From an uncultured Cellulophaga sp. (lineage in GTDB: Bacteria; Bacteroidota; Bacteroidia; Flavobacteriales; Flavobacteriaceae), in NCBI GenBank assembly GCA_947492955.1, contig CANLOV010000001.1:1-64000 (forward strand): a stretch of DNA of 64,000 bases, in the 5' to 3' direction. The position numbers and the translations under genes are program-made. Each line of letters begins with the position of its first letter. The stretch's first letter is position 1. Of this stretch, positions 1 through 64,000 are shown piece after piece. The notes under the pieces were generated by a model that worked only from the letters and a program-made list of their open reading frames with translations, was not told the origin of the DNA and did not search any database.

Positions 1-352
1 TGGCAAAGTAGTGCTAGCGGAGAGAGCATATTAAATTCTTCGGCATCTATAACAAGAACTAGCGGAAGCACTTATTACCTAAGAGCTAGGAGTAGTGGTG
101 GCTGTTGGGGAAATGCCAGAACTGTAAATTATAATGTAACATCGGTTCCCGGTACACCGGCAGTTCCTTCAGTAGTAAATAGTTGTGGTAGCAGTGTATT
201 AACAAGAAGTACCCCTCCTAGTGGTGTTACCTGGTATTGGCAAAGTAGTGCTAGCGGAGAGAGCATATTAAATTCTTCGGCATCTATAACAAGAACTAGC
301 GGAAGCACTTATTACCTAAGAGCTAGGAGTAGTGGTGGCTGTTGGGGAAATG
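1..352 (+). repeat. In-frame tandem repeat with 237-bp period in the RHS gene
   Basis: Bases 1-115 and 238-352 are identical over 115 bp and lie one 237-bp (79-codon) period apart, in frame. The unit encodes a repeat with the pattern TPPSGVTWYWQSS, a Ser/Thr-rich middle and a GGCWGN ending. More copies probably lie upstream of the window. Confidence 0.9.
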
Positions 353-3300
353 TTATAAGTGTAAGTTATTCTATATTACCTGCTAGTATTTGGTATGCAG
401 ATACAGATGGGGATGGATTAGGAGACCCTTCTTCTTTTATAAGTGATTGCACGCAGCCTGCAGGTTATGTAAATAATAAAGATGATAACGACGATAGTAC
501 TAATGGCAATACAAATTTAGTTCCAGGAATTAAAATTATTGGAGAAAGAAATGTTGAAATAGGTGTTCCATATACCTATACTCTTGAGCTTTCTCATGAT
601 AGTTATGAGCATATTAATTTAGAAATTCCTTCTATTGCAAATTCTTCTGGAGAGATTATAGAAACAATAACCGATGATAACGGTTTTCCGCTAAGTATAA
701 CGGTAGTTTGGAATAGTAATTTAGAAGATAAAGTAGGAGAAATATATGCATTTGTAGTTTTTCATTTTCCAGATGAAGCACCAGGGAATGATTACTTTCA
801 GGTAGAAAAAAGACTTTATACGCAGAAAGTTAAGCTTAAGGTCTTTCCTGCGGCTTTAGAAGTTGATCAGAACTATGTAAAAACTACAACTTTTAGAACA
901 GGAAGAACCATTAACGAAATAGATAATAATACTTCAAATAACATAATAGAAAATATTACATACATAGATGGCATAGGCAGGCCCCTACAGCAAATAGCTA
1001 TAAATGCAGGGGGAAATAGAGAGGATATAGTAACACCTGTAGAGTACGATGGTTTTGGAAGGCAAACTAAAACCTATTTACCCTATGCATCTACGAATGA
1101 TAATAATGGAGGCATAAGAATAAACCCCATAAAAGAAGTATATGATTTTTATAATACTGAAAAATATGAGTATACAGAAAATTCATACTCAGAAAGGGTT
1201 TTAGAAAACTCTTCTTTAGCACGTGTGCAAGAACAAGGTGCACCAGGTAAAGATTGGGAAATCGTAAAAAAAATACATCCAAACGAAACTATAAATAATC
1301 ATAGTATTAAGTTCGAGTATATTAGTAATGCTTTAAATGAAGTAATACTATATGAAGTAGCTAATACAGGAAATCTGCTACAAAATAATTATTATACTAA
1401 GGGTACACTATATAAAACCATTACAAAAGACGAAAATTGGAAAGAAACACAAGCATTTATAAAAGACCACACTACCGAAGAATTTAAAGACAAACAAGGG
1501 CGTGTGGTATTAAAACGCACCTATAATAAGGGGATAACTCATGATACATACTATGTATATAACGATTTTGGTAATTTAAGCTATGTAATACCGCCAAAAG
1601 TTAATACTAATGATAATGTAAGTGCAACAGAATTAGCAGCGCTTTGCTACCAATATAAATACGATTATAGAAACAGATTAGTAGAAAAGAAAATACCAGG
1701 AAAAGACTGGGAGTATATAGTATACAATAAACAAGACCAGCCTATATTAACACAAGATGCTAATTTAAGAGCTAGTAAAAAATGGCTATTTACCAAGTAC
1801 GATGTGCATGGCCGTGTAGCCTATACAGGTATGTATACCCATGCAAGCTCTATAGACCAGGCAGCAATGCAAAATGTAGTTAATAACTATTATACTACTA
1901 ATAATACAGCAAAACTATACGAAAATAAGTTAAGCACCGCAGGTAGTGCACATTATTATAGCAACCATAGTTTCCCAACTACTAATACAGAAATTTACAC
2001 TGTAAATTATTATGATGATTATGTGTTTAATAAACAAGGTTTAGCAACAACAGTAAATATATACGGAAACACAGCAGTAAATACCACAAGTAACGTTAAA
2101 GGCTTGGCAACAGCAACTAAAGTAAAAGTATTAGGGATATCTTCAGAAAAATGGATTACTACCATAACTTATTACGATGAAAAAGCAAGACCTGTTTATG
2201 TGTATAGTAAAAACGATTATTTAGAAACTATTGATATTATAGAAACTAAATTAAAGGATTTTACGGGTTTAACCGAGAAAGTGAGAACTAGCCATACAAG
2301 AAATAATGTTACAATAGTAAGCATAGATAATTTTAGCTATGATCATATAAATAGACTCATCTCCCAAACACAATGTATAGGCGATGAGAGCCTAGGCTAT
2401 TATTGTGTACAAACAGATACCGATGGGGTAGATTTTGAATTAGATGGAGAAGGAGGAACTATAGAAAACAACAATTTTGTAGCATCTAATAGTATAACAA
2501 TAACTAATGCAGTATTATTACCAGAAGTTATTTTAAGTATTAGCCCTGATGATTTTTCTACAGAACTTATTATGCATAATACTTACGATGAGTTAGGGCA
2601 ATTAACAAAGAAAAAAGTAGGAGGCGCGCCTGCTAGTATTTTTGATAACACTCTGGGTTTACAAACCGTAGATTACAAGTATAATGTACGCGGATGGTTA
2701 AAACAAATAAACAACCCTGCAAGTTTAGGTGCCGATTTGTTTGCCTTTGGTATAAATTACAACACAGCAGACCACAGTGGCACCAAACTCTATAATGGTA
2801 ATATAGCAGAAACCGAGTGGAAAACAAAGAACGATAATACACTTAGGTGGTATAATTATAGTTATGATGCCTTAAACCGTATTACCAATGCAACAAGTAG
2901 TGATACTGACAAGTTTGATCTAAGAGGTATTACCTATGATAAAAACGGAAACATTTTTAAACTACAAAGACAAGGGGCCATTGTAGCACAAGCTGCTATT
3001 AGTACAGATACAGATTATGGTACTATGGATGATCTAGTGTATTCCTATGATAGTGGTAACAAGCTAATCCAAGTAGTAGATAACGGAAACGATACCTATG
3101 GTTTTAAAGATAGCGCAGTTAACGATCAAGACTATTGGTATGATGCTAATGGCAACATGACAAGGGATGATAACAAAGGCATTACGAGTATTAGCTACAA
3201 CCATTTAAACTTACCTATCAGTGTAGCACTAAACAATAGTGAAGGTAACGGTACAATTTCGTATATTTATGATGCAACAGGAATAAAACAACGCAAATTG

Positions 3301-4497
3301 GTAAGTACAGGAGCAACAACAGACTATGCAGGGAACTATGTGTATAAAAACAATGATTTACAATTTTTTAACCATGCAGAAGGTTATGTAAATGCAGCAG
3401 GGAGTTCTTATGAGTACATATACCAATACAAAGACCATTTGGGTAATGTTAGGCTTAGTTATAAAGATAATAGTGGTGCATTAGAAATAGTAGAAGAGAA
3501 TAACTATTATCCATTTGGCTTGAAACATAAAGGGTATAATGATGTAGTGAACTCTACTAATATTGCACTAAAGAGAAAATTTGGTGGGAAAGAGTATCAG
3601 GATGAACTTGGTTTAGGGTGGTACGATATTACAGCACGTAACTACGACCCTGCACTTGGTAGATGGATGAATATTGACCCGTTGGCTGAAAAAATGACAC
3701 GACACAGTCCTTATAATTATGCGTTTAATAACCCAGTATATTTTATTGATTATGATGGCATGGAGCCTTCAGGAAGTAATTGTGATGATTGTAAAAGAAG
3801 GTGTGATGATTGTAAAACAAGATATACTCAAGAGACAAATACGGAATATACTTTTATGGGAGATACACCTAATGGGGGAGTACACAATTTAAGCCACACA
3901 ATTACGCAAACAGTTGAAACTTTTAACGAAGATTACACTGAGGTTACCGTAACAACGACAACAACAAAATATAACGTTCAATTGGTAACTTCTGTTGATG
4001 ACGAAGGCAATACATCATTTAAATATAGTAATTCAAATAAGAATGTAAGTACTGAATCACAGACTTTTGAAAATAAAAGAGAAAGTTCGATATTTGCACA
4101 GCCTGACGGTTCAAATATTAAAGACACAAGAGGAGCTGCTATATCTGAAAAAACTTATGGGTTCAATAATTCAACAGTGCCTAGTGCTGCTGGGTTCACA
4201 GAGCAAGTTGATATAAATAAACAGCATTCTAGTATTCGAGGTTATGCAATGAATTTGAAAAGTGATCTTCAAAAAAATAGAAAATTCAATCCTTTTAAAG
4301 GAGATGCAACTACAAATATGATTATGACAGGAACAAGTGGGGCGGTAGGAGTAGCTGTTGGAGTTTCAAATGCGGATAAGAGATTGAAAGTAGCTTTTTC
4401 AGCAGGTGTTTTATTAGGCAATGTAGCTAGGAATGTCTTAAGTCATGAAGGTCGTAGTAAGAATTTAGGTAGCTCGAAAAAGAGATTTTGGAGATAG
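1..4497 (+). CDS. RHS-repeat / DUF6443-type surface protein, 5' end outside window
   Basis: The reading frame is open from base 1, so the N-terminus is missing; 1498 residues are visible. The first 120 residues are Ser/Thr/Gly-rich tandem repeats with paired cysteines, followed by an Asp-rich segment (WYADTDGDGLGDP) of the calcium-binding type. From about residue 300 come YD/RHS-type repeats (FRTGRTINEID, YIDGIGRPLQQ, then many Y-x-Y-D units), ending in the RHS-associated core (YKDHLGNVRLSY ... GRWMNIDPLAEK ... YNYAFNNPVYFIDYDGM) near base 3765. The last ~243 residues are a non-conserved tail. Such proteins are exported and form a shell around a variable C-terminal domain. I see no recognisable toxin fold in the tail; it includes a Gly/Ala-rich hydrophobic stretch. 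The function of the tail is unknown. Confidence 0.9.
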   Translation, partial: WQSSASGESILNSSASITRTSGSTYYLRARSSGGCWGNARTVNYNVTSVPGTPAVPSVVNSCGSSVLTRSTPPSGVTWYWQSSASGESILNSSASITRTSGSTYYLRARSSGGCWGNVISVSYSILPASIWYADTDGDGLGDPSSFISDCTQPAGYVNNKDDNDDSTNGNTNLVPGIKIIGERNVEIGVPYTYTLELSHDSYEHINLEIPSIANSSGEIIETITDDNGFPLSITVVWNSNLEDKVGEIYAFVVFHFPDEAPGNDYFQVEKRLYTQKVKLKVFPAALEVDQNYVKTTTFRTGRTINEIDNNTSNNIIENITYIDGIGRPLQQIAINAGGNREDIVTPVEYDGFGRQTKTYLPYASTNDNNGGIRINPIKEVYDFYNTEKYEYTENSYSERVLENSSLARVQEQGAPGKDWEIVKKIHPNETINNHSIKFEYISNALNEVILYEVANTGNLLQNNYYTKGTLYKTITKDENWKETQAFIKDHTTEEFKDKQGRVVLKRTYNKGITHDTYYVYNDFGNLSYVIPPKVNTNDNVSATELAALCYQYKYDYRNRLVEKKIPGKDWEYIVYNKQDQPILTQDANLRASKKWLFTKYDVHGRVAYTGMYTHASSIDQAAMQNVVNNYYTTNNTAKLYENKLSTAGSAHYYSNHSFPTTNTEIYTVNYYDDYVFNKQGLATTVNIYGNTAVNTTSNVKGLATATKVKVLGISSEKWITTITYYDEKARPVYVYSKNDYLETIDIIETKLKDFTGLTEKVRTSHTRNNVTIVSIDNFSYDHINRLISQTQCIGDESLGYYCVQTDTDGVDFELDGEGGTIENNNFVASNSITITNAVLLPEVILSISPDDFSTELIMHNTYDELGQLTKKKVGGAPASIFDNTLGLQTVDYKYNVRGWLKQINNPASLGADLFAFGINYNTADHSGTKLYNGNIAETEWKTKNDNTLRWYNYSYDALNRITNATSSDTDKFDLRGITYDKNGNIFKLQRQGAIVAQAAISTDTDYGTMDDLVYSYDSGNKLIQVVDNGNDTYGFKDSAVNDQDYWYDANGNMTRDDNKGITSISYNHLNLPISVALNNSEGNGTISYIYDATGIKQRKLVSTGATTDYAGNYVYKNNDLQFFNHAEGYVNAAGSSYEYIYQYKDHLGNVRLSYKDNSGALEIVEENNYYPFGLKHKGYNDVVNSTNIALKRKFGGKEYQDELGLGWYDITARNYDPALGRWMNIDPLAEKMTRHSPYNYAFNNPVYFIDYDGMEPSGSNCDDCKRRCDDCKTRYTQETNTEYTFMGDTPNGGVHNLSHTITQTVETFNEDYTEVTVTTTTTKYNVQLVTSVDDEGNTSFKYSNSNKNVSTESQTFENKRESSIFAQPDGSNIKDTRGAAISEKTYGFNNSTVPSAAGFTEQVDINKQHSSIRGYAMNLKSDLQKNRKFNPFKGDATTNMIMTGTSGAVGVAVGVSNADKRLKVAFSAGVLLGNVARNVLSHEGRSKNLGSSKKRFWR

Positions 4498-4505
4498 TAA
4501 GTGAT

Positions 4506-4865
4506 ATGAATAATAAAAGATATAATATAATATTCGCCTCTTTAGCATTATCAATATTAATATGCTATTATCTTTCTTATTTGTTTTCTAGTTCGATATT
4601 TATTTATGTATCAGTCTTTTTTGGGGTTGTTTTAGTTTTATTAAACTTGTTTGTTTTGAGAAAAACAAATCTGGAAAAAGGTATAAAAATTTATGGGTTA
4701 GAATTTTACAACTTGGATAAGTTAATTTTAGGAATATTAGCATTATTATATTTGTTTATTTTGAACACAGAAGTCCCTAATAGTAAAATTTATTTATTGA
4801 CATATGGATTATTAACACTAGGATTTTTAAGCAGTGTTAGAGTCGTAAAAACTAGCCTCCCTTGA
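4506..4865 (+). CDS. Small four-helix membrane protein downstream of the RHS tail
   Basis: 119 residues from the ATG at 4506; an in-frame TTG at 4488 would overlap the RHS stop. It has about four hydrophobic segments (residues ~8-24, 28-46, 68-88, 92-108) and a short basic linker after the second. No family is recognised. It starts 8 bases after the RHS stop. In polymorphic toxin loci a small gene in this position is often the immunity protein for the variable tail; here that is an inference from position only. Its last codons and stop (CTC CCT TGA) run into the REP-like block, so the natural C-terminus may have been replaced. Confidence 0.6.
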   Translation: MNNKRYNIIFASLALSILICYYLSYLFSSSIFIYVSVFFGVVLVLLNLFVLRKTNLEKGIKIYGLEFYNLDKLILGILALLYLFILNTEVPNSKIYLLTYGLLTLGFLSSVRVVKTSLP

Positions 4866-4963
4866 TGGTCCTCGTATGCGCTAGTGCTCGTTTGCAACGA
4901 GTACCGTATTGAGTAAGAAATATTAAAGAGAAGAAACCACAGCAGTAATGTTGTGGTTTTTTT
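4863..4963. repeat. REP-like palindrome plus terminator, copy 1
   Basis: About 100 bp almost identical to 5005-5105. It contains the hairpin CTCGTT-TGC-AACGAG followed by a second hairpin, AACCACA...TGTGGTT and a T run, which looks like a rho-independent terminator for the upstream gene. Confidence 0.85.
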
Positions 4964-5004
4964 ATGAGAAAGCCTGTTTGGTCTTGAAGTTCCCAGCTCG
5001 CCCC

Positions 5005-5105
5005 TGATGGTCCTCGTATATGCTAGTGCTCGTTTGCAACGAGTACCGTATTGAGTAAGAAATATTAAAGAGAAGAAACCACAGCAGCAATGTTGTGGTT
5101 TTTTA
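5005..5105. repeat. REP-like palindrome plus terminator, copy 2
   Basis: Second copy of the block at 4863, offset by 142 bp, differing at only a few positions. It again holds CTCGTT-TGC-AACGAG and the AACCACA/TGTGGTT hairpin followed by T residues. Confidence 0.85.
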
Positions 5106-5133
5106 ATATAAATATTTAGCAAGTTTATGTTTC

Positions 5134-5240
5134 CTCCAGCTGGTTCTCGTATACGCTAGCGCTTCGTCTGTGACGAGTGCCGTACCTGCCAAGTAAACGA
5201 AAAAATTAAGAAAAAGCTATTCTAAGCAATTAGAGTAGCT
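5134..5240. repeat. Diverged REP-like palindrome plus different terminator, copy 3
   Basis: A diverged member of the same family. The hairpin reads TCGTC-TGT-GACGA, where the loop-proximal T-A pair of copies 1 and 2 has become C-G, a compensatory change. It is followed by an unrelated terminator-like hairpin (5210-5243, arms AAAAAGCTATTCTAA and TTAGAGTAGCTTTTT). Confidence 0.75.
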
Positions 5241-5257
5241 TTTTGTATTTTAGTTGT

Positions 5258-5496
5258 ATGAGTAGAAAGTATAAATTTTATAATAAAACTGGCGTTTATT
5301 TTGTGTCCTTTATTCACTGCATGTTATTTTTATAGGAGTTCATGCATCCGCTCTGCTTAAGTGCTACAATTAGAATTATGGAGTGAAAGTGTTATTAAGC
5401 AAAAGATAGACTTACACATAACAACCCTATAGAAAGTAGTTTTGTAACTAACCCTATAGTAATGCCCAAAATTTTAGGGAGATACTACTATTTTAG
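5258..5496 (+). pseudogene. Decayed REP-associated tyrosine transposase (RAYT, Y1/IS200-like)
   Basis: The start MSRKYKFYNKTGVYFVSF matches the N-terminus typical of Bacteroidota RAYTs (as I recall the family). After a large internal deletion the 3' end is recognisable in other frames: LELWSESVIKQKID, then HNNPIESSFVTNP, then YSNAQNF, requiring at least two frameshifts. The catalytic His-U-His motif and Tyr region are lost. RAYTs mobilise REP palindromes, and three REP-like blocks lie immediately upstream, which supports the call. The element is dead. Confidence 0.75.
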
Positions 5497-5603
5497 AAAT
5501 AGATGCTTAAAATACATTTGACTTTTTGTAGTAAGTTAGGTAATAGTGTATACAAGGCTTTGGAGCAATTTTTGTTATATTTGTTAGTAGTAAATTAATA
5601 ATC

Positions 5604-5822
5604 ATGGATTTAGAAGCACGAAAATATAATTTTATACAGGAATTATTTAGTATAGATAAAGAAAATATTATGACGACTTTAGAACATGTTTTAAAAAAAG
5701 AAAAAGAAGAGCATCAAGAAATTTCTATAGCACAAAAAAAAGAATTAGATGGTCGTTTGGAAAGTTATAAAAATAATCCTGATGATGTTCTAGATTGGGA
5801 AGATATAAAACAAGATTGGTAA
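5604..5822 (+). CDS. Small acidic antitoxin-like protein (addiction module component)
   Basis: 72 residues, highly charged and mostly helical, ending in DDVLDWEDIKQDW. The acidic/aromatic tail after a helical segment is typical of the short 'addiction module component' antitoxins paired with ParE/RelE toxins. A ParE-like reading frame begins at the base right after the stop, the usual antitoxin-toxin arrangement. It presumably binds and neutralises the toxin and may autoregulate the pair. The antitoxin appears intact while the toxin is interrupted. Confidence 0.7.
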   Translation: MDLEARKYNFIQELFSIDKENIMTTLEHVLKKEKEEHQEISIAQKKELDGRLESYKNNPDDVLDWEDIKQDW

Positions 5823-6131
5823 GTGAATTATAAAATTAAGTTATTGCCAATTGTTCATTCAGATTTACAAAAAGCTAAAAAATGGTATCAAAATAAGAAT
5901 GAAGCATTAGCTAAAGAATTTAAAGAAGAAGTAAATAAAGAGATTGATTATATTGCAGCGCACCCAGAACATTATCAATTAAAATACAAAGCGTAACGAC
6001 AATCTTTGGTAACTCGTTTTCCTTATGCAATTTTTTATTTAGTAGAAGAAAAACAAAATCAAATTATTGTTTTTGGGATTTTACATACTAGTAGAAACCC
6101 TGAAATGATTAGAAAAAGATTAAAAATATAA
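5823..6131 (+). pseudogene. ParE/RelE-family toxin with in-frame stop
   Basis: The frame starts with GTG at 5823, directly after the antitoxin stop. It reads ...IVHSDLQKAKKWYQNKNEALAKEFKEEVNKEIDYIAAHPEHYQLKYKA, then TAA at 5994, then continues in the same frame RQSLVTRFPYAIFYLVEEKQNQIIVFGILHTSRNPEMIRKR to the stop at 6129. Both halves match the ParE/RelE fold, including the 'RFPY' strand and the 'HTSRNP' C-terminal motif. The stop falls where the family has a residue before 'RQ'. Without readthrough the product lacks the C-terminal half, so the toxin is probably inactive. Confidence 0.8.
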
Positions 6132-6180
6132 AACAGCTGTGAGAATTTTGTAACTTTTTAAAGTAAGTATTAGTAAAAAT

Positions 6181-6202
6181 AAAAGGCTATAAACATTAAT
6201 TG
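6181..6202. repeat. Orphan half of a terminator hairpin
   Basis: 22 bases identical to one arm and loop of the strong terminator at 15185-15223 (AAAAGGCTATAAAC + ATTAATTG), but the second arm is missing here. The rest of 6132-6236 holds nothing recognisable. Confidence 0.6.
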
Positions 6203-6236
6203 CATACGGCATTCTTATACCTTATCCTAATATAAT

Positions 6237-7211
6237 CTACACCGTTCTATTCATTAAATTCTCTCCAAATTTTTCTAATAAAAGCTTTTTGTCATCCGAT
6301 ATCTCTAATGTTTCTAATACCGTAAATGCTTTTTTAGTGTAAATTTTAATCTCGTTTTTGGTGTGTTCTGCAGCACCGCTGTTTATAAAAATTTCTTTTA
6401 CACTTTCTACTTTTTTGCTAACATCATCGTTTTTATTAGCAAAGAAACCTTTTAAAATTGTTTGCTCTTTGCTAGTGCCAAATTCTAAAGCTTTAAGGTA
6501 AAGAAATGTTTTTTTGTTTTCAATAATATCACCACCAACCTGTTTTCCAAAAGTTTTAGGGTCTCCAAAGGCATCTAAATAATCGTCTTGTAACTGAAAA
6601 GCAATACCTAAGTTTTTTCCAAATTCGTAAATTCCCTCCTGAGATTTAGTAGAAGCATCAGCAATAATAGCACCCATTTTCATGGCAGCAGCAACTAATA
6701 CAGCTGTTTTATATTCAATCATTTTTAAATACTCAGGTATTGTAACATCATTACGTGTTTCAAAATCTACATCGTATTGTTGTCCTTCACAAACTTCTAA
6801 AGCAGTTTTACTAAATAGCTTAGCCAATTCTTTAAAAATAGCCCCTTCGTAATTTTCAAAAAGTTGGTAAGCAAAGATGAGCATAGCATCTCCAGATAAA
6901 ATACCTGTATTTACATCCCACTTTTCGTGTACAGTAGTTTTTCCACGGCGTAAGGGAGCATCATCCATAATATCATCATGAACCAAAGAAAAATTATGAA
7001 ACACCTCTACGGCTAAGGCTGCATCTAAAGCTTTTTTGTAGTTAGTTCCAAAAATTTCGGCAGTCATTAAGGTTAAAACAGGTCGTAAACGTTTGCCTCC
7101 TAAACCCAAAATATAGGTAATAGGTTCGTATAAATTAACAGGTTCTTTTGTAATTATATTTTCCTCTAGAAAAGTAATAAACGCAGAGCGGTATTGGTCT
7201 ATGGTATGCAT
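6237..7211 (-). CDS. Polyprenyl diphosphate synthase (trans-isoprenyl, FPP/GGPP type)
   Basis: 324 residues, normal length for short-chain trans-prenyltransferases. It condenses allylic diphosphates with isopentenyl diphosphate to make farnesyl/geranylgeranyl-type precursors of quinones and carotenoids in the cytoplasm. Family motifs: GGKRLRP at ~38-44, the first aspartate-rich motif HDDIMDD (78-84) followed by PLRRGK, and the second one QDDYLD (208-213) followed by a GDPKTFGKQVGGD segment. The start is an ATG. It is divergent from the efflux operon and separated from the TetR gene by about 140 bp. The exact chain length cannot be assigned from sequence alone. Confidence 0.9.
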   Translation of the reverse strand: MHTIDQYRSAFITFLEENIITKEPVNLYEPITYILGLGGKRLRPVLTLMTAEIFGTNYKKALDAALAVEVFHNFSLVHDDIMDDAPLRRGKTTVHEKWDVNTGILSGDAMLIFAYQLFENYEGAIFKELAKLFSKTALEVCEGQQYDVDFETRNDVTIPEYLKMIEYKTAVLVAAAMKMGAIIADASTKSQEGIYEFGKNLGIAFQLQDDYLDAFGDPKTFGKQVGGDIIENKKTFLYLKALEFGTSKEQTILKGFFANKNDDVSKKVESVKEIFINSGAAEHTKNEIKIYTKKAFTVLETLEISDDKKLLLEKFGENLMNRTV

Positions 7212-7301
7212 TAAAGCTTTTTTTTCAAAAATACATTAAAAACATACATGCACTAAATAATTAATGAATTTTAAAGATGTGTTAAAAAAAGGTAAAACTT
7301 T

Positions 7302-7342
7302 GGAAACTTTTATGGTTTTTAAAGTTTCCTTGTGTACATTTG
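7302..7342 (+). promoter_or_regulatory. TetR operator palindrome and -7 box of the efflux operon
   Basis: A perfect 9-bp inverted repeat, GGAAACTTT (7302-7310) and AAAGTTTCC (7321-7329), with a 10-bp spacer, is followed by the Bacteroidota -7 box TACATTTG (7335-7342). The palindrome covers the -33 region, so a bound repressor would block the promoter. The TetR ATG lies only 10 bases past the box. Inference: autorepression by the adjacent TetR protein. Confidence 0.65.
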
Positions 7343-7351
7343 TGTTGGTTT

Positions 7352-7957
7352 ATGAAAGAAAAAATTTTAGAAAAAGCAACAGAATTATTTTTAACACATG
7401 GTTTTAAGAGTGTTACTATGGACGATTTGGCCAATGAAATGGCGATATCTAAAAAAACTATCTATACCCATTTTGAAAATAAAACACAATTAGTAGAAGA
7501 GGCATCGTCTCATATCTTTTGGTTTATTTCTAATGGTATAGACAATATTTGTACTTTAGAATTAAACCCTATTGAGGAGTTATACGAGATAAAGAAGTTT
7601 GTAATGTACCATCTTAAAGACGAAAAATCGTCTCCGCAATATCAGCTTCAAAAGTATTATCCCAAAGTATATGAAGATTTAAGACAAAAACAATTTGATG
7701 TTATGCGAGGTTGCATATTGCATAATGTAGAAAAAGGAATGCAAATGGGCATATATAGAACAAATTTAAATACAGATTTTGTTTTTAGAATTTATTTCTC
7801 TGGTATTGTAAGTATAAAAGATAAACAACTTTTTCCAGATAATTTATTTACCGTAAATGGTTTAATGGACGATTATTTAGAGTACCATTTACGTGGTATA
7901 ATTACCCCCGAAGGACGAAAAATATTAAACGAAATTATAAATTCAAACTTAGAATAA
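7352..7957 (+). CDS. TetR/AcrR-family transcriptional regulator
   Basis: 201 residues from the ATG at 7352 (a TTG 12 bases earlier would overlap the -7 box). The N-terminal helix-turn-helix is clear: ILEKATELFLTHGFKSVTMDDL, then ISKKTIYTHFENKTQLV at ~29-45, typical of TetR_N. The C-terminal ligand domain is not conserved. The stop codon is followed without any gap by the TolC-family start, so it is the first gene of the operon and most likely represses it through the palindrome at 7302-7329. Confidence 0.9.
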   Translation: MKEKILEKATELFLTHGFKSVTMDDLANEMAISKKTIYTHFENKTQLVEEASSHIFWFISNGIDNICTLELNPIEELYEIKKFVMYHLKDEKSSPQYQLQKYYPKVYEDLRQKQFDVMRGCILHNVEKGMQMGIYRTNLNTDFVFRIYFSGIVSIKDKQLFPDNLFTVNGLMDDYLEYHLRGIITPEGRKILNEIINSNLE

Positions 7958-9292
7958 ATGAGAACTACTTTTTTAGTCTTTTTTACTTTATTAATTGTAT
8001 CTGTTGGGTTTTCGCAAGAACAAAACAGTAGTTACAGTTTAGAAGAGGCAATTGCATTTGCATTAGAGAATAACTATAGTGCTATAAATGCAAATAGAGA
8101 TTTAATAGATGCCCAAAAGCAAAAATGGGAAACTATTGCAGGGGGCTTACCACAAATAACAGGGAATATAAGTTACCAGAATCAGTTAAAGCAGCCTGTA
8201 AATCAAATTCCGGCCGAGTTTTTTGGAGGAGAGCCAGGTACATTTCAAGAAGTAATTTTTGGTCAGTCGCAAACAGCCAATGCTACTGCTACATTGAGCC
8301 AACAAATTTTTAATGGTTCTTACATAGTAGGTGTACAAGCATCAAAAGCCTTTATTCGCTATAGTAATAACAATAAAGAAAAAACAGATTTAGAAGTACG
8401 CAGATCTGTTGTAGATGCTTATGGTAATGTATTATTAGCAAAAGAAAGTGTGTTAATTTTAGAAAGAAATAAAACCGCTTTAGAAAAGAATTTAAATGAA
8501 ACCCAAAAGATTTATGAAAATGGTTTAGGAGACGAAGAAAGTGTAGAACAGTTACAGATAACATTAGCATCTATAGAAAGTCAGCTTAAAAATGCGATAC
8601 GTTTAAAGGATATTACTTTAAAAATGCTAAATATAGTAATGGGACTTCCTATAGATTCTCCTACTACTTTAAAAGAGAATTTAGATGAATTAACACAAAA
8701 GCAGTTGCAATTAGATTTGTTAAGCACAGATTTAACAATAGAGAATAATATAGATTATAAGTTAACCTATAATTTAAACGAGCAGCGTTTTTATGAGTTA
8801 AAATTAGCAAAGAGTAGAGCTTTACCTACTTTAAATGCGTTTGTAAATTACGGAACAAGTTCTTTTTCAAATTCTTTCGACTTTTTTAATGGCGATCAAA
8901 AATGGTTCGATTCTTCTATTTTAGGTTTCGATTTAAGTGTTCCAATTTTTAGTTCTTTTAAAAGAAGAGCAAGCACACAACGTGCAAAAATTGCTTTAGA
9001 AAAAGCAAAAACACAACTTTCGGAAACCGAGGAGAAAATAAAATTACAATTAAAAAGTGCTAAAAGTAATTACACCTTTGCTATAGAGGAATATGAAACT
9101 TCTAAGAATAATTTGGCTTTAGCGGAACGTATAGAAAAAAAGAATCAAATTAAATATTACGAAGGATTGGCTTCTAGTTTTGAGTTGCGCCAAGCACAAG
9201 TGCAATTATATGCAGCGCAACAAGAGTATTTACAATCTATGGTAGCTGTTATTAATAACAAAACAGCATTAGAAATAATATTGAATAATTAA
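7958..9292 (+). CDS. TolC-family outer-membrane efflux protein
   Basis: 444 residues with a signal peptide (MRTTFLVFFTLLIVSVGFSQ, cleavage after ~FSQ). Two outer-membrane-efflux-protein repeats follow: YSLEEAIAFALENNY near 25-40, and long helical segments rich in Gln, Lys and Glu ending in FELRQAQVQLYAAQQEYL near 405-425. It should trimerise into the outer-membrane channel of a tripartite pump with the adaptor and RND permease downstream. The ATG immediately follows the TetR stop, so the two are translationally coupled. Confidence 0.92.
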   Translation: MRTTFLVFFTLLIVSVGFSQEQNSSYSLEEAIAFALENNYSAINANRDLIDAQKQKWETIAGGLPQITGNISYQNQLKQPVNQIPAEFFGGEPGTFQEVIFGQSQTANATATLSQQIFNGSYIVGVQASKAFIRYSNNNKEKTDLEVRRSVVDAYGNVLLAKESVLILERNKTALEKNLNETQKIYENGLGDEESVEQLQITLASIESQLKNAIRLKDITLKMLNIVMGLPIDSPTTLKENLDELTQKQLQLDLLSTDLTIENNIDYKLTYNLNEQRFYELKLAKSRALPTLNAFVNYGTSSFSNSFDFFNGDQKWFDSSILGFDLSVPIFSSFKRRASTQRAKIALEKAKTQLSETEEKIKLQLKSAKSNYTFAIEEYETSKNNLALAERIEKKNQIKYYEGLASSFELRQAQVQLYAAQQEYLQSMVAVINNKTALEIILNN

Positions 9293-9324
9293 ATCAATCA
9301 GCAAAACACTTAAATATCAAACAA

Positions 9325-10509
9325 ATGAAAAAAGTAGTATTACTATCCATTTTCGTTACTCTTCTTGCTTCTTGCGGAGAAAAAGAAAATTCTGTGAAAC
9401 AGATAATTGATAGCGAAGATTTAGAGGCTATTCGTGCTAAAAGAAGTACGATAACAGAAGAATTAAAAGCATTGGAAAGTCAAATCAGTCAACTAGATGA
9501 AGCTATCCTAGATTTAGATGATAATGCACAGTTACCATTGGTTTCTACCTTGCGTATTAGTTCGCAAGAATTTCATCATTACTTGGAACTTCAAGGTGAT
9601 GTTATGACCAACCAAAATGTGTTAGTATATCCGCAAATGGCTGGTACACTAGAGCGTGTTTATGTTAAGGAAGGTCAGCGTGTTTCAAAAGGACAAATTT
9701 TAGGGACTATTGATGATGGCGGACTTTCAAGTCAGTTAGCACAAATGAAAACACAATTAGCTTTAGCAAAGACAACTTTTGAGCGTCAAGAAAAATTATG
9801 GAAACAAAATATTGGTTCTGAAATTCAATACCTACAAGCAAAAACACAATATGAAGCGCAAGAGAGCGGAGTAAAACAATTGGAAAGTATGGTAGGAAAA
9901 TCATCATTAAGAGCTCCTTTTTCAGGAATTGTTGATGAAATTATAAAAGACCAAGGTACCGTAGTTAGTCCTGGGCCAGGAGCAGAAGTTTTTAGGGTGG
10001 TAAATTTAAACAGTATGTATGTTGAGGTTGAGGTTCCAGAAGCGCATTTAGCTACTGTAACTAAAGGAAAAACAGTAGAGGTTAATTTTCCAATTTTAGG
10101 AAATAGCGTTCAAAGTAAGATTAGTCAAACCAGTAATTTTATTAATCCAGGTAACCGTTCGTTTCGTGCCGAAATTCCAGTTTCAAACAAAAAAGGAAAC
10201 ATTAAGCCCAACCTAACCGCTGTTGCTAAAATTAACGATTACACTAACGAAAATGCAATTCTAATTCCGCAAAGCGTATTATCTGAAAATGCAACTGGTG
10301 AACAATATGTGTATGTTACTGTTACTAACGGTGATACTGAAATATTGTCTAAAAAAGTAATTATAGAACTAGGTAAAACTCAAGGAGATGCTGTTGAAGT
10401 ACTTTCTGGACTTAAAGCTGGTGACAATATCATTGTAGAAGGTGCACGTAGTGTAAAAGATAACCAACCGGTTAAGGTAATTGAAACAAAGAATACAGTT
10501 AATAGATAG
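9325..10509 (+). CDS. RND efflux periplasmic adaptor (HlyD/membrane fusion protein), lipoprotein
   Basis: 394 residues. A lipoprotein signal (VTLLASC, Cys17) anchors it. A coiled coil at ~28-50 (LEAIRAKRSTITEELKAL) precedes the barrel-sandwich domain (MAGTLERVYVKEGQRVSKGQILGTID, ~105-130). A helical hairpin (~135-190) is followed by the second half-lipoyl motif (LRAPFSGIVDEIIKDQGTVVSPG) and the beta-barrel and membrane-proximal domains. It bridges the RND permease and the TolC-like channel. It lies 32 bp after the channel gene in the same operon. Confidence 0.92.
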   Translation: MKKVVLLSIFVTLLASCGEKENSVKQIIDSEDLEAIRAKRSTITEELKALESQISQLDEAILDLDDNAQLPLVSTLRISSQEFHHYLELQGDVMTNQNVLVYPQMAGTLERVYVKEGQRVSKGQILGTIDDGGLSSQLAQMKTQLALAKTTFERQEKLWKQNIGSEIQYLQAKTQYEAQESGVKQLESMVGKSSLRAPFSGIVDEIIKDQGTVVSPGPGAEVFRVVNLNSMYVEVEVPEAHLATVTKGKTVEVNFPILGNSVQSKISQTSNFINPGNRSFRAEIPVSNKKGNIKPNLTAVAKINDYTNENAILIPQSVLSENATGEQYVYVTVTNGDTEILSKKVIIELGKTQGDAVEVLSGLKAGDNIIVEGARSVKDNQPVKVIETKNTVNR

Positions 10510-10510
10510 T

Positions 10511-10924
10511 AGTCGGTAGTTTATAGTAATAGTATGGAGCAAGTGAAATTTGCATTTGAAGATTTAAAAGTATATCAAAAGTCACTAGATTTTATTGATG
10601 AAGCTTACAATACTTGTGAATCTTTTCCTAGAGAAGAAATGTATAAACTTACCTCGCAATTCACAAGGGCAGCTAATTCAATTGCTTTAAATATTGCTGA
10701 AGGGGCTGGTGACTCAAATCCACAGTTCAATAGGTATCTTCAAATGTCACTAAATACTATTAAAGAATGTGTGGTATGCGTAACTATAGCCAAAAGAAGA
10801 GGTTATATAGATGAAAATACCAACTCAAAATTTAGAAAAAACTTGTCCGAATTATCAAAAATGATTACCTCTCTTAAGAAATATCTCAAAAACACTAAAG
10901 ACTAAGGTCTATAAACTAAAGACT
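10511..10924. repeat. Inverted repeats flanking the four-helix-bundle gene
   Basis: Left arm 10511-10533 (AGTCGGTAGTTTATAGTAAT...) and right arm 10901-10924 are imperfect inverted repeats: the reverse complement of the right arm reads AGTCTTTAGTTTATAGACCT..., sharing AGTC-n2-TAGTTTATAG and a terminal TAGT. The arms abut the IVP start and contain its stop. An 11-bp direct repeat ACTAAAGACTA (10894-10904, 10915-10925) adds to the structure. The arrangement suggests that the gene was inserted as a unit between the adaptor and permease genes. Confidence 0.6.
10534..10905 (+). CDS. Four-helix bundle protein (IVP / 'S23' intervening-sequence family)
   Basis: 123 residues, the normal family length. 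Conserved features: FEDLKVYQKSLDFIDEAY at the start, LTSQFTRAANSIALNIAEGAG near 45-65, FNRYLQMSLNTIKEC near 70-84, and a helical C-terminus. Relatives are encoded in 23S rRNA intervening sequences of Leptospira and Coxiella and as free-standing genes in Bacteroidota; their biochemical role is not known. It lies in the same direction inside the efflux operon, between the adaptor and permease, flanked by inverted repeats. It is not a normal pump component. Confidence 0.9.
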   Translation: MEQVKFAFEDLKVYQKSLDFIDEAYNTCESFPREEMYKLTSQFTRAANSIALNIAEGAGDSNPQFNRYLQMSLNTIKECVVCVTIAKRRGYIDENTNSKFRKNLSELSKMITSLKKYLKNTKD

Positions 10925-10927
10925 ATT

Positions 10928-13900
10928 ATGGAAAAAGCTAAAAAAAACGCCGATAAAGAATTTGGGCTTTCATCATGGGCCATAAATAACCCGTCTGTAA
11001 TATGGGTAATGATAGCCATTTTCTTGTTTATGGGAATCTCTTCCTATTTTGCCATGCCAAGAGAAGAATTTCCAGAAGCAGTAGAGACTAAAATTTATGT
11101 AAGTACCATTTTCCCTGGAAATACAGCGGAGGATATGGAGCGTCTTATTACAGACCCTCTTGAGGAAAATATAAAAAATGTGAGCAATTTTGTTGATATG
11201 ACATCTACATCTCAAGAAAATTACTCTATGGTAATAGTTGAGTTTGATGAAAATATTACGGTTGAAAATGCCAAGCAAGAGGTTAAAGATGAGGTAGATA
11301 GTGAAAAGGCAGGAGAAGATTGGCCCACATTTAATGGCGCTAAAGTAGAACCAACTGTATTCGATTTAAATTTGGCAGAATCTTTCCCTATTCTTAATGT
11401 AAATATTAAAGGGGATTATCCTGTAGAAAAATTAAAAGAATATGCAGAACTTCTTGAAAAAGAAATTGAAAATCTTGAAGAAGTAAAGCAAGTAGATATA
11501 CGTGGGGCACAAGATAAGGAAGTGGCTGTTTCTGTTGATATAAATAAAATGATGGCAGCCAAAGTAAATTTTGATAACATTATTCAGGCCATTGGAAATG
11601 GAAATATGACCATGTCTGCGGGTAATTTAGTGGCTAGCGGACAACGAAGAACAATTCGTATCATCGGTGAAATTGAGAAACCTTCTGAGCTCAATAATTT
11701 TGTGGTAAAGAATGATAATGGTGTTGTGTATCTTAAAGATATTGCCGAAATAAGTTTTAAAGAAGAAGATAAAAACACTTATGCACGTGAAATGGGTGAG
11801 AGCGTTGTTATGCTCGATATTAAGAAAAGGTCTGGGCAGAATGATGTTAGAGCTGTAGAGAAAATACGAGATATTGTTGCCAATGCCTTGGAAAATGATT
11901 TGCCTGAAGGTCTAGAAATTACCTTTGCAAATGATAGTAGTAGTAGCACCTTAAATCAGGTTGATGATTTGGTGAACAATATCATTTTCGGAATCATTCT
12001 GGTGGTAACGGTATTAATGTTCTTTTTAGGATTTAGAAATGCCCTTTTTGTTGGGTTTGCTATTCCGATGTCTATGTTTATGTCGTTCATGATTCTTTCT
12101 GCTTTAGGCTATACATTAAATACTATGATACTTTTTGGCTTAATTATGGGGCTTGGTATGTTGGTAGATAATGGTGTTGTTGTTGTAGAAAACGTATATC
12201 GTTTAATGAGTCAAGAAGGCATGTCTAGAAGAGAGGCAGCCAAAAAAGGAATAGGTGAAATTGCAATTCCAATTATTATTTCTACAGCTACAACGGTTGC
12301 AGCTTTTGTACCCTTAGGAATGTGGCCTGGTATTATGGGTGAGTTTATGATTTATTTCCCTATTACACTATCCGTAGTATTGGGTTCTTCATTATTCGTA
12401 GCAATTTTTATGAATTCGATGTTGGTTTCAAAATTTATGGAAATTGGCGATAAAACTTTAACCTTAAAACAATTAATTCGTTTGAGTATTGTTTTAGGTG
12501 GTTTTGGTATTTTTATTCTTATTGTGGGTGGTGCTATGCGTGGCTTAGGTAGCTTAATGATAATCATTGCCTTATTGTTTTGGGTTTATAAATACTTTTT
12601 AAAACCTTGGTCAACACGTTTTCAAAAAAGCGGTTTAGTTAAACTAGAAAACTGGTATGAAAGACGTTTAAAACATGCACTACGTGGTAAAAATGTGTAC
12701 TGGTATTTCGCAGTTACTATTGTTCTACTTATAGCAGCGTTTATGGCTTTTGGTGCTTCAGTTGGAGAACAACGAACTAAAGTGGAGTTTTTTCCAGATA
12801 ATACCCCCAAAGAAATATACATTTATATAGAATACCCGCAGGGGACAGATATTGAGAAAACTAATGCGATAACAAAAGCAATAGAAGAAAAAGTTTATAA
12901 TCTTATTGATGAAGATAAGTATCTTAAAAGTGGAAAAAACCTGTTAGTAGACACGGGTGTTTCGCAAGTAGGTAAGGGTGCAGAAAATCCGTTTACAGAA
13001 GGAGGGTCTGCTGCTGAAATGCCGCACAGAGGAAAAATAACGCTATCTATGCAGCAATTTAAAGAGCGTAAAGGCTTAGATTCTGAAGAATTACGCTTAG
13101 AAATTCAAAACGCTTTAGCCAATGTTTATCCTGGTGTAACTATTTCTGTTGAAAAAGATGCAGCTGGTCCACCAGCAGGGTATCCTGTAAATATTGAACT
13201 TGCTGGTAAAAACTATGACACACTTATTAGTGTGGCAGAGCGTATGCGAACCTATATCAACTCAAAGAGTATTGATGGTATGGAAGGCTTAAAAGTAGAT
13301 GTAAATAAAAGCAGCCCAGGTATGGAGGTTATTATTGACCGCCAAAAAGCAGGTGAACTAGGGGTTTCTGCGGGGCAAGTAGGGCAACAATTACGAAGGT
13401 CTATTTTTGGTGATAAAGCAGGAGTCTATAAATTAGATGGTGAAGATTATGATATTAATGTTCGTTTTAATGAAGAACTACGTTATAATACCAGCGCGCT
13501 CTTTAATCAAAATATTATTTTTAGAGACCCCAATAATGGTCAAATTAAAGAAATTCCTATTTCTGCTGTTACAAAACAGCGCAATACATCATCATTTAAT
13601 GCTATAAAACATGCCAATGGAGAACGTGTTGTTACTGTTTATTCAGGTTTAAAACCAGGGGGTAATGCCAATGTTATTGTGGAGCAGATTAAAAAAGAAA
13701 TGGAAAACTTTAAGGGGTTACCAAGTGGTGTAAAAATAGACTATACTGGTGAGCTAGAAGAACAAGCAAAGCAAGGTGCATTTTTAGCGGGTGCTTTCTT
13801 TACAGGTTTAGGTTTAATTATGTTAATACTTATTTTTCAGTTCGGTGGTGTTTCTAAACCTTTAATAATAATGATAGCTATCTTTTTAAGCTTTATTGGT

Positions 13901-14419
13901 GTATTTGGAGGATTGGTTGCTACAGGTTGGCCCTTTGTAATTATGATGACAATGATGGGTATTATATCACTTGCAGGGATTGTAGTAAATAATGGAGTAG
14001 TACTTTTAGATTATACACAAATTTTGATTGACCGTAAAAAAGTTACATTAAATATGTCTGATGATGATTTATTATCTAAAGAAGATGTTACAGATATTAT
14101 TATAAAAGGAGGTAAAGCGCGTTTAAGACCTGTAATCTTAACAGCTATTACAACAGTATTAGGACTTATTCCTTTGGCAACAGGACTTAATATTAATTTT
14201 ATAACGCTTTTTAGTAGTTTTGACCCTCAAATTTATGTAGGAGGCGATAATGTAATTTTCTGGGGTCCATTAGCATGGACAGTTATCTTTGGACTAATTG
14301 TTGCCACATTCTTAACTCTAATTATTGTTCCTGTGCTATTTAATATAGTATACAGGCTTAAAATTAGACTTGCAAACAGAAAAACAAATAAAAAAATAGC
14401 AGTAGAAGGCGTAGCCTAG
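10928..14419 (+). CDS. RND-family efflux permease
   Basis: 1163 residues, close to AcrB-type length with extra C-terminal loops. An N-terminal helix (NPSVIWVMIAIFLFMGISSYF) is followed by porter domains, then the first TM bundle with IIFGIILVVTVLMFFLGFRNA and the RND signature LIMGLGMLVDNGVVVVENVYR. The second half repeats this pattern (FFTGLGLIMLILIFQFGG ... GIISLAGIVVNNGVVLLDYTQ). It is a proton-driven drug/metabolite exporter of the inner membrane working with the adaptor and TolC-like protein upstream. The substrate is unknown. Between the halves (~510-560) there is an additional hydrophobic hairpin. Confidence 0.93.
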   Translation: MEKAKKNADKEFGLSSWAINNPSVIWVMIAIFLFMGISSYFAMPREEFPEAVETKIYVSTIFPGNTAEDMERLITDPLEENIKNVSNFVDMTSTSQENYSMVIVEFDENITVENAKQEVKDEVDSEKAGEDWPTFNGAKVEPTVFDLNLAESFPILNVNIKGDYPVEKLKEYAELLEKEIENLEEVKQVDIRGAQDKEVAVSVDINKMMAAKVNFDNIIQAIGNGNMTMSAGNLVASGQRRTIRIIGEIEKPSELNNFVVKNDNGVVYLKDIAEISFKEEDKNTYAREMGESVVMLDIKKRSGQNDVRAVEKIRDIVANALENDLPEGLEITFANDSSSSTLNQVDDLVNNIIFGIILVVTVLMFFLGFRNALFVGFAIPMSMFMSFMILSALGYTLNTMILFGLIMGLGMLVDNGVVVVENVYRLMSQEGMSRREAAKKGIGEIAIPIIISTATTVAAFVPLGMWPGIMGEFMIYFPITLSVVLGSSLFVAIFMNSMLVSKFMEIGDKTLTLKQLIRLSIVLGGFGIFILIVGGAMRGLGSLMIIIALLFWVYKYFLKPWSTRFQKSGLVKLENWYERRLKHALRGKNVYWYFAVTIVLLIAAFMAFGASVGEQRTKVEFFPDNTPKEIYIYIEYPQGTDIEKTNAITKAIEEKVYNLIDEDKYLKSGKNLLVDTGVSQVGKGAENPFTEGGSAAEMPHRGKITLSMQQFKERKGLDSEELRLEIQNALANVYPGVTISVEKDAAGPPAGYPVNIELAGKNYDTLISVAERMRTYINSKSIDGMEGLKVDVNKSSPGMEVIIDRQKAGELGVSAGQVGQQLRRSIFGDKAGVYKLDGEDYDINVRFNEELRYNTSALFNQNIIFRDPNNGQIKEIPISAVTKQRNTSSFNAIKHANGERVVTVYSGLKPGGNANVIVEQIKKEMENFKGLPSGVKIDYTGELEEQAKQGAFLAGAFFTGLGLIMLILIFQFGGVSKPLIIMIAIFLSFIGVFGGLVATGWPFVIMMTMMGIISLAGIVVNNGVVLLDYTQILIDRKKVTLNMSDDDLLSKEDVTDIIIKGGKARLRPVILTAITTVLGLIPLATGLNINFITLFSSFDPQIYVGGDNVIFWGPLAWTVIFGLIVATFLTLIIVPVLFNIVYRLKIRLANRKTNKKIAVEGVA

Positions 14420-14443
14420 AACTATTTAATAAAATAGAATAGA

Positions 14444-14474
14444 AAGGTCACTAGCATTTAAAACTAGTGACCTT
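14444..14474 (+). terminator. Rho-independent terminator of the efflux operon
   Basis: Perfect 11-bp stem AAGGTCACTAG / CTAGTGACCTT with a 9-base loop, followed by a T run; it starts 24 bases after the RND stop codon. Confidence 0.9.
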
Positions 14475-14615
14475 TTTTATTTAAATACGGGTATAAATTG
14501 TTGCTGTAGTTTTTGTATTTTTAGTTAATTTTTTTCCATTTTGTTACACTTTTGTGTAAACCCCGCTAATGCCCCTTTAATAGAGACTAAGGTTTATAAT
14601 ATTTCTAAACATGGC

Positions 14616-14753
14616 ATGAAATTTTCTAGAGGTTTACAGGAAGATGTTGGAGGGTTTTTTAGTGTGACAGATGGAAATCCTAATAATCCATTTTTAGCTA
14701 TAGCAGGTAAATTAGATATAAGAACTCAATTTAGTTTTGAATATGAATATTAG
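14616..14753 (+). CDS. Short ORF, possible gene remnant
   Basis: 45 residues from the ATG at 14616; the frame is open from about 14529 but offers only TTG upstream. The peptide (MKFSRGLQEDVGGFFSVTDGN...) has no recognised family. It overlaps the next small gene by 11 bases in a different frame. It may be the remaining 3' end of a longer gene lost in the REP-rich zone. Confidence 0.3.
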   Translation: MKFSRGLQEDVGGFFSVTDGNPNNPFLAIAGKLDIRTQFSFEYEY

Positions 14754-14994
14754 CATATCAATTTTTTTTTTAGTAGTAGGATGTTTTTTTGCGATATATT
14801 CTTTTTCTATTGTAGATAAAGATTTTAAATATACAGATGAGCAATTTCTACAATCATTATTTTCTTTTGAAAAATATAATGATTTAGATAAAAAAAATAA
14901 ATCCATAGTAAAAAGAGTAAGAAAATATCTTATAGTGTTTATAATTTCTATTATTTTAGTAATTATAGTATTAAATAATAGTGTCTTATTCTGA
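14743..14994 (+). CDS. Small two-helix membrane protein
   Basis: 83 residues from the ATG at 14743 (alternative TTG at 14737). A hydrophobic N-terminal helix (ISIFFLVVGCFFAIYSFSIV) and a C-terminal helix (LIVFIISIILVIIVL) flank a charged middle. No family is recognised. It overlaps the preceding short ORF by 11 bases and is followed by REP-like sequence and a strong terminator, the same order as the 4506 gene. Confidence 0.45.
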   Translation: MNISISIFFLVVGCFFAIYSFSIVDKDFKYTDEQFLQSLFSFEKYNDLDKKNKSIVKRVRKYLIVFIISIILVIIVLNNSVLF

Positions 14995-15059
14995 AATAGG
15001 TTTATCTCGTATTCTATGATTAAAACAAGTTTTTAATAAATTTTTACAACTAGTAAAGT

Positions 15060-15176
15060 AGTAATTTTGTAACTCGTGCCGTGGAGATTTGGTAGGTAGA
15101 AATAAATAAAAAAGCCTAGCTAGTCCTAGTATGTCAAAGTAACGGCTAGTGATATCATTTACTAGTGCCACGTGGA
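15060..15176. repeat. Two degenerate REP-like copies
   Basis: Two related stretches, ACTCGTGCCGTGGAGATTT (from 15072) and ACTAGTGCCACGTGGAGAAT (from 15161). The second is the right arm of a hairpin GGCTAGT ... ACTAGTGCC. Both share the ACnnGTGCC core with the REP-like blocks at 4863-5240 (ACGAGTGCC in copy 3). No transposase is present here. Confidence 0.5.
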
Positions 15177-15184
15177 GAATTAAC

Positions 15185-15223
15185 AAAAAAGGCTATAAAC
15201 ATTAATTGTTTATAGCCTTTTTT
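15185..15223. terminator. Strong bidirectional terminator
   Basis: Perfect 16-bp stem AAAAAAGGCTATAAAC / GTTTATAGCCTTTTTT with loop ATTAATT. It lies between the small membrane gene on the plus strand and the rubredoxin gene on the minus strand and should serve both. Confidence 0.9.
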
Positions 15224-15250
15224 ATACTGTTTACATTATTAATTTCTGTG

Positions 15251-16687
15251 TTATAAAACTACCAAATTGGTTTTTTTAAAGGCAGTTTTAGGAGCATCGC
15301 AAACACTACAGATATAAGAATCTGGAAGGTCTTTAAATAATGTACCTGCTGGGATATCTGCTTTTTGGTCGCCATAAGAGGCATCATATACAGAGAAACA
15401 AGATTCGCACTGGTGTACTTCTTTTAAATTGGTAGCTTTCTCTTTTGCTATAGCTTTTTTAGGTGCTTTATCTTCTCCCATTTGCTTAAAATAGTTTTTA
15501 CTAAGCTCCATTAATAAGCCGGGTAATTCTATTTTATCTACATCTTGCGCATAGGCTTTGTAAATTTGTGTATTGGGGTTAAAGTTTTTAAAGTATAGCA
15601 CATTATAGGTAGGTCTATAATCAAAATCTTTAACAATAGTAGGCTGTGTATTTTTTTCTATAATAACCGATGCAAAATGCGAGCGTTTACCAGGATCATT
15701 ACTAATACCAAAAGTAAGTCCGTAGGTACTAATATCGTTCTGGTCAAAACTACGTACTAAGAATTTTTTAAGCTCTAGTGCTTCTTTATCATCTACAGGT
15801 AAATGCCAATTCATTTCTAACTGTGAGTGACGCACATTTATCCCTTTTTGTCCTAAGAAACGTTCTAATTCTGGTCTGCAACTACTTTTTATTCCTTTAA
15901 TAATAAAAGATTTCCATGGGGTAATACATATTTTACCAATACTATTATCTAGACAAAATTCGCAAAGGTCTTTAAGGAAATCTAAATCGTATTTATTATT
16001 TCTCCAATACAATCCTAACCAATACTGGTCTATACCCATACGGTTCATCCCTTCATAATAAGGAAAGGTAATGTAAGGAATCTCTAATTCCTTTTCAATG
16101 GCTTTATTGTTGGTGTCTAATTGCTTGCTAAGGATAAAAAATAACTCGTCTACATCGGTAATATCCTCATAAATATCTTCTATAGCTTGTGCAATTATTG
16201 CAATATCCCAGCTATAGACTAAAACAGGATAGTAAGCCGCTTTTTTCCAGTGGGGTAATTTTATATTTAAATACCAGTAATCTTCGTTATCCGATGCTAT
16301 AAAATTAAGATTACCACTAAAAATAGGTACTAAACGCTGCTTAGGGTCTGTAATGTTTATTTTAAGTTTAGGAAGGTAATTAAAGCCCTCTAGGATGTAT
16401 AAATAGGTAGACCCTTTAAGCCAATAGGTCATGTCAAAAATATCGGAAGATACATAGGAGCATACAATATTTTGGCAATTTCTATCGGGAATAATATCGG
16501 TGTTGAATTTAGATATTTTTTCTATCTGCTCTTCCTCTACATTTTCTAGTGGAAAAAGTAAATCTTGCCTAGAACCAAAATAAACTTCTTTAAGACCAGC
16601 AGCTTCTAACATAGCAATACTATCTTTAAGTTCTCCTGGCGAGGTTACTCCTCCTTTTATAAGTATACGGTGTAAATCGTCGTTCAT
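15251..16687 (-). CDS. Nitrite/sulfite-reductase-like protein with C-terminal rubredoxin, no siroheme ligands
   Basis: 478 residues, ATG start. The N-terminal ~400 residues resemble the NIR/SIR ferredoxin-like repeats: IKGGVTSPGELKDSIAMLEAAGLKEVYFGSRQDLLF (cf. the substrate-side half-domain) and DRNCQNIVCSYVSSDIF (cf. RNIVCSPLAG). A second half runs from ~250 (IGKICITPWKSFIIKGI). The C-x5-C and C-x3-C ligands of siroheme/4Fe-4S are absent. The last ~55 residues are a rubredoxin domain with CESC and CSVC iron ligands. It lies 12 bp downstream of the nitrate reductase in the same operon, so it is probably a dedicated electron carrier or structural subunit. The exact role is unknown. Confidence 0.75.
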   Translation of the reverse strand: MNDDLHRILIKGGVTSPGELKDSIAMLEAAGLKEVYFGSRQDLLFPLENVEEEQIEKISKFNTDIIPDRNCQNIVCSYVSSDIFDMTYWLKGSTYLYILEGFNYLPKLKINITDPKQRLVPIFSGNLNFIASDNEDYWYLNIKLPHWKKAAYYPVLVYSWDIAIIAQAIEDIYEDITDVDELFFILSKQLDTNNKAIEKELEIPYITFPYYEGMNRMGIDQYWLGLYWRNNKYDLDFLKDLCEFCLDNSIGKICITPWKSFIIKGIKSSCRPELERFLGQKGINVRHSQLEMNWHLPVDDKEALELKKFLVRSFDQNDISTYGLTFGISNDPGKRSHFASVIIEKNTQPTIVKDFDYRPTYNVLYFKNFNPNTQIYKAYAQDVDKIELPGLLMELSKNYFKQMGEDKAPKKAIAKEKATNLKEVHQCESCFSVYDASYGDQKADIPAGTLFKDLPDSYICSVCDAPKTAFKKTNLVVL

Positions 16688-16699
16688 AATAGTACTAAC

Positions 16700-19600
16700 T
16701 TAATTGGCAACGGTTGCTAGTTGCTGGTTTAATATTTCTCTAATTTCTGGTTTACAACTACCACATCCTAAACCTGCTCCTGTTTCTGAGCAGAGTTTTG
16801 GAAAATCGGAGCATCCGCCTTGTATAGCATCAATAATATTACCTTCTCCTACTTGGCTGCAAGAACATACTAATTCTCCTTTCATAGGAACAGAATTTGT
16901 AGCGCCTCTTAAGAGTTCGTCTCGCTTTTCAGAAAGTTCTATTTGCTCCTCGATAAGGCGTTTAAATTCGGCAAATTCGTTTTTATCTCCCATTAATATA
17001 GCCCCTAAAAGTGTATCGTCTTTTACAATACATTTTTTATAGTATTTTTTGCTAACATCCATAAAGATAATTTCCTCGTAACTAGTGTCGTTACTTGGGG
17101 TGTTTACCATTCCTAGGCTACATAAGTCCAGGTTTTCGAATTTTAAAATATTCATTAAAACAGAGCCATTGTATATACTGCTTTTATCTCCTAAAATATA
17201 TTTAGCTGCGATATCTGCTTGTTGTTCAGCGGCAGAAGTAATACCAAAAAGTCCGCCTTTAAATTCTGCTATTTCTCCTAAAGCAAAAACAGAGCTATCG
17301 CTTGTTTGTAAATACTCATTTACAACTACACCTCGGCCAGTTTTAAGGTTGGCTAGTTTGGCAAGCTCCATATTAGGGCGCGTACCTATGGCATAAACAA
17401 TAGCATTACATTTTATGGTTCTTCCTGTTTTTAAGGTTACCAAAAGCGATTGATTGTTCTGTTTCTCTTCGAACACCGTACTAACCTCATTATCAAAATA
17501 AACTTTAATACCTCTTTCTGTAACATCTTGCGCCAGTAATCTACTTGCAATATCATCTAACTGACGTTCCATTAAACGTGGTGCTCTTTGGATAATGCTA
17601 ATGTTTATATTTCGTTTTTTTAGGGCTGCAGCAAGCTCTAAACCTAAAAGTCCGCCACCAACAATTACTACATGCTGCTGGTTAGCAGGTAAACCTGTAT
17701 CTTGTAAATACTTTCGTAGTTTATCGGCATCGCCACGCTCTCTCATGGTAAAACGGCCTGGTAAGTTTATTTGCACATCGCTAGGTACAAAAGCACGGCT
17801 ACCTGTTGCCATTATCATAATATCATAAGAGTGTGTTACATTATTAGTATCTGTAACTTCTTTTTTATCTTTATCAATTTTAGAAATACCAACTCCTGGG
17901 TATAGTGTAATATCTAATTTTTGTAATTCTCCTTTTTTAAGTTTTTCTAAAGCTTCCCAAGACAATTCTTCACTTACATACTCGGGTAATAATACACGGT
18001 TGTAAAATGGGTTTTCTTCTTTAGAAAACACATGTAGCTCATCTGCTTCGTTCTTTTCTCTGTAGGTTTGTACAAAACGATAAGCAGCAGCACCTGCACC
18101 AATTACAATTACTTTTTGTTTTGGTTTTACATATTTTTCTACCTGTACCGCACAGTATTTAAAGTCTGGTTCTTTAGATATAGGGTCTACAATATCATTG
18201 GTAATATTATTAGCTCTACCAAAATTACTATTTAATATTTTACCCCAGTGCATAGGTAAGAACACTACTTGTTCTCTAATATCAAAATTAATTTTAACTT
18301 TTACCTGTACTGTTCCTCGTCTGCTCGTTATAACAGCAACATCTCCTTCTTTTAATCCTCTTAAATAAGCATCTACCTTGTTCATTTCTAAATAAGGTTC
18401 CGGGATATGGGTAAGTAAACGTTTTACTTTTCCTGTTTTAGTACGTGTATGCCACTGGTCTCTAACTCTACCTGTATTTAATATCAGCGGAAATTCTGAT
18501 GTTGTAGTTTCCGATTCGTTATACAATTTTGCAGGCGCATTAAAATGTGCTTTCTGGTCTTTGGTATAGTACGTATGGTCCTGAAAAAGTCTTGGTGTTC
18601 CAGGGTGCGTATTATGAGGTACTGGCCATTGAAAACTTCCTTCGTTTTTTAAACGTTCGTAAGATAAACCAGAGATATCTATATTGGTGCCTTTGGTTAA
18701 TAGGCAGTGTTCATCGTATACTTCACTAGCATTAGCATAGTTAAAGCCTTTGTAATTCATCTTTTGTGCAAACTTCCATAGGATTTCTGCATCTGGTAAT
18801 GCTTCTCCCGGAGCATCTATAACTTTAGGTAAATAACTAATTCTACGTTCAGAATTTGTCATAGTACCTTCTTTTTCTAACCAGCCAGCTGCTGGTAGTA
18901 ATAAATCTGCGTATTTAGAGGTGTCAGAATTATGAGAAATATCTTGTACTACCACAAAATTAGCTTTTGCTAATGCTCGTTCTATTTTATGCGCATTAGG
19001 CATACTTACAATAGGGTTGGTACATATAATCCAAACAGCTTTCATTTTACCACTCTCAAGAGCATCGAACATTTCGGTTGCAGTGTAACCTGGCTGGGCT
19101 TTAATTTCTAGATTGCTTCCCCAAAAATCGGCAACTTCTTTACGGTGTATTGGGTCTTCCAAATTTCTATGCGCAGCTAGTAAATTAGCCATACCCCCAA
19201 CTTCTCTACCACCCATTGCATTTGGCTGACCTGTAAGAGAAAAAGGACCACTTCCTGGTTTTCCTATCTGTCCTGTTAATAGCGATAAGTTTAGCAAGGC
19301 TACGTTTTTAGGTACACCTATTACACTTTGGTTTAGCCCCATTGTCCACATGCTAATAAAAGCTTTTGCATCTCCTATATAATCGGCAGCTTTGCGGATA
19401 TCTTCTACTTTTACACCACATATTTTTGCAGCCTCTTGTAGTGATAGTTTAAAAGCACTTTCCTTACATGCTTCAAAATCTACGGTATGTTTTTTTATAA
19501 AGTTTTTATCTATCTTCTTCTTTTGTATTAACCATTTGGCAATGGCGTTAAAAAGAACAACATCTGTACCTGGTATTATTTGTAAGTGTAAATCAGCAGA

Positions 19601-20236
19601 AGCACAAGTCTGTGTTTTTCTAGGATCTACAACAATAATTTTTACATTAGGGTTTTCCTCTTTATGCTTTTCTATTCTTCTAAATAAAATAGGGTGACAC
19701 CATGCAGGGTTTGCACCAGCAATAAGGAAACAATCTGATAATTCTATATCTTCATAAGCAATTGGAACAGAATCTTCTCCTATTGTTTTTTTATAACCAA
19801 CTACGGCAGAACTCATACAAAGCCTAGAATTGGTATCTATGTTATTAGTACCAATAAATCCTTTAGTTAGTTTGTTTACTAGGTAATATTCTTCGGTTAA
19901 ACATTGCCCAGATACGTAGTAACCAACACTATCTGGTCCGTGTTTATCTATAATACTTTTAAATACAGCGGCAGCTCTGTCTAATGCAGTATCCCAAGAT
20001 ACCCTTTGCATAGGATGGTTTCTACTCCATCTCATTTCTGGGTATAAAATACGATCACTCGTATCTTGTGCTACGTAATTTAGATTTTTCCCTTTAGAAC
20101 AAAGCATTCCTTTGTTTACTGGGTAATCTGGGTCTCCTTCTACGGTTATAGTTCCTTTAGAATCTTGTTCTACTATAATTCCACAGCCTACGCCGCAATA
20201 GGAACAAGTGGTTTTATGTGTATTTTTTTTCTGCAT
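16700..20236 (-). CDS. Assimilatory nitrate reductase fused to FAD/NAD(P)H reductase and BFD domain
   Basis: 1178 residues from the ATG at 20236; an upstream TTG (20269) is less likely. Residues 11-46 hold the 4Fe-4S motif C-x2-C-x3-C-x27-C of NasC/NapA-type molybdopterin oxidoreductases, followed by the Mo-bisMGD domains and the dinucleotide-binding C-terminal part (LILNTGRVRDQWHTRTKTGK). From ~706 comes a NirB/NasB-like FAD/NAD(P)H oxidoreductase (VIVIGAGAAAYRF, later VVIVGGGLLGLELAAAL). A BFD-type 2Fe-2S domain follows near the C-terminus (VCSCSQVGEGNII, GLGCGSCKPEI). The fusion lets NAD(P)H electrons reach the Mo site in one cytoplasmic polypeptide, reducing nitrate to nitrite for NirBD. 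First gene of an operon with the rubredoxin protein. Confidence 0.93.
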   Translation of the reverse strand: MQKKNTHKTTCSYCGVGCGIIVEQDSKGTITVEGDPDYPVNKGMLCSKGKNLNYVAQDTSDRILYPEMRWSRNHPMQRVSWDTALDRAAAVFKSIIDKHGPDSVGYYVSGQCLTEEYYLVNKLTKGFIGTNNIDTNSRLCMSSAVVGYKKTIGEDSVPIAYEDIELSDCFLIAGANPAWCHPILFRRIEKHKEENPNVKIIVVDPRKTQTCASADLHLQIIPGTDVVLFNAIAKWLIQKKKIDKNFIKKHTVDFEACKESAFKLSLQEAAKICGVKVEDIRKAADYIGDAKAFISMWTMGLNQSVIGVPKNVALLNLSLLTGQIGKPGSGPFSLTGQPNAMGGREVGGMANLLAAHRNLEDPIHRKEVADFWGSNLEIKAQPGYTATEMFDALESGKMKAVWIICTNPIVSMPNAHKIERALAKANFVVVQDISHNSDTSKYADLLLPAAGWLEKEGTMTNSERRISYLPKVIDAPGEALPDAEILWKFAQKMNYKGFNYANASEVYDEHCLLTKGTNIDISGLSYERLKNEGSFQWPVPHNTHPGTPRLFQDHTYYTKDQKAHFNAPAKLYNESETTTSEFPLILNTGRVRDQWHTRTKTGKVKRLLTHIPEPYLEMNKVDAYLRGLKEGDVAVITSRRGTVQVKVKINFDIREQVVFLPMHWGKILNSNFGRANNITNDIVDPISKEPDFKYCAVQVEKYVKPKQKVIVIGAGAAAYRFVQTYREKNEADELHVFSKEENPFYNRVLLPEYVSEELSWEALEKLKKGELQKLDITLYPGVGISKIDKDKKEVTDTNNVTHSYDIMIMATGSRAFVPSDVQINLPGRFTMRERGDADKLRKYLQDTGLPANQQHVVIVGGGLLGLELAAALKKRNINISIIQRAPRLMERQLDDIASRLLAQDVTERGIKVYFDNEVSTVFEEKQNNQSLLVTLKTGRTIKCNAIVYAIGTRPNMELAKLANLKTGRGVVVNEYLQTSDSSVFALGEIAEFKGGLFGITSAAEQQADIAAKYILGDKSSIYNGSVLMNILKFENLDLCSLGMVNTPSNDTSYEEIIFMDVSKKYYKKCIVKDDTLLGAILMGDKNEFAEFKRLIEEQIELSEKRDELLRGATNSVPMKGELVCSCSQVGEGNIIDAIQGGCSDFPKLCSETGAGLGCGSCKPEIREILNQQLATVAN

Positions 20237-20281
20237 GTAGTCGGGTCTTGAAAAATTAGTGATTTTCAAAAGTGAAAATTA

Positions 20282-20303
20282 CAAAATTACGTATAAATAC
20301 GTA
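20282..20303 (-). promoter_or_regulatory. Palindromic operator and -7 box for the nitrate reductase operon
   Basis: Operator TACGTATAAATACGTA (plus-strand 20288-20303) is directly followed, on the minus strand, by the -7 box TAATTTTG (20282-20289), whose TA is the last TA of the operator. The reductase ATG is ~45 bases further downstream. The same abutment occurs before the NarK and NirB genes. Confidence 0.65.
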
Positions 20304-20542
20304 GTAATTATTTACTAATAGTTTGGCTAATTATTATGAGATTCATAATAAATGATAGCTTAAATGTTATTTTTTAAATTGATACAACTTCTTTGTAGGG
20401 TAAAATAAGATGTGATTTCTTTAATAAATAAGCTATAAATACAAACATCATATTTTATAAGGTTCTTGTTTGTTTACGGGTGTTTTACAACATTTATTTC
20501 TATTAGAGTATAATGTTATTTAATATTGCTTAACCAATAATT

Positions 20543-23278
20543 ATGATTACAACTAAATTTTATAAACACTATAAGAGTGTATTGCTTTTAATATGCTTTA
20601 TTTCGGGAATTTCTGTTTTCTCGCAGGAGACATATTTGGATCAATTTAATAGTGTTTCTTATAACAATACAAATGGTACTTTAGATTGGTCTGTAAATAG
20701 TTGGATAGAAAATGGAGATGACCTTGATAATGGACCAGTAGATAGGTATATACGTATTAGAGATAATCGGTTTGAATTTAATTATATATGGTCAGAAGCA
20801 GTGGAAAGAACAGTAAATTTATCGGCTGCTGCAAGTGCTACACTTTCTTTTAATATAAATTTGAATACGATTGATGCTGGTGAAGAATTTTTGGTGCAAG
20901 TTACTGGCAATGGAGCAACTAATACATTTGTTATTAGCAATGGTGTTACAGGTGTTTTTAGTCAAGACATATCTGCATATATTGCTAGTAATACTACAAT
21001 AAGATTGTCTGGAGGAACAGAAAATTGGGAATTGACAGATGATATTTTTATTGATGACTTCCAAATTACTATAACTACAGCTTCTATTGTAGATACAGAC
21101 GGTGATACTATTCCTGATAGTGTAGATTTAGATGATGATAATGATGGAATGACAGATGAAGAAGAATATTGTACTAATTTAGATGTATCATTATTCGCAT
21201 CTGGTGATTTTGGTACTAGGTCTGAAACATTTATGCACACAGACACTGGTTATTTAAAATTAGATTTTACAGCCTTAGATAATTCTTTTCAGCTTTTAAT
21301 AAACGGAGGGGGTATACATAATTCTGTTTTGCAATTTCAACAATATGCTTCATTAGTTGGTGAAATATATGTTCAGTTTCAGTCCGACGATGCTTATATG
21401 TTTGCTCCATGGCTATCAAATAATAATGGTTTGCCTAGAATTAGACTTATTATTAATGAAGAGGGAGAAGTAACTCTTTTCGGTACTAGAAATAGGAACT
21501 CAACTGTTTTAGAACCAATGTATACACAAGGTAATATCCCTTTTAATGTTATCAATTGGGTTGCTGGTAATACTAATAATTTAACTATTATAAATCCAGA
21601 TGGTTCAGGTCCAGAGTCTATGAATGCTTCTCTATTTGCTAGTGCTTTATGCGATTTTGATGGAGACGGAACTATTAACAGTTTAGATTTAGATTCTGAT
21701 AATGATGGTATTTATGATATTGTAGAGGCAGGTGTATTAGATGTTTCTGGGGTAAATGATGCAAATAATGATGGTATTATTGATGGTCTACCTGCTGCTT
21801 TTGGAGCTAATGGCTTGTATGATGTTGTAGAAGATAATGATATACAGGCTGCTAACTTAACGTATATAATTACAGATACAAACTCAGATAGTAATTATGA
21901 TGCTTTTGATTTAGATAGTGATAGTGATGGATGTTTTGATGCTACAGAAGCTGGTTTTACGGATCCAGATAATGATGGGTATTTAGGAAATTCAACAGTT
22001 TCCGTTAATAATGATGCTATTGTAATAGGGCAAGGTGGTTATACAACGCCTGCAGATATAGAACCAAATAATGGTGTTTATGACTTTCAAGAAGCGGCTA
22101 CACCTTTTTGGGTAACAGCAACAGGTGACTTAGATACTTCTGTAGAATGCGCTATAAATGCACCCGTAAAAACATTGCCTATTTGTATTCCTGTATCTGA
22201 CACTTTTTTTAACGAGCAACAATTTGCTTGGGGATTTGGTTTACAAAATAATACTGGTAGCGTAGTTAATAGTTGGCAAGTTGTTATTGCGAATGCAAAT
22301 TATCAAATAGATGCAACGCAATTAACAAATCAGTCCGCTTTTATTTATTCAGAAGTAGATAATGGTAATGGTACTTATGATCATATTTTTACAGGGACAT
22401 CTGCTATTGCTAATTTTGGAGGTATTCCGGGTGGTAATATAGAGTGGACTGGTGTTAATTTTGGTTTTACACCAACTTCTAACGGATTATCAGTTTTATG
22501 TGGAGATAATCCATTGATACAACAACCTATTGCATCAGACGGCTGTGGACCTGTTACGGTAAACGAAATAAGTGATATAACTACCCCTGGGAGTTGTCCA
22601 AATTCATACACACGTGTACTTACTTACCAAGCAGTAAATGGAGCAGGTAATACAAGTCCTTTATTTACTACAACAATAACAGTAGATGATACTACTGCAC
22701 CAACGGCAAGTAATTTAAGCCCGCTTACTGTTTTATGTGCAACAGAAATTCCGGCACCAGATATTTTAGTAGTTAGCGATGAGGCAGATAATTGTACAGC
22801 TAATCCTGTAGTTACTTTTGTAAGTGATGTAAGTGATGGAGGAACTAATCCAGAAATTATTACAAGAACATATCGTATTACTGATGAGTGTAATAATAGT
22901 ACAGATATTACTCGTATTATTACAGTAAGTCCATTATTAATAACGACACAACCAGCTGACGTAAGTTCTGGAGCAGGAGATAGTGCTAACTTTTCAGTTG
23001 TAGCTAATAATACAGATACGTATCAATGGCAATTAAGTATTAATAATGGTACTAGTTTTTCTAATATTTCTGATGGTACAGCGTATTCAGGAACGCAAAC
23101 AGCTACTTTAACGGTTAATAATGTAGACATAGATAATAACAATTATCAATATAGAGTAATAGTGTCTAACTCTGGTAGTACTTGTGCTGCTGTAACTTCT
23201 AGTGTAGGGATATTAACAACTACTGTAAAGACGGTAATAACCAATAGAAGAATTACCTATAGGGTAAAGAAAGACTAA
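20543..23278 (+). CDS. Large secreted multidomain adhesin-like protein 1
   Basis: 911 residues with a signal peptide (hydrophobic [15 protein letters not shown]). N-terminal beta-rich domain (~30-180), then thrombospondin-3-like calcium motifs ([49 protein letters not shown]). A middle domain (~555-660) is followed by an HYR-like segment ([14 protein letters not shown]...) and an Ig-like domain ([20 protein letters not shown]). It ends in a basic tail ([16 protein letters not shown]). I do not recognise a standard T9SS type A or B sorting domain. It is a paralogue of the next gene and interrupts the nitrate locus. Probably surface-exposed or secreted; the ligand is unknown. Confidence 0.8.
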
Positions 23279-23459
23279 AGAGTTTTTATCTTTAAATTCT
23301 GTCATAATTCAATTTAAAGTTATTTAAAATAATGTTTTTAAAAAGTCTATATGTTTAATTACAGGTGTTTTACAATTTTTTTAGTGTGTTTCTTAACGTA
23401 TTTTCATAAGATCACAACATTTATTTAAAACTTACTTTTATTGTAGGTATTTTCGTAAA

Positions 23460-26447
23460 ATGAAATGTAATACAATAATTTTTAGTCGGAAATATTATAA
23501 AAGAATTGCATTCTTATTATTTATTCTTAATGGGGTTTTTGCATTTTCTCAGGATACGTATGTTGATAATTTTGATACTGTAAATTATAGTAATAGTAAT
23601 GGAACTTTAAATTGGACAACATCTTGGGTAGAGAATGGAGATGACACTAATGATGGTCCAACGGCACAATATATAAGTGTTGTAAGCACTGGACTAAGAT
23701 TTAATTTTATATACACAGAAACTATCCAAAGAACCGCAGACTTATCGGGGTATACTACAGCAACTTTGTCTTTTAATTTAAGAACAGTCTCTTTAGGTAT
23801 AGGAGAAACTCTTGAAGTTGAAATTACAGGTAATGGGGCATCACCTACAATTATAAGCATAGACAATACCACATCAGTTGGAATTGTAAGCCAAGATATA
23901 TCTGCTCATATAGATAGTAATACAACAATAAGATTATTAGGAGGGAGATTAACTGATACTGATTGGAATTCTAATGGAGATACGGTTATTATTGATGATT
24001 TTACAATTTCTTTAGTAGGAGGCTCTTCTAACGATTCTGATGGAGATGGTATAGATGATGCTATGGATAATTGTCCTACTATAGCAAATGCAGATCAATT
24101 AGATACCGATAATGATGGTATTGGAAATGTTTGTGATGAAGATGATGATAATGATGGCGTTACAGATTGTTTGGAAGATGGAGCTGACGATACAACAATA
24201 TCTAGTGTTTTTTCTTTAAATGGTGATGCTATAGAGATTAGTGATTTTGAAGTACAGCTTACACCTGCTGAAAATAGCAAGGCAGGTTCTGCAACAATCA
24301 CAGATAAAATAGATTTTAATAACAGCTTTAGCTTTTCTTTTGAAGCTTATTTAGGAAGTAGTAATAATGGAGCAGATGGAGTTGCCATTATTTTTCATGA
24401 TGACCCACTAGGGGCTGTGGCCGTTGGAGGAGATGGCGTTGGATTAGGAGCTGTAGGTATCCAAAATGGAATAGTATTAGAATTAGATACATTTGATAAT
24501 GGTAATGGATCTGGTGTTGGTGATATTGGTCAAGACCATGGAATGATATGGGATTCAGATAATCAGTCTGGTGTAGGTTTATTAACAACCGCAGTAAATT
24601 TAGGGCAGTTAGAAGATAATAGTTACCATAATATAACTATTAATTGGGATATTACTACAAATACAATAAGTTATTTTGTAGATGGTGTTAATGCAGGAAC
24701 ATTTACAGGAGATTTAATAAATAATTATTTTGGAGGTAATAATTTAGTCTTTTTTGGTTTTACAGCATCTACAGGAGGGTTAAATAATCAGCATAATATA
24801 AGATTTAACGATTTATGTGATATCCCTTTGTTTACTGATGATGATGGAGATGGAACTCCTAATTATTTAGATTTAGATAGTGATAATGATGGTATTTATG
24901 ATGCGGTAGAATTTGGACATAATCAAGCACACGTAAATGGGCAGTTAACAGGAGCTATAGGGAATGATGGAGTGCCAGATAGTGTACAGGCATCGGGAGC
25001 AGAGGACAGCGGTACTATAAACTTTATTGTAACAGATACCGATAGTGATGATATTTACGATGCTTATGAATTAGATAGTGATAACGATGGATGTTATGAT
25101 GTTATTGAAGCTAGCTTTACTGATCCAGATAATGATGGCTATTTAGGAAATTCCCCCGTTTCTGTTAATGGAAATGCGATTGTTACGGGGCAAGGCGGTT
25201 ATACAACGCCTGCAGATATAGAGCCAAATAACGGTATTTACGATTTTCAGGAGGCAGCTACTCCCTTTTGGGTAACTGCAGCAGGAGCTTTAGATGCTAC
25301 TTATGAGTGTGCAACAAATGTACCTTTAGTAACATTGCCTGTGTGTACAAGAAATTTAAGATTTACTTTTTTTAATGAAATACCAACATCTTGGGGGTTT
25401 GGATTGCAAAATGAAGAAAGTACACCAGTAAACAATTGGCAAGTTCTTATTACGGGAGCAGATTATCAAATAGATATTACTCAGTCACAAAATCAATCAG
25501 GATTTATATATTCAGAATTTGATAACGGAGATGGAACTTATGATCTTTTATTTACAGGAACAGCTCCTATTCCTGCATATGGAAGTATTCCTGGAGGTAA
25601 TATAGGTTGGGATAGTGGATTCAATTTTGGATTTGATCCTAGCTCAAATGCGCAAACAATTTTATGTGGAGATTCTCCAGCAACTATTGCACCTCCAGTA
25701 GCGTCTGATGGCTGTGGACCTGTTACGGTAAACGAAATAAGCGATATAACTACAGCAGGTAGTTGTCCAAATTCATACACACGTGTACTTACTTACCAAG
25801 CAGTAAATGGATCAGGTAATACAAGTCCTTTATTTACTACAACAATAACAGTAGATGATACTACAGCACCAACGGCAAGTAATATAAGTCCGCTTACTGT
25901 TTTATGTACTGCTGAAATTCCAGCGCCAGATATTTTAGTAGTTAGCGATGAGGTAGATAACTGTACTGCAAATCCTGTAGTTACTTTTGTAAGTGATGTT
26001 AGTGATGGAGGAACTAATCCAGAAATTATTACAAGAACATATCGTATTGCCGATGCGTGTAATAATAGTACAGATATTACACGAACTATTACAGTGAGTC
26101 CAATATTAATAACGACACAACCAGCGAATGTAAGTTCTGGAGCAGGAGAAAGTCCTACTTTTTCAGTTATAGCTAATAATACAGATACGTATCAATGGCA
26201 ATTAAGTATTAATAATGGCACTAGTTTTTCTAATATTTCTGATGGTACAGCATATACAGGAACGCAAACAGCTACTTTAACGGTTAATAATGTAGACATA
26301 GATAAGAACAATTATCAATATAGAGTAATAGTCTCTAACTCTGGTAGTACTTGTGCTACTGTAATTTCTAGTGTAGGGATATTAACAACTACTGTAAAGA
26401 CGGTAATAACCAATAGAAGAATTACCCATAGGGTAAAGAAAAATTGA
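23460..26447 (+). CDS. Large secreted L-type-lectin-like protein 2, paralogue of the preceding gene
   Basis: 995 residues with a signal peptide ending ~FAFSQ. It has the same layout as the preceding protein but contains a legume/L-type lectin-like domain at ~255-455 ([10 protein letters not shown] ... [13 protein letters not shown] ... [12 protein letters not shown] ... [18 protein letters not shown]), inserted among calcium-binding Asp-rich repeats ([15 protein letters not shown]). The HYR-like, Ig-like and basic C-terminal parts are nearly identical to the paralogue. L-type lectin domains bind glycans, so attachment to algal or cell-wall polysaccharide is plausible. It ends 5 bp from the convergent NarL-type gene. 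Confidence 0.82.
25714..26446 (+). repeat. Near-identical 3' segment shared with 22545-23277
   Basis: About 730 bp encoding the HYR-like, Ig-like and C-terminal parts of the two adhesins differ at only scattered bases, whereas their N-terminal halves are much more divergent. A shorter similar block (~21930-22140 and 25080-25310, GYLGNS ... [14 protein letters not shown]) also exists. Confidence 0.85.
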
Positions 26448-26452
26448 TAGTT

Positions 26453-27124
26453 TTAAATTAAATTATACTGTTGTGCTTTTTTGGATAAATCAATTAGGTT
26501 TTTAACTTCCATTTTGCGCATTAGGTTAAAACGATGCGTTTCTATGGTTCGTTTACTTTTTGCTAATTTTTCTGAAATTTGCTTGTTGGTAAGTCCAGAT
26601 AATACTAATTCTAAAACTTGAAGTTCTTTACTTGTTAAATCAAAAGGGGTATCACTTTTTTTAATTACTTCAGTTTTTTCTACGCTTGTTTTACCAGGAT
26701 TTAATATGTTATTTACTAAAACATTAGAGATATCTCCACTAAAATACTTTCCTCCTTGTTCCACAGTACGTATGGCTTTTATAAATTCCGTTTTACCAGT
26801 ATCTTTTAAAAGATAACCGTTAGCGCCTGCTTGTACAGATTTTAGGATATATTCTTCGGAATCGTGCATAGATAAGATAATACATTTTGTAGCGGTATTG
26901 GCCTTTTTTAATTGGTCAACGGCATCAATCCCATTCATGATAGGCATACGAATATCAATAATAAGAAGGTCTGGTTTTTTATCGTTAACCATAGCTATGG
27001 CCTCTTGCCCGTTAGCAACTTCGCCAATAACAATTAAATCGTTTTCACCTTCTAAGAGTGCTCTTATGCCATCCCTAACAAGAGAATGGTCATCTGCTAA
27101 TACTATGCTTGTAATTTTATTCAA
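26453..27124 (-). CDS. NarL/LuxR-family response regulator
   Basis: 223 residues if started at the TTG at 27124, which places residue 1 right before NKITSIVLADDH, as in relatives. The longer frame to 27241 would add an atypical hydrophobic leader. Receiver domain: acidic pair D11-D12, phospho-acceptor D57 (IIDIRMP), lysine near 107 (YLLKDTG). The C-terminal LuxR-type HTH begins at ~158 (LTSKELQVLELVLSGLTNKQISEKLAKSKRTIETH). The NarX-like kinase at 43853 is its likely partner. An operator-like site lies 38 bases upstream of the TTG, as for the globin gene, which supports this start. Confidence 0.85.
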   Translation of the reverse strand: MNKITSIVLADDHSLVRDGIRALLEGENDLIVIGEVANGQEAIAMVNDKKPDLLIIDIRMPIMNGIDAVDQLKKANTATKCIILSMHDSEEYILKSVQAGANGYLLKDTGKTEFIKAIRTVEQGGKYFSGDISNVLVNNILNPGKTSVEKTEVIKKSDTPFDLTSKELQVLELVLSGLTNKQISEKLAKSKRTIETHRFNLMRKMEVKNLIDLSKKAQQYNLI

Positions 27125-27141
27125 TGTACTATTTTGTAAGA

Positions 27142-27177
27142 CAAATATAGGATAAAAAAGATACTTAGAAATACGTA
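27142..27177 (-). promoter_or_regulatory. Promoter and operator-like site of the NarL-type gene
   Basis: Minus-strand -7 box TATATTTG (27142-27149) and an imperfect operator, plus-strand TACTTAGAAATACGTA (27162-27177), with one full TACGTA half. Unlike at NarK or NirB the operator lies 12 bases upstream of the box rather than abutting it. Confidence 0.45.
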
Positions 27178-27276
27178 AATATGATGTGCTTAATAATAAG
27201 CTATAAATTAAAAGAGCTACCACAATCAAAAATGTGATCATGATAGCTCAACCGAAGCAAAACGGTATTTTTAATT

Positions 27277-28491
27277 TTATTTAGTAGCTGTATTTAAGAA
27301 TTTAGGCTTTACAATTAACATTGTCCATGCCCAGTTTTGAGATCCTTTAGCTCCAGTAACATAATCTGGCTCGAAAAATTGAGAATATCCACCTACAAGT
27401 TTAAATCCTTTGAATTTTTTAGCGATAACTAAGTCTATCTCGCTACCTAAGCTCTCTGTTGATGTAGATATATTAGCTGATTCTTCGCTGAAAGTATGGA
27501 ACTTTGCAGTTAACCCCCATCCTTTACCTAAACCAAACTTAGCACCAAAGTTAATATCTACAAGACCACCCGCATTACCGTGGTTTCCTACGTAAAATCT
27601 ATCCATTAAACCATTGAATTTGTGGTTGGTTCCGTATAATGGGAAAAATGCAGCTGAATCATCTTTTTTACCACCAATAGATTCAAAACCAGCTAATAAT
27701 GTAATTTTATCAGCTACTTTATATGTAGCATCTAAGCTGTATAATAAAGCACCTTTAACTTTTGTGTCATTAACACGGTTACCAGATTGTATATAGAAAT
27801 TAGCAGCCAATCCTAAATCGCCAAGTTTTGATTTAGCATGTACACCACCAGTAAACAAGTTTGATTTTAGGTCGCCGTTAGAACCATCTTGATAAGTTGT
27901 GTTTAATAACAATGCGCTAATATTAAACTTTTCAGATCCAGTATGAGCTCTTAAAAATCCTAAATTTCTGTATGTGAACAAAGCAGCATTACCATAAATA
28001 TTACTACCAATAGTATTTACTGCATAACCAGCATCTAAAGAGAAATTTTCTGTTTTGTGTTTAATAATACCTACATCATGAGTTCTTGCTTGTTGCGCCC
28101 ATCCTAAACCACCTAAAATCCTTTGGTCGTCATAAGATAAAGGTTGTCTACCTAATTTAAAGCTCCATGTATCGGCTAATTTTAAATCAACCCAAGCTTC
28201 TTGCACTCTAAAATTCCCATTACCTGCTGCTGCAATTTGTTGTCTGTCACCATGTAAGAATACTTCTTGAAATGACATGTAATAATTATAGTTTTCTGCT
28301 TTATATTGTGCAACTAAAGCGGCTCTAACGCTTGTTTGTAAAAACGGGTCTGAACCATCTAGAGCTGTTCTAGATTGACCACTACCAAATAATTCTGTAC
28401 GTGGTCTAAATTCTCCACTTAATGTAAATTGTGCTGTAGCAAACTGTGCCATTAGGCATATAATGCCTAGAAATAAATAATTCTTTTTCAT
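27277..28491 (-). CDS. Alginate-export/porin-family outer-membrane beta-barrel
   Basis: 404 residues with a signal peptide (IICLMAQFATAQ). The mature protein has alternating strands with aromatic girdles and the family segments FTLSGEFRPRTELFG, VQEAWVDLKLADTWSFKLGRQPLSYDDQRILG, and a C-terminal strand. It resembles the 'alginate export family protein' group. It is the last gene of the ABC nitrate-transport operon (38 bp after the ATPase), so it is probably an outer-membrane pore for nitrate/nitrite; that role is inferred from context. Confidence 0.8.
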   Translation of the reverse strand: MKKNYLFLGIICLMAQFATAQFTLSGEFRPRTELFGSGQSRTALDGSDPFLQTSVRAALVAQYKAENYNYYMSFQEVFLHGDRQQIAAAGNGNFRVQEAWVDLKLADTWSFKLGRQPLSYDDQRILGGLGWAQQARTHDVGIIKHKTENFSLDAGYAVNTIGSNIYGNAALFTYRNLGFLRAHTGSEKFNISALLLNTTYQDGSNGDLKSNLFTGGVHAKSKLGDLGLAANFYIQSGNRVNDTKVKGALLYSLDATYKVADKITLLAGFESIGGKKDDSAAFFPLYGTNHKFNGLMDRFYVGNHGNAGGLVDINFGAKFGLGKGWGLTAKFHTFSEESANISTSTESLGSEIDLVIAKKFKGFKLVGGYSQFFEPDYVTGAKGSQNWAWTMLIVKPKFLNTATK

Positions 28492-28529
28492 AATTTGAGT
28501 TTTAGTGTAATTCTATTCTATGTTGAGGT

Positions 28530-29360
28530 TTAATGTTCTAAGAAGTCTATTAAATGTTTACGGTATTTGTAATAATCATCGTGTTCTAGTACAGATTTTC
28601 TGGTTCTGGGTCTTTCAAAATCTATAGAAAGTACATCGCCAATTTTTGCTCTAGGCCCACTTGTCATCATAACTACTTTATCTGCCAAAAATATAGCTTC
28701 ATCTACATCATGCGTAATCATTACGGCAGTTATTTTCTCTTTATTCCATATTTCTATTAAAATATCCTGTAATTCACCTCGTGTTAGCGAATCTAACATT
28801 CCAAAAGGCTCATCTAATAATAAAACTTTAGGCTTTATGGCAAAGGCTCTTGCAATACCTACACGTTGTTGCATTCCTTGTGATAGTTCATTTGCTTTCT
28901 TATTAAAAGAACCATCCATACCAACTTTGTGTAAATAATATTTAGCAATGTCTAAACGTTCTTTTTTTGTTGCATGCGGAAATACTTGGTTTACGCCTAA
29001 AGAAACATTTTCTAAAGCTGTCATCCAAGGCATTAAGCTTGGTGCTTGGAAAATAACCCCTCTATCTGGTCCTGGTCCTTTTACAGGATTTCCTAATACA
29101 GATATGTTACCTCCAGATATCGGATTTAAACCTGCAATCATAGATAGCATGGTTGTTTTTCCGCATCCAGAATGCCCAATAATGGTTACAAACTCTTCCC
29201 TCATAATCTGAAGGTTTAAGTTTTCTAACACCACATAATCTCCTTTTGGGGTAGGGTATACTTTTTTAAGATCTTTTAAATCTAGCATTACTTTAGAAGG
29301 GTAGCTTATACCATTTTCTGTAAATGCTGTATCTGTGTTTTGTATAGTATCAGTACTCAT
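28530..29360 (-). CDS. Nitrate ABC transporter ATP-binding protein (NrtD-like)
   Basis: 276 residues. Walker [10 protein letters not shown] (~58-66), signature [14 protein letters not shown], Walker [18 protein letters not shown] and the switch His (MITHDVDEA) are all present. It belongs to the NrtC/NrtD/SsuB/TauB family. Second of two ATPases that presumably heterodimerise under the single permease. It lacks the C-terminal NrtA-like sensor domain of cyanobacterial NrtC. Co-directional and 18 bp after the other ATPase. Confidence 0.88.
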
Positions 29361-29378
29361 AACGTTTACTTTTTTTGG

Positions 29379-30224
29379 TTAAAACTGCCCTACAAAGCTT
29401 TTTGGGCTTATTTCTGGTAATATATATTCTTCATTAGATACAGATTTTCTTTCGTCTCCTATATCCATTAAATATTCTATAATAGCATTCCTAGTTTTTT
29501 TATAATTTTCATTATCGTTTAACTCGGTTTTACTTCTAGGTCTGTCTATATCAATTTTAAATTCTGGTCCTAAAGTTGCTTTTGGTCCTGGTCTTAAAGG
29601 GATTATACGGTCTGCCATATAAATTCCTTCATCAACATCATTGGTAATTAATAATGCAGTACGTTTATCTTTACTCCATATATTTAATATTTCATCTTGT
29701 AGATTACCACGAGTTAAGGCATCTAAAGCTCCTAAAGGCTCGTCCATAATAATCATCTCTGGTTTCATGGCTAAAGCACGAGCTACAGCTACACGCTGGC
29801 GCATTCCTCCAGAAAGTTCTTTTGGTCTTTTGTTTATTGCAGGCGATAAGCTAACCATATCTACGTATTGTTTTACACGCTCCATTAGTTGTGCTTTGCT
29901 TTCTTTTGGAAAAGCTTCTTTTACTGCCATGTATACATTTTGACCAACTGTTAACCAAGGAAGTAAAGAGTAGTTCTGAAAAATTACACCTCTTTCATGA
30001 CTTGTATCTACTACTGGTTCTCCCTTAAATAAAACTTCGCCACTTGTAGGTTGTACTAATCCATTAATTAAATTTACTAGAGTGGTTTTTCCACTTCCTG
30101 TAAAACCAACAATGGCAACAAATTCTCCTTCTTCTATCTCCAAGTTAATATTAGACAACACCTCGGTACTATCTTCTCCTTGTCCGTATGTTTTGTAAAT
30201 GTTTTTTAATTCTAAATATGCCAT
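29379..30224 (-). CDS. Nitrate ABC transporter ATP-binding protein (NrtC-like core)
   Basis: 281 residues. Walker A GFTGSGKTT (~40-48), signature LSGGMRQRVAVARALA and Walker B MIIMDEPLGALDALTR are present; the switch position reads LLITNDVDEG, with Asn where most ABC ATPases have His. The paired ATPase retains the His, so the heterodimer may have one degenerate site, as is known for some asymmetric ABC pairs. 33 bp after the permease gene in the same operon. Confidence 0.85.
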   Translation of the reverse strand: MAYLELKNIYKTYGQGEDSTEVLSNINLEIEEGEFVAIVGFTGSGKTTLVNLINGLVQPTSGEVLFKGEPVVDTSHERGVIFQNYSLLPWLTVGQNVYMAVKEAFPKESKAQLMERVKQYVDMVSLSPAINKRPKELSGGMRQRVAVARALAMKPEMIIMDEPLGALDALTRGNLQDEILNIWSKDKRTALLITNDVDEGIYMADRIIPLRPGPKATLGPEFKIDIDRPRSKTELNDNENYKKTRNAIIEYLMDIGDERKSVSNEEYILPEISPKSFVGQF

Positions 30225-30257
30225 TTTGCTTTCGTTTAATTGTTAGTTTAACATATT

Positions 30258-31364
30258 TTAGATTGCATCTGTTTTAACAAAAGACACAGAGTTTTGAATA
30301 GCCAACATTATTCTATCTAATAAGAATCCTATAATACCGATTACAAACATGGCTACGATTATTTTTGCATTAGAATCGTTAGCTCCATTCTGGAACTCTT
30401 CCCATACAAATAAACCTAAACCTGGACTTTGTGCTAATAATTCAATAGCAATTAATACCATCCAAGCTACAGACAATGTAATTTTTAATCCAGTAAATAT
30501 TAAAGGTAACGATGATGGTAAAATCACTTTAAAAACTTTTTGAAATGTTCCTAATTTTAAAACTTTAGCAACATTTATATAGTCTTTATCTACAGAAGCA
30601 ACTCCCATAGCAGTGTTAACTAATGTTGCCCACATAGAGCATAAGCCTACACTTATAAATGATATGGTAAATGAGCTATCTTCACTAGAATCTATCAATA
30701 TTGTTTTTACAATCATGAAAACAAGTAAGTACCAAACTACTGGTGAAACAGGTTTAAAAATTTGAATAAACCAGTTAAACGCACTTTTTAAAGTTGGACT
30801 AAGACCTATGAATATTCCTAAAGGAACAGCTATTAAAAGTGCTAATAAAAAACCAGCGAACACTGTTTTTAAGCTTCTCACTATTTGATCTACAAAAGAA
30901 GGTCTTCCGGTGTATGTAATAGGATCCTTTCCTTGTTCAATTCTTTTAGCGTTCATAGCAGCAGTTTTTTCTTTAAATGCCGCTTTGTCTGCACTTATTA
31001 TATTGTGATCTTTTAATAGGGATTTAAACGAGCCCCAAACTTGTATAGGTGATGGTAGTGTATTAGGCTGACAACTACTATCTCCTGATGCAATACATAC
31101 TTTTAATGCATCTGCTTCTGCTTGTCCTTGGTCTTCTAATGCCTTAGCAATCTTAAATTCTGCTTCTTTATTGTAAAGGGCTTTGGCACCTGCGTGCCAA
31201 AGACCAATAAACAATAAGATTGAAGCGATAGGAACTAGTGTTTTTCTTAAGATGCTTTTAACTTCATCTTTTTCTAATTTTCCTGTAAAAAGATTTGCGA
31301 TATTTTTAAAAAACCCCATACCTATTAATTGTGTTACTTTATTAAGTGTTACGCTTTGCTTCAT
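30258..31364 (-). CDS. Nitrate ABC transporter permease (NrtB-like)
   Basis: 368 residues, longer than typical NrtB (~280). A first TM helix at ~42-60 (VPIASILLFIGLWHAGAKAL) is followed by a ~100-residue periplasmic insert (~65-155) with two cysteines (KVCIASGDSSCQP). The BPD_transp_1 core from ~165 includes the EAA-type loop (NVAKVLKLGTFQKVFKVILPSSLPLIFTGLKI). It transports nitrate/nitrite across the inner membrane together with the two ATPases and the NrtA-like lipoprotein, whose gene is 25 bp upstream. Confidence 0.87.
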   Translation of the reverse strand: MKQSVTLNKVTQLIGMGFFKNIANLFTGKLEKDEVKSILRKTLVPIASILLFIGLWHAGAKALYNKEAEFKIAKALEDQGQAEADALKVCIASGDSSCQPNTLPSPIQVWGSFKSLLKDHNIISADKAAFKEKTAAMNAKRIEQGKDPITYTGRPSFVDQIVRSLKTVFAGFLLALLIAVPLGIFIGLSPTLKSAFNWFIQIFKPVSPVVWYLLVFMIVKTILIDSSEDSSFTISFISVGLCSMWATLVNTAMGVASVDKDYINVAKVLKLGTFQKVFKVILPSSLPLIFTGLKITLSVAWMVLIAIELLAQSPGLGLFVWEEFQNGANDSNAKIIVAMFVIGIIGFLLDRIMLAIQNSVSFVKTDAI

Positions 31365-31389
31365 CGTTACTTTTTTTAATTACCTTTCC

Positions 31390-32766
31390 TTAATCTTTAT
31401 TCCCTATAGCGAAGCTATTAATGTATCCTATTGGATCTTTAGCATCGTACATGTTACCATCTATAAAGTCTTTAGTTGGCGCTTTATAACCATCTGTTGC
31501 AGGAATATCACTAGCAGGGATATGACCTTCTGCTACTAATAATTTTGCTGCTTTTTCCCAGATATCTGGTCTGTATATATCTTTAATAGTGTTAGCATAC
31601 CATTCTGCTGGCTTAGCTTCTGGAATTTGTCCCCATCTTCTCATTTGTGTTAAGAACCAAGTTCCGTCTGAGTAGAATGGGTATGTTGCATTGTACTTGT
31701 AGAATACGTTAAAGTCTGGCATAGCACGCTTGTCTCCTTTTTCGAACTCAAAAGTTCCTGTCATTGAGTTTGCTAATACTTCTACTGGCGCACCTACGTA
31801 TTGTGGCATAGATAATATTTTTACAGCTTCTGCTCTGTTTTCTGGAACATCTAACCATTTACCAGCTCTAATTAATGCTTTAGTTACAGCTGTTGCAGTG
31901 TTAGGATAATCTTTTACAAACTTCTCTGTCATAACAAATACTTTTTCTGGGTTGTTTTTCCAGATATCGTAGTTTGTAGTTACAGGAACACCAATTCCTT
32001 TAAAAACCGCTTGTTGGTTCCATGGCTCACCCACACAGTATCCGTAGATAGTTCCAGATTCTAATGTTGCTGGCATTTGTGGTGGTGGTGTTACAGATAA
32101 TAATACTTCTGCATCAATTTGACCTTGAACGTTATCAGCTGTATACATTCCAGGGTTAATACCTGCTGCAGCTAACCAATATCTAATTTCATAGTTGTGT
32201 GTAGATACAGGGAATACCATTCCCATTTTAAATGGTTTTCCAGCGTTTTTGTACTCAGTAATTACAGGTTTTAAAGCGTCTGCTTTAATAGGGTGTACTG
32301 GTTTTCCGTCTGAATCTTTTGGTACATTTGGCTTCATTTTAGACCAAACATCATTAGATACTGTAATTCCGTTCCCGTTTAAATCCATAGAGAAAGGAGT
32401 AACTAATTTTGCTTGTCTACCAAAACCAGCACCTGCAGCAATTGGCTGCCCAGCTAACATATGAGAACCATCTAACTGACCATCTATTACACGGTCTAAA
32501 ACGTTTTTCCAGTTAGATTGTGCTTCTACAGAAACAAATAATCCTTCATCTTCAAAAAAACCTTTTTCTTTTGCAATGGCTAAGGGAGCCATATCTGTTA
32601 ATTTAATAAAACCAAAAGTTAATTGTGGTTTTTCAATGTCTAATGTAGCAACTTCTTCTTTTGCTGTTGCTGCAGTTGCTTCGGTACCTTTTTTAGTTTT
32701 CTCACCACAAGCTATAAAAGTTATAGCTAGTAAGAATAAATAAGGCATTTTTTTAAGTAGTCTCAT
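31390..32766 (-). CDS. Nitrate-binding lipoprotein of the ABC transporter (NrtA/CmpA family)
   Basis: 458 residues with a lipoprotein signal (LAITFIACG, Cys20). It matches the NrtA/CmpA/SsuA family: [33 protein letters not shown] at ~50-82, [25 protein letters not shown] and AFVMTEKF-like segments. It captures nitrate (possibly nitrite or bicarbonate in other members) in the periplasm. First gene of the operon with permease, two ATPases and porin; TACGTA-type palindromes lie directly upstream. Confidence 0.9.
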
Positions 32767-32788
32767 ATTCGATAGTTTTAATTAGTTC

Positions 32789-32838
32789 TACGTATTAATA
32801 CTTACATGGCAAATGTATAAGTACTTATACTTATTTAT
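32789..32838 (-). promoter_or_regulatory. Operator palindromes upstream of the NrtA-like gene
   Basis: Operator TACGTATTAATACTTA at 32789-32804, 23 bases from the ATG, plus a second palindrome TATAAGTACTTATA just upstream (from ~32816). On the minus strand a -7 box TACATTTG lies between the two. Both palindromes contain the GTA-N4-TAC core of the other sites. Confidence 0.5.
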
Positions 32839-33248
32839 TATGAGTATTACCATAGTGCAACCTCTTTTTACACCACTTAAAAAACTGCTAAAAAACATGT
32901 TTATCTTGTAACTAGTTGCTAAACAGTAATGTGTGATATACGTAGTATTACTAAGAGAAAAAATACGTAGGCAATAAATAGAAATTTTTATAGTTGTTTT
33001 GGCTTAAAAGAGGAGAGATTTTAAGAAAATGTTGTGCAGCATAGATTTTTTATTGCCAACATTTAGGATGAAGATTATTTTAATATAATGAATATTGTGT
33101 AGAAATAAATTACCTATTGTAGTAGTGATACAGAACAAGCCTGTTTTAAGCTACGATAAAATTGTATGATCATTTTTTGGGGTCTATATTATTGGAGAAG
33201 TAAAGAAAGTAGGTATTTATATGAAATCTATGCTTCAGGAAGTGTTAT
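32839..33248. other. Intergenic stretch without a clear gene
   Basis: No convincing gene. It holds an operator-like TACGTAGTATTACTAA (32939-32954) and a further TACGTA (32964-32969), far from any start. A 32-codon frame at 33166 is not supported by anything else. Confidence 0.4.
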
Positions 33249-33286
33249 AAAAAAAGCATACTAATATAGAAATAGTATGCTTTTTT
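33249..33286. terminator. Terminator-like hairpin
   Basis: AAAAAAGCATACTA / TAGTATGCTTTTTT stem with a short A/T loop, flanked by A and T runs, usable in either direction. It lies 118 bp downstream of the pentaheme cytochrome gene, so it could end the globin operon. Confidence 0.75.
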
Positions 33287-33403
33287 AGGTGTTTATGTAA
33301 TACTCTGTAATGGGTTAGATTGGGTTTTAAGTTTAGTCGTTAGCTGTTAAACTATTAAATTTTTATGTTGCAATTAAAAATCTTAAAAAGATAGTTTGCT
33401 AAA

Positions 33404-34111
33404 TTATTTTTTTAAAGTCTTTATCCATTCTGGTTCAGATAAGCCATAGTATTTTTTGTTGGTGCCAAAAGGATCCTCGCCTCCTTTAAAGTATGCTTTT
33501 ATGGCTTTCATAGGAATGGTGTCTTTTAATTTATGAGGAACTTCATAGGTATGGTTACCATGAAAATCATGACATTGTATACAGGTATTCCACTCTTCTA
33601 ATTCTGCTAATTTTTCATGAGAAACATCTAACGGATCATCTTCTACTTCTAAATCTTGATGACAGTTATAGCAGTAGTTAATTTTTGGAATAGTTACGCG
33701 CTCACCGTGGTGTTCTGCGTGGCAAGTTATACAATTTGTAGCATCTATATTTTTTACAGCTTCTTTAAATCTTGGTTCTGTAAAGCTATACGTAGGGTGT
33801 CTGTCGTTAGGTCTGTCGTGGCATTCTAAACAATTATTGGCTACAACATCTTTGGTTCCAAAATCTGCGCTTTCTGTTCTAGCGCCTACCATATAAGATA
33901 AATTAGTTTGTAATTGCTGGGATAAATTCCCATCAGCATCGGCATGGCATGCTACACAAGAAATGTCTTCGTGTCCTGTATTCATAGGTCCTAAAGAAAC
34001 ATATTCTTCAGAAGAATCTAAGGATAAAAAAACAAAAATTAGAATTCCAATGACTAACCCTATGCTTCCTCCTATTACTTGTCTTTTTCTTAATGGACTT
34101 ACTTTAAACAT
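33404..34111 (-). CDS. Membrane-anchored pentaheme cytochrome c
   Basis: 235 residues from the ATG at 34111 (the TTG 12 bases upstream is less likely). One N-terminal helix (VIGGSIGLVIGILIFVFLS, ~12-30) anchors it to the membrane. Five CxxCH heme sites follow: C52VACH, C94LECH, C127ITCH, C147YNCH and C177IQCH. The layout resembles NapC/NrfH-like or cytochrome c3-type carriers but with five hemes. As the last gene of the globin operon it is probably the periplasmic end of an electron chain. The partner and substrate are unknown. Confidence 0.85.
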   Translation of the reverse strand: MFKVSPLRKRQVIGGSIGLVIGILIFVFLSLDSSEEYVSLGPMNTGHEDISCVACHADADGNLSQQLQTNLSYMVGARTESADFGTKDVVANNCLECHDRPNDRHPTYSFTEPRFKEAVKNIDATNCITCHAEHHGERVTIPKINYCYNCHQDLEVEDDPLDVSHEKLAELEEWNTCIQCHDFHGNHTYEVPHKLKDTIPMKAIKAYFKGGEDPFGTNKKYYGLSEPEWIKTLKK

Positions 34112-34131
34112 AAAAAATATCAAAAAAATGG

Positions 34132-35160
34132 TTAGTATGCTATAACTACGTGTTCGCTTTCAGGGTAGCTAATACAGGTTAAGATTTTGCCTTCGTCTAC
34201 TTCTTTTTGTTCTAAAAAATGGCCCTCAGTCATTTTTATATCACCAGAAACACAGGTTGCTTTACAGCTGGCACACATTCCAGAACGGCAAGAGTAGGGT
34301 AATGCAACATTATTGGCCATAGCACCTTGTAAAATAGATTTATTTCCTGCTATTTCAATTTCGTGTGTAGTTCCATCGTGTTTAATCTCTACTTTACTAA
34401 TTAAATCTTTGCCTGTTATTTTTACTTGCGGACTTTTAAAAAGTTCTACTTTAATTTTACTTCTTTCAATTCCTTTTTCAGCTAAAATATTTTTAATACT
34501 TTCCATGTAGCCAAATGGACCGCAGATCATATAAGTGTGGTCACTAAAAAGGAGGTTGTGTTTTTTAAAGATGTTTGCTATTAAATCTCCAGTAGCTAGT
34601 CCTGAATAATATTTTGATAAATTTTGATTGTTTTCTGAAAGAATATGGGCAACAGAAAATTTTATTGGATATTTTTTTTCTAATTCTTCTATCTCTGAAC
34701 GAAATATAATACTGTCAAAATTTTGATTGGCATAAATTAATAAAATGTCCGAGCTAGGCTCGTTTGATAATATAGAGTTAATAATAGAGTAAATAGGGGT
34801 TATACCACTACCACCTGCAAATAGCACATATTGCTTTGTATTACTTTTTTTAGGTTCTATATAAAAGCTACCTGTTGGTTTGTCTATTTCTAGGGCATCA
34901 CCAATTTTTAAATAATCGTGTACGTAATTAGATACTAATCCTTTTTCTACACGTTTTATAGTAACTCTTAAATCTTTGTCTAAGTAGGGATTGCTACTAA
35001 AAGAATAGGCTCTTTTGTGTACTTCATTATTTATGGGGAAATGAAGTGTTAAAAACTGTCCTGGTTTGTAGCGTACTTTTTTAAATAAGCTATTATTTTT
35101 AAAAGATACAGTAACTGCATCTTGTGTTTCTTTTATAATATCTTTTACAATCAATTTCAT
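34132..35160 (-). CDS. FAD/NAD(P)H reductase with C-terminal plant-type 2Fe-2S ferredoxin domain
   Basis: 342 residues. FAD-binding RAYSFSSNP (~50-58) and phosphate loop, NAD(P)-binding YVLFAGGSGITPIYSII (~110-126), nucleotide CGPFGYME (~212-219), and a C-terminal ferredoxin domain with C-x4-C-x2-C (CRSGMCASC) and a final Cys near LTCISYPE. This is the architecture of PaaE/HmpX/flavohaemoglobin-type reductases. In context it may reduce the globin encoded upstream (a split flavohaemoglobin) or feed the membrane cytochromes. 9 bp after the membrane cytochrome gene. Confidence 0.88.
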   Translation of the reverse strand: MKLIVKDIIKETQDAVTVSFKNNSLFKKVRYKPGQFLTLHFPINNEVHKRAYSFSSNPYLDKDLRVTIKRVEKGLVSNYVHDYLKIGDALEIDKPTGSFYIEPKKSNTKQYVLFAGGSGITPIYSIINSILSNEPSSDILLIYANQNFDSIIFRSEIEELEKKYPIKFSVAHILSENNQNLSKYYSGLATGDLIANIFKKHNLLFSDHTYMICGPFGYMESIKNILAEKGIERSKIKVELFKSPQVKITGKDLISKVEIKHDGTTHEIEIAGNKSILQGAMANNVALPYSCRSGMCASCKATCVSGDIKMTEGHFLEQKEVDEGKILTCISYPESEHVVIAY

Positions 35161-35168
35161 AATATCCT

Positions 35169-35648
35169 TTATTTATAATAAAACACAATGCCTATATGAA
35201 ACAATAATAGAATGGTAATTATAAATGAGAATGCAACATGCACAATCATCCACCCTTTAAACAATGCATCACTATTGTTTTTTAGTACATCTAAATTAAT
35301 ATAGCCTATAAGTGTATTGGCAAAGAATATATAAGATAGTAATGCTAAATATCCGTAGCCAAAACCTACACTGTGTATATAAAATAGTAAAGGACTAATT
35401 GCACCTATCCATTTATGTAATTCAGTCATTTTCATAGCATGCTTTCGTAATTTAGGTATAACTCTAGTAAATGTTAATATCCATTGAAAGGCTATAAATA
35501 AAGCAATTCCTAATCCAGACCATCTTTTATATAACTCACCTTGTTGTAGTTCTACTAGCCAAGTCCATCTTAATTTTAAAAAAAACTGAAGAAAGAATAT
35601 AAGTAATAAGATAAGACCTAGTATAGTAGAATTAATATTCTTTTTCAC
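35169..35648 (-). CDS. Four-helix cytochrome b-like membrane protein
   Basis: 159 residues, GTG start at 35648. Four TM helices (~8-24, 45-63, 80-110, 128-158) carry regularly placed histidines (HKWIGAISPLLFYIHSVGFGYG and VHVAFSFIITILLLFHIGIVF) suited to bis-His heme b ligation. I do not recognise a named family; it resembles ferric-reductase/cytochrome b transmembrane modules. It lies between the DUF3365 cytochrome and the flavin reductase, so it probably passes electrons across the membrane. The assignment as a cytochrome b is inferred from the histidines. Confidence 0.6.
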   Translation of the reverse strand: MKKNINSTILGLILLLIFFLQFFLKLRWTWLVELQQGELYKRWSGLGIALFIAFQWILTFTRVIPKLRKHAMKMTELHKWIGAISPLLFYIHSVGFGYGYLALLSYIFFANTLIGYINLDVLKNNSDALFKGWMIVHVAFSFIITILLLFHIGIVFYYK

Positions 35649-35707
35649 AAATATGTTAATTATGGTTTATAAAAAGAGATCTGAATTAAAGGATTGCTTT
35701 GTGTTTT

Positions 35708-36550
35708 TTAGTTTGCTGCGATTAACTTTTTCATAGTACCGTAAGAAGATAATTTTCTAACGCTATCTAAAAACACTTCTGGTGTTGGTAAATACTTACC
35801 TTCAGCAGGCCATTTATCTCCTATAACTGGTTTTTCACTTTCTTTAAAAGCAGCAACTTCATCTAAGTATGCCATGTAGATATCTACAGTTCCCTTAGAG
35901 TAAGCGTTTAAAACATCTATGGTAGCTTTGTAGGTTAAAGAATCTTTAGGATATTGCCAAGTAGTTGCTCCCATTACATCTCCTAATACCCAATCATCTT
36001 TTGCTGTTTGCTTATGGTCATTGTGGCAAGATACGCATGCTCCTGCACTAGCCATATCTGCAAACATGGCAGTGTGTAATTTTTGATCTTCATCATAAAA
36101 AAACTGAGGCTTTTGGTCTACCTTAATTTGCTTAAATAATTCGGCTTGTTTTCCTTCGAATTTGTTAGCATTGTTAATAGGGAAATCTGAACCTAAGTAT
36201 AATCCTAAAGGTACTGGCCCTTTTCTAATACTAGTAGCTACACCTCTTAAGAAAAGTGCAGGCAACGGACCCGCTTCTACATCGTCTTTTCTCCAATCTT
36301 CATCGAATTTCATTCCTTGTTTTTTACCCTTACCAACAATGGCTTTGGTGTATAAAGTTCTTGTAATATCATTCTCTACAGCAACCATTTCTAATACTTC
36401 TTCTACAGAGAATACATTTTTTTCTGCACTTGCAGTTGTTGCTGCTTTTTCTGGAACACCGCCACAAGAATTAAGAACCAATAGGGAAGCTATTAAAGTT
36501 AATGTGTAGAGGAACAATCTTTTTTCTAAAGTTACTTTTTCAATTTTCAT
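35708..36550 (-). CDS. DUF3365 (Tll0287-like) monoheme c lipoprotein
   Basis: 280 residues with a lipoprotein signal (SLLVLNSCGG, Cys29). The C-terminal two thirds match the Tll0287-like/DUF3365 fold with one CxxCH (GACVSCHNDH, near residue 167). This family binds heme c in a PAS-like fold and occurs as sensor or redox domains. A predicted cell-envelope location fits a periplasmic electron carrier or ligand sensor. It follows the globin gene by 30 bp and precedes the membrane cytochrome. Role unknown. Confidence 0.82.
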   Translation of the reverse strand: MKIEKVTLEKRLFLYTLTLIASLLVLNSCGGVPEKAATTASAEKNVFSVEEVLEMVAVENDITRTLYTKAIVGKGKKQGMKFDEDWRKDDVEAGPLPALFLRGVATSIRKGPVPLGLYLGSDFPINNANKFEGKQAELFKQIKVDQKPQFFYDEDQKLHTAMFADMASAGACVSCHNDHKQTAKDDWVLGDVMGATTWQYPKDSLTYKATIDVLNAYSKGTVDIYMAYLDEVAAFKESEKPVIGDKWPAEGKYLPTPEVFLDSVRKLSSYGTMKKLIAAN

Positions 36551-36580
36551 AGTTGTATGGATTTATTATAGATTTATTTT

Positions 36581-36994
36581 TTAATATGATGCTTTGATCA
36601 TTACAGAGGACATAGTACCGTAAACAGAAACCCATGCATCTTTTACTTCTGTAGTAAAATCTTCTCCTAAGCCAGCGCCTAGTGTGTGTATTAAAGCTGC
36701 GCCAACAGTATCGTAATGAGAAGGCTCTACTTTATATTCTACATGCCTTTTTCCTAAGTTCTCTAAAACAGGAATTAGCATGTCTAAATTTTTTAAACCT
36801 GCTACAGCGCTTGCTAGCATAGTCATTAATTTATTTCCTTGTGCAGCCATGGCTTCGTCACTAGATGGGAATAAGTGTTTAAGAGCTGGGTCTAACTCAA
36901 ACAATTTGGCGTAGAATATTTCAGCTGCTGTGGCTGCTATTGGTTTTACTTTTTCAAATGATTCTTGTACTAGTGTAATTGTTTTTTCTTCCAT
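36581..36994 (-). CDS. Single-domain globin
   Basis: 137 residues, typical of Vitreoscilla-type single-domain bacterial haemoglobins. Proximal His at 84 (ENLGKRHVEYKVEPSHY), Tyr28 at the B10-like position (EIFYAKLFELDP) and Gln52 at the E7-like position (AAQGNKLMTML), a polar pocket associated with O2/NO chemistry. No reductase domain is fused; a flavin/2Fe-2S reductase is encoded three genes downstream. NO dioxygenation or nitrite handling is plausible in a nitrate locus. First gene of the operon, 38 bases after an operator. Confidence 0.9.
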   Translation of the reverse strand: MEEKTITLVQESFEKVKPIAATAAEIFYAKLFELDPALKHLFPSSDEAMAAQGNKLMTMLASAVAGLKNLDMLIPVLENLGKRHVEYKVEPSHYDTVGAALIHTLGAGLGEDFTTEVKDAWVSVYGTMSSVMIKASY

Positions 36995-37031
36995 AATAAT
37001 TATTTTGCTGTCTAGGACTTATTGTATGGTC

Positions 37032-37047
37032 TACGTATTAATACTTG
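37032..37047 (-). promoter_or_regulatory. Operator upstream of the globin operon
   Basis: TACGTATTAATACTTG, matching 14 of 16 positions of the perfect palindrome at 39450, 38 bases before the globin ATG. No TAnnTTTG box abuts it, so the promoter may be activator-dependent or placed differently. Confidence 0.55.
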
Positions 37048-37174
37048 GTTACAAAGCAAAATTAGAAGAACTGGTAGTTATAAATCATGACAATGCACAG
37101 GCGTAAGAACCTTTTTGTAACATGTTTAAAGCTGCTTTTAACGATTAAAAAACATGTGTTTACTACATAAAACA

Positions 37175-37201
37175 AAAAAGACTGCTAAAGGCAGTCTTTT
37201 T
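37175..37201 (-). terminator. Terminator of the NarK-Crp/Fnr operon
   Basis: AAAAAGACTGC / GCAGTCTTTTT with a 5-base loop, 47 bases downstream of the Crp/Fnr stop and just upstream of the globin promoter region. Confidence 0.85.
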
Positions 37202-37247
37202 GTTGGTTTTGTAATTAAGTAAATTTAAGTATTTGATTGTAAATGGT

Positions 37248-37976
37248 TTAGCTGTCTAAATAGTAATTGTGTTCAGAAATTTCTTTCTTAAGTTTTTCAA
37301 CATCAATGATTCCTATTTTTTTTCCTCTTGTAGTAATAAGAAATTCTTTTTTTAAGGTTGAAAAAATACGTATTACCTGTTCTTCGGTAGTACCAGCGTA
37401 ATCTGCATATTCTTTTCTACTTAAAGGCAAGTTTATAAAACCATTAAGTTGCCCAAATTTTCGGTTTACAAATAATAAAGTATCTACAACGCGTTCCCTT
37501 ACGGTCATTTGAGATAGTGATTTTACTTTTGCTTCGCTTTTATTTAATGCATTGGCATAAAAAAGCATTAAGTCGTACGTAAATACAGGTTCGGTTTTTA
37601 ATACCTGTTGTAATAAGTCTTTAGAAAAATAACACAAAGTAGTATCTTCTATAGCTATGGCAGCAATAGAATAATACTCTTCTGTGCCAAAACCTCTGTG
37701 ACCTATAATTTCGCCATTTTTAGCAAAACGTACTATTTGCTCTCTACCGTTAATACCAGTTCTAAATACTTTTACTTTTCCAGAAAGAATAAAGAATAAA
37801 CCATTTACTGGGGCGCCTTCCATAATAAACTGTTGCCCTTTTTTACATTTTATTTCGTTTTTTTTTTCTGCAAATTCCTGAACAATATCAGAAGAGATGT
37901 TTCGATTAATTAAACATTTCTGATTTTCGCATACAACGCAACTTACTCTAGATAAAGGTGTTTTTTTTGATATCAT
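37248..37976 (-). CDS. Crp/Fnr-family regulator with possible Fe-S cysteines
   Basis: 242 residues from the ATG at 37976 (a TTG at 38000 overlaps the spacer). The cyclic-nucleotide-like beta-roll (~35-145) includes KCKKGQQFIMEGAPVNGLFFILSGKVKVF. The C-terminal HTH reads LSRKEYADYAGTTEEQVIRIFSTLKKE (~188-214). Cysteines C13-x2-C16-x4-C21 and C115 are spaced almost as the four cluster ligands of E. coli FNR (C20-x2-C23-x5-C29, C122). It may sense O2 or NO through an Fe-S cluster. It is 36 bp after the NarK gene and the leading candidate for the regulator that binds TACGTA-N4-TACGTA in this locus. Confidence 0.85.
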   Translation of the reverse strand: MISKKTPLSRVSCVVCENQKCLINRNISSDIVQEFAEKKNEIKCKKGQQFIMEGAPVNGLFFILSGKVKVFRTGINGREQIVRFAKNGEIIGHRGFGTEEYYSIAAIAIEDTTLCYFSKDLLQQVLKTEPVFTYDLMLFYANALNKSEAKVKSLSQMTVRERVVDTLLFVNRKFGQLNGFINLPLSRKEYADYAGTTEEQVIRIFSTLKKEFLITTRGKKIGIIDVEKLKKEISEHNYYLDS

Positions 37977-38012
37977 TGTATGTGATTTATAATTGTTCAA
38001 AATTATTATTTT

Positions 38013-39413
38013 TTATTTATCTGCACCCGATAATGCTACTTTAGGTTTGTTTTCTGTTTCTTCAGATGTTGAAAATTTTATCGTTAATGAAACCAATGCC
38101 GTTACAGCAACTAAAGTTCCAATTACAAAGTATGCGCTAGAAACTGCACCGGCAGATGCCAGTGTTTGTGCAGCTTTTGTTGCTTCTTCTCCTAAGCCAG
38201 CATTGGCACTAATAGCTTCACTTTCTGCTACTGCAGATTTAGATTTAAGTAATATAGCAGCTAAAAAAGCACCTACATTACCACCAGCACCTACAATACC
38301 AGAGATAGACCCTATTGCTTTTTTGTTTATAAAAGGTACTACAGAAAAAGTTGCGCCTTCTGCCATTTGTACACTTAAACTAAAAGCTACTAAAAATAGG
38401 ATTCCAACGGCTAAACTAGTGGTGGTAGAGAAAATGGATAGTACTATACCTTCAATGGCTAATATTACGGCTAAGAAAATAACACGACCTCTAAGTCCTT
38501 TTAGTTTTCCAAATTTGTCGCCAAAATAACCGCCAAGTGTTCTAGCGAAAATATTCATCAAGGCAAATGACAAAACTAGGTTCCCGGCGGTTGATCTTTC
38601 TAATCCAAATCTATTTTGTAAATAATCATCCATAGTACCGTAAACCGTTAGTTCCATTCCAAAACAAGCAGCATAAACCATAAATAATATCCAAACTCTA
38701 TAATCTTTTAATACGCTTGTAAAAGAAGCCTCGTCCTTTTTTAAGGTGGGCATTTTTCCTGCTTTCTTTAATTCAGAAAAGTTTCCTTCTGGAGTATCTT
38801 GTGTAAAAAAGTAGTATACTAATCCCATGCTAAAGCAAATAATACCTGCTATAACCATAGAATAACGCCAAGCAATATCGTCTGCAATACCAAAACTAAT
38901 AACAGCGGCAGCAATTAATGGCATTCCTAAACGGTTAGCGCCACCACCTAAATTTCCCCAACCTGCAGAAGTTGCATTTGCAGTTCCAACAATATTTGGG
39001 GCAAACATAATAGAAGTGTGAAATTGAGTAATTACAAAAGATGCACCTATAAACCCAATAAATAATCTACAGATTAAAAATTGTAATGGTGTTTGTACAA
39101 ATCCTATTAAAATTACAGGTATAGCTCCTATTATTAATAAATAAGTATAACATATTCTAGGGCCATACTTGTCGCATAGTTTACCAATAAGTAAACGTGC
39201 AAATACTGTACCCGTTACCGCTAAAATAATAGAGTTCCATTTTTGAGAAGGAGTTAATCCTAAGTCTTTTACAACATCTGGCATAAAGGGAACTATCCCG
39301 AACCAGGCGAAAAAACAGATAAAAAATGCGATTGAAGTAATCCAAAAAGTACGTATAGGGGTACTCTTTACATTAAGTAAGTCAAGCTTAGTAGCTTTTG
39401 ATGATGTGTTCAT
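38013..39413 (-). CDS. Nitrate/nitrite MFS transporter (NarK/NasA family)
   Basis: 466 residues with about 12 TM helices. Nitrate-signature-like segments include GNLGGGANRLGMPLIAAAV (~150-168) and VPFINKKAIGSISGIVGAGGNVGAF near 355-380, typical of NarK-family proteins. A longer C-terminal loop is Ala/Ser-rich. It imports nitrate and/or exports nitrite. First gene of an operon with the Crp/Fnr regulator, under the strongest operator of the window. Its presence beside the ABC system gives two independent nitrate uptake routes. Confidence 0.9.
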   Translation of the reverse strand: MNTSSKATKLDLLNVKSTPIRTFWITSIAFFICFFAWFGIVPFMPDVVKDLGLTPSQKWNSIILAVTGTVFARLLIGKLCDKYGPRICYTYLLIIGAIPVILIGFVQTPLQFLICRLFIGFIGASFVITQFHTSIMFAPNIVGTANATSAGWGNLGGGANRLGMPLIAAAVISFGIADDIAWRYSMVIAGIICFSMGLVYYFFTQDTPEGNFSELKKAGKMPTLKKDEASFTSVLKDYRVWILFMVYAACFGMELTVYGTMDDYLQNRFGLERSTAGNLVLSFALMNIFARTLGGYFGDKFGKLKGLRGRVIFLAVILAIEGIVLSIFSTTTSLAVGILFLVAFSLSVQMAEGATFSVVPFINKKAIGSISGIVGAGGNVGAFLAAILLKSKSAVAESEAISANAGLGEEATKAAQTLASAGAVSSAYFVIGTLVAVTALVSLTIKFSTSEETENKPKVALSGADK

Positions 39414-39443
39414 AACGTTTTGCTTCGATTGTTATTTATAAAG

Positions 39444-39475
39444 CAAACATACGTATTAATACGTAGTATTACGTA
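39444..39475 (-). promoter_or_regulatory. Triple TACGTA operator and -7 box of the NarK operon
   Basis: Three TACGTA half-sites start at 39450, 39460 and 39470, exactly 10 bp apart. The first pair forms the perfect palindrome TACGTATTAATACGTA. On the minus strand the -7 box TATGTTTG (39444-39451) begins with the last TA of the operator. The ATG is 30 bases further on. Confidence 0.7.
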
Positions 39476-39886
39476 TATTGAAAGTTAAATTTGATATAGG
39501 TACTTCGTTTTTAAATATAATTAAAAAACAGCAGGTTAAATTTGTAAATTGATAATTTTACCCTGTTGCAATTGTGATATCTAAAACGCATTGTATTTAA
39601 GCGGAAAATGTAATCTTTTTATCGCTTACGTGTCGGTTAAGAGCGGTTAAAATTCTTTGTTAGATACTGTTTATACTAGTGTTTTTTAATATTTTGGTAT
39701 TGTGTTTTTTTAATATTTAAAATTAAAAAAGTATAGAATTATACGTGCCGCATTTTTAGTAAAAACTGATTTTTACTGAGAATTAATCAATTAATTGATT
39801 TTTAGATAGTTACTAATATTAATGTGTGCTAAACACCTGCTTTAGGCATTTTTTCAACAATACAATTGCCAAATTCGCAAGAAACA
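39476..39886. other. Divergent intergenic region NarK-NirB
   Basis: AT-rich spacer of ~410 bp between the two operator clusters. No gene or clear structure beyond scattered A/T palindromes is visible. Confidence 0.4.
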
Positions 39887-39941
39887 TACGTATTTATTTT
39901 TATAAAATCACACGTACAATACGTAATAATACGTAATTTTG
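39887..39941 (+). promoter_or_regulatory. Operator cluster and -7 box of the NirB operon
   Basis: TACGTA at 39887, CACGTA at 39911, TACGTA at 39920 and 39930. The last two form TACGTAATAATACGTA (39920-39935), whose final TA begins the -7 box TAATTTTG (39934-39941). The NirB ATG is 25 bases further downstream. Confidence 0.7.
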
Positions 39942-39966
39942 TGGTGTAACTTATAAAGTGTCATGT

Positions 39967-42483
39967 ATGAAGACAATTATTGTTGTTGGTAACGGTATGG
40001 TAGGATACAAGTTTTGTGAAAAATTTGTGTCTCAAGACGGTTCTAAAGATTTTAAGATAACAGTGTTTGGCGAAGAGCCAAGACCTGCTTATGATAGAGT
40101 ACATCTAAGTGAATTTTTTGAAAGCCAAGACGCTAAGGCTTTAGAAATGGCTCCAAGAAGTTGGTATGAGGAAAATGGTGTAGAATTAATTACAGATGAA
40201 CGTGTTTCAGATATAAACCGTACAGATAAAAAAATAACTACAGCTAAAGATCGTGAGTTTTCTTATGATTATTTAGTTATGGCAACAGGATCGTCTCCTT
40301 TTGTGCCTCCAATAAAGGGAGTGGAAAAAGAAGGTGTTTTTGTATATAGAACTATCGAAGATTTAGAAGGGATGTTAGCTTATGCTGCAAAACTTAATAA
40401 AGAAAAGCCAAATGCTAGAGCAGCAGTTTTAGGAGGAGGTTTATTGGGTTTAGAAGCAGGTAAGGCAGTTTTAGATATGGGCTTAGAACCCCATATTGTA
40501 GAATTTGCTCCTAAGTTAATGCCAAGACAATTAGATTCTAGAAGTAGCCAAGTATTAAAGCAAAAATTAGAATCTATAGGATTAAATATTCATTTAAGTA
40601 AAGCTACAAACCAAATATTAGGAGATGAGGCTATTACAGGAATGGAGTTTGGAGAAGATGATAGGTTAGATGTAGATATGCTTATTATCTCTGCAGGGAT
40701 TCGTCCAAGAGATGAGTTGGCAAAGGCTTGTGGTTTAGATGTTGGTGTTCGTGGAGGTATTGTTGTAGATAACACCATGAAAACTTCAGATGATAGTATT
40801 TACGCTATCGGAGAAATTGCATTGTACAACCAAATGATATATGGTTTAGTAGCTCCAGGCTACGATATGGCAGATGTTGCAGCAAAGCAAATTTTGGGTA
40901 ATACAGATGCTGTTATGCCAGATGATATAGATATGTCTACTAAATTAAAATTAATAGGAGTAGATGTGGCAAGTTTTGGAGAACCATTTATGCCGGCATC
41001 TAAAGGACATTCTATCATTTTTGAAAATAAAACACAGTATCTATACAAAAGAATAAATGTTAGTTTAGATGGTAAATCTTTACTTGGAGGTATTCTAGTA
41101 GGCGATGCATCAGATTATAATATGCTACACCAAGTATATTTAAACGGTATGGCAATACCAGAAGATCCAGCGCAACTTATTTTACCAGCTAGTGATGGTG
41201 CATCAGCATTTGGAGATGTTACCGATTTACCAGACGAAGCTCAGGTGTGTTCTTGTGAAAGTGTTACAAAAGGGCAAATATGTGCGGCTATTGAAAATGG
41301 AGAGGCTACAGATGTTGCAGGTGTTGTAAGTTGTACAAAAGCAGGTACAGGTTGTGGTGGTTGTAAGCCAATGGTTACCGATTTAACCAATGCAACACTT
41401 AAATCTTTAGGTATAGAAGTTAAAGAGGGTGTTTGTGAACACTTTGATTTAAACAGACAAGATTTATATAAGATTATACAAGTAAAAGAGTATACAACTT
41501 TTAATGAAGTATTAGATAATCACGGAAACGGAGGTCATGGATGTGAGTTGTGTAAGCCACTTATTGCATCATTAATGGCTACTATTAATGCAGATACAGC
41601 CAATAAAGAATATGCTATACAAGATTCTAATGACAGGTTCTTAGCAAATATCCAACGTAATGGTACGTATTCTGTAGTACCTCGTGTTCCTGGAGGGGAA
41701 ATTACACCAGATAAATTAATAGCACTTGGAGAAATTGCTAAGAAATACGATTTGTATACTAAAGTTACTGGTGGTGTTCGTATCGATTTATTTGGAGCTA
41801 CATTAAATCAGTTGCCATTAATATGGAAAGAATTAATTAGCCATGGTTTTGAAAGCGGACATGCCTATGGTAAATCACTTCGTACAGTAAAAACATGTGT
41901 TGGTTCAACATGGTGTCGTTACGGTATGGATGAGAGTGTAAGCTTTGGTATAGAACTAGAAAATAGATATAGAGGTATACGTGCCCCTCATAAAATTAAA
42001 GGTGGTGTCTCTGGTTGCATTCGTGAGTGTGCAGAAGCACGTGGTAAAGATTTTGGTTTAATTGCTGTTGAAGGAGGTTGGAACCTTTATGTTGGTGGAA
42101 ATGGTGGAGCAACGCCACGCCACGCAGAATTGCTAGCAGAACAAATAGATAACGAAACGGTTATTAAATATTTAGACCGTTACTTAATGTTCTACATGCG
42201 TACAGCAAAGCCGCTACAACGTACAGCTGCATGGCAAGAAAGACTTGAAGGTGGTTTAGATTATTTAAAAGAAGTAATTATAGACGACAAATTAGGTATT
42301 GTAGAAGATCTTGAAAAAGAAATGCAAACCCTGGTTAATAAATTTGAGTGTGAGTGGACACAAGCTATTAATGATCCAGAAATGATGAAGCGTTTTAGTC
42401 ATTTTGTAAATAGTGAAGATGATGATGATAACTTGGTATTTGTTCCTATGAGAGATCAAAAAATGCCAGAACCTTGGAATTAA
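39967..42483 (+). CDS. nirB: NADH-dependent assimilatory nitrite reductase, large subunit
   Basis: 838 residues from the ATG at 39967 (GTG at 39958 also in frame). FAD domain (IIVVGNGMVGYKF, then AVLGGGLLGLEAG), BFD-like 2Fe-2S domain (CSCESVTKGQI ... GTGCGGCKPMV, ~420-470), a second Cys-rich segment (GHGCELCKPLI), then the NIR/SIR domains. Siroheme/4Fe-4S ligands are complete: C644-x5-C650 (TCVGSTWC) and C684-x3-C688 (GCIREC). It reduces nitrite to ammonium with NAD(P)H in the cytoplasm. First gene of the operon with NirD; siroheme is supplied partly by the gene at 45690. Confidence 0.95.
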   Translation: MKTIIVVGNGMVGYKFCEKFVSQDGSKDFKITVFGEEPRPAYDRVHLSEFFESQDAKALEMAPRSWYEENGVELITDERVSDINRTDKKITTAKDREFSYDYLVMATGSSPFVPPIKGVEKEGVFVYRTIEDLEGMLAYAAKLNKEKPNARAAVLGGGLLGLEAGKAVLDMGLEPHIVEFAPKLMPRQLDSRSSQVLKQKLESIGLNIHLSKATNQILGDEAITGMEFGEDDRLDVDMLIISAGIRPRDELAKACGLDVGVRGGIVVDNTMKTSDDSIYAIGEIALYNQMIYGLVAPGYDMADVAAKQILGNTDAVMPDDIDMSTKLKLIGVDVASFGEPFMPASKGHSIIFENKTQYLYKRINVSLDGKSLLGGILVGDASDYNMLHQVYLNGMAIPEDPAQLILPASDGASAFGDVTDLPDEAQVCSCESVTKGQICAAIENGEATDVAGVVSCTKAGTGCGGCKPMVTDLTNATLKSLGIEVKEGVCEHFDLNRQDLYKIIQVKEYTTFNEVLDNHGNGGHGCELCKPLIASLMATINADTANKEYAIQDSNDRFLANIQRNGTYSVVPRVPGGEITPDKLIALGEIAKKYDLYTKVTGGVRIDLFGATLNQLPLIWKELISHGFESGHAYGKSLRTVKTCVGSTWCRYGMDESVSFGIELENRYRGIRAPHKIKGGVSGCIRECAEARGKDFGLIAVEGGWNLYVGGNGGATPRHAELLAEQIDNETVIKYLDRYLMFYMRTAKPLQRTAAWQERLEGGLDYLKEVIIDDKLGIVEDLEKEMQTLVNKFECEWTQAINDPEMMKRFSHFVNSEDDDDNLVFVPMRDQKMPEPWN

Positions 42484-42509
42484 TAAAACAGCTTTAAAAT
42501 TTAAAAGAT

Positions 42510-42887
42510 ATGGAAGCAATTCTAGATACATATAAAACAACCAAATTAGAAGATGTAAAAGTTTGGTTTAAAGCGGCATCAGTAAATGATTTTCCAATAG
42601 ACGGAGGTGCTTGTGTTAAATATAAAGGCAAACAAATAGCTGTTTTCAATTTTGAAAGATTAGGCAAATGGTATGCTTGCCAAAATGTTTGTCCACATAA
42701 AATGGAGATGGTTTTATCTCGTGGTATGATAGGAGACGATAAAGGAGCTCCAAAAGTTGCTTGCCCATTACATAAAAAAACCTTTTCCCTAGAGAATGGA
42801 GAAAATTTAAATGGAGATATAGATGCTATTGCAACTTATCCTGTTAAAATAGAAGATGATCTTGTGTATATAGGTTTTACAGAATAG
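42510..42887 (+). CDS. nirD: Nitrite reductase small subunit with Rieske ligands
   Basis: 125 residues, NirD/Rieske-like fold. The ligands of a 2Fe-2S Rieske cluster are present, C-x-H (NVCPHKM) and C-x2-H (ACPLHKK). They are missing in the E. coli NirD type but found in NasE/assimilatory forms. It partners NirB, 26 bp upstream. The C-terminal codons (IEDDLVYIGF) recur as a relic at 43162. Confidence 0.92.
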   Translation: MEAILDTYKTTKLEDVKVWFKAASVNDFPIDGGACVKYKGKQIAVFNFERLGKWYACQNVCPHKMEMVLSRGMIGDDKGAPKVACPLHKKTFSLENGENLNGDIDAIATYPVKIEDDLVYIGFTE

Positions 42888-42909
42888 TACTAGAGTAAAA
42901 TAAATTTAT

Positions 42910-42974
42910 AACTACGTTCTGTAAAAGGTAAATTTTTTATTGTGGTGGTTTAAGTTTCTGGGCGGAACGTAGTT
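42910..42974 (+). other. Long inverted repeat with 45-base loop
   Basis: Perfect 10-bp arms AACTACGTTC (42910-42919) and GAACGTAGTT (42965-42974). The loop contains TGTGGTGG and TCTGGGCGG, G-rich for this genome. It lies between NirD and DUF4202 on the transcribed strand; no known riboswitch is recognised. A second hairpin-like C-run/G-run pair sits at ~43040-43060. Confidence 0.4.
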
Positions 42975-43161
42975 AAATTAAAGTACTTAAAATAAAATAT
43001 TGAATTGAAAGTTTATTGTTTGTTAAAAATGTTTATTCCTCCCTTTTTATAAGGGGGGAGTTTACAACTTAAAAAACAAAAAATGAAATTAGTAGTTCTT
43101 AGTAAAAGAACTTCAAGACAAATAAGTTTTAAGCTTACAATTATTAGCTTATGCTATAAAA

Positions 43162-43200
43162 TAAAAGATGATTTTGTCTATATTGGTTTTTCTAAATAGC
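43162..43200 (+). pseudogene. Relic of a second nirD C-terminus
   Basis: Reads IKDDFVYIGFSK-stop, matching the NirD C-terminus IEDDLVYIGFTE-stop. Nucleotide similarity extends ~12 bases further upstream across a one-base deletion. Only this end of the copy is recognisable. It lies 275 bp after the intact nirD. Confidence 0.65.
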
Positions 43201-43225
43201 TTTGAGCATAAACCTAGAGCAAAAA

Positions 43226-43816
43226 ATGATAAAGTCAGAGAAATTAATAGCAGCGTTTAAACGTTTTGATGCAGCTAATCAACAAGATCCAAATACTGAA
43301 GAATACCAAGGAAAAACGTATGCAAAAGAAGTTTTGTATGCTGTTAGAATGACAGAGAAATTAGATGTCTTTGCTCCAGACGCATCAGAACCTTTGCAAC
43401 TTACAGCACGTTGTCAGCATATTTGTAGATGGGAAATACCTAGAGATTCTTATGAAATGAATAGGGTTGGGTATTTAAAATGGAGACAAGATTTAAAAAA
43501 GTTTCATGCTCAAAAATCTGGAGAAATCTTAAAAGAAGTAGGGTATACCCAAGAAACGATAGATAAAGTTGCGTTTTTACTAGAGAAAAAACAATTAAAG
43601 AAAAATGAAGATACCCAAACATTAGAAGATGTTATTTGTTTGGTGTTTTTAGAGTTTTATTTTGAACCCTTTGCAGCAAAGCATTCCGAGGAAAAAACCA
43701 TAGATATTCTTCAGAAAACATGGAGAAAAATGTCTAAAAAAGGACAAGAAGCAGCATTAAAATTGCCATTGTCTCAAAACGCACTAAGTCTAGTAAGTAA
43801 AGCACTTAATTCATAA
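43226..43816 (+). CDS. DUF4202 protein of nitrate-assimilation loci
   Basis: 196 residues from the ATG at 43226 (TTG at 43202 also in frame). Family features: AAFKRFDAANQQDPN, LYAVRMTEKLDVFAPDASEPLQLTARCQHICRWEIPR with His/Cys/Trp clusters, YLKWRQDLKKFHA, and a helical His-containing C-terminal half. DUF4202 genes often accompany nitrate/nitrite reductases across phyla; the biochemical function is not known to me. Conserved histidines suggest metal binding or an HD-like hydrolase fold, which is an inference. Confidence 0.88.
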   Translation: MIKSEKLIAAFKRFDAANQQDPNTEEYQGKTYAKEVLYAVRMTEKLDVFAPDASEPLQLTARCQHICRWEIPRDSYEMNRVGYLKWRQDLKKFHAQKSGEILKEVGYTQETIDKVAFLLEKKQLKKNEDTQTLEDVICLVFLEFYFEPFAAKHSEEKTIDILQKTWRKMSKKGQEAALKLPLSQNALSLVSKALNS

Positions 43817-43852
43817 AAGGCTAACTTTGTATTTTTATAAAAAATGACTTAA

Positions 43853-45703
43853 ATGGAAGATAAGTCTAAGCAATCATTGGATGCCGCTACTTTTCAGCGT
43901 ATTCAGAAATGGTATTTATATGCGCTTTCTGCCATTGCGCTTACCATAATAATTGCCCAAATATTAATACAAGCACATTTAAATTCTCAGTTAGATGATT
44001 CTAGGGTTATTAATGTTGCAGGTAGGCAAAGAGCTTACAGTCAAAAATTAGTAAAAGAATCTTTATTGCTAAGAGAAGCAACAACAAAAGCAGAAGAAAA
44101 AAAACTACAATTAGAACTAGAAGAAACTTTAAAAGTATGGAAGGCATCGCATAGAGCGCTACAATTTGGAGATGCTGCTTTAAGTCTTCCAGAAGAAGAT
44201 AATCCCGAAATATGGAATCTTTTTAAAGAGATAACGCCACACCATACGGCAATGGTAAATGCTGTAGAAGATTTATTATCTCAATTAAAAAATAAAGATG
44301 GTATTACTAAAGAGCACTTACAAAAGAATATAGATACTTTGTTAGCTAATGAGCGAACGTTTTTACGTTTAATGGATACTATTGTGAATGAGTACGATCA
44401 GCGCAGTAAAAAGCAACTACAAAATTTACAATACAAAGAATATCTGTTATTGACCTTTTCATTGCTTATTCTGCTTTTAGAGGTTCTTTTTATTTTTAAA
44501 CCACTCTCTATTCAGGTTAGAAAAACAATTAAAAACCTAGTTCAAAGCAAGCAAAAGTCTGAAAATAATGCACTTAAGATAGAAAAGCTATACGCAGAAA
44601 AAGAACAATCTTTAAAAGAGTTACAGGAGCTTAATTTTGTAATAGATAACGCGGCCTTATTTGCAAGTGTAAAAAAAGATGGTAATGTTGCTTTTATAAG
44701 TAGAAAGTTTTTAGACTTATTAGGGCATAGTGCAACTAGTGTTACCAAACCATTATCAGAAATATTAACTATAGACGAAGGACAACAGCAGTACCTTAAT
44801 GAAATTTTAAAGAGTAAGCGCGCAAGTATTAGAACCGAAGAAATTAAAATAAGAACTATAAAAGAGCAAGATTTATGGTTAGATATGTCTATAATTCCAA
44901 TGCACGAATCTAGTGTGCAACAAAGTATTTTAATTTTATGTTCAGATATTACCGCACGAAAAGAAAATCAATTTAAAGTAGAGCAATTAACAAAAGAACG
45001 GTACGAGGAAAGTATTAAACAAAAGCAAATACAAGCCAGTCAAATTGTAGAAGGGCAAGAAGAAGAGCGTAAGCGTATAGCAAAAGATATACATGATGGT
45101 ATTGGGCAAATGTTAACAGCGCTTAAATTTAATATTGAGTCTATTGATGTAGATGATACCGAAAGAACAAAAGAGAAAATAAGCTATTTAAAAGAGCTAA
45201 CATCAGATTTAATAAAAGGGGTACGTACAGCAACATTTAATCTAACACCACCAGAATTAATACATCATGGTATTTTTCCTGCTCTTCAAAAAATGACGGT
45301 TGAACTATCTAGGTTAACTGGGAAAAAGATTTTATTTCAGAATAAAGGAGACAAAAATGTACGTTTTAATTCCTTAGCAGAAACAAATATTTATAGAGTT
45401 ACCCAAGAAGCAGTTAATAATGCTATAAAATATGCAGAAGCCAATTATATTTTAATTACGATTAATTATATCGACGATATTTTAAGCATAGTTATAGATG
45501 ATGATGGAAAAGGATTTGATAATAGCATTCTTAGAAAAAAACCAGAGAGTAATAGTGAAGGTGGTATGGGACTCTTTTTTATGAAAGAGCGTATAAGCTA
45601 TATAGATGGTCGTTTGTTTATAAATTCGGCAGTAGGTAAAGGCACAAGAATAACCATTAATTACAAAACACAAGAAGAATTAGTTGAATATGGAGAAGAA
45701 TGA
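43853..45703 (+). CDS. NarX-like sensor histidine kinase
   Basis: 616 residues. Two TM helices (~20-40 and ~201-218) enclose a ~160-residue periplasmic helical bundle that begins with a NarX/PilJ-type P-box (INVAGRQRAYSQKL, 53-66), the nitrate-binding motif of NarX/NarQ. A PAS-like domain follows (~260-375), then HisKA_3 with H414 (RKRIAKDIHDGIGQ) and HATPase_c (VTQEAVNNAIKYAEA ... DDGKGF ... GGMGLFFMKERI). The likely response regulator is the NarL-type protein encoded at 26453-27124. The next gene starts inside its 3' end. Confidence 0.92.
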   Translation: MEDKSKQSLDAATFQRIQKWYLYALSAIALTIIIAQILIQAHLNSQLDDSRVINVAGRQRAYSQKLVKESLLLREATTKAEEKKLQLELEETLKVWKASHRALQFGDAALSLPEEDNPEIWNLFKEITPHHTAMVNAVEDLLSQLKNKDGITKEHLQKNIDTLLANERTFLRLMDTIVNEYDQRSKKQLQNLQYKEYLLLTFSLLILLLEVLFIFKPLSIQVRKTIKNLVQSKQKSENNALKIEKLYAEKEQSLKELQELNFVIDNAALFASVKKDGNVAFISRKFLDLLGHSATSVTKPLSEILTIDEGQQQYLNEILKSKRASIRTEEIKIRTIKEQDLWLDMSIIPMHESSVQQSILILCSDITARKENQFKVEQLTKERYEESIKQKQIQASQIVEGQEEERKRIAKDIHDGIGQMLTALKFNIESIDVDDTERTKEKISYLKELTSDLIKGVRTATFNLTPPELIHHGIFPALQKMTVELSRLTGKKILFQNKGDKNVRFNSLAETNIYRVTQEAVNNAIKYAEANYILITINYIDDILSIVIDDDGKGFDNSILRKKPESNSEGGMGLFFMKERISYIDGRLFINSAVGKGTRITINYKTQEELVEYGEE

Positions 45704-46277
45704 ATTATATCCTGTTTTTTTAAAAGTAAAACAGTTAAATATACTTATTGTAGGTGGTGGTAATGTAGGTTTAGAAAAGTTAACATTTTTATTAAAATCT
45801 AGCCCAACTGCAAAAGTACAAATGGTGTCTTTAGATTTTTTACCTGCAACTTTAGCTTTAGCAAAAAAACATCATGTAAAAATTACTTTTGATGGGTATC
45901 ACGAAAAATACTTAGATGGTAAACACATGGTTGTAGCTACCACCGATAATGTTGCTGTTAACGAGCAAGTGTATCACGATTGTAGAAAACGAGATAAATT
46001 GGTTAATGTAGCAGATAATCCGCCTTATTGCGATTTTTATATGGGAGGTATTGTTACCAAGGGAAATGTAAAGGTGGCAATTTCTACCAACGGAAAATCT
46101 CCTACCACAGCAAAACGTTTGCGTCAATTTTTCGAAGATGTAATTCCGGAAAATATAGACGATTTAGTAAAAAACTTAAACGAGTTTAGAAAAACAATTA
46201 AGGGCGATTTTGAAGAAAAAGTAGAAACCTTAAATGAGTTTACAAAAGGATTAGTTAATAAAAAAAGTAACGAATAA
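45690..46277 (+). CDS. Siroheme synthase NAD-dependent dehydrogenase/ferrochelatase (CysG-N/Met8 type)
   Basis: 195 residues from the ATG at 45690, overlapping the kinase by 14 bases. NAD-binding ILIVGGGNVGLEKLTFLL (~18-35), VVATTDN, and VNVADNPPYCDFYMGGIVTKGNVKVAISTNGKSPTTAKRLR, matching precorrin-2 dehydrogenase/sirohydrochlorin ferrochelatase. It makes siroheme for NirB. The uroporphyrinogen methyltransferase that supplies precorrin-2 is not in the window. Confidence 0.92.
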   Translation: MEKNELYPVFLKVKQLNILIVGGGNVGLEKLTFLLKSSPTAKVQMVSLDFLPATLALAKKHHVKITFDGYHEKYLDGKHMVVATTDNVAVNEQVYHDCRKRDKLVNVADNPPYCDFYMGGIVTKGNVKVAISTNGKSPTTAKRLRQFFEDVIPENIDDLVKNLNEFRKTIKGDFEEKVETLNEFTKGLVNKKSNE

Positions 46278-46296
46278 TTTGAAAACAGAAAACTAC

Positions 46297-47478
46297 ATGG
46301 TCTCTGTAGAAGAGGGTATTGCGTTGGTAAATGAGCATACAGGTACAGGCAATGTAATTACAAAACCTACCCAAGAAGTTTTAGGTTATGTATTGGCTAA
46401 AGACATACATACGCCTATTAATTTACCTCCTTTTGCAAACTCGGCTATGGATGGTTATGCTGTAAAGTTACATAAGAGTTTAAGCTATAATTTATTAGGA
46501 GAGGTAAAGGCAGGAGACAATAAAAACCCTGTTTTAAAAGCAGGAGAAGCGGTTCGTATTTTCACTGGGGCAATGGTACCAGAAAGTGCAGACGCCGTTA
46601 TTATGCAAGAGAAAGTAACAGCAGCAGAAAAAAGTATTCAATTACAAGAGAATCCTAATAAAGGAGCCAACATTAGACCTTTAGGAGAGCAATTAGCTAA
46701 AGGAGCATTAGCTTTAAAAAAAGGAACTAAATTATCGCCTGCCGCTATTGCTTTTATAGCAGGTATGGGCTTAACACATGTAGATGTTTACCAAAAGCCT
46801 AAAGTTGGGATTGTAGTAACAGGAAACGAATTGGTTACCGCAGGAAACCCTTTAGAAGACGGACAAATTTATGAAGGGAATTCTATAATGCTTAAAACAG
46901 CATTAGAACAATCTGGGATAATAGAAAATACAATATATAGGGTTAAAGATAATTATAAGGCAACATGTAGTGTTATAGCAAAAGCATTACAAGAAAACGA
47001 TATTTTGTTGCTTAGTGGCGGAATATCTGTTGGCGATCATGATTATGTATATGATGCATTGCAGGAGCAAAATATTGCATCTGTTTTTTATAAGGTGAAA
47101 CAAAAACCAGGGAAGCCTTTGTTTTTTGCAAAAAAAGACGAAAAATTAATTTTTGCCCTACCAGGGAATCCGGCATCTGCACTTACTTGTTTTTATGGCT
47201 ATGTATATCCTGCGCTAAAAAAAGTAATGGGAAATGCATTTAAAGGCTTAGTAGCACAACATCTACCAATTACACAATCTATACATAACAAATTTGGAAG
47301 AGCTTTATTTTTAAAAGCAATGATAAATAACAAAGGAGAAGTAAGTTCTTTAGAAGGGCAAAGTTCTGCAATGTTATCCTCATACGCAGTCGCTAATGCT
47401 TTAATATACATACCAGCAGAGGTAGAAAATGTAGAAAAAGGAAGTTTGGTAAAAACCTTGTTGTTGCCTACTAGTTAA
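46297..47478 (+). CDS. moeA: Molybdopterin molybdenumtransferase MoeA
   Basis: 393 residues from the ATG at 46297 (TTG at 46279 would add six residues). MoeA motifs: NSAMDGYAV, IFTGAMVPESADAVIMQE, VGIVVTGNELV, LLSGGISVGDHDYV and KPGKPLFFAKK. It inserts molybdate into adenylylated molybdopterin to form Moco for the nitrate reductase. It sits in a run with MoaE and MoaC-MoaB, separated from the siroheme gene by only ~20 bases. Confidence 0.95.
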   Translation: MVSVEEGIALVNEHTGTGNVITKPTQEVLGYVLAKDIHTPINLPPFANSAMDGYAVKLHKSLSYNLLGEVKAGDNKNPVLKAGEAVRIFTGAMVPESADAVIMQEKVTAAEKSIQLQENPNKGANIRPLGEQLAKGALALKKGTKLSPAAIAFIAGMGLTHVDVYQKPKVGIVVTGNELVTAGNPLEDGQIYEGNSIMLKTALEQSGIIENTIYRVKDNYKATCSVIAKALQENDILLLSGGISVGDHDYVYDALQEQNIASVFYKVKQKPGKPLFFAKKDEKLIFALPGNPASALTCFYGYVYPALKKVMGNAFKGLVAQHLPITQSIHNKFGRALFLKAMINNKGEVSSLEGQSSAMLSSYAVANALIYIPAEVENVEKGSLVKTLLLPTS

Positions 47479-47489
47479 GTTTTAAAATT

Positions 47490-47933
47490 ATGGAGAAAAA
47501 GAAAATTAAAAATGTATTTGTACAAGGAGCTATTTCTCCTGTATTTATTGGAGAATCAATAGCAAAGCATCAATCTAAAACAACAATAGGCGCGCACGAT
47601 ATTTTTTTAGGTCAGGTACGGGCAGATGTTATAGAAGGAAAAACAGTAGCGGCTATAGAATATACAGCTTATGAGGAAATGGCCAATCAGAAATTTCATG
47701 AAATAAGAGAGGCTACTTTTGAAAAGTTTGAACTAAATTGTATGCACATATACCATAGTTTGGGACCTGTAAAGGCAGGAGAACTATGTTTGTTTGTATT
47801 TGCATCATCACCACATAGAAAAGAAGTTTTTAGAGCTATAGAATATATTGTAGAAGAAATAAAACAACAAGTTCCTATTTTTGGTAAAGAGCTTTTTGAA
47901 GACGAATCGTACCAATGGAAAGTAAATAAATAG
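47490..47933 (+). CDS. moaE: Molybdopterin synthase catalytic subunit MoaE
   Basis: 147 residues, normal length. GQVRADVIEGKTVAAIEYTAYEEMA at ~45-70, HIYHSLGPVKAGELCLFVFASSPHRKEVFRA (~90-120) and the terminal PIFGKELFEDESYQWK, in which the family's catalytic lysines occur. It transfers sulfur from MoaD-thiocarboxylate to precursor Z. No MoaD gene is visible in the window. Third Moco gene of the run. Confidence 0.95.
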   Translation: MEKKKIKNVFVQGAISPVFIGESIAKHQSKTTIGAHDIFLGQVRADVIEGKTVAAIEYTAYEEMANQKFHEIREATFEKFELNCMHIYHSLGPVKAGELCLFVFASSPHRKEVFRAIEYIVEEIKQQVPIFGKELFEDESYQWKVNK

Positions 47934-47936
47934 TAA

Positions 47937-48845
47937 ATGGTAGATATTACACATAAAAGCGCCACATTAAGAGTAGCAGTAGCACAAGCAATTGTAAAAG
48001 TAAGTGCGCAAGAGACCATAGATGCTATTAAAAATAATACTGTACCTAAAGGCGATGTTTTTGCAGCTAGTAAAGCAGCAGGCTTATTAGGAGTTAAAAA
48101 AACAGCAGATTTATTGCCAGATTGCCACCCTATGCCCATTGAGTATACGGCAATTGACTATGAAATTAATGGCTTAGAAATAAAGGTTCTTATTACCGTA
48201 AAAACCATTTATAAAACAGGAGTGGAGGTAGAAGCCATGCATGGTGCAAGTATTGTTGCATTAAATATGTACGATATGTTAAAGCCTATAGATAAAGGAG
48301 TAGAAATACACCATATAAAACTCTTAGAGAAAAAAGGAGGAAAATCTAGCTATCAAAATCAGTATAAAGACGGTTTAAAATTTGCAGTGGTAGTATGTTC
48401 AGATACTATATCGGCAGGTAAAAAAGAAGATAGAGCTGGTAAAGCAATAATGGCTAAATTAAAAAGTCTGGGTTTAAAAACGTCTCACTACGTAATAATT
48501 CCAGATGAGGTTACAGACATACAAGAAAAAGTAAACGAGTTTGTAGCTAAGGATATAGATGTTGTTATTTATACAGGCGGGACAGGCTTATCGGAACGCG
48601 ATGTAACCCCGGAAGCATTATTACCATTACTAGACCGTAGAATTCCAGGGATAGAAGAAGCTATTAGAGATTACGGGCAACAACGTATGCCTTATGCTAT
48701 GCTTTCTAGAAGTGTTGCAGGGACTATAAAAGATACTTTGGTTTTAGCATTACCAGGTTCTACCAATGGAGCAAAAGAATCTATGGATGCTATTTTTCCG
48801 CATGTATTACACAGTTTTAAAGTGTTAAAAGGCTGGCAGCACTAG
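47937..48845 (+). CDS. moaCB: Bifunctional MoaC-MoaB (Mog-like) molybdenum cofactor protein
   Basis: 302 residues in two fused domains. The N-terminal ~145 residues are MoaC, cyclic pyranopterin monophosphate synthase (VDITHKSATLRVAVAQA ... LLPDCHPMPIEYTAIDYE ... VEAMHGASIVALNMYDM). The C-terminal ~150 residues are MoaB/Mog, molybdopterin adenylyltransferase (AVVVCSDTISAGKKEDRAG ... VIYTGGTGLSERDVTPEA ... LALPGSTNGAKE). MoaA, the partner of MoaC, is not in the window. The gene follows MoaE by 3 bases. Confidence 0.95.
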   Translation: MVDITHKSATLRVAVAQAIVKVSAQETIDAIKNNTVPKGDVFAASKAAGLLGVKKTADLLPDCHPMPIEYTAIDYEINGLEIKVLITVKTIYKTGVEVEAMHGASIVALNMYDMLKPIDKGVEIHHIKLLEKKGGKSSYQNQYKDGLKFAVVVCSDTISAGKKEDRAGKAIMAKLKSLGLKTSHYVIIPDEVTDIQEKVNEFVAKDIDVVIYTGGTGLSERDVTPEALLPLLDRRIPGIEEAIRDYGQQRMPYAMLSRSVAGTIKDTLVLALPGSTNGAKESMDAIFPHVLHSFKVLKGWQH

Positions 48846-48856
48846 CTTATATAAAT

Positions 48857-49576
48857 ATGCTAAAAAGAATATTATATTTTTTAATTATACTATTTGTTTT
48901 TTCATCTTGTGTGTTTATGGATGGAGGATTAAGAGGGCATTGGCATGAATTTAGCATAGGAAATAATGAATTAAATCATTGTTATATAATTTCAGATTCA
49001 ACAGTTAATACTAATAAATATACGTTAGGTGGAATTTATAAAATAAAGAATGCAAATTTATCAGAAGTTGCAAAGCCTATGTATTATAAAGGCGAAGATT
49101 TATATGAAACTATTTATACAAAAGATACCATTCAATTTAATGACTCTATAATATGGGTTAAACAAAAAAATGACATAGAAACGTTTGTATGTGATTTTTC
49201 TGCTGGACTTAAATTAAATATTGCTCCTTTTGAGACTAATTCAATCAATTTTGATTTAGAAGAAAAGGATATAAACATGGTACTTTATGTTGGAAAGGTA
49301 AAAAAACACTTTTTAGAAGAATCAGAAAGTGTCTATTCTATTCAACTTAATGATAAATTAGCGCCTATTGATAAGGTATTAGAATTTCTTTTATGTATTC
49401 ACTGCGATAATAAATCTATGAATATTGCGATTAAAATGGATAAAAATACTCCTGTTTCATTTATAAAAAAGTTAGAAAACGAAATTATAGGAGAAGGTAT
49501 ATTTAGAAGAAATCAAATCTATTATTTAGTAATTAATCCAAAGAAGAAAATCCATGGATATAATAATTATTATTAA
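48857..49576 (+). CDS. Hypothetical lipoprotein
   Basis: 239 residues with a lipoprotein signal (LIILFVFSSC, Cys18). The mature part is mixed alpha/beta without a recognised family; the last ~60 residues (APIDKVLEFLLCIHCDNKSMNIAIKMDKNTPV...) have an ExbD-like feel, too weak to name. It follows MoaCB by 11 bp and precedes a terminator, so it may be co-transcribed with the Moco genes, though nothing links it to that pathway. Confidence 0.6.
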   Translation: MLKRILYFLIILFVFSSCVFMDGGLRGHWHEFSIGNNELNHCYIISDSTVNTNKYTLGGIYKIKNANLSEVAKPMYYKGEDLYETIYTKDTIQFNDSIIWVKQKNDIETFVCDFSAGLKLNIAPFETNSINFDLEEKDINMVLYVGKVKKHFLEESESVYSIQLNDKLAPIDKVLEFLLCIHCDNKSMNIAIKMDKNTPVSFIKKLENEIIGEGIFRRNQIYYLVINPKKKIHGYNNYY

Positions 49577-49633
49577 TTCGTAAACTATAGATGTAAAATT
49601 AGTTCCAAAGAATTGCTTTGCTCTGTAAAAAGA

Positions 49634-49660
49634 TAAAGGCATCTCTATCAGATGCCTTTA
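49634..49660 (+). terminator. Terminator at the end of the nitrate/Moco locus
   Basis: Stem TAAAGGCATCT / AGATGCCTTTA with a 5-base loop, 57 bases after the lipoprotein stop. The trailing T content is modest. Confidence 0.7.
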
Positions 49661-50133
49661 TAAGTAGGTATTAAAGTATTTGGGAGAACTTTTATTTATA
49701 TAGTAAATATACTTAAAGCCTAAACTTATTACCTGTATACTATAGTTGAATACCTTTTTTCTATAGACGAATGAATAATTTTCAATAGATAAATAAAGCT
49801 CAATGTTTCCTGTATATTAAATTTTTATCCAAGGCGTTGTAGTTTCATTTTTTTTTATTTCATTTGTTATAAGCAATTAGCTGAGCATAATGAATCGTGT
49901 TTCTATGTTTGGGTTATCGAGAATTAGGAAGTCATACTCAATAACAGCTTATAAGATAAGTCGCCAAATTTTAAAGCTAACTTCCGTGTTATCTTCAATT
50001 GTAGCAAGTCAGCACAATTATTCTTTTGTGCCTACTACTCAAAAACAAATAATTATTTAGGTATATTAATATGCTCAATACTGTATGGGCATATTTGCTG
50101 TAGAAATTCAGTTTTAATTATATACTTAAATAA
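49661..50133. other. Intergenic region with an unsupported 56-codon frame
   Basis: 470 bp between the terminator and the arginine decarboxylase. An open frame at 49890-50060 (MNRVSMFGLSRIRKSY...) is present but without supporting evidence. Nothing else is recognised. Confidence 0.3.
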
Positions 50134-51603
50134 ATGAATACTAAATATATAGATTTAATTAATCAAACTTTTAATTTCCCGCAGGAAGAATTTTCATTAC
50201 AAAAAAACCAGTTGCAATTTCATGGCATAGATTTAATGCAATTGGTAGCAAAATATGGTAGTCCGTTAAAGTTTACCTATCTGCCAAAGATTTCAGAAAA
50301 CATTAATAAGGCAAAACAATGGTTTAAAATAGCCATGGAAAAACACCAATATAAAGGCGATTACCATTATTGTTATTGTACCAAAAGCTCTCATTTTAAA
50401 GCGGTTTTAGATGAGACTTTAAAGAACAATATTCATATAGAAACTTCTTCTGCCTTTGATATTAATATTGTTGAAAAATTAAAAGAAGAAGGAAAAATTA
50501 AGAATAATACCTATGTAATTTGCAATGGGTTTAAAAGAGAAAAATACATTTCTAATATAGCTAGGTTAATTAATAATGGCCATAGAAACTGTATACCTGT
50601 TATAGATAATTATGAAGAAATAGACTTGTTATCAGAAGCTATTGATGGTACTTATGAGGTAGGAATTCGTATTGCATCAGAAGAAGAGCCAAAATTTGCA
50701 TTCTATACTTCGCGTTTAGGCATAGGGTATAAAAACATTGTACGTTTTTACAAAGACCAAATACAGGATAATAAAAAAGTGACTTTAAAAATGCTACACT
50801 TTTTTATTAATACAGGAATTAAAGACAATGCTTATTATTGGAACGAACTGGCAAAATGTTTAAAAGTTTATGTGCAATTAAAGAAAATTTGTCCGTCTTT
50901 AAATAGTTTAAATATAGGAGGAGGCTTTCCTATTAAAAACTCATTAGCCTTTGATTATGATTACCAGTACATGATAGATGAAATCATTAATCAAATAAAT
51001 ATATCTTGTAAAGAAGAAAATGTTCCTGTTCCCAACATATTTACCGAGTTTGGTAGTTTTACGGTAGGTGAAAGTGGCGGAGCTATATACCAAGTACTAC
51101 ACCAAAAACAACAAAACGATAGAGAAAAATGGAACATGATAGATTCTTCTTTTATCACTACACTACCAGATACATGGGCTATAAATAAACGTTTTGTAAT
51201 GTTACCCATAAACCGTTGGGGAGATAATTATGAACGTGTGCTCCTTGGAGGACTTACTTGTGATAGTGACGATTATTACAATAGCGAGCAACATATGAAT
51301 GCTATTTATTTACCCAATTATAAAAAAGAGGAACCTTTATACATAGGCTTTTTTAATATAGGAGCTTACCAAGAAAGTATAGGGGGGTATGGCGGACTTC
51401 AGCATTGTTTAATACCCCAGCCAAAGCATATTCTTATAGATAAAGATGAAAAAGGGAATATAGTAACTAAACTATTTAACAAAGAACAAAAGGCTGCTGA
51501 TTTTCTTAAGATTTTAGGCTTTGATGAGTATGATGAGAAAACAGAAGAAATTGCTAAAAAAATAGAACATTTAATTTCAGAACAACAATTCGTAAAAAAA
51601 TAA
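50134..51603 (+). CDS. speA: Arginine decarboxylase (PLP type III fold), biosynthetic
   Basis: 489 residues, shorter than E. coli SpeA (~630) as in other Flavobacteria. PLP-lysine region YHYCYCTKSSHF (~72-83), glycine-rich phosphate loop SLNIGGGFPIKNS and TEFGSFTVGESGG (~305-318), plus the terminal CDSDDYY and FFNIGAYQESIGGYGG motifs. It converts arginine to agmatine. The agmatinase start follows after 1 base, so the step is coupled to putrescine formation. Confidence 0.9.
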   Translation: MNTKYIDLINQTFNFPQEEFSLQKNQLQFHGIDLMQLVAKYGSPLKFTYLPKISENINKAKQWFKIAMEKHQYKGDYHYCYCTKSSHFKAVLDETLKNNIHIETSSAFDINIVEKLKEEGKIKNNTYVICNGFKREKYISNIARLINNGHRNCIPVIDNYEEIDLLSEAIDGTYEVGIRIASEEEPKFAFYTSRLGIGYKNIVRFYKDQIQDNKKVTLKMLHFFINTGIKDNAYYWNELAKCLKVYVQLKKICPSLNSLNIGGGFPIKNSLAFDYDYQYMIDEIINQINISCKEENVPVPNIFTEFGSFTVGESGGAIYQVLHQKQQNDREKWNMIDSSFITTLPDTWAINKRFVMLPINRWGDNYERVLLGGLTCDSDDYYNSEQHMNAIYLPNYKKEEPLYIGFFNIGAYQESIGGYGGLQHCLIPQPKHILIDKDEKGNIVTKLFNKEQKAADFLKILGFDEYDEKTEEIAKKIEHLISEQQFVKK

Positions 51604-51604
51604 G

Positions 51605-52546
51605 ATGAGCACAAACAAAAACTATGCAGGAATACCAGATGAATTTGCACAGTTAGAAACGGCAAAAGTAGTATTAATACCAGTGCCATATGATGGTACT
51701 AGTACTTGGGTTAAAGGATCAGACAAAGGTCCGGATGCTTTCTTAGAAGCTTCTGAAAATATGGAGTTGTATGATATAGAAACCGGGACTCAGGTATATG
51801 AACAAGGTGTTTTTTTAGCCAATGCTGTAACCGAAAATAGTTCTGCAGAAGCTATGGTAAACGAGGTTCATAAAACTACTAAAGAATATATAAAGAGAAA
51901 TAAATTTGTTACACTATTTGGTGGGGAACATTCTATTTCTATTGGTAGTATTCGTGCTTTTAATGAGTGTTTTGATAATTTAACGGTCTTACATATTGAT
52001 GCGCATGCAGATTTAAGAGCATCTTATGAAGGATCTAAGTATAACCACGCCTGTGCAGTACACGAAGCTAGCCAAACTACAAATTTAATTCAGGTAGGTA
52101 TTAGAAGCATGAGTGCTTCAGAAAAAACATTTGTAGATCAGGAGAAAATATTCTTTGCTCATGATATGGTTACCGATGAATTTTGGATGGATAAAGTTAT
52201 AGATTTATTAACCGATAATGTGTTTATAACCTTTGATCTAGATGCTTTAGACCCTTCTATAATGCCTTCTACAGGAACCCCAGAACCTGGAGGCTTATTT
52301 TGGTATGAAACGCTAGATTTTTTAAAACAGGTTTTTAAAGAAAAAAATGTGGTAGGTTTTGATATGGTAGAGCTATGCCCTAACCAAGTAGATAAATCAT
52401 CAGATTTTTTAGCAGCAAAATTATACTATAAAATGCTGAGTTATAAATTTATGGGGCAGGCATCTGAAGATAGTTATGATAATACCTATAACCTAGATTT
52501 AAAAGTACATACCAATTCGCAAAAATTTGAAAATGACAAAGTCTAA
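51605..52546 (+). CDS. speB: Agmatinase (arginase/ureohydrolase family)
   Basis: 313 residues. Mn-binding motifs are intact: FGGEHSISIG (~98-107), HIDAHADLRASYEG (~123-136) and FITFDLDALDPSIMP (~208-222). It hydrolyses agmatine to putrescine and urea. The following gene begins inside its 3' end (14-base overlap), a tight operon. Confidence 0.93.
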   Translation: MSTNKNYAGIPDEFAQLETAKVVLIPVPYDGTSTWVKGSDKGPDAFLEASENMELYDIETGTQVYEQGVFLANAVTENSSAEAMVNEVHKTTKEYIKRNKFVTLFGGEHSISIGSIRAFNECFDNLTVLHIDAHADLRASYEGSKYNHACAVHEASQTTNLIQVGIRSMSASEKTFVDQEKIFFAHDMVTDEFWMDKVIDLLTDNVFITFDLDALDPSIMPSTGTPEPGGLFWYETLDFLKQVFKEKNVVGFDMVELCPNQVDKSSDFLAAKLYYKMLSYKFMGQASEDSYDNTYNLDLKVHTNSQKFENDKV

Positions 52547-53510
52547 AGGAGAAATTTCTAATTTTATAGAAAAGTATTATTTGCATTTTAATGCTGCTGC
52601 TTTAGTAGATGCAGCAAAAGGCTACGAAGACCAGTTAAATAAGGGTGCTAAAATGTTAGTTTCTTTAGCAGGAGCCATGAGCACTGCAGAAATAGGGAAA
52701 ATATTTGCAGAAGTAATACGCCAAGATAAAGTTCAAATTATTTCATGTACCGGAGCTAATCTAGAAGAAGATATCATGAATTTAGTGGCGCACTCTCACT
52801 ACAAAAGAGTACCTAATTATAGAGATTTAACACCGCAAGATGAGTGGGATTTATTAGAAAAAGGCCTAAATAGAGTTACCGATACCTGTATACCAGAAGA
52901 AGAAGCATTTCGTAGATTACAAAAGCATATTTTTAAGATATGGAAAGATGCAGATGATGCCGGAGAAAGTTATTTACCACATGAGTTTATGTATAAATTA
53001 TTACTTTCTGGAGTATTAGAAACCTATTATGAGATAGATTTAAAAGACTCTTGGATGTATGCTGCGGCAGAGAAAAACTTACCTATTATTTGCCCAGGAT
53101 GGGAAGATAGTACTATGGGAAATATTTTTGCTTCTTATGTACTAAAAGGAGAGCTAAAGGCAAGTACCATGAAATCTGGTATAGCGTACATGACTTTCTT
53201 AGCAGATTGGTATACCCAAAATTCTGAAAACGGTATTGGGTTCTTTCAAATTGGAGGAGGTATTGCAGGAGATTTTCCTATATGCGTTGTTCCTATGTTG
53301 TACCAAGATATGGAGCGTACCAACACCCCTTTTTGGAGTTATTTTTGCCAAATAAGCGATTCTACAACAAGTTATGGCTCTTATTCTGGAGCAGTGCCTA
53401 ATGAGAAAATAACCTGGGGTAAATTAGATATACATACGCCTAAGTTTATTATAGAAAGCGATGCAACGATTGTAGCGCCATTAATTTTTGCCTACCTCTT
53501 AGATATGTAA
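52533..53510 (+). CDS. Deoxyhypusine-synthase-like protein
   Basis: 325 residues from the ATG at 52533 (TTG at 52527 also in frame). Family motifs: [19 protein letters not shown] (~43-62), [44 protein letters not shown] and the WGK segment at the C-terminus holding the active-site lysine of deoxyhypusine synthase ([10 protein letters not shown]). Bacteria lack eIF5A, so such proteins are thought to act in polyamine metabolism, for example as homospermidine-synthase-like enzymes. Its place after agmatinase, which makes putrescine, fits. Confidence 0.88.
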
Positions 53511-53512
53511 TT

Positions 53513-54883
53513 ATGAAAGATTTAAAGGTAATTGGTAGTGAAGAGTGGTGTGTTTTTAAAGAATTAGGAGTTCCTGCCATAAAGGCTAGAGTAGATTCTG
53601 GTGCAAAAACATCATCTATACAAGCAAATAATATTAAGCTTTTTGAAAGAGAAGCTCAAGAATGGGTAAAGTTTGGGATAAACCCCATACAAGAAAACAG
53701 AAGTATTTCTATTAAATGTGAGGCACGTGTAATAGATAAAAGAGCGGTAAAAAGTTCATCGGGAATATCAGAAGACCGTTATGTTATAAAAACACCTATA
53801 ACTTTAGGTGATGAGGTTTTTGAGATAGAGCTTACATTAGCCAATAGAAATACAATGGAGTATCGTATGTTGTTGGGTAGAGAGGCGTTAAATAACCGCT
53901 ACATCGTTAATTCAGCAGAAAGTTATCAAATACAAAATTTTACAGAAAAAGAGATTCAGAAGAAATATGCTCATTTCTATAAAGAAAAAACAGGTTTAAA
54001 AATAGCACTTTTAGCAAGTAACCCTTCGTTATATAGTAACAAAAGAATTATGGAGGCGGGTATAGCAAGAGGTCACGAAATGGTGTTTTTAAATGTAGAA
54101 CATTCTTATATGAAGTTAGATGCTTCTTCCCCTGAAATTAGGTATAGAGGAGGTAATATTTTAAATGAGTTTGATGCTATTATACCAAGAATAAAACCAG
54201 CAGTTACCTTTTATGGTTGTGCACTTATTCGTCAGTTTTATAATTTAGGGGTGTATTGTTTAAATACTGCAGAAGCCATAACACAATCTAGAGATAAATT
54301 ATTTGCCTCACAGTTATTTGCTAAAAACGATATTCATATTCCCATAACGGGTTTTGCAAAATCTCCTTTAGATACTAAAGACCTAATAAAAATGGTAAAC
54401 GGGGCACCATTAATTATTAAGTTGTTAGAAAGCACGCAGGGTAAAGGAGTAGTTTTAGCAGAGACCAATAAAGCCGCAGAAAGTGTTATTAATGCTTTTA
54501 AAAGTGTGCAAACAAATATATTAGTTCAGGAGTTTATAAAGGAAGCCAATGGACAAGATATTAGATGTTTTGTAGTTAATGGCAAAGTAGTAGCTTCAAT
54601 GCAAAGGCAAGCAGAGAAAGGAGAATTTAGAGCCAATATTCACCAAGGCGGTAAGGCATCTGTAATTAAGATAACTGCAGAGGAAAAAAAATTAGCGATA
54701 AAAGCAGCAAAGGTTATGAATTTAGCTGTTGCTGGGGTAGATATTATACGTTCTAATAAGGGACCATTATTGCTAGAAGTAAATTCATCTCCAGGATTAG
54801 AAGGTATAGAAAATGCTACGGGAAAAGATATAGCAAATGCAATTATCATGGCAATTGAAAAAAAATTGAAGTTTAATATCTGA
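53513..54883 (+). CDS. RimB-like retropepsin domain fused to RimK-type ATP-grasp glutamate ligase
   Basis: 456 residues. The N-terminal ~140 residues are the RimB/ATP-dependent zinc protease-like domain ([20 protein letters not shown] being the retropepsin-type aspartate motif, and [11 protein letters not shown]). The C-terminal ~300 residues are RimK-like ATP-grasp ([80 protein letters not shown]). RimK adds glutamates to ribosomal protein S6 and RimB processes them; here both activities are fused. It begins 2 bases after the deoxyhypusine-like gene, so it is in the polyamine operon. Confidence 0.9.
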
Positions 54884-54940
54884 TTATTTTTAAGCTTTTG
54901 TTAGTAAAATAGTATGCATTAAAAATTGTAATTTCGTTTC

Positions 54941-55450
54941 ATGAAAAAAATAATCTTTTTTTTACTATTTCTAGTATCTCTTGTATTGTTATCATGTGGT
55001 GAACAAAAAAAAGAAGAAGAGAAAGTTGTTATTGATACTATAATAGATTTTAATGTTAAGAAACTTCCAGCAATAGGATATATTAATACCAAAGCTAAGG
55101 AAGCCATAAAAGACTGGATAGAATTTAAAGATTTTGAAACTAGTTTTGCAACCCTTTATAAATCTGAAAACAAACAAGATTTAGAAGTTGCATTAGAAGA
55201 TTTAATAGAAAAGCATAAAGTACTTACTAAATCTAAATATCCAGAGGTATTTAATAAAAACCATATTAAAAGTAGGCTTAAAGTATGCAAAGCATATATT
55301 TTAAAATTAAAAGCGGGTTTACATTATGGGCAAGAGTTACAACCTATAGCTTTAGAGTTAACAAATGCACATAATGCCTTTCTAAATCAGTTTAATGTTA
55401 CTGTAAATAGCATTATTGACCCTAGTTTATTTTTAGATTTAGATGAGTAA
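54941..55450 (+). CDS. Hypothetical lipoprotein
   Basis: 169 residues with a lipoprotein signal (LLFLVSLVLLSCGEQ, Cys19) and a charged KKKEEEK linker. The mature part is helical with charged pairs; no family recognised. It overlaps the start of the next gene by 8 bases. A possible heme- or metal-binding role cannot be supported. Confidence 0.65.
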   Translation: MKKIIFFLLFLVSLVLLSCGEQKKEEEKVVIDTIIDFNVKKLPAIGYINTKAKEAIKDWIEFKDFETSFATLYKSENKQDLEVALEDLIEKHKVLTKSKYPEVFNKNHIKSRLKVCKAYILKLKAGLHYGQELQPIALELTNAHNAFLNQFNVTVNSIIDPSLFLDLDE

Positions 55451-55943
55451 AAGAGTATTATTTTTTATTTACATACTAATAAGCGCTATTAAAGTTACAG
55501 CGCAGGAAGATACGGCTACACTTCAAATAAAAAATGTTTTAGATAATTGGCATAAAGCAGCTGCAACAGCAAATTTTGAAGCTTATTTTGATAAGATGAC
55601 AGATGATAGCGTTTTTATAGGAACAGATGCTACAGAAAATTGGCAAAATAAAGCCTTTAAAACTTTTTCTAAACCCTATTTTGATCAAGGAAAAGCTTGG
55701 AGTTTTAAAGCAGTAGAGCGAAACATATACGTTAATAAAGCAGAGGATTTTGCTTGGTTTGATGAGTTGCTAGATACGGAAATGAAACTTTGTAGAGGCT
55801 CTGGCGTTTTAAAAAAAGTAAACGGAAATTGGAAAATAGCACATTACGTATTATCTATTGCTATTCCTAATGAAAAGGTATCAGAAGTAGTGCAACTAAA
55901 AAAAGAAACGGATAGTTTACTCACTATTAAATTAGCCAAATAA
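55443..55943 (+). CDS. Secreted SnoaL/NTF2-like (DUF4440-type) protein
   Basis: 166 residues with a signal peptide (FFIYILISAIKVTAQ). The NTF2-like fold is suggested by VLDNWHKAAATANFEAYFDKMTDDSVFIGTDATENWQ, AFKTFSKPYFDQGKAWSF and GSGVLKKVNGNWKIAHYVLSIAIPNE, characteristic of DUF4440/nuclear-transport-factor-2-like proteins. The role is unknown; the family includes small-molecule binders and isomerases. Overlaps the lipoprotein gene upstream. Confidence 0.8.
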   Translation: MSKRVLFFIYILISAIKVTAQEDTATLQIKNVLDNWHKAAATANFEAYFDKMTDDSVFIGTDATENWQNKAFKTFSKPYFDQGKAWSFKAVERNIYVNKAEDFAWFDELLDTEMKLCRGSGVLKKVNGNWKIAHYVLSIAIPNEKVSEVVQLKKETDSLLTIKLAK

Positions 55944-55965
55944 TTTTATAAAAAATTCCATAAAC

Positions 55966-56004
55966 AAAAAAGCGAGCTACTTTAAAAGAATAGCTCGCTT
56001 TTTT
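55966..56004. terminator. Bidirectional terminator
   Basis: Perfect 14-bp stem AAAAAAGCGAGCTA / TAGCTCGCTTTTTT with a loop of ~11 bases, between the convergent NTF2-like and TPR-like genes. Confidence 0.92.
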
Positions 56005-56021
56005 ATTATTTTAAAGTGTAT

Positions 56022-56711
56022 TTATTTCTTTACTTCAGGGTTTGCTTTTCTTGTTTCTAGCGCTTGTTTTGTTAAACTTGCTAAATTAAAATTAGGGTCA
56101 ATTTTTAGTGCTTCATCAATACTAGTTAAAGCAGCATCTATATTTTGGTCAGATTGGTATTGTGCTAAAGCTTTAATATGTATAAATGCAGCTTTTAAAG
56201 AAGCTTCGTAAGGTTGCTGTCTTTCGTAAAAAGCATATTTCATATCATCTTTAACATTTGCAAGACCATAGGTTATATTTTGATTTGCACCAGCATAATC
56301 TCCCGTCATTATTTTTAAATCTGCCAATTCATAAGCTAAATAAGGCGACGGAGTTTTTTTAAAAAGTACTTCAAATTGTTCTATAGCTCGTTTGGGTTGG
56401 TTTATTGCTTTTAAGGATATGGCTTTAATTTGCACAGCTAAATCAGAATCGGCATCATTCTTATTTATACCAATTGTATTTAATGCCTGCATATGCTGAC
56501 CATTATTAACATATACATAGGCTAAAGTATCTCTACGAGCTACAGAAGGCGCAATAACATTTAAATGTGTTAATGCATTAATAATGCCTTGAACATCACC
56601 TTGCTGTTTCATTTGTTTATAAAAACCTTCGTAATGCTTTTGTAGTTCGCTTTTAGTTTGTGCATTGGTAAAACTAGCGCACAATAAAAGAATAAATAAA
56701 AACTTTTTCAT
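56022..56711 (-). CDS. Secreted TPR-like protein
   Basis: 229 residues with a signal peptide (FLFILLLCASFTNAQ). Helical repeats with TPR-like periodicity (DTLAYVYVNNGQHMQALNTIGI, AIEQFEVLFKKTPSPYLAYELADLKIMTGDYAGA, ALTSIDEALKIDPNFNLASL). It is probably a periplasmic scaffold or unknown envelope protein. Single-gene unit facing the terminator at 55966. Confidence 0.7.
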   Translation of the reverse strand: MKKFLFILLLCASFTNAQTKSELQKHYEGFYKQMKQQGDVQGIINALTHLNVIAPSVARRDTLAYVYVNNGQHMQALNTIGINKNDADSDLAVQIKAISLKAINQPKRAIEQFEVLFKKTPSPYLAYELADLKIMTGDYAGANQNITYGLANVKDDMKYAFYERQQPYEASLKAAFIHIKALAQYQSDQNIDAALTSIDEALKIDPNFNLASLTKQALETRKANPEVKK

Positions 56712-56822
56712 TTTCTAAATAATTTATAAGTGCGCCAAAACTATTAAATTATTTTTAGTATTGTGTTAAGAAAATCTTTAAAGGAATATAAATCAATAAA
56801 ATAACACTTAAAAGTTATTACT

Positions 56823-57206
56823 TTATAGGTGTGTCGGATTAAAAACTAGAGCGTTTTCATTTTTATAAGTTCTTAATAAACTAGCATAAAAGGCAATACT
56901 TTTATCATCTTTTTCTATGCAGTTTTTTAAAAAGCTAAATAAGTTACCATACCAAATATTAGTTTTTACCAAAGGTAAATCTTGCACTATTTTTCTAGAG
57001 CTATAAGAACTATCATCTAAAATCATGTTCATATAAACTCTATTTCTATGGTAATCAAAAGAAACATCTACAGCATTGTAATGCTTTTTTAGAATGGTGA
57101 TATGAAGTTTTTCAAATTTTTCAATCATTCTTTGACTGGAACAGCTTACGGTAATTAAGTTTTTAAATTCAGATATAATTTTTGCTCTTAGCCAGATTTC
57201 TTTCAT
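56823..57206 (-). CDS. Hypothetical small protein
   Basis: 127 residues, no signal peptide, basic N-terminal half (MKEIWLRAKIISEFKNLITVSCSSQRMIEKFEKLHITILKK would begin it) and no recognised family. Single-gene unit with its own upstream spacer of ~110 bp. Function unknown. Confidence 0.55.
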   Translation of the reverse strand: MKEIWLRAKIISEFKNLITVSCSSQRMIEKFEKLHITILKKHYNAVDVSFDYHRNRVYMNMILDDSSYSSRKIVQDLPLVKTNIWYGNLFSFLKNCIEKDDKSIAFYASLLRTYKNENALVFNPTHL

Positions 57207-57315
57207 TCTTTTTCTTCTACTTTTCTTTCAAAGGTAAAAGGAAATTAGCTTTTGGTAAACTTATTTAACAGTGTTAAATGAGCTTTGTTGTGAAAGTATG
57301 TATTTGTGTTGTGAA

Positions 57316-58131
57316 CTATTCAAAAATAGATGTGAGGAATTTAAAATCATTAACACGAATTAATCTGTCAGAAATTATTTTCTTCCCTTTTTGGGTGTTA
57401 TTATCTGTATAACAAGGGGTTGGAATGTTTAATTTTTGGGCTTGTATGGTGTAGTATTCTTTTTTTGAGGGGTGTAATGGGTAAGCAGCATTAAAAATAG
57501 TATCCCAATAATTTTGTTTTATAATGGTTTTTATAACGTTAATACAATCGTTTAAATGAATAAGATTCACAGGAAAATTACCATTGGGTACCGTTGTTTT
57601 TTTAGATAAATTTATAACGGGGTGTCTATCTGGTCCAATGAGGCCAGCAAATCTAATAACGGTAGTTTCTAATTCTTTGTCATTAAGAAATAGGTGTTCA
57701 GATGCTAACATTTGTTTTCCAGATTCGGTTACTGGTACTGCTATAGTATCTTCAGTAACATCACCATCTATATTTCCGTAGACAGAAGTACTACTTGCAA
57801 AGATTACTTTTTTTACACCTGCTTTTTTTATTGCAGTATGTAGTAATCGCATTTTTTGTATATAGCTTTCTTTGTAAGTATTGGAGCCTCTTAATCTAGG
57901 AGGTATATTTATAATAATGATTTCTATTTTTTCTAAGAAAGCAGTAATGTCTCCTTCAATTTTTTTTGGAGTTAATGTAACTACATAAGGTGTAATTTTA
58001 GCAGTGCTTAAATTCGATTTTTTATCTTCAGAAGTAGTAGTGCCTAATACCGTATAACCATCTTCTACAAAAGATTTTGCTAAAGGTAAACCTAGCCAAC
58101 CACAACCTATAACACCTATTGTTTTTTTCAA
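57316..58131 (-). CDS. NAD(P)-binding epimerase/SDR-like protein (YeeZ type)
   Basis: 271 residues. Rossmann start IGVIGCGWLGLPLAKSFVEDGYTVLGTTTS (~5-34), FASSTSVYGNIDGDVTED (~111-128) and TVIRFAGLIGPDRHP (~156-170) are as in the SDR-like YeeZ/NAD-dependent epimerase group. Its ATG overlaps the stop of the M28 peptidase gene by 4 bases (ATGA), so they form an operon. The substrate is unknown. Confidence 0.78.
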   Translation of the reverse strand: MKKTIGVIGCGWLGLPLAKSFVEDGYTVLGTTTSEDKKSNLSTAKITPYVVTLTPKKIEGDITAFLEKIEIIIINIPPRLRGSNTYKESYIQKMRLLHTAIKKAGVKKVIFASSTSVYGNIDGDVTEDTIAVPVTESGKQMLASEHLFLNDKELETTVIRFAGLIGPDRHPVINLSKKTTVPNGNFPVNLIHLNDCINVIKTIIKQNYWDTIFNAAYPLHPSKKEYYTIQAQKLNIPTPCYTDNNTQKGKKIISDRLIRVNDFKFLTSIFE

Positions 58132-60422
58132 AATTTTATTGTTTTTACTACTAAGATAGCATCATTTAAAACAAATGGTTTAGGAATATTGTCTTCTGGT
58201 CTTTCGGGTACAGTAAATAAAGGGTTTTTTAGTAAATCATTAGACGATTCGTAAAGCGTTAATTCCAATTCTTCATTTTCTGGGATTACAATATCTACCT
58301 CTGTATAGTTAGTATCGTTTAGATAATATGTTACTAATTTTTTATGCTTTATCTTAAAATTACGCTTTTTTAAAATATTAGGTTTAATAGGAAGCTTATT
58401 TATAGAGGCACTATTAATAGTTATGTTATTCGTGAATATTTCTAGTCTATGTGCTGGTCGTTGTGGGGTAATACAAACCGTTAAGTGTCTTTGCGTATTA
58501 ATAACTGTATCTTTTATTGTCTCTATTTTAGGTAGGACAATTGCTTTTATTGGCGCATTAGAAACTTGTTTAAAATGGGTGTTGTATTTACTAGGTAAGG
58601 TTAAATAGTTATTTTTCTCTGTGTCTTTATTTTGTTTAATGTATTGTTTTGTCCAGTTGCTAATTACATGGTCATAGGTAGCCCATTGTGCGGTATTAGT
58701 ATCTGCATTTAATACATATAACAAGCTTGTAGGTTTTGCATTTTTTACAGAGAAGCCAGCATTAAAATGGGCAGAAATTATAAATATGATTGCTAAAAAC
58801 AAGCTAAGGAACGCCCATTTTCCTTTGCTTTTGTAAAATCCGAAAATTGGTAATAATAAAATAAAAGTAAGTGTTGTTAGTGCTGTTGCTGCTACCATCA
58901 TTTTTAAACCTAAGCCTACAGGAAACATTTTAATAAAAGGACTATAAATCCATAATGCGGGGATAGCTAAAAATACTAGTAGATAGGGGTTTGGTTGTTT
59001 TTGGTTTATAAGTACTAAAAACGAAACTAATAGGGCAAATAGAGGAATTATAAAGAAACTTGCACCTGGTAAATAGGCTGCTATTGCTCCGCAAATGATA
59101 AGCCATATTACAATAGGAGCTACTAATAAATTTGGCGTAGTTATTTTAGAAAACTTTTTATAGAGCCAAAAACAAATAGCAATAGATAAGAAGCTAAAAG
59201 CAGCAATATAGGTATAACCATTATAGGTAAACCCTTGTAATATGTCTTTATATTGCGGGTATATTAATTTTAAGAGTGGCCAACTATAAAAACCTATAAT
59301 ACCATTTATTATTAATGATAGAAATAGTGGTAAAAAACCTTTAAGGCTATCTTTTAGGTTTAGTGTTTTCTTTTTAAATCCGGTTGTAAGTAGCAGTACA
59401 AAACAGAATAAAGCAAAGGCGAACATAGGCCATACCCAATCGAATGGATATGATACTAGTTTAAAAAAAGGAATATTAAAATATATATGGTCTGTTTTGC
59501 TTTTTGTTTCCTCTAGATCTATAGTACTAAAATGATTTAACAAAGGAACCAAATAACTTCCTTGGTGAGCAAGGGTATTTTTATCTAATCTTTCGTATGA
59601 ATCTCTAACTGTATGGTAATCATAATGATCATCTATAAAGGCAAAATTAAACCCTTGTATATTTTTATCTTCTCTAAAAACAGTTAAATCAGTATCATTA
59701 GGTAGCATTTTATAAATACTATAAGCTAAAGAATTAGCAACAGGGTATTTGGGGGTAGCCTTAGTAAATTCTTTTATAAGCTTGCTATTTCCGTCATTGG
59801 TTTCAATAAGCATAATACTTTGTCCGCCACTACCTCTAGCTTCAAAATTTAAAACAAGACCTACGTCATTAGCCCACGGATGTTGGTTAACAAATAAATC
59901 GGCACCATTTAATCCAATTTCTTCGGCATCGGAAAATAGAATAATAATATCATTTTTTGGGCTTTCTTTTTTGGCTAAGAAAGCGCGTATACCCTCTAAT
60001 ATAGTAGCAACACCACTACCCGCATCACTAGCTCCTAAAGAAGAATGCGGATGGCTATCATAATGGGTAAGTAATAAAAGAGCTTTTCTAGAGGGGTCGG
60101 AGCCTTCTATTTTTGCCATAATATTAGTTGCTTTACACATATTTGCCCAATCCCCAGCGGTATAACCTACTTGTAACTGCGTTTTTAAGCCCATTTTTTG
60201 TAATTGTAGCCTAATGTACTCTTGTGCTTTTATATGACCATCTGATCCAACACCATGTGGTTGTTTAGAAAGTATAGATACATGCTCTAAAGCTCTATCT
60301 GTAGAAAAAGAAGTTTCAGCACTTTTAATATCACTTTTATAGCTAGGCATGGCGCTTTTAAAGCTCCAATAACTAGCTAAAACAATTAATAGAAAGCTTA
60401 CTATAGAGGTGAATTTTTTCAT
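58128..60422 (-). CDS. M28-family metallopeptidase with C-terminal membrane domain
   Basis: 764 residues. An N-terminal signal/TM segment is followed by the M28 domain (~40-300) with zinc-ligand motifs: LLTHYDSHPHSSLGASDAGSGVA, SDAEEIGLNG, LNFEARGSGG, and DHYDYHTVRDSYERLDK. The C-terminal 400 residues have several TM helices (about 8) and a soluble tail. It resembles membrane-anchored aminopeptidases of Bacteroidota. Co-transcribed with the epimerase gene. Confidence 0.88.
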   Translation of the reverse strand: MKKFTSIVSFLLIVLASYWSFKSAMPSYKSDIKSAETSFSTDRALEHVSILSKQPHGVGSDGHIKAQEYIRLQLQKMGLKTQLQVGYTAGDWANMCKATNIMAKIEGSDPSRKALLLLTHYDSHPHSSLGASDAGSGVATILEGIRAFLAKKESPKNDIIILFSDAEEIGLNGADLFVNQHPWANDVGLVLNFEARGSGGQSIMLIETNDGNSKLIKEFTKATPKYPVANSLAYSIYKMLPNDTDLTVFREDKNIQGFNFAFIDDHYDYHTVRDSYERLDKNTLAHQGSYLVPLLNHFSTIDLEETKSKTDHIYFNIPFFKLVSYPFDWVWPMFAFALFCFVLLLTTGFKKKTLNLKDSLKGFLPLFLSLIINGIIGFYSWPLLKLIYPQYKDILQGFTYNGYTYIAAFSFLSIAICFWLYKKFSKITTPNLLVAPIVIWLIICGAIAAYLPGASFFIIPLFALLVSFLVLINQKQPNPYLLVFLAIPALWIYSPFIKMFPVGLGLKMMVAATALTTLTFILLLPIFGFYKSKGKWAFLSLFLAIIFIISAHFNAGFSVKNAKPTSLLYVLNADTNTAQWATYDHVISNWTKQYIKQNKDTEKNNYLTLPSKYNTHFKQVSNAPIKAIVLPKIETIKDTVINTQRHLTVCITPQRPAHRLEIFTNNITINSASINKLPIKPNILKKRNFKIKHKKLVTYYLNDTNYTEVDIVIPENEELELTLYESSNDLLKNPLFTVPERPEDNIPKPFVLNDAILVVKTIKF

Positions 60423-60539
60423 GATATACGATTGTTTAATAAAAGTATTAAATAAAAGTATTATAGCATATTTTGGCGCTGTTATTTATCTAATTCATTA
60501 AAAATCACTAACTTTAAGAATCACCTAAAAACAAAAAGT

Positions 60540-61001
60540 ATGGGAATAAAAAGTTTTCAGGGAGTAAGAGAAGCTCCCAAAAAAGAGTATAGTGCCCCAA
60601 TACTTGTAGCAGATTATATGACTAAAAAGCTAATTACTTTTAGTCCCAATCAGTCTATTTTAGAAGTAATGGAGTTATTTGCTAAGAACCATATTTCTGG
60701 AGGGCCCGTTTTAGACGATAATGGGTTTTTAGTAGGAATTATTTCCGAAGCAGATTGTATGAAGCAGATTTCTGAAAGTAGGTATTTTAACATGCCTATT
60801 TTAGATAAAAGTGTAGAAAAATACATGACTAAAAATGTAGAGACTATTCCGCACGATATTAGCATTTTTGATGCTGCTGAGGTTTTTCATAAAAATAATC
60901 GTCGTAGATTACCTGTATTACAAAAGGGTATATTAGTTGGGCAAATAAGTCGTAAAGATATTGTGATAGCCGCATTAAAGCTATCTGGGCAAAACTGGTA
61001 A
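60540..61001 (+). CDS. CBS-domain pair protein
   Basis: 153 residues with two CBS motifs: ADYMTKKLITFSPNQSILEVMELFAKNHISGGPVLDDNGFLVGIISEADC (~24-73) and KYMTKNVETIPHDISIFDAAEVFHKNNRRRLPVLQKGILVGQISRKD (~92-138). Stand-alone CBS pairs bind adenine nucleotides and often act as regulatory subunits; no partner is visible here. Confidence 0.9.
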   Translation: MGIKSFQGVREAPKKEYSAPILVADYMTKKLITFSPNQSILEVMELFAKNHISGGPVLDDNGFLVGIISEADCMKQISESRYFNMPILDKSVEKYMTKNVETIPHDISIFDAAEVFHKNNRRRLPVLQKGILVGQISRKDIVIAALKLSGQNW

Positions 61002-61022
61002 TTATCTTAATTCTATTATACG

Positions 61023-61051
61023 CCTCTCCTTTTATAATTTACTTGGAGAGG
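61023..61051. terminator. Terminator-like hairpin between convergent genes
   Basis: CCTCTCC / GGAGAGG arms with a 15-base A/T loop, between the CBS gene and the convergent zinc-ribbon gene. The T run after it is short. Confidence 0.6.
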
Positions 61052-61057
61052 ATTTAA

Positions 61058-61408
61058 TTATTCTCTTTTTACAATCATATAAAAATCGTTTTCTAATGGT
61101 AAATAACCTAAATCGTAAACGAAATAATAAATAGTGCCTTTTTGTGTAGTGTAGATGTTGGTAATATAATCAAAATCAAAACCTTTATCCAATAACTTTA
61201 TTCGGGTAGTTTTTGTAGTGCCTTTGGTAAGAGAGAAACTTTCCAAAATACGGTAGTTCTTTCGTAAACGGTTATTTACATTTCTAATATGGTTTTTACT
61301 GTCTTTATTTAATCTGTTGTTATGAGAATTTCGACAATAATCTGAACAGAATTTTTTATCTATTCTTCCAATAATTTTCTCGTTGCACTCAGGGCATTTC
61401 TTTTCCAA
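61058..61408 (-). CDS. DUF2116-like zinc-ribbon protein
   Basis: 116 residues. The N-terminal CPECNEKIIGRIDKKFCSDYC forms a C-x2-C...C-x3-C zinc ribbon, with an SH(N)N motif after it, as in DUF2116-type small proteins; the C-terminal part is basic with KGTIYYFVYDLGY. Possibly nucleic-acid-binding. Function unknown. Confidence 0.7.
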   Translation of the reverse strand: MEKKCPECNEKIIGRIDKKFCSDYCRNSHNNRLNKDSKNHIRNVNNRLRKNYRILESFSLTKGTTKTTRIKLLDKGFDFDYITNIYTTQKGTIYYFVYDLGYLPLENDFYMIVKRE

Positions 61409-61752
61409 AATAGTATAATTTTTTAATTCATCTATGCTGTAATTTAATACCTACTAAATATAAGTATTAGTATTATAACTTGTTGTGTGTTTAGCTAATG
61501 TTAAGATATGAAAAATTAAATGTAAAATAATTGTTATCAAACATAGGGTCTATGTATTGTATTGATTTCGTTATACGGACTTGACAAAATATGGACAAAT
61601 GAATATTTATTAATAAAAACAAGTATTTTTTGATTAATTATCACTTTATTTGGATTGTAATTATTAATATGATAATTTAATATGTGCTATATAAATGTAG
61701 TGCTAAACCAACCAACACCATTTTAAATTAAACTAAAATCCCCCTTAAATTA
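61409..61752. other. Intergenic region upstream of the beta-helix gene
   Basis: 344 bp, very A/T-rich. No palindrome, terminator or small gene is convincing. The stretch just before the ATG has a C-rich patch (CCCCC at 61741) and probably contains the promoter. Confidence 0.3.
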
Positions 61753-64000
61753 TGATTAAAACTTCTACACTAAAAGAAATACCCAGAATTACAACCTTAT
61801 TAAAAAAGGTATACATATTACTTTTATTCTCCTTATTTGGATTTTCATCAATACAAGCAAAAACGATAGATTTTGATGCTGTATACGGAAATACAGGAGA
61901 TGTAGTAGGTAATATACAATTAGCAATAACATCTGCTAGTGCAGGGGATGTTATATTGTTTAAAAGTGAGTATTATGATTTAGGAGGTGCTACAAATATT
62001 CTTATAGATAAGCCTATAACTTTTCAAGGAGAAGTACCAGATAGTGGTACTTTTAATACTGCTGCTTGGGGAGCTACAGGAATTAAAACAACATTAGGAA
62101 ATACTGCAGATTTCCAGATTCGTTCCAATAATGTAGTTTTTAAAAATATATCCTTAGTAAGAAAAGATCAAACCGATGGCCCCAATACATACGATATTCT
62201 TATCGATGCTAGGCATAGTGATTATGGTGCAGCATCAAGATCTAAATACACAGGCTTAAAGTTTGAAAATGTGGTGCTAGCCCAGGCAGGTTACCTTTTT
62301 CATGCGGGTAATGGGGTAGAGGTTTCCATGACTAATGTATCTTTTACCGATTTCCGTAGAATAGGGTATTGGGTAGATCGTAGAGGTAGAGTTAATAATA
62401 CAGGAAAAGCAGACTTTACAAATTGTATTTTTAAACTGAAAGAAGAGACAAATACTTTTAAACATTCATTTGATTTTAGAGCCATTTCTTTTGACGCTGG
62501 TAACACAGAATATCCTATAGTTTTAAATCTTAATAATTCAACAGTTACAAACAGTAGGTTTGAGCATACAGGAATTGCTTTGTCTCGCTGTCATAACATG
62601 ACTGTTGAAGGGTCTACTTTTTATGATAGAGAAGGTATCGTAGACCAAATGCACATAGAAGAATTTTCATATAATGTTAACGTTAATAATAATATTTTTG
62701 ATTGTGGAGGTCCTAATGCAAATCTTAGAACCAAAATATTTGTTATTGATAGAGAATTGCAATTAAGTAGAGATATAACAATAGATGGAAATACGATTTT
62801 AAATGATTATAACTTTTTTATATCTTCTTATTCGGTTGAAAATATAACTATTACAAATAACGATTTTACAAATGCAAGTGCAGCAAATGATAATTCTATA
62901 AATTTATCATTTTATGAAACAAGTGTTTCAGAGCCTATACCATCATCTTCTAGATTTCCGTCTAAAAATGTAACAATTAAAGGAAATAAGGGTTTAGATT
63001 TAGCTAAAAACAAGAATTTAAGTTTATTATACTTAAACGATAATGCAAAAGATAATTTTGATATCACAGATTATCAGGGGCGTAGAACATTTATAAAAAT
63101 AGATGAGCCTACACCTATTGTTAAAGAAGGTGTTTATCATATTATAAATAAGCAAACAGGAGAAAAACTTTCCGTTTCAGGAAATTCTTTAACAACGGCA
63201 CAGGGTTCAGCTGATGCTACAAAATGGAATGTTATTTGGAATTCGCCATATACTTTTTTTATTCAGAATGTAGCAAACTCAAATTACTTAGAAACAGATG
63301 CAGGTTATACAGAGAACGATTTGTTAAACCAAGGAAATAATGGAACTAAAAAGGATGGAGATATAGTGCCTTATGCAAGTAATGCGTATAGTACAACAAA
63401 TGAAAAGCCATTTTGGGCTTTTGTTCCTGTAGGTTCTAGTTATGAAATTTTTGCAGGCGGAAATGAAAAGCAATCTGCAATAGCTACAAGTGGCTCTAAT
63501 GTAAATTTAGTATACGGTAAAGTATTTAATGCAGATGGTACAAGAAGCCCAAAACCATTAGGGAATAATGCAAAATGGGAATTTGTAGAAGTTTCTGGAA
63601 CAACGCCTCCTATAACATCTGGGCAAACACCTTTTGGAGGTACGGCAAGAGCAATACCAGGTGCTATTAATTCTGTTGATTTTGATAATGGTGGTGAAGG
63701 TGTAGCGTATCATGATACTTCATCTGGGAATAGAGGGTCAGGGCCTCGCCAAAATACTAATGTAGATACAGAAAATAGAGTAGCTGCTGGCAATGTAGGA
63801 TGGATAGCTAAAAATGAGTGGTTAGAGTATACAGTTAATGTTGGCACAAGCGGAACATATACAATAGATGTACAGGTTGCATCTGCAGGAAATAATGGAG
63901 CTTTTCATATAGAATTTGGAGGAACAGATGTTACAGGAATACAAACAGTTAGTTCTACTGGCAACTGGGGTAATTTTGTAAATAAAACGATTACAAATGT
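61753..64000 (+). CDS. Secreted beta-helix protein with ricin-like and CBM6 domains, 3' end outside window
   Basis: The frame is open from the ATG at 61753 to the window end (749 complete codons). A signal peptide (LFSLFGFSSIQA, cut ~37) is followed by a right-handed parallel beta-helix (~40-430; NVSFTDFRRIGYWVDRRG, STVTNSRFEHTGIALSRCHNMTVEGSTFYDREGIVDQ) of the kind found in polysaccharide lyases (PL6/chondroitinase-B-like). A ricin-type beta-trefoil follows (GVYHIINKQTGEKLSVSG, ~455-610), then CBM6 (ARAIPGAINSVDFDNGGEGV, NVGWIAKNEWLEYTVNVG, from ~635). It probably acts on an algal polysaccharide; substrate and exact family are uncertain. Confidence 0.85.

What the first reader, a model, noticed from the sequence alone, without database searches (positions are those of the whole stretch)
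33404..36994. Five-gene globin / cytochrome c / cytochrome b-like / flavin-2Fe-2S reductase / pentaheme operon inside a nitrate locus
A single-domain globin, a DUF3365 heme lipoprotein, a four-helix His-rich membrane protein, a PaaE-type reductase and a membrane-anchored pentaheme cytochrome are adjacent, co-directional and preceded by the locus operator. I know of no named system with this set. The globin plus separate reductase resembles a split flavohaemoglobin (NO dioxygenase), while the cytochromes look like a cytoplasm-to-periplasm electron path. Inference: an NO- or nitrite-detoxifying or redox-balancing chain.
Basis: partly seen in the sequence, partly recalled or inferred. Interest (0 to 1): 0.75.

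Follow-up and report, generated by a model that had tools for sequence, protein, structure and literature searches.

The report
Heme electron relay in nitrate locus
Some Flavobacteriaceae carry a conserved five-gene heme cassette, mostly beside their nitrate genes, that looks like a cytoplasmic nitric-oxide-removing globin plus an electron wire carrying NAD(P)H electrons across the inner membrane to a heme protein on the outside, a combination I could not find described.

Summary
The five genes lie at 33404-36994 (- strand), between a regulon operator and a strong hairpin, so they look like one transcription unit. They stand side by side in the same order in 16 of 199 Flavobacteriaceae genomes (own included). 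DUF3365, membrane protein, reductase and pentaheme stay adjacent in 80 of 80 further fetched loci; the globin heads the row in 70 of 80. Nitrate genes lie in the held DNA in 72 of 80. The whole cassette also sits in Flammeovirga (Cytophagales), with no nitrate gene in the 31 kb held.

Best reading: a two-compartment nitric-oxide/nitrite stress module. The globin acts in the cytoplasm. The reductase feeds a ferric-reductase-like membrane heme protein (four invariant histidines in two 14-spaced pairs), which passes electrons to a five-heme periplasmic cytochrome and on to a DUF3365 c-heme lipoprotein. That lipoprotein lacks the axial cysteine of the redox-type relatives, so it probably has a labile ligand site. 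The route is inferred; NO as substrate is the weakest step. Split flavohaemoglobin is only partly right: the reductase is tied to the membrane protein, not the globin. Globin plus flavoprotein in nitrate assimilation is known (Bradyrhizobium); the transmembrane arm appears new.

The parts
36581..36994 (-). single-domain globin (137 aa), no signal peptide by eye, so probably cytoplasmic; invariant Y28, Q52, H84, Y94
   Evidence: PF00042 70.9 bits; nearest solved relatives 3s1i/3ubc (Hell's Gate globin, name recalled), 3wfw, then Vitreoscilla-type 1vhb; alignment of 16
35708..36550 (-). DUF3365/Tll0287-like (sCache_heme) c-heme lipoprotein (280 aa): lipobox Cys29, single CVSCH, no other Cys in the mature protein
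   Evidence: PF11845 over cut-off; Foldseek top hit 5b82 Tll0287; 69 of 69 complete homologues (of 80 loci) lack a further mature Cys
35169..35648 (-). membrane protein (159 aa) with five long helices, GTG start, invariant H78/H92 and H137/H151; ferric-reductase-like, probably two b hemes
   Evidence: 16 of 16 members match PF01794 weakly, best 4e-5; hhalign with fused ferric reductases aligns all four His; model pLDDT 83.5
34132..35160 (-). FAD/NAD(P)H/[2Fe-2S] reductase (342 aa), PaaE-like
   Evidence: FAD_binding_6, NAD_binding_1, Fer2 over cut-off; PaaE model 267.6 bits, below its cut-off 420.8
33404..34111 (-). membrane-anchored pentaheme cytochrome c (235 aa), five CXXCH plus six further invariant His
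   Evidence: 80 of 80 homologues have exactly five CXXCH; alignment of 16
37032..37047 (.). operator TACGTATTAATACTTG, one mismatch from TAMGTA-N4-TACKTA, 37 bases before the globin start
   Evidence: perfect site within 300 bases upstream of the module in 71 of 80 loci, expectation 0.06
33250..33286 (-). terminator-like hairpin after the pentaheme gene (14 bp stem, loop of 9, U run)
   Evidence: -14.9 kcal/mol, z -6.7; not listed by the pattern scan, which allows loops of 3-8 only
37175..37201 (-). terminator-like hairpin between the Crp/Fnr gene and the globin; separates the two units
37248..38000 (-). Crp/Fnr-family regulator with FNR-like cysteines (C21, C24, C29, C52); probable reader of the operator (inferred)
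   Evidence: Pfam; Cys conserved in 57, 57, 57 and 56 of 57 rows
38013..39413 (-). NarK-family nitrate/nitrite transporter (context)
   Evidence: TIGR00886 305.4 bits, just below its cut-off 311.7
28530..32766 (-). nrtABCD-type nitrate ABC transporter (context; only the binding protein was family-searched)
   Evidence: B, C and D named by eye
39958..42887 (+). nirBD assimilatory nitrite reductase (context; nirD named by eye)
   Evidence: NirB equivalog 1001 bits over cut-off

Best explanation
The cassette is a nitrate-regulon stress module with two arms. (1) Cytoplasmic arm: the single-domain globin removes NO formed as a by-product of nitrate/nitrite reduction, turning it over with O2 to nitrate (inferred from family). 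(2) Transmembrane arm: NAD(P)H reduces the FAD/2Fe-2S reductase in the cytoplasm; electrons cross the membrane through two b hemes of the ferric-reductase-like protein (H78/H137 inner, H92/H151 outer), enter the TM-anchored pentaheme cytochrome in the periplasm, and end on the DUF3365 c-heme lipoprotein. That heme lacks the axial Cys of redox-type relatives, so its labile site would bind and reduce (or keep reduced for trapping) NO or nitrite arriving from outside or made by periplasmic enzymes. Shown here: gene order, conservation, heme motifs, missing Cys, regulon. Inferred: electron direction, partners, substrate. I hold the transmembrane electron route at about 0.65 and NO/nitrite as its business at about 0.5.
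For: Strict unit: 16 of 16 module genomes among 199; DUF3365-membrane protein-reductase-pentaheme adjacent in 80 of 80 loci, match-to-match gaps at most 223, 76 and 200 bases; median gap 8 bases between membrane protein and reductase (n=51) and 10 between reductase and pentaheme (n=79). Same five genes in the same order in Flammeovirga, with all four His and five CXXCH kept. FRD likeness: PF01794 in 16 of 16 members, best 4e-5; shared HKW signature and all four His aligned with nine ferric reductases. DUF3365: CXXCH kept, no axial Cys in 69 of 69; in a preprint the Cys-lacking protein of P. azotoformans bound NO tightly and the Cys-ligated one of P. putida did not (PMC12889525; parts 1-3 of 6 read). 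Nitrate regulon: operator in 71 of 80, nitrate genes in 72 of 80 loci. The window's genome has no NrfA over cut-off and no match to the L018-type NapA better than its own NasA, so the arm need not serve those enzymes. Precedent: Bradyrhizobium globin and flavoprotein detoxify NO arising in nitrate assimilation (PMC4724949).
Against: No experiment. The window protein scores 19.3 bits on PF01794 against a cut-off of 28, and Foldseek found no ferric reductase. hhalign probabilities are low (44% and 23%). The preprint finds the stand-alone DUF3365 type redox-like, not NO-sensing, and this one stands alone; its C59A variant without the Cys also lost NO quickly. 22 of 38 nrtA genomes lack the module, and 19 of those 22 lack any globin match, so nitrate use does not need it. 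NrfA is enriched among module genomes (10 of 16 against 16 of 183), which also fits a rival. 8 of 80 loci and the Flammeovirga stretch show no nitrate gene in the held DNA. One module genome (L096, a MAG) showed no globin. No operator was found near the Flammeovirga copy.
Confidence: 0.45

Rival explanations
1. Split flavohaemoglobin with extras: the reductase mainly reduces the globin (as Flp is proposed to do for Bjgb), and the membrane/c-heme proteins are a separate function in the same operon.
For: Globin heads the row in 70 of 80 loci and adjoins in all 16 family genomes; Flp of Bradyrhizobium is proposed to feed Bjgb and NasC; the reductase matches the flavohaemoprotein model with 134.9 bits.
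Against: The reductase stays with membrane protein and pentaheme in 80 of 80 loci, while the globin is not at the head in 10 of 80; a C-terminal 2Fe-2S domain is not part of flavohaemoglobin (recalled).
Confidence: 0.2
2. Electron supply to periplasmic nitrate/nitrite reductases: the wire delivers electrons to Nap or Nrf enzymes.
For: NapA-type in 10 of 80 and NrfA in 8 of 80 loci; NrfA at E<1e-100 in 10 of 16 module genomes against 16 of 183 others, p=1.2e-6; the pentaheme resembles NrfB/DmsE faintly.
Against: The window's genome lacks NrfA over cut-off and shows no NapA of the L018 type; 6 of 16 module genomes lack NrfA at E<1e-100; 37 of 80 loci carry the Nas/Nir type.
Confidence: 0.13
3. 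Redox balancing or ferric/heme reduction: the membrane arm dumps excess NAD(P)H electrons on periplasmic or extracellular acceptors such as ferric iron or O2; the nitrate link reflects redox or iron demand.
For: Ferric-reductase-like membrane protein; multiheme wire; the Flammeovirga copy follows hemA and has no nitrate genes in the held 31 kb; tested DUF3365 proteins yield superoxide with O2.
Against: Operator and gene linkage to nitrate (71 and 72 of 80 loci); a globin and a Cys-lacking DUF3365 heme are not expected of an iron reductase.
Confidence: 0.15
4. Sensor relay: the DUF3365 lipoprotein senses periplasmic NO and reports through the heme wire in reverse to the Crp/Fnr regulator.
For: A DUF3365 domain fused to a signalling module behaves as an NO sensor; the adjacent regulator has FNR-like cysteines.
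Against: No signalling domain in the module; the regulator stands outside the unit and is not found in the held DNA in 24 of 80 loci.
Confidence: 0.05

Closest known systems
Bradyrhizobium narK-bjgb-flp-nasC nitrate assimilation / NO detoxification operon (PMC4724949; abstract and passages read)
   Same: single-domain VHb-type globin, separate NAD(P)H flavoprotein, NarK, NrtABC-type transporter genes and nitrate reductase in one locus; nitrate-responsive
   Different: no membrane heme protein, pentaheme or DUF3365 named there; Flp is needed for the nitrate reductase, whereas NasA here seems to carry its own FAD/NAD part (by eye); regulator NasS-NasT, here a Crp/Fnr gene in the locus
sCache_heme (DUF3365/Tll0287) family (PMC12889525 preprint; parts 1-3 of 6 read)
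   Same: PF11845, CXXCH, extracytoplasmic, stand-alone
   Different: lacks the axial Cys of the stand-alone redox type; lipoprotein; fixed in an operon with a probable transmembrane donor chain
Ferric reductase / NADPH-oxidase-like transmembrane domain (PF01794) with fused FAD/NAD domain
   Same: two His pairs 13-14 residues apart on two helices, HKW signature, NAD(P)H flavin partner
   Different: split into two genes, 2Fe-2S domain added, five helices, below the Pfam cut-off, followed by a pentaheme
NssR-cgb of Campylobacter (passage in PMC1274295)
   Same: Crp/Fnr-type regulator (type recalled) activating a single-domain NO-resistance globin
   Different: other operator and partners; no nitrate locus or heme wire mentioned in the passage seen

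Membership tests
Flavohaemoglobin (Hmp, PRK13289) | globin, FAD and NAD domains in one polypeptide, model score over 432 bits | tested here: not met
   globin 80.0 bits and reductase 134.9 bits as separate genes
Bradyrhizobium-type globin/flavoprotein nitrate system | single-domain globin and a flavoprotein gene within a nitrate locus | tested here: met
Bradyrhizobium-type globin/flavoprotein nitrate system | NO-protective phenotype | not testable with these tools
   needs mutants
sCache_heme / DUF3365 | PF11845 over cut-off and CXXCH | tested here: met
   28.6 bits against 24.1; one CXXCH in 69 of 69
sCache_heme / DUF3365 | Cache-like fold as in Tll0287 | tested here: inconclusive
   top Foldseek hit 5b82, E 2.4e-3, model pLDDT only 71.6
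Tll0287-type stand-alone redox DUF3365 | Cys/His axial ligation | tested here: not met
   no Cys other than lipobox and CXXCH in the mature protein, 69 of 69
Ferric reductase transmembrane domain PF01794 | score over curated cut-off | tested here: not met
   window protein 19.3 bits against 28
Ferric reductase transmembrane domain PF01794 | two pairs of His, about 13-14 apart, on two helices | tested here: met
   H78/H92, H137/H151 invariant in 44 rows, aligned to the reductase His
Ferric reductase transmembrane domain PF01794 | fold match to a solved member | tested here: inconclusive
   no hit at E<=0.001 of any kind
PaaE (TIGR02160) | score over 420.8 bits | tested here: not met
   267.6 bits
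NrfB / DmsE multiheme cytochromes | model score over cut-off | tested here: not met
   21.8 against 184 and 34.2 against 192.2 bits
FNR-type regulator | N-terminal Cys cluster for an Fe-S centre | tested here: inconclusive
   C-x2-C-x4-C plus C52 conserved, but PRK11161 only 72 of 228 bits and cluster binding not shown

The most novel reading that the evidence does not exclude
A previously undescribed class of NO-handling enzyme system: cytoplasmic NAD(P)H drives a split ferric-reductase/pentaheme wire that reduces NO (or nitrite) at an open c-heme of a periplasmic DUF3365 lipoprotein, working together with a cytoplasmic globin, so that one operon clears NO on both sides of the inner membrane.
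Probability: 0.3. Interest if true: 0.8.

Novelty: new variant of a known kind. Interest (0 to 1): 0.6.

Why it matters
If true, it gives a function to stand-alone DUF3365 heme proteins in one lineage, adds a transmembrane NAD(P)H-to-periplasm arm to the known globin/flavoprotein way of surviving NO made during nitrate use, and outlines a nitrate regulon (TAMGTA-N4-TACKTA) in Flavobacteriaceae, many of them marine consumers of algal matter (recalled). It is directly testable in cultured Maribacter, Zobellia or Flavivirga strains.

Tried and rejected
Foldseek of the membrane-protein model against the PDB gave no ferric reductase and nothing at E<=0.001. Profile searches of the solved-structure sequences with the membrane protein and DUF3365 profiles gave nothing at E<=1. 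hhalign against single ferric reductase proteins was uninformative (probability 5.8 and 0.5); only the nine-sequence alignment gave E 2.3e-4 and 9e-4. Searches for PF01794 proteins among relatives gave few (5 of 31 genomes at E<=0.001; 1 of 247 at E<=1e-8). Of the six loci found I used L125 in the alignment and L130; L126-L129 were dropped. The rest of the alignment came from plasmid records (92 matching, 40 listed, 8 fetched). Phylum samples found the membrane protein in 1 of 395 genomes (own) and the DUF3365 profile in 2 of 316 (own, and a 402-aa frame not followed up).

My first operator pattern (ACGTA-N4-TACGT) was too strict; TAMGTA-N4-TACKTA was then chosen by eye on the same upstream regions, so its 71 of 80 count is descriptive, with a Markov-1 expectation of 0.06 as control. 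I at first read two globin hits in Aquimarina as two genes; one search shows one 294-aa gene with two globin domains in L095. My first NrfA count (17 of 183 others) was one too high; a recount gives 16 of 183, with no change to the odds. The sigma-70 promoter scan found fewer sites than shuffles (24 against 34.0) and is not used.

Paper searches without a description of this gene set: no papers; 10 listed; 4 listed; on Tll0287/DUF3365 listed 4 and 3 papers, of which I read parts of one. All are open-licence PMC only. (Hell's Gate globin) was seen as a listing only.


Full report
Observation. Five ORFs run adjacent and co-directional on the - strand from 36994 to 33404. In order of transcription: a 137-aa globin (PF00042, 70.9 bits), a 280-aa DUF3365/Tll0287-like lipoprotein with one CXXCH (PF11845, 28.6 bits against 24.1), a 159-aa membrane protein with no Pfam match at E<=0.001, a 342-aa FAD/NAD/2Fe-2S reductase and a pentaheme cytochrome c with an N-terminal membrane helix. 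Upstream lie a Crp/Fnr gene, a narK-like gene and a divergent nirBD; downstream lie nrtABCD and, farther, nasA (nirD, nrtBCD and nasA named by eye). A hairpin of -14.9 kcal/mol with a U run at 33250-33286 (z -6.7) follows the unit, and another at 37175-37201 separates it from the Crp/Fnr gene. Co-transcription is inferred from this, not shown.

Conservation. In 199 Flavobacteriaceae genomes the membrane protein occurs in 16, DUF3365 in the same 16, and the globin lies beside them in all 16. Of the other 183 genomes, 11 have a globin match. All 15 other loci carry the five genes in the same order. A scan of one genome per species (84,980 species) gave 97 relatives of the membrane protein, of which the best 80 were kept; all titled genera are Flavobacteriaceae (taxonomy recalled) and one record is titled only Bacteroidia. 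In these 80, DUF3365, membrane protein, reductase and pentaheme follow each other on one strand in 80 of 80, with match-to-match gaps of at most 223, 76 and 200 bases. The globin precedes them in 70, within 343 bases; 6 have two globin hits on the other strand downstream (one fused 294-aa gene where I read it, L095); 4 have no globin in the held DNA. Of those 4 genomes, 3 have such a globin pair elsewhere and one (L096, a MAG) has none. The 15 and the 80 overlap in part (several contig lengths agree), so they are not added. The scan rests on two short peptide patterns and favours close relatives, so the true range is wider: Flammeovirga kamogawensis (Cytophagales) carries hemA-globin-DUF3365-membrane protein-reductase-cytochrome c3 in the same order on a 640-kb plasmid, with no nitrate gene annotated in the 31 kb held (the PLSDB gene table is incomplete). 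Its chromosomes could not be searched.

Nitrate link. nrtA (E<=1e-50) is found in 38 of 199 family genomes and in all 16 with the module (Fisher p=1.4e-13); related genomes are not independent, so the p value is only a guide. 22 nrtA genomes lack the module, and 19 of these have no globin match, so the module is an accessory. Of the 80 loci, 72 hold nitrate transport or reduction genes: nrt in 70, Nas/Nir in 37, NapA-type in 10, NrfA in 8; ccsBA heme-attachment genes lie near in 29 (cut-offs 45% identity to window genes, 50% for NapA and NrfA, 35% for ccsBA). NrfA is found at E<1e-100 in 26 of 199 genomes, 10 of them among the 16 (p=1.2e-6). The window's own genome has only a sub-threshold PF02335 match, and the L018 NapA query hits its own NasA plus a 24%-identical stretch. 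So neither NrfA nor a NapA of that type is a general requirement.

Operator. TAMGTA-N4-TACKTA occurs perfectly within 300 bases upstream of the module in 71 of 80 loci, against 0.06 expected from Markov resampling; 228 of 255 perfect sites in the loci lie within 350 bases upstream of a scored gene: globin 69, nrtA 55, crp 35, nasA 19, narK 18, nirB 13, DUF3365 9, porin 6, response regulator 4. I chose the pattern on these same regions, so this is descriptive. The layout of two five-base halves around four free bases fits Crp/Fnr regulators (HcpR2 motif GTAACnnnnGTTAC, PMC1274295 passages), and the neighbouring Crp/Fnr protein keeps C21, C24 and C29 in 57 of 57 and C52 in 56 of 57 rows. That this protein reads the operator, and that it holds an Fe-S cluster, is inference. 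Flammeovirga has no such site upstream of hemA or elsewhere in the stretch.

Membrane protein. H78, H92, H137 and H151 are invariant in 44 rows and in Flammeovirga. Two helices each carry a His pair 14 apart, as in the ferric reductase / NADPH oxidase group (recalled); the ferric reductases aligned here have invariant H78, K79, W80, H92, H170, H183 in L125 numbering. All 16 members match PF01794 at E<=1, best 4e-5, but the window protein has 19.3 bits against a cut-off of 28. Profile comparison gave E 2.3e-4 (probability 44%) and 9e-4 (23%), the latter aligning all four histidines. Foldseek found no such fold. I therefore say 'ferric-reductase-like', not a member. The adjacent reductase matches the FAD/NAD part of the fused reductase L125 (27% identity over 212 columns), so membrane protein plus reductase look like that enzyme split in two. 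By the positive-inside rule (by eye) H78/H137 face the cytoplasm and H92/H151 the periplasm.

c-heme proteins. The pentaheme keeps five CXXCH in 80 of 80 and six further invariant His in 16 rows, enough for bis-His ligation of all five hemes, that is, a wire and not an enzyme (inference). DUF3365 keeps one CXXCH and no other Cys in the mature part in 69 of 69 complete sequences (11 of 80 loci gave no complete one by my rule); the 10 with a fourth Cys have it before the lipobox. In a preprint the Cys-ligated stand-alone protein of P. putida binds NO weakly and is called redox-type, while a signalling-type protein without that Cys binds NO tightly, and all tested forms make superoxide with O2 (PMC12889525). 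The P. putida C59A variant also lost NO quickly, so a missing Cys alone does not make a tight NO binder. The present protein mixes the two types: stand-alone but Cys-free. The AlphaFold model (pLDDT 71.6) has Tll0287 as top Foldseek hit, E 2.4e-3.

Globin. Nearest solved relatives are 3s1i/3ubc (Hell's Gate globin, name recalled), 3wfw and the Vitreoscilla-type 1vhb. Y28, Q52, H84 and Y94 are invariant and correspond by recall to TyrB10, GlnE7, HisF8 and TyrG5 of flavohaemoglobins; the H-helix Glu of those enzymes seems not conserved (recall, by eye).

Mechanism. Taken together, the most likely working is two-armed: the globin for cytoplasmic NO, and NAD(P)H to reductase to b hemes to pentaheme to DUF3365 for a periplasmic acceptor, with NO or nitrite the likeliest. 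Bradyrhizobium narK-bjgb-flp-nasC (PMC4724949, abstract and passages) shows that globin plus flavoprotein protects from NO made in nitrate assimilation; that half is known. The transmembrane half is what I could not find described (searches, open-licence papers only).

Verdict. Real, strongly conserved, and more than ordinary; new combination of known families; function inferred.

Noticed in passing
L131:13087-18253 (NZ_CP076130.1, Flammeovirga kamogawensis plasmid): The whole five-gene module preceded by hemA (glutamyl-tRNA reductase) on a 640-kb plasmid, with no nitrate genes annotated in the held 31 kb and transposase genes (one IS3-type) just downstream.
   Followed up: partly
L095:15963-16847: A 294-aa protein of two fused globin domains on the opposite strand, downstream of a globin-less module in Aquimarina; paired hits also in five other loci and in three further genomes elsewhere.
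   Followed up: partly
L095:12278-12640: A further small protein with a CxxCH motif and lipobox (by eye) directly after the pentaheme gene, followed by ccsB/ccsA-like heme-attachment genes.
   Followed up: no
L033:9782-10249 (own genome, contig C4): A second single-domain globin (56% identical) in the window's genome, beside folE- and msrA-like genes (by eye), in a stretch without matches to the nitrate genes other than an ABC ATPase.
   Followed up: no
L035:9857-10270: A nitrate locus (nirBD, crp, nrtABCD, nasA) with a 45%-identical globin but none of the other four module genes in the held DNA.
   Followed up: no
window 37248-38000: Crp/Fnr protein with conserved C21, C24, C29, C52 (and C123 in 50 of 57), a possible Fe-S O2/NO sensor for the nitrate regulon.
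   Followed up: partly
window 43202-43816: DUF4202 protein between nirD and a histidine kinase with a PilJ domain; matched in 12 of 80 loci.
   Followed up: no
window 15251-20269: nasA-type gene with extra pyridine-nucleotide-reductase-like and BFD-like parts (by eye), followed by a protein ending in a rubredoxin-like domain (by eye).
   Followed up: no
window 20543-26447: Two long, similar tandem secreted-protein genes inside the nitrate locus, between nasA and the response regulator.
   Followed up: no
search: Globin-like matches of 28-35% identity inside 444-455-aa frames in eight family genomes; longer than a usual flavohaemoglobin, not identified.
   Followed up: no
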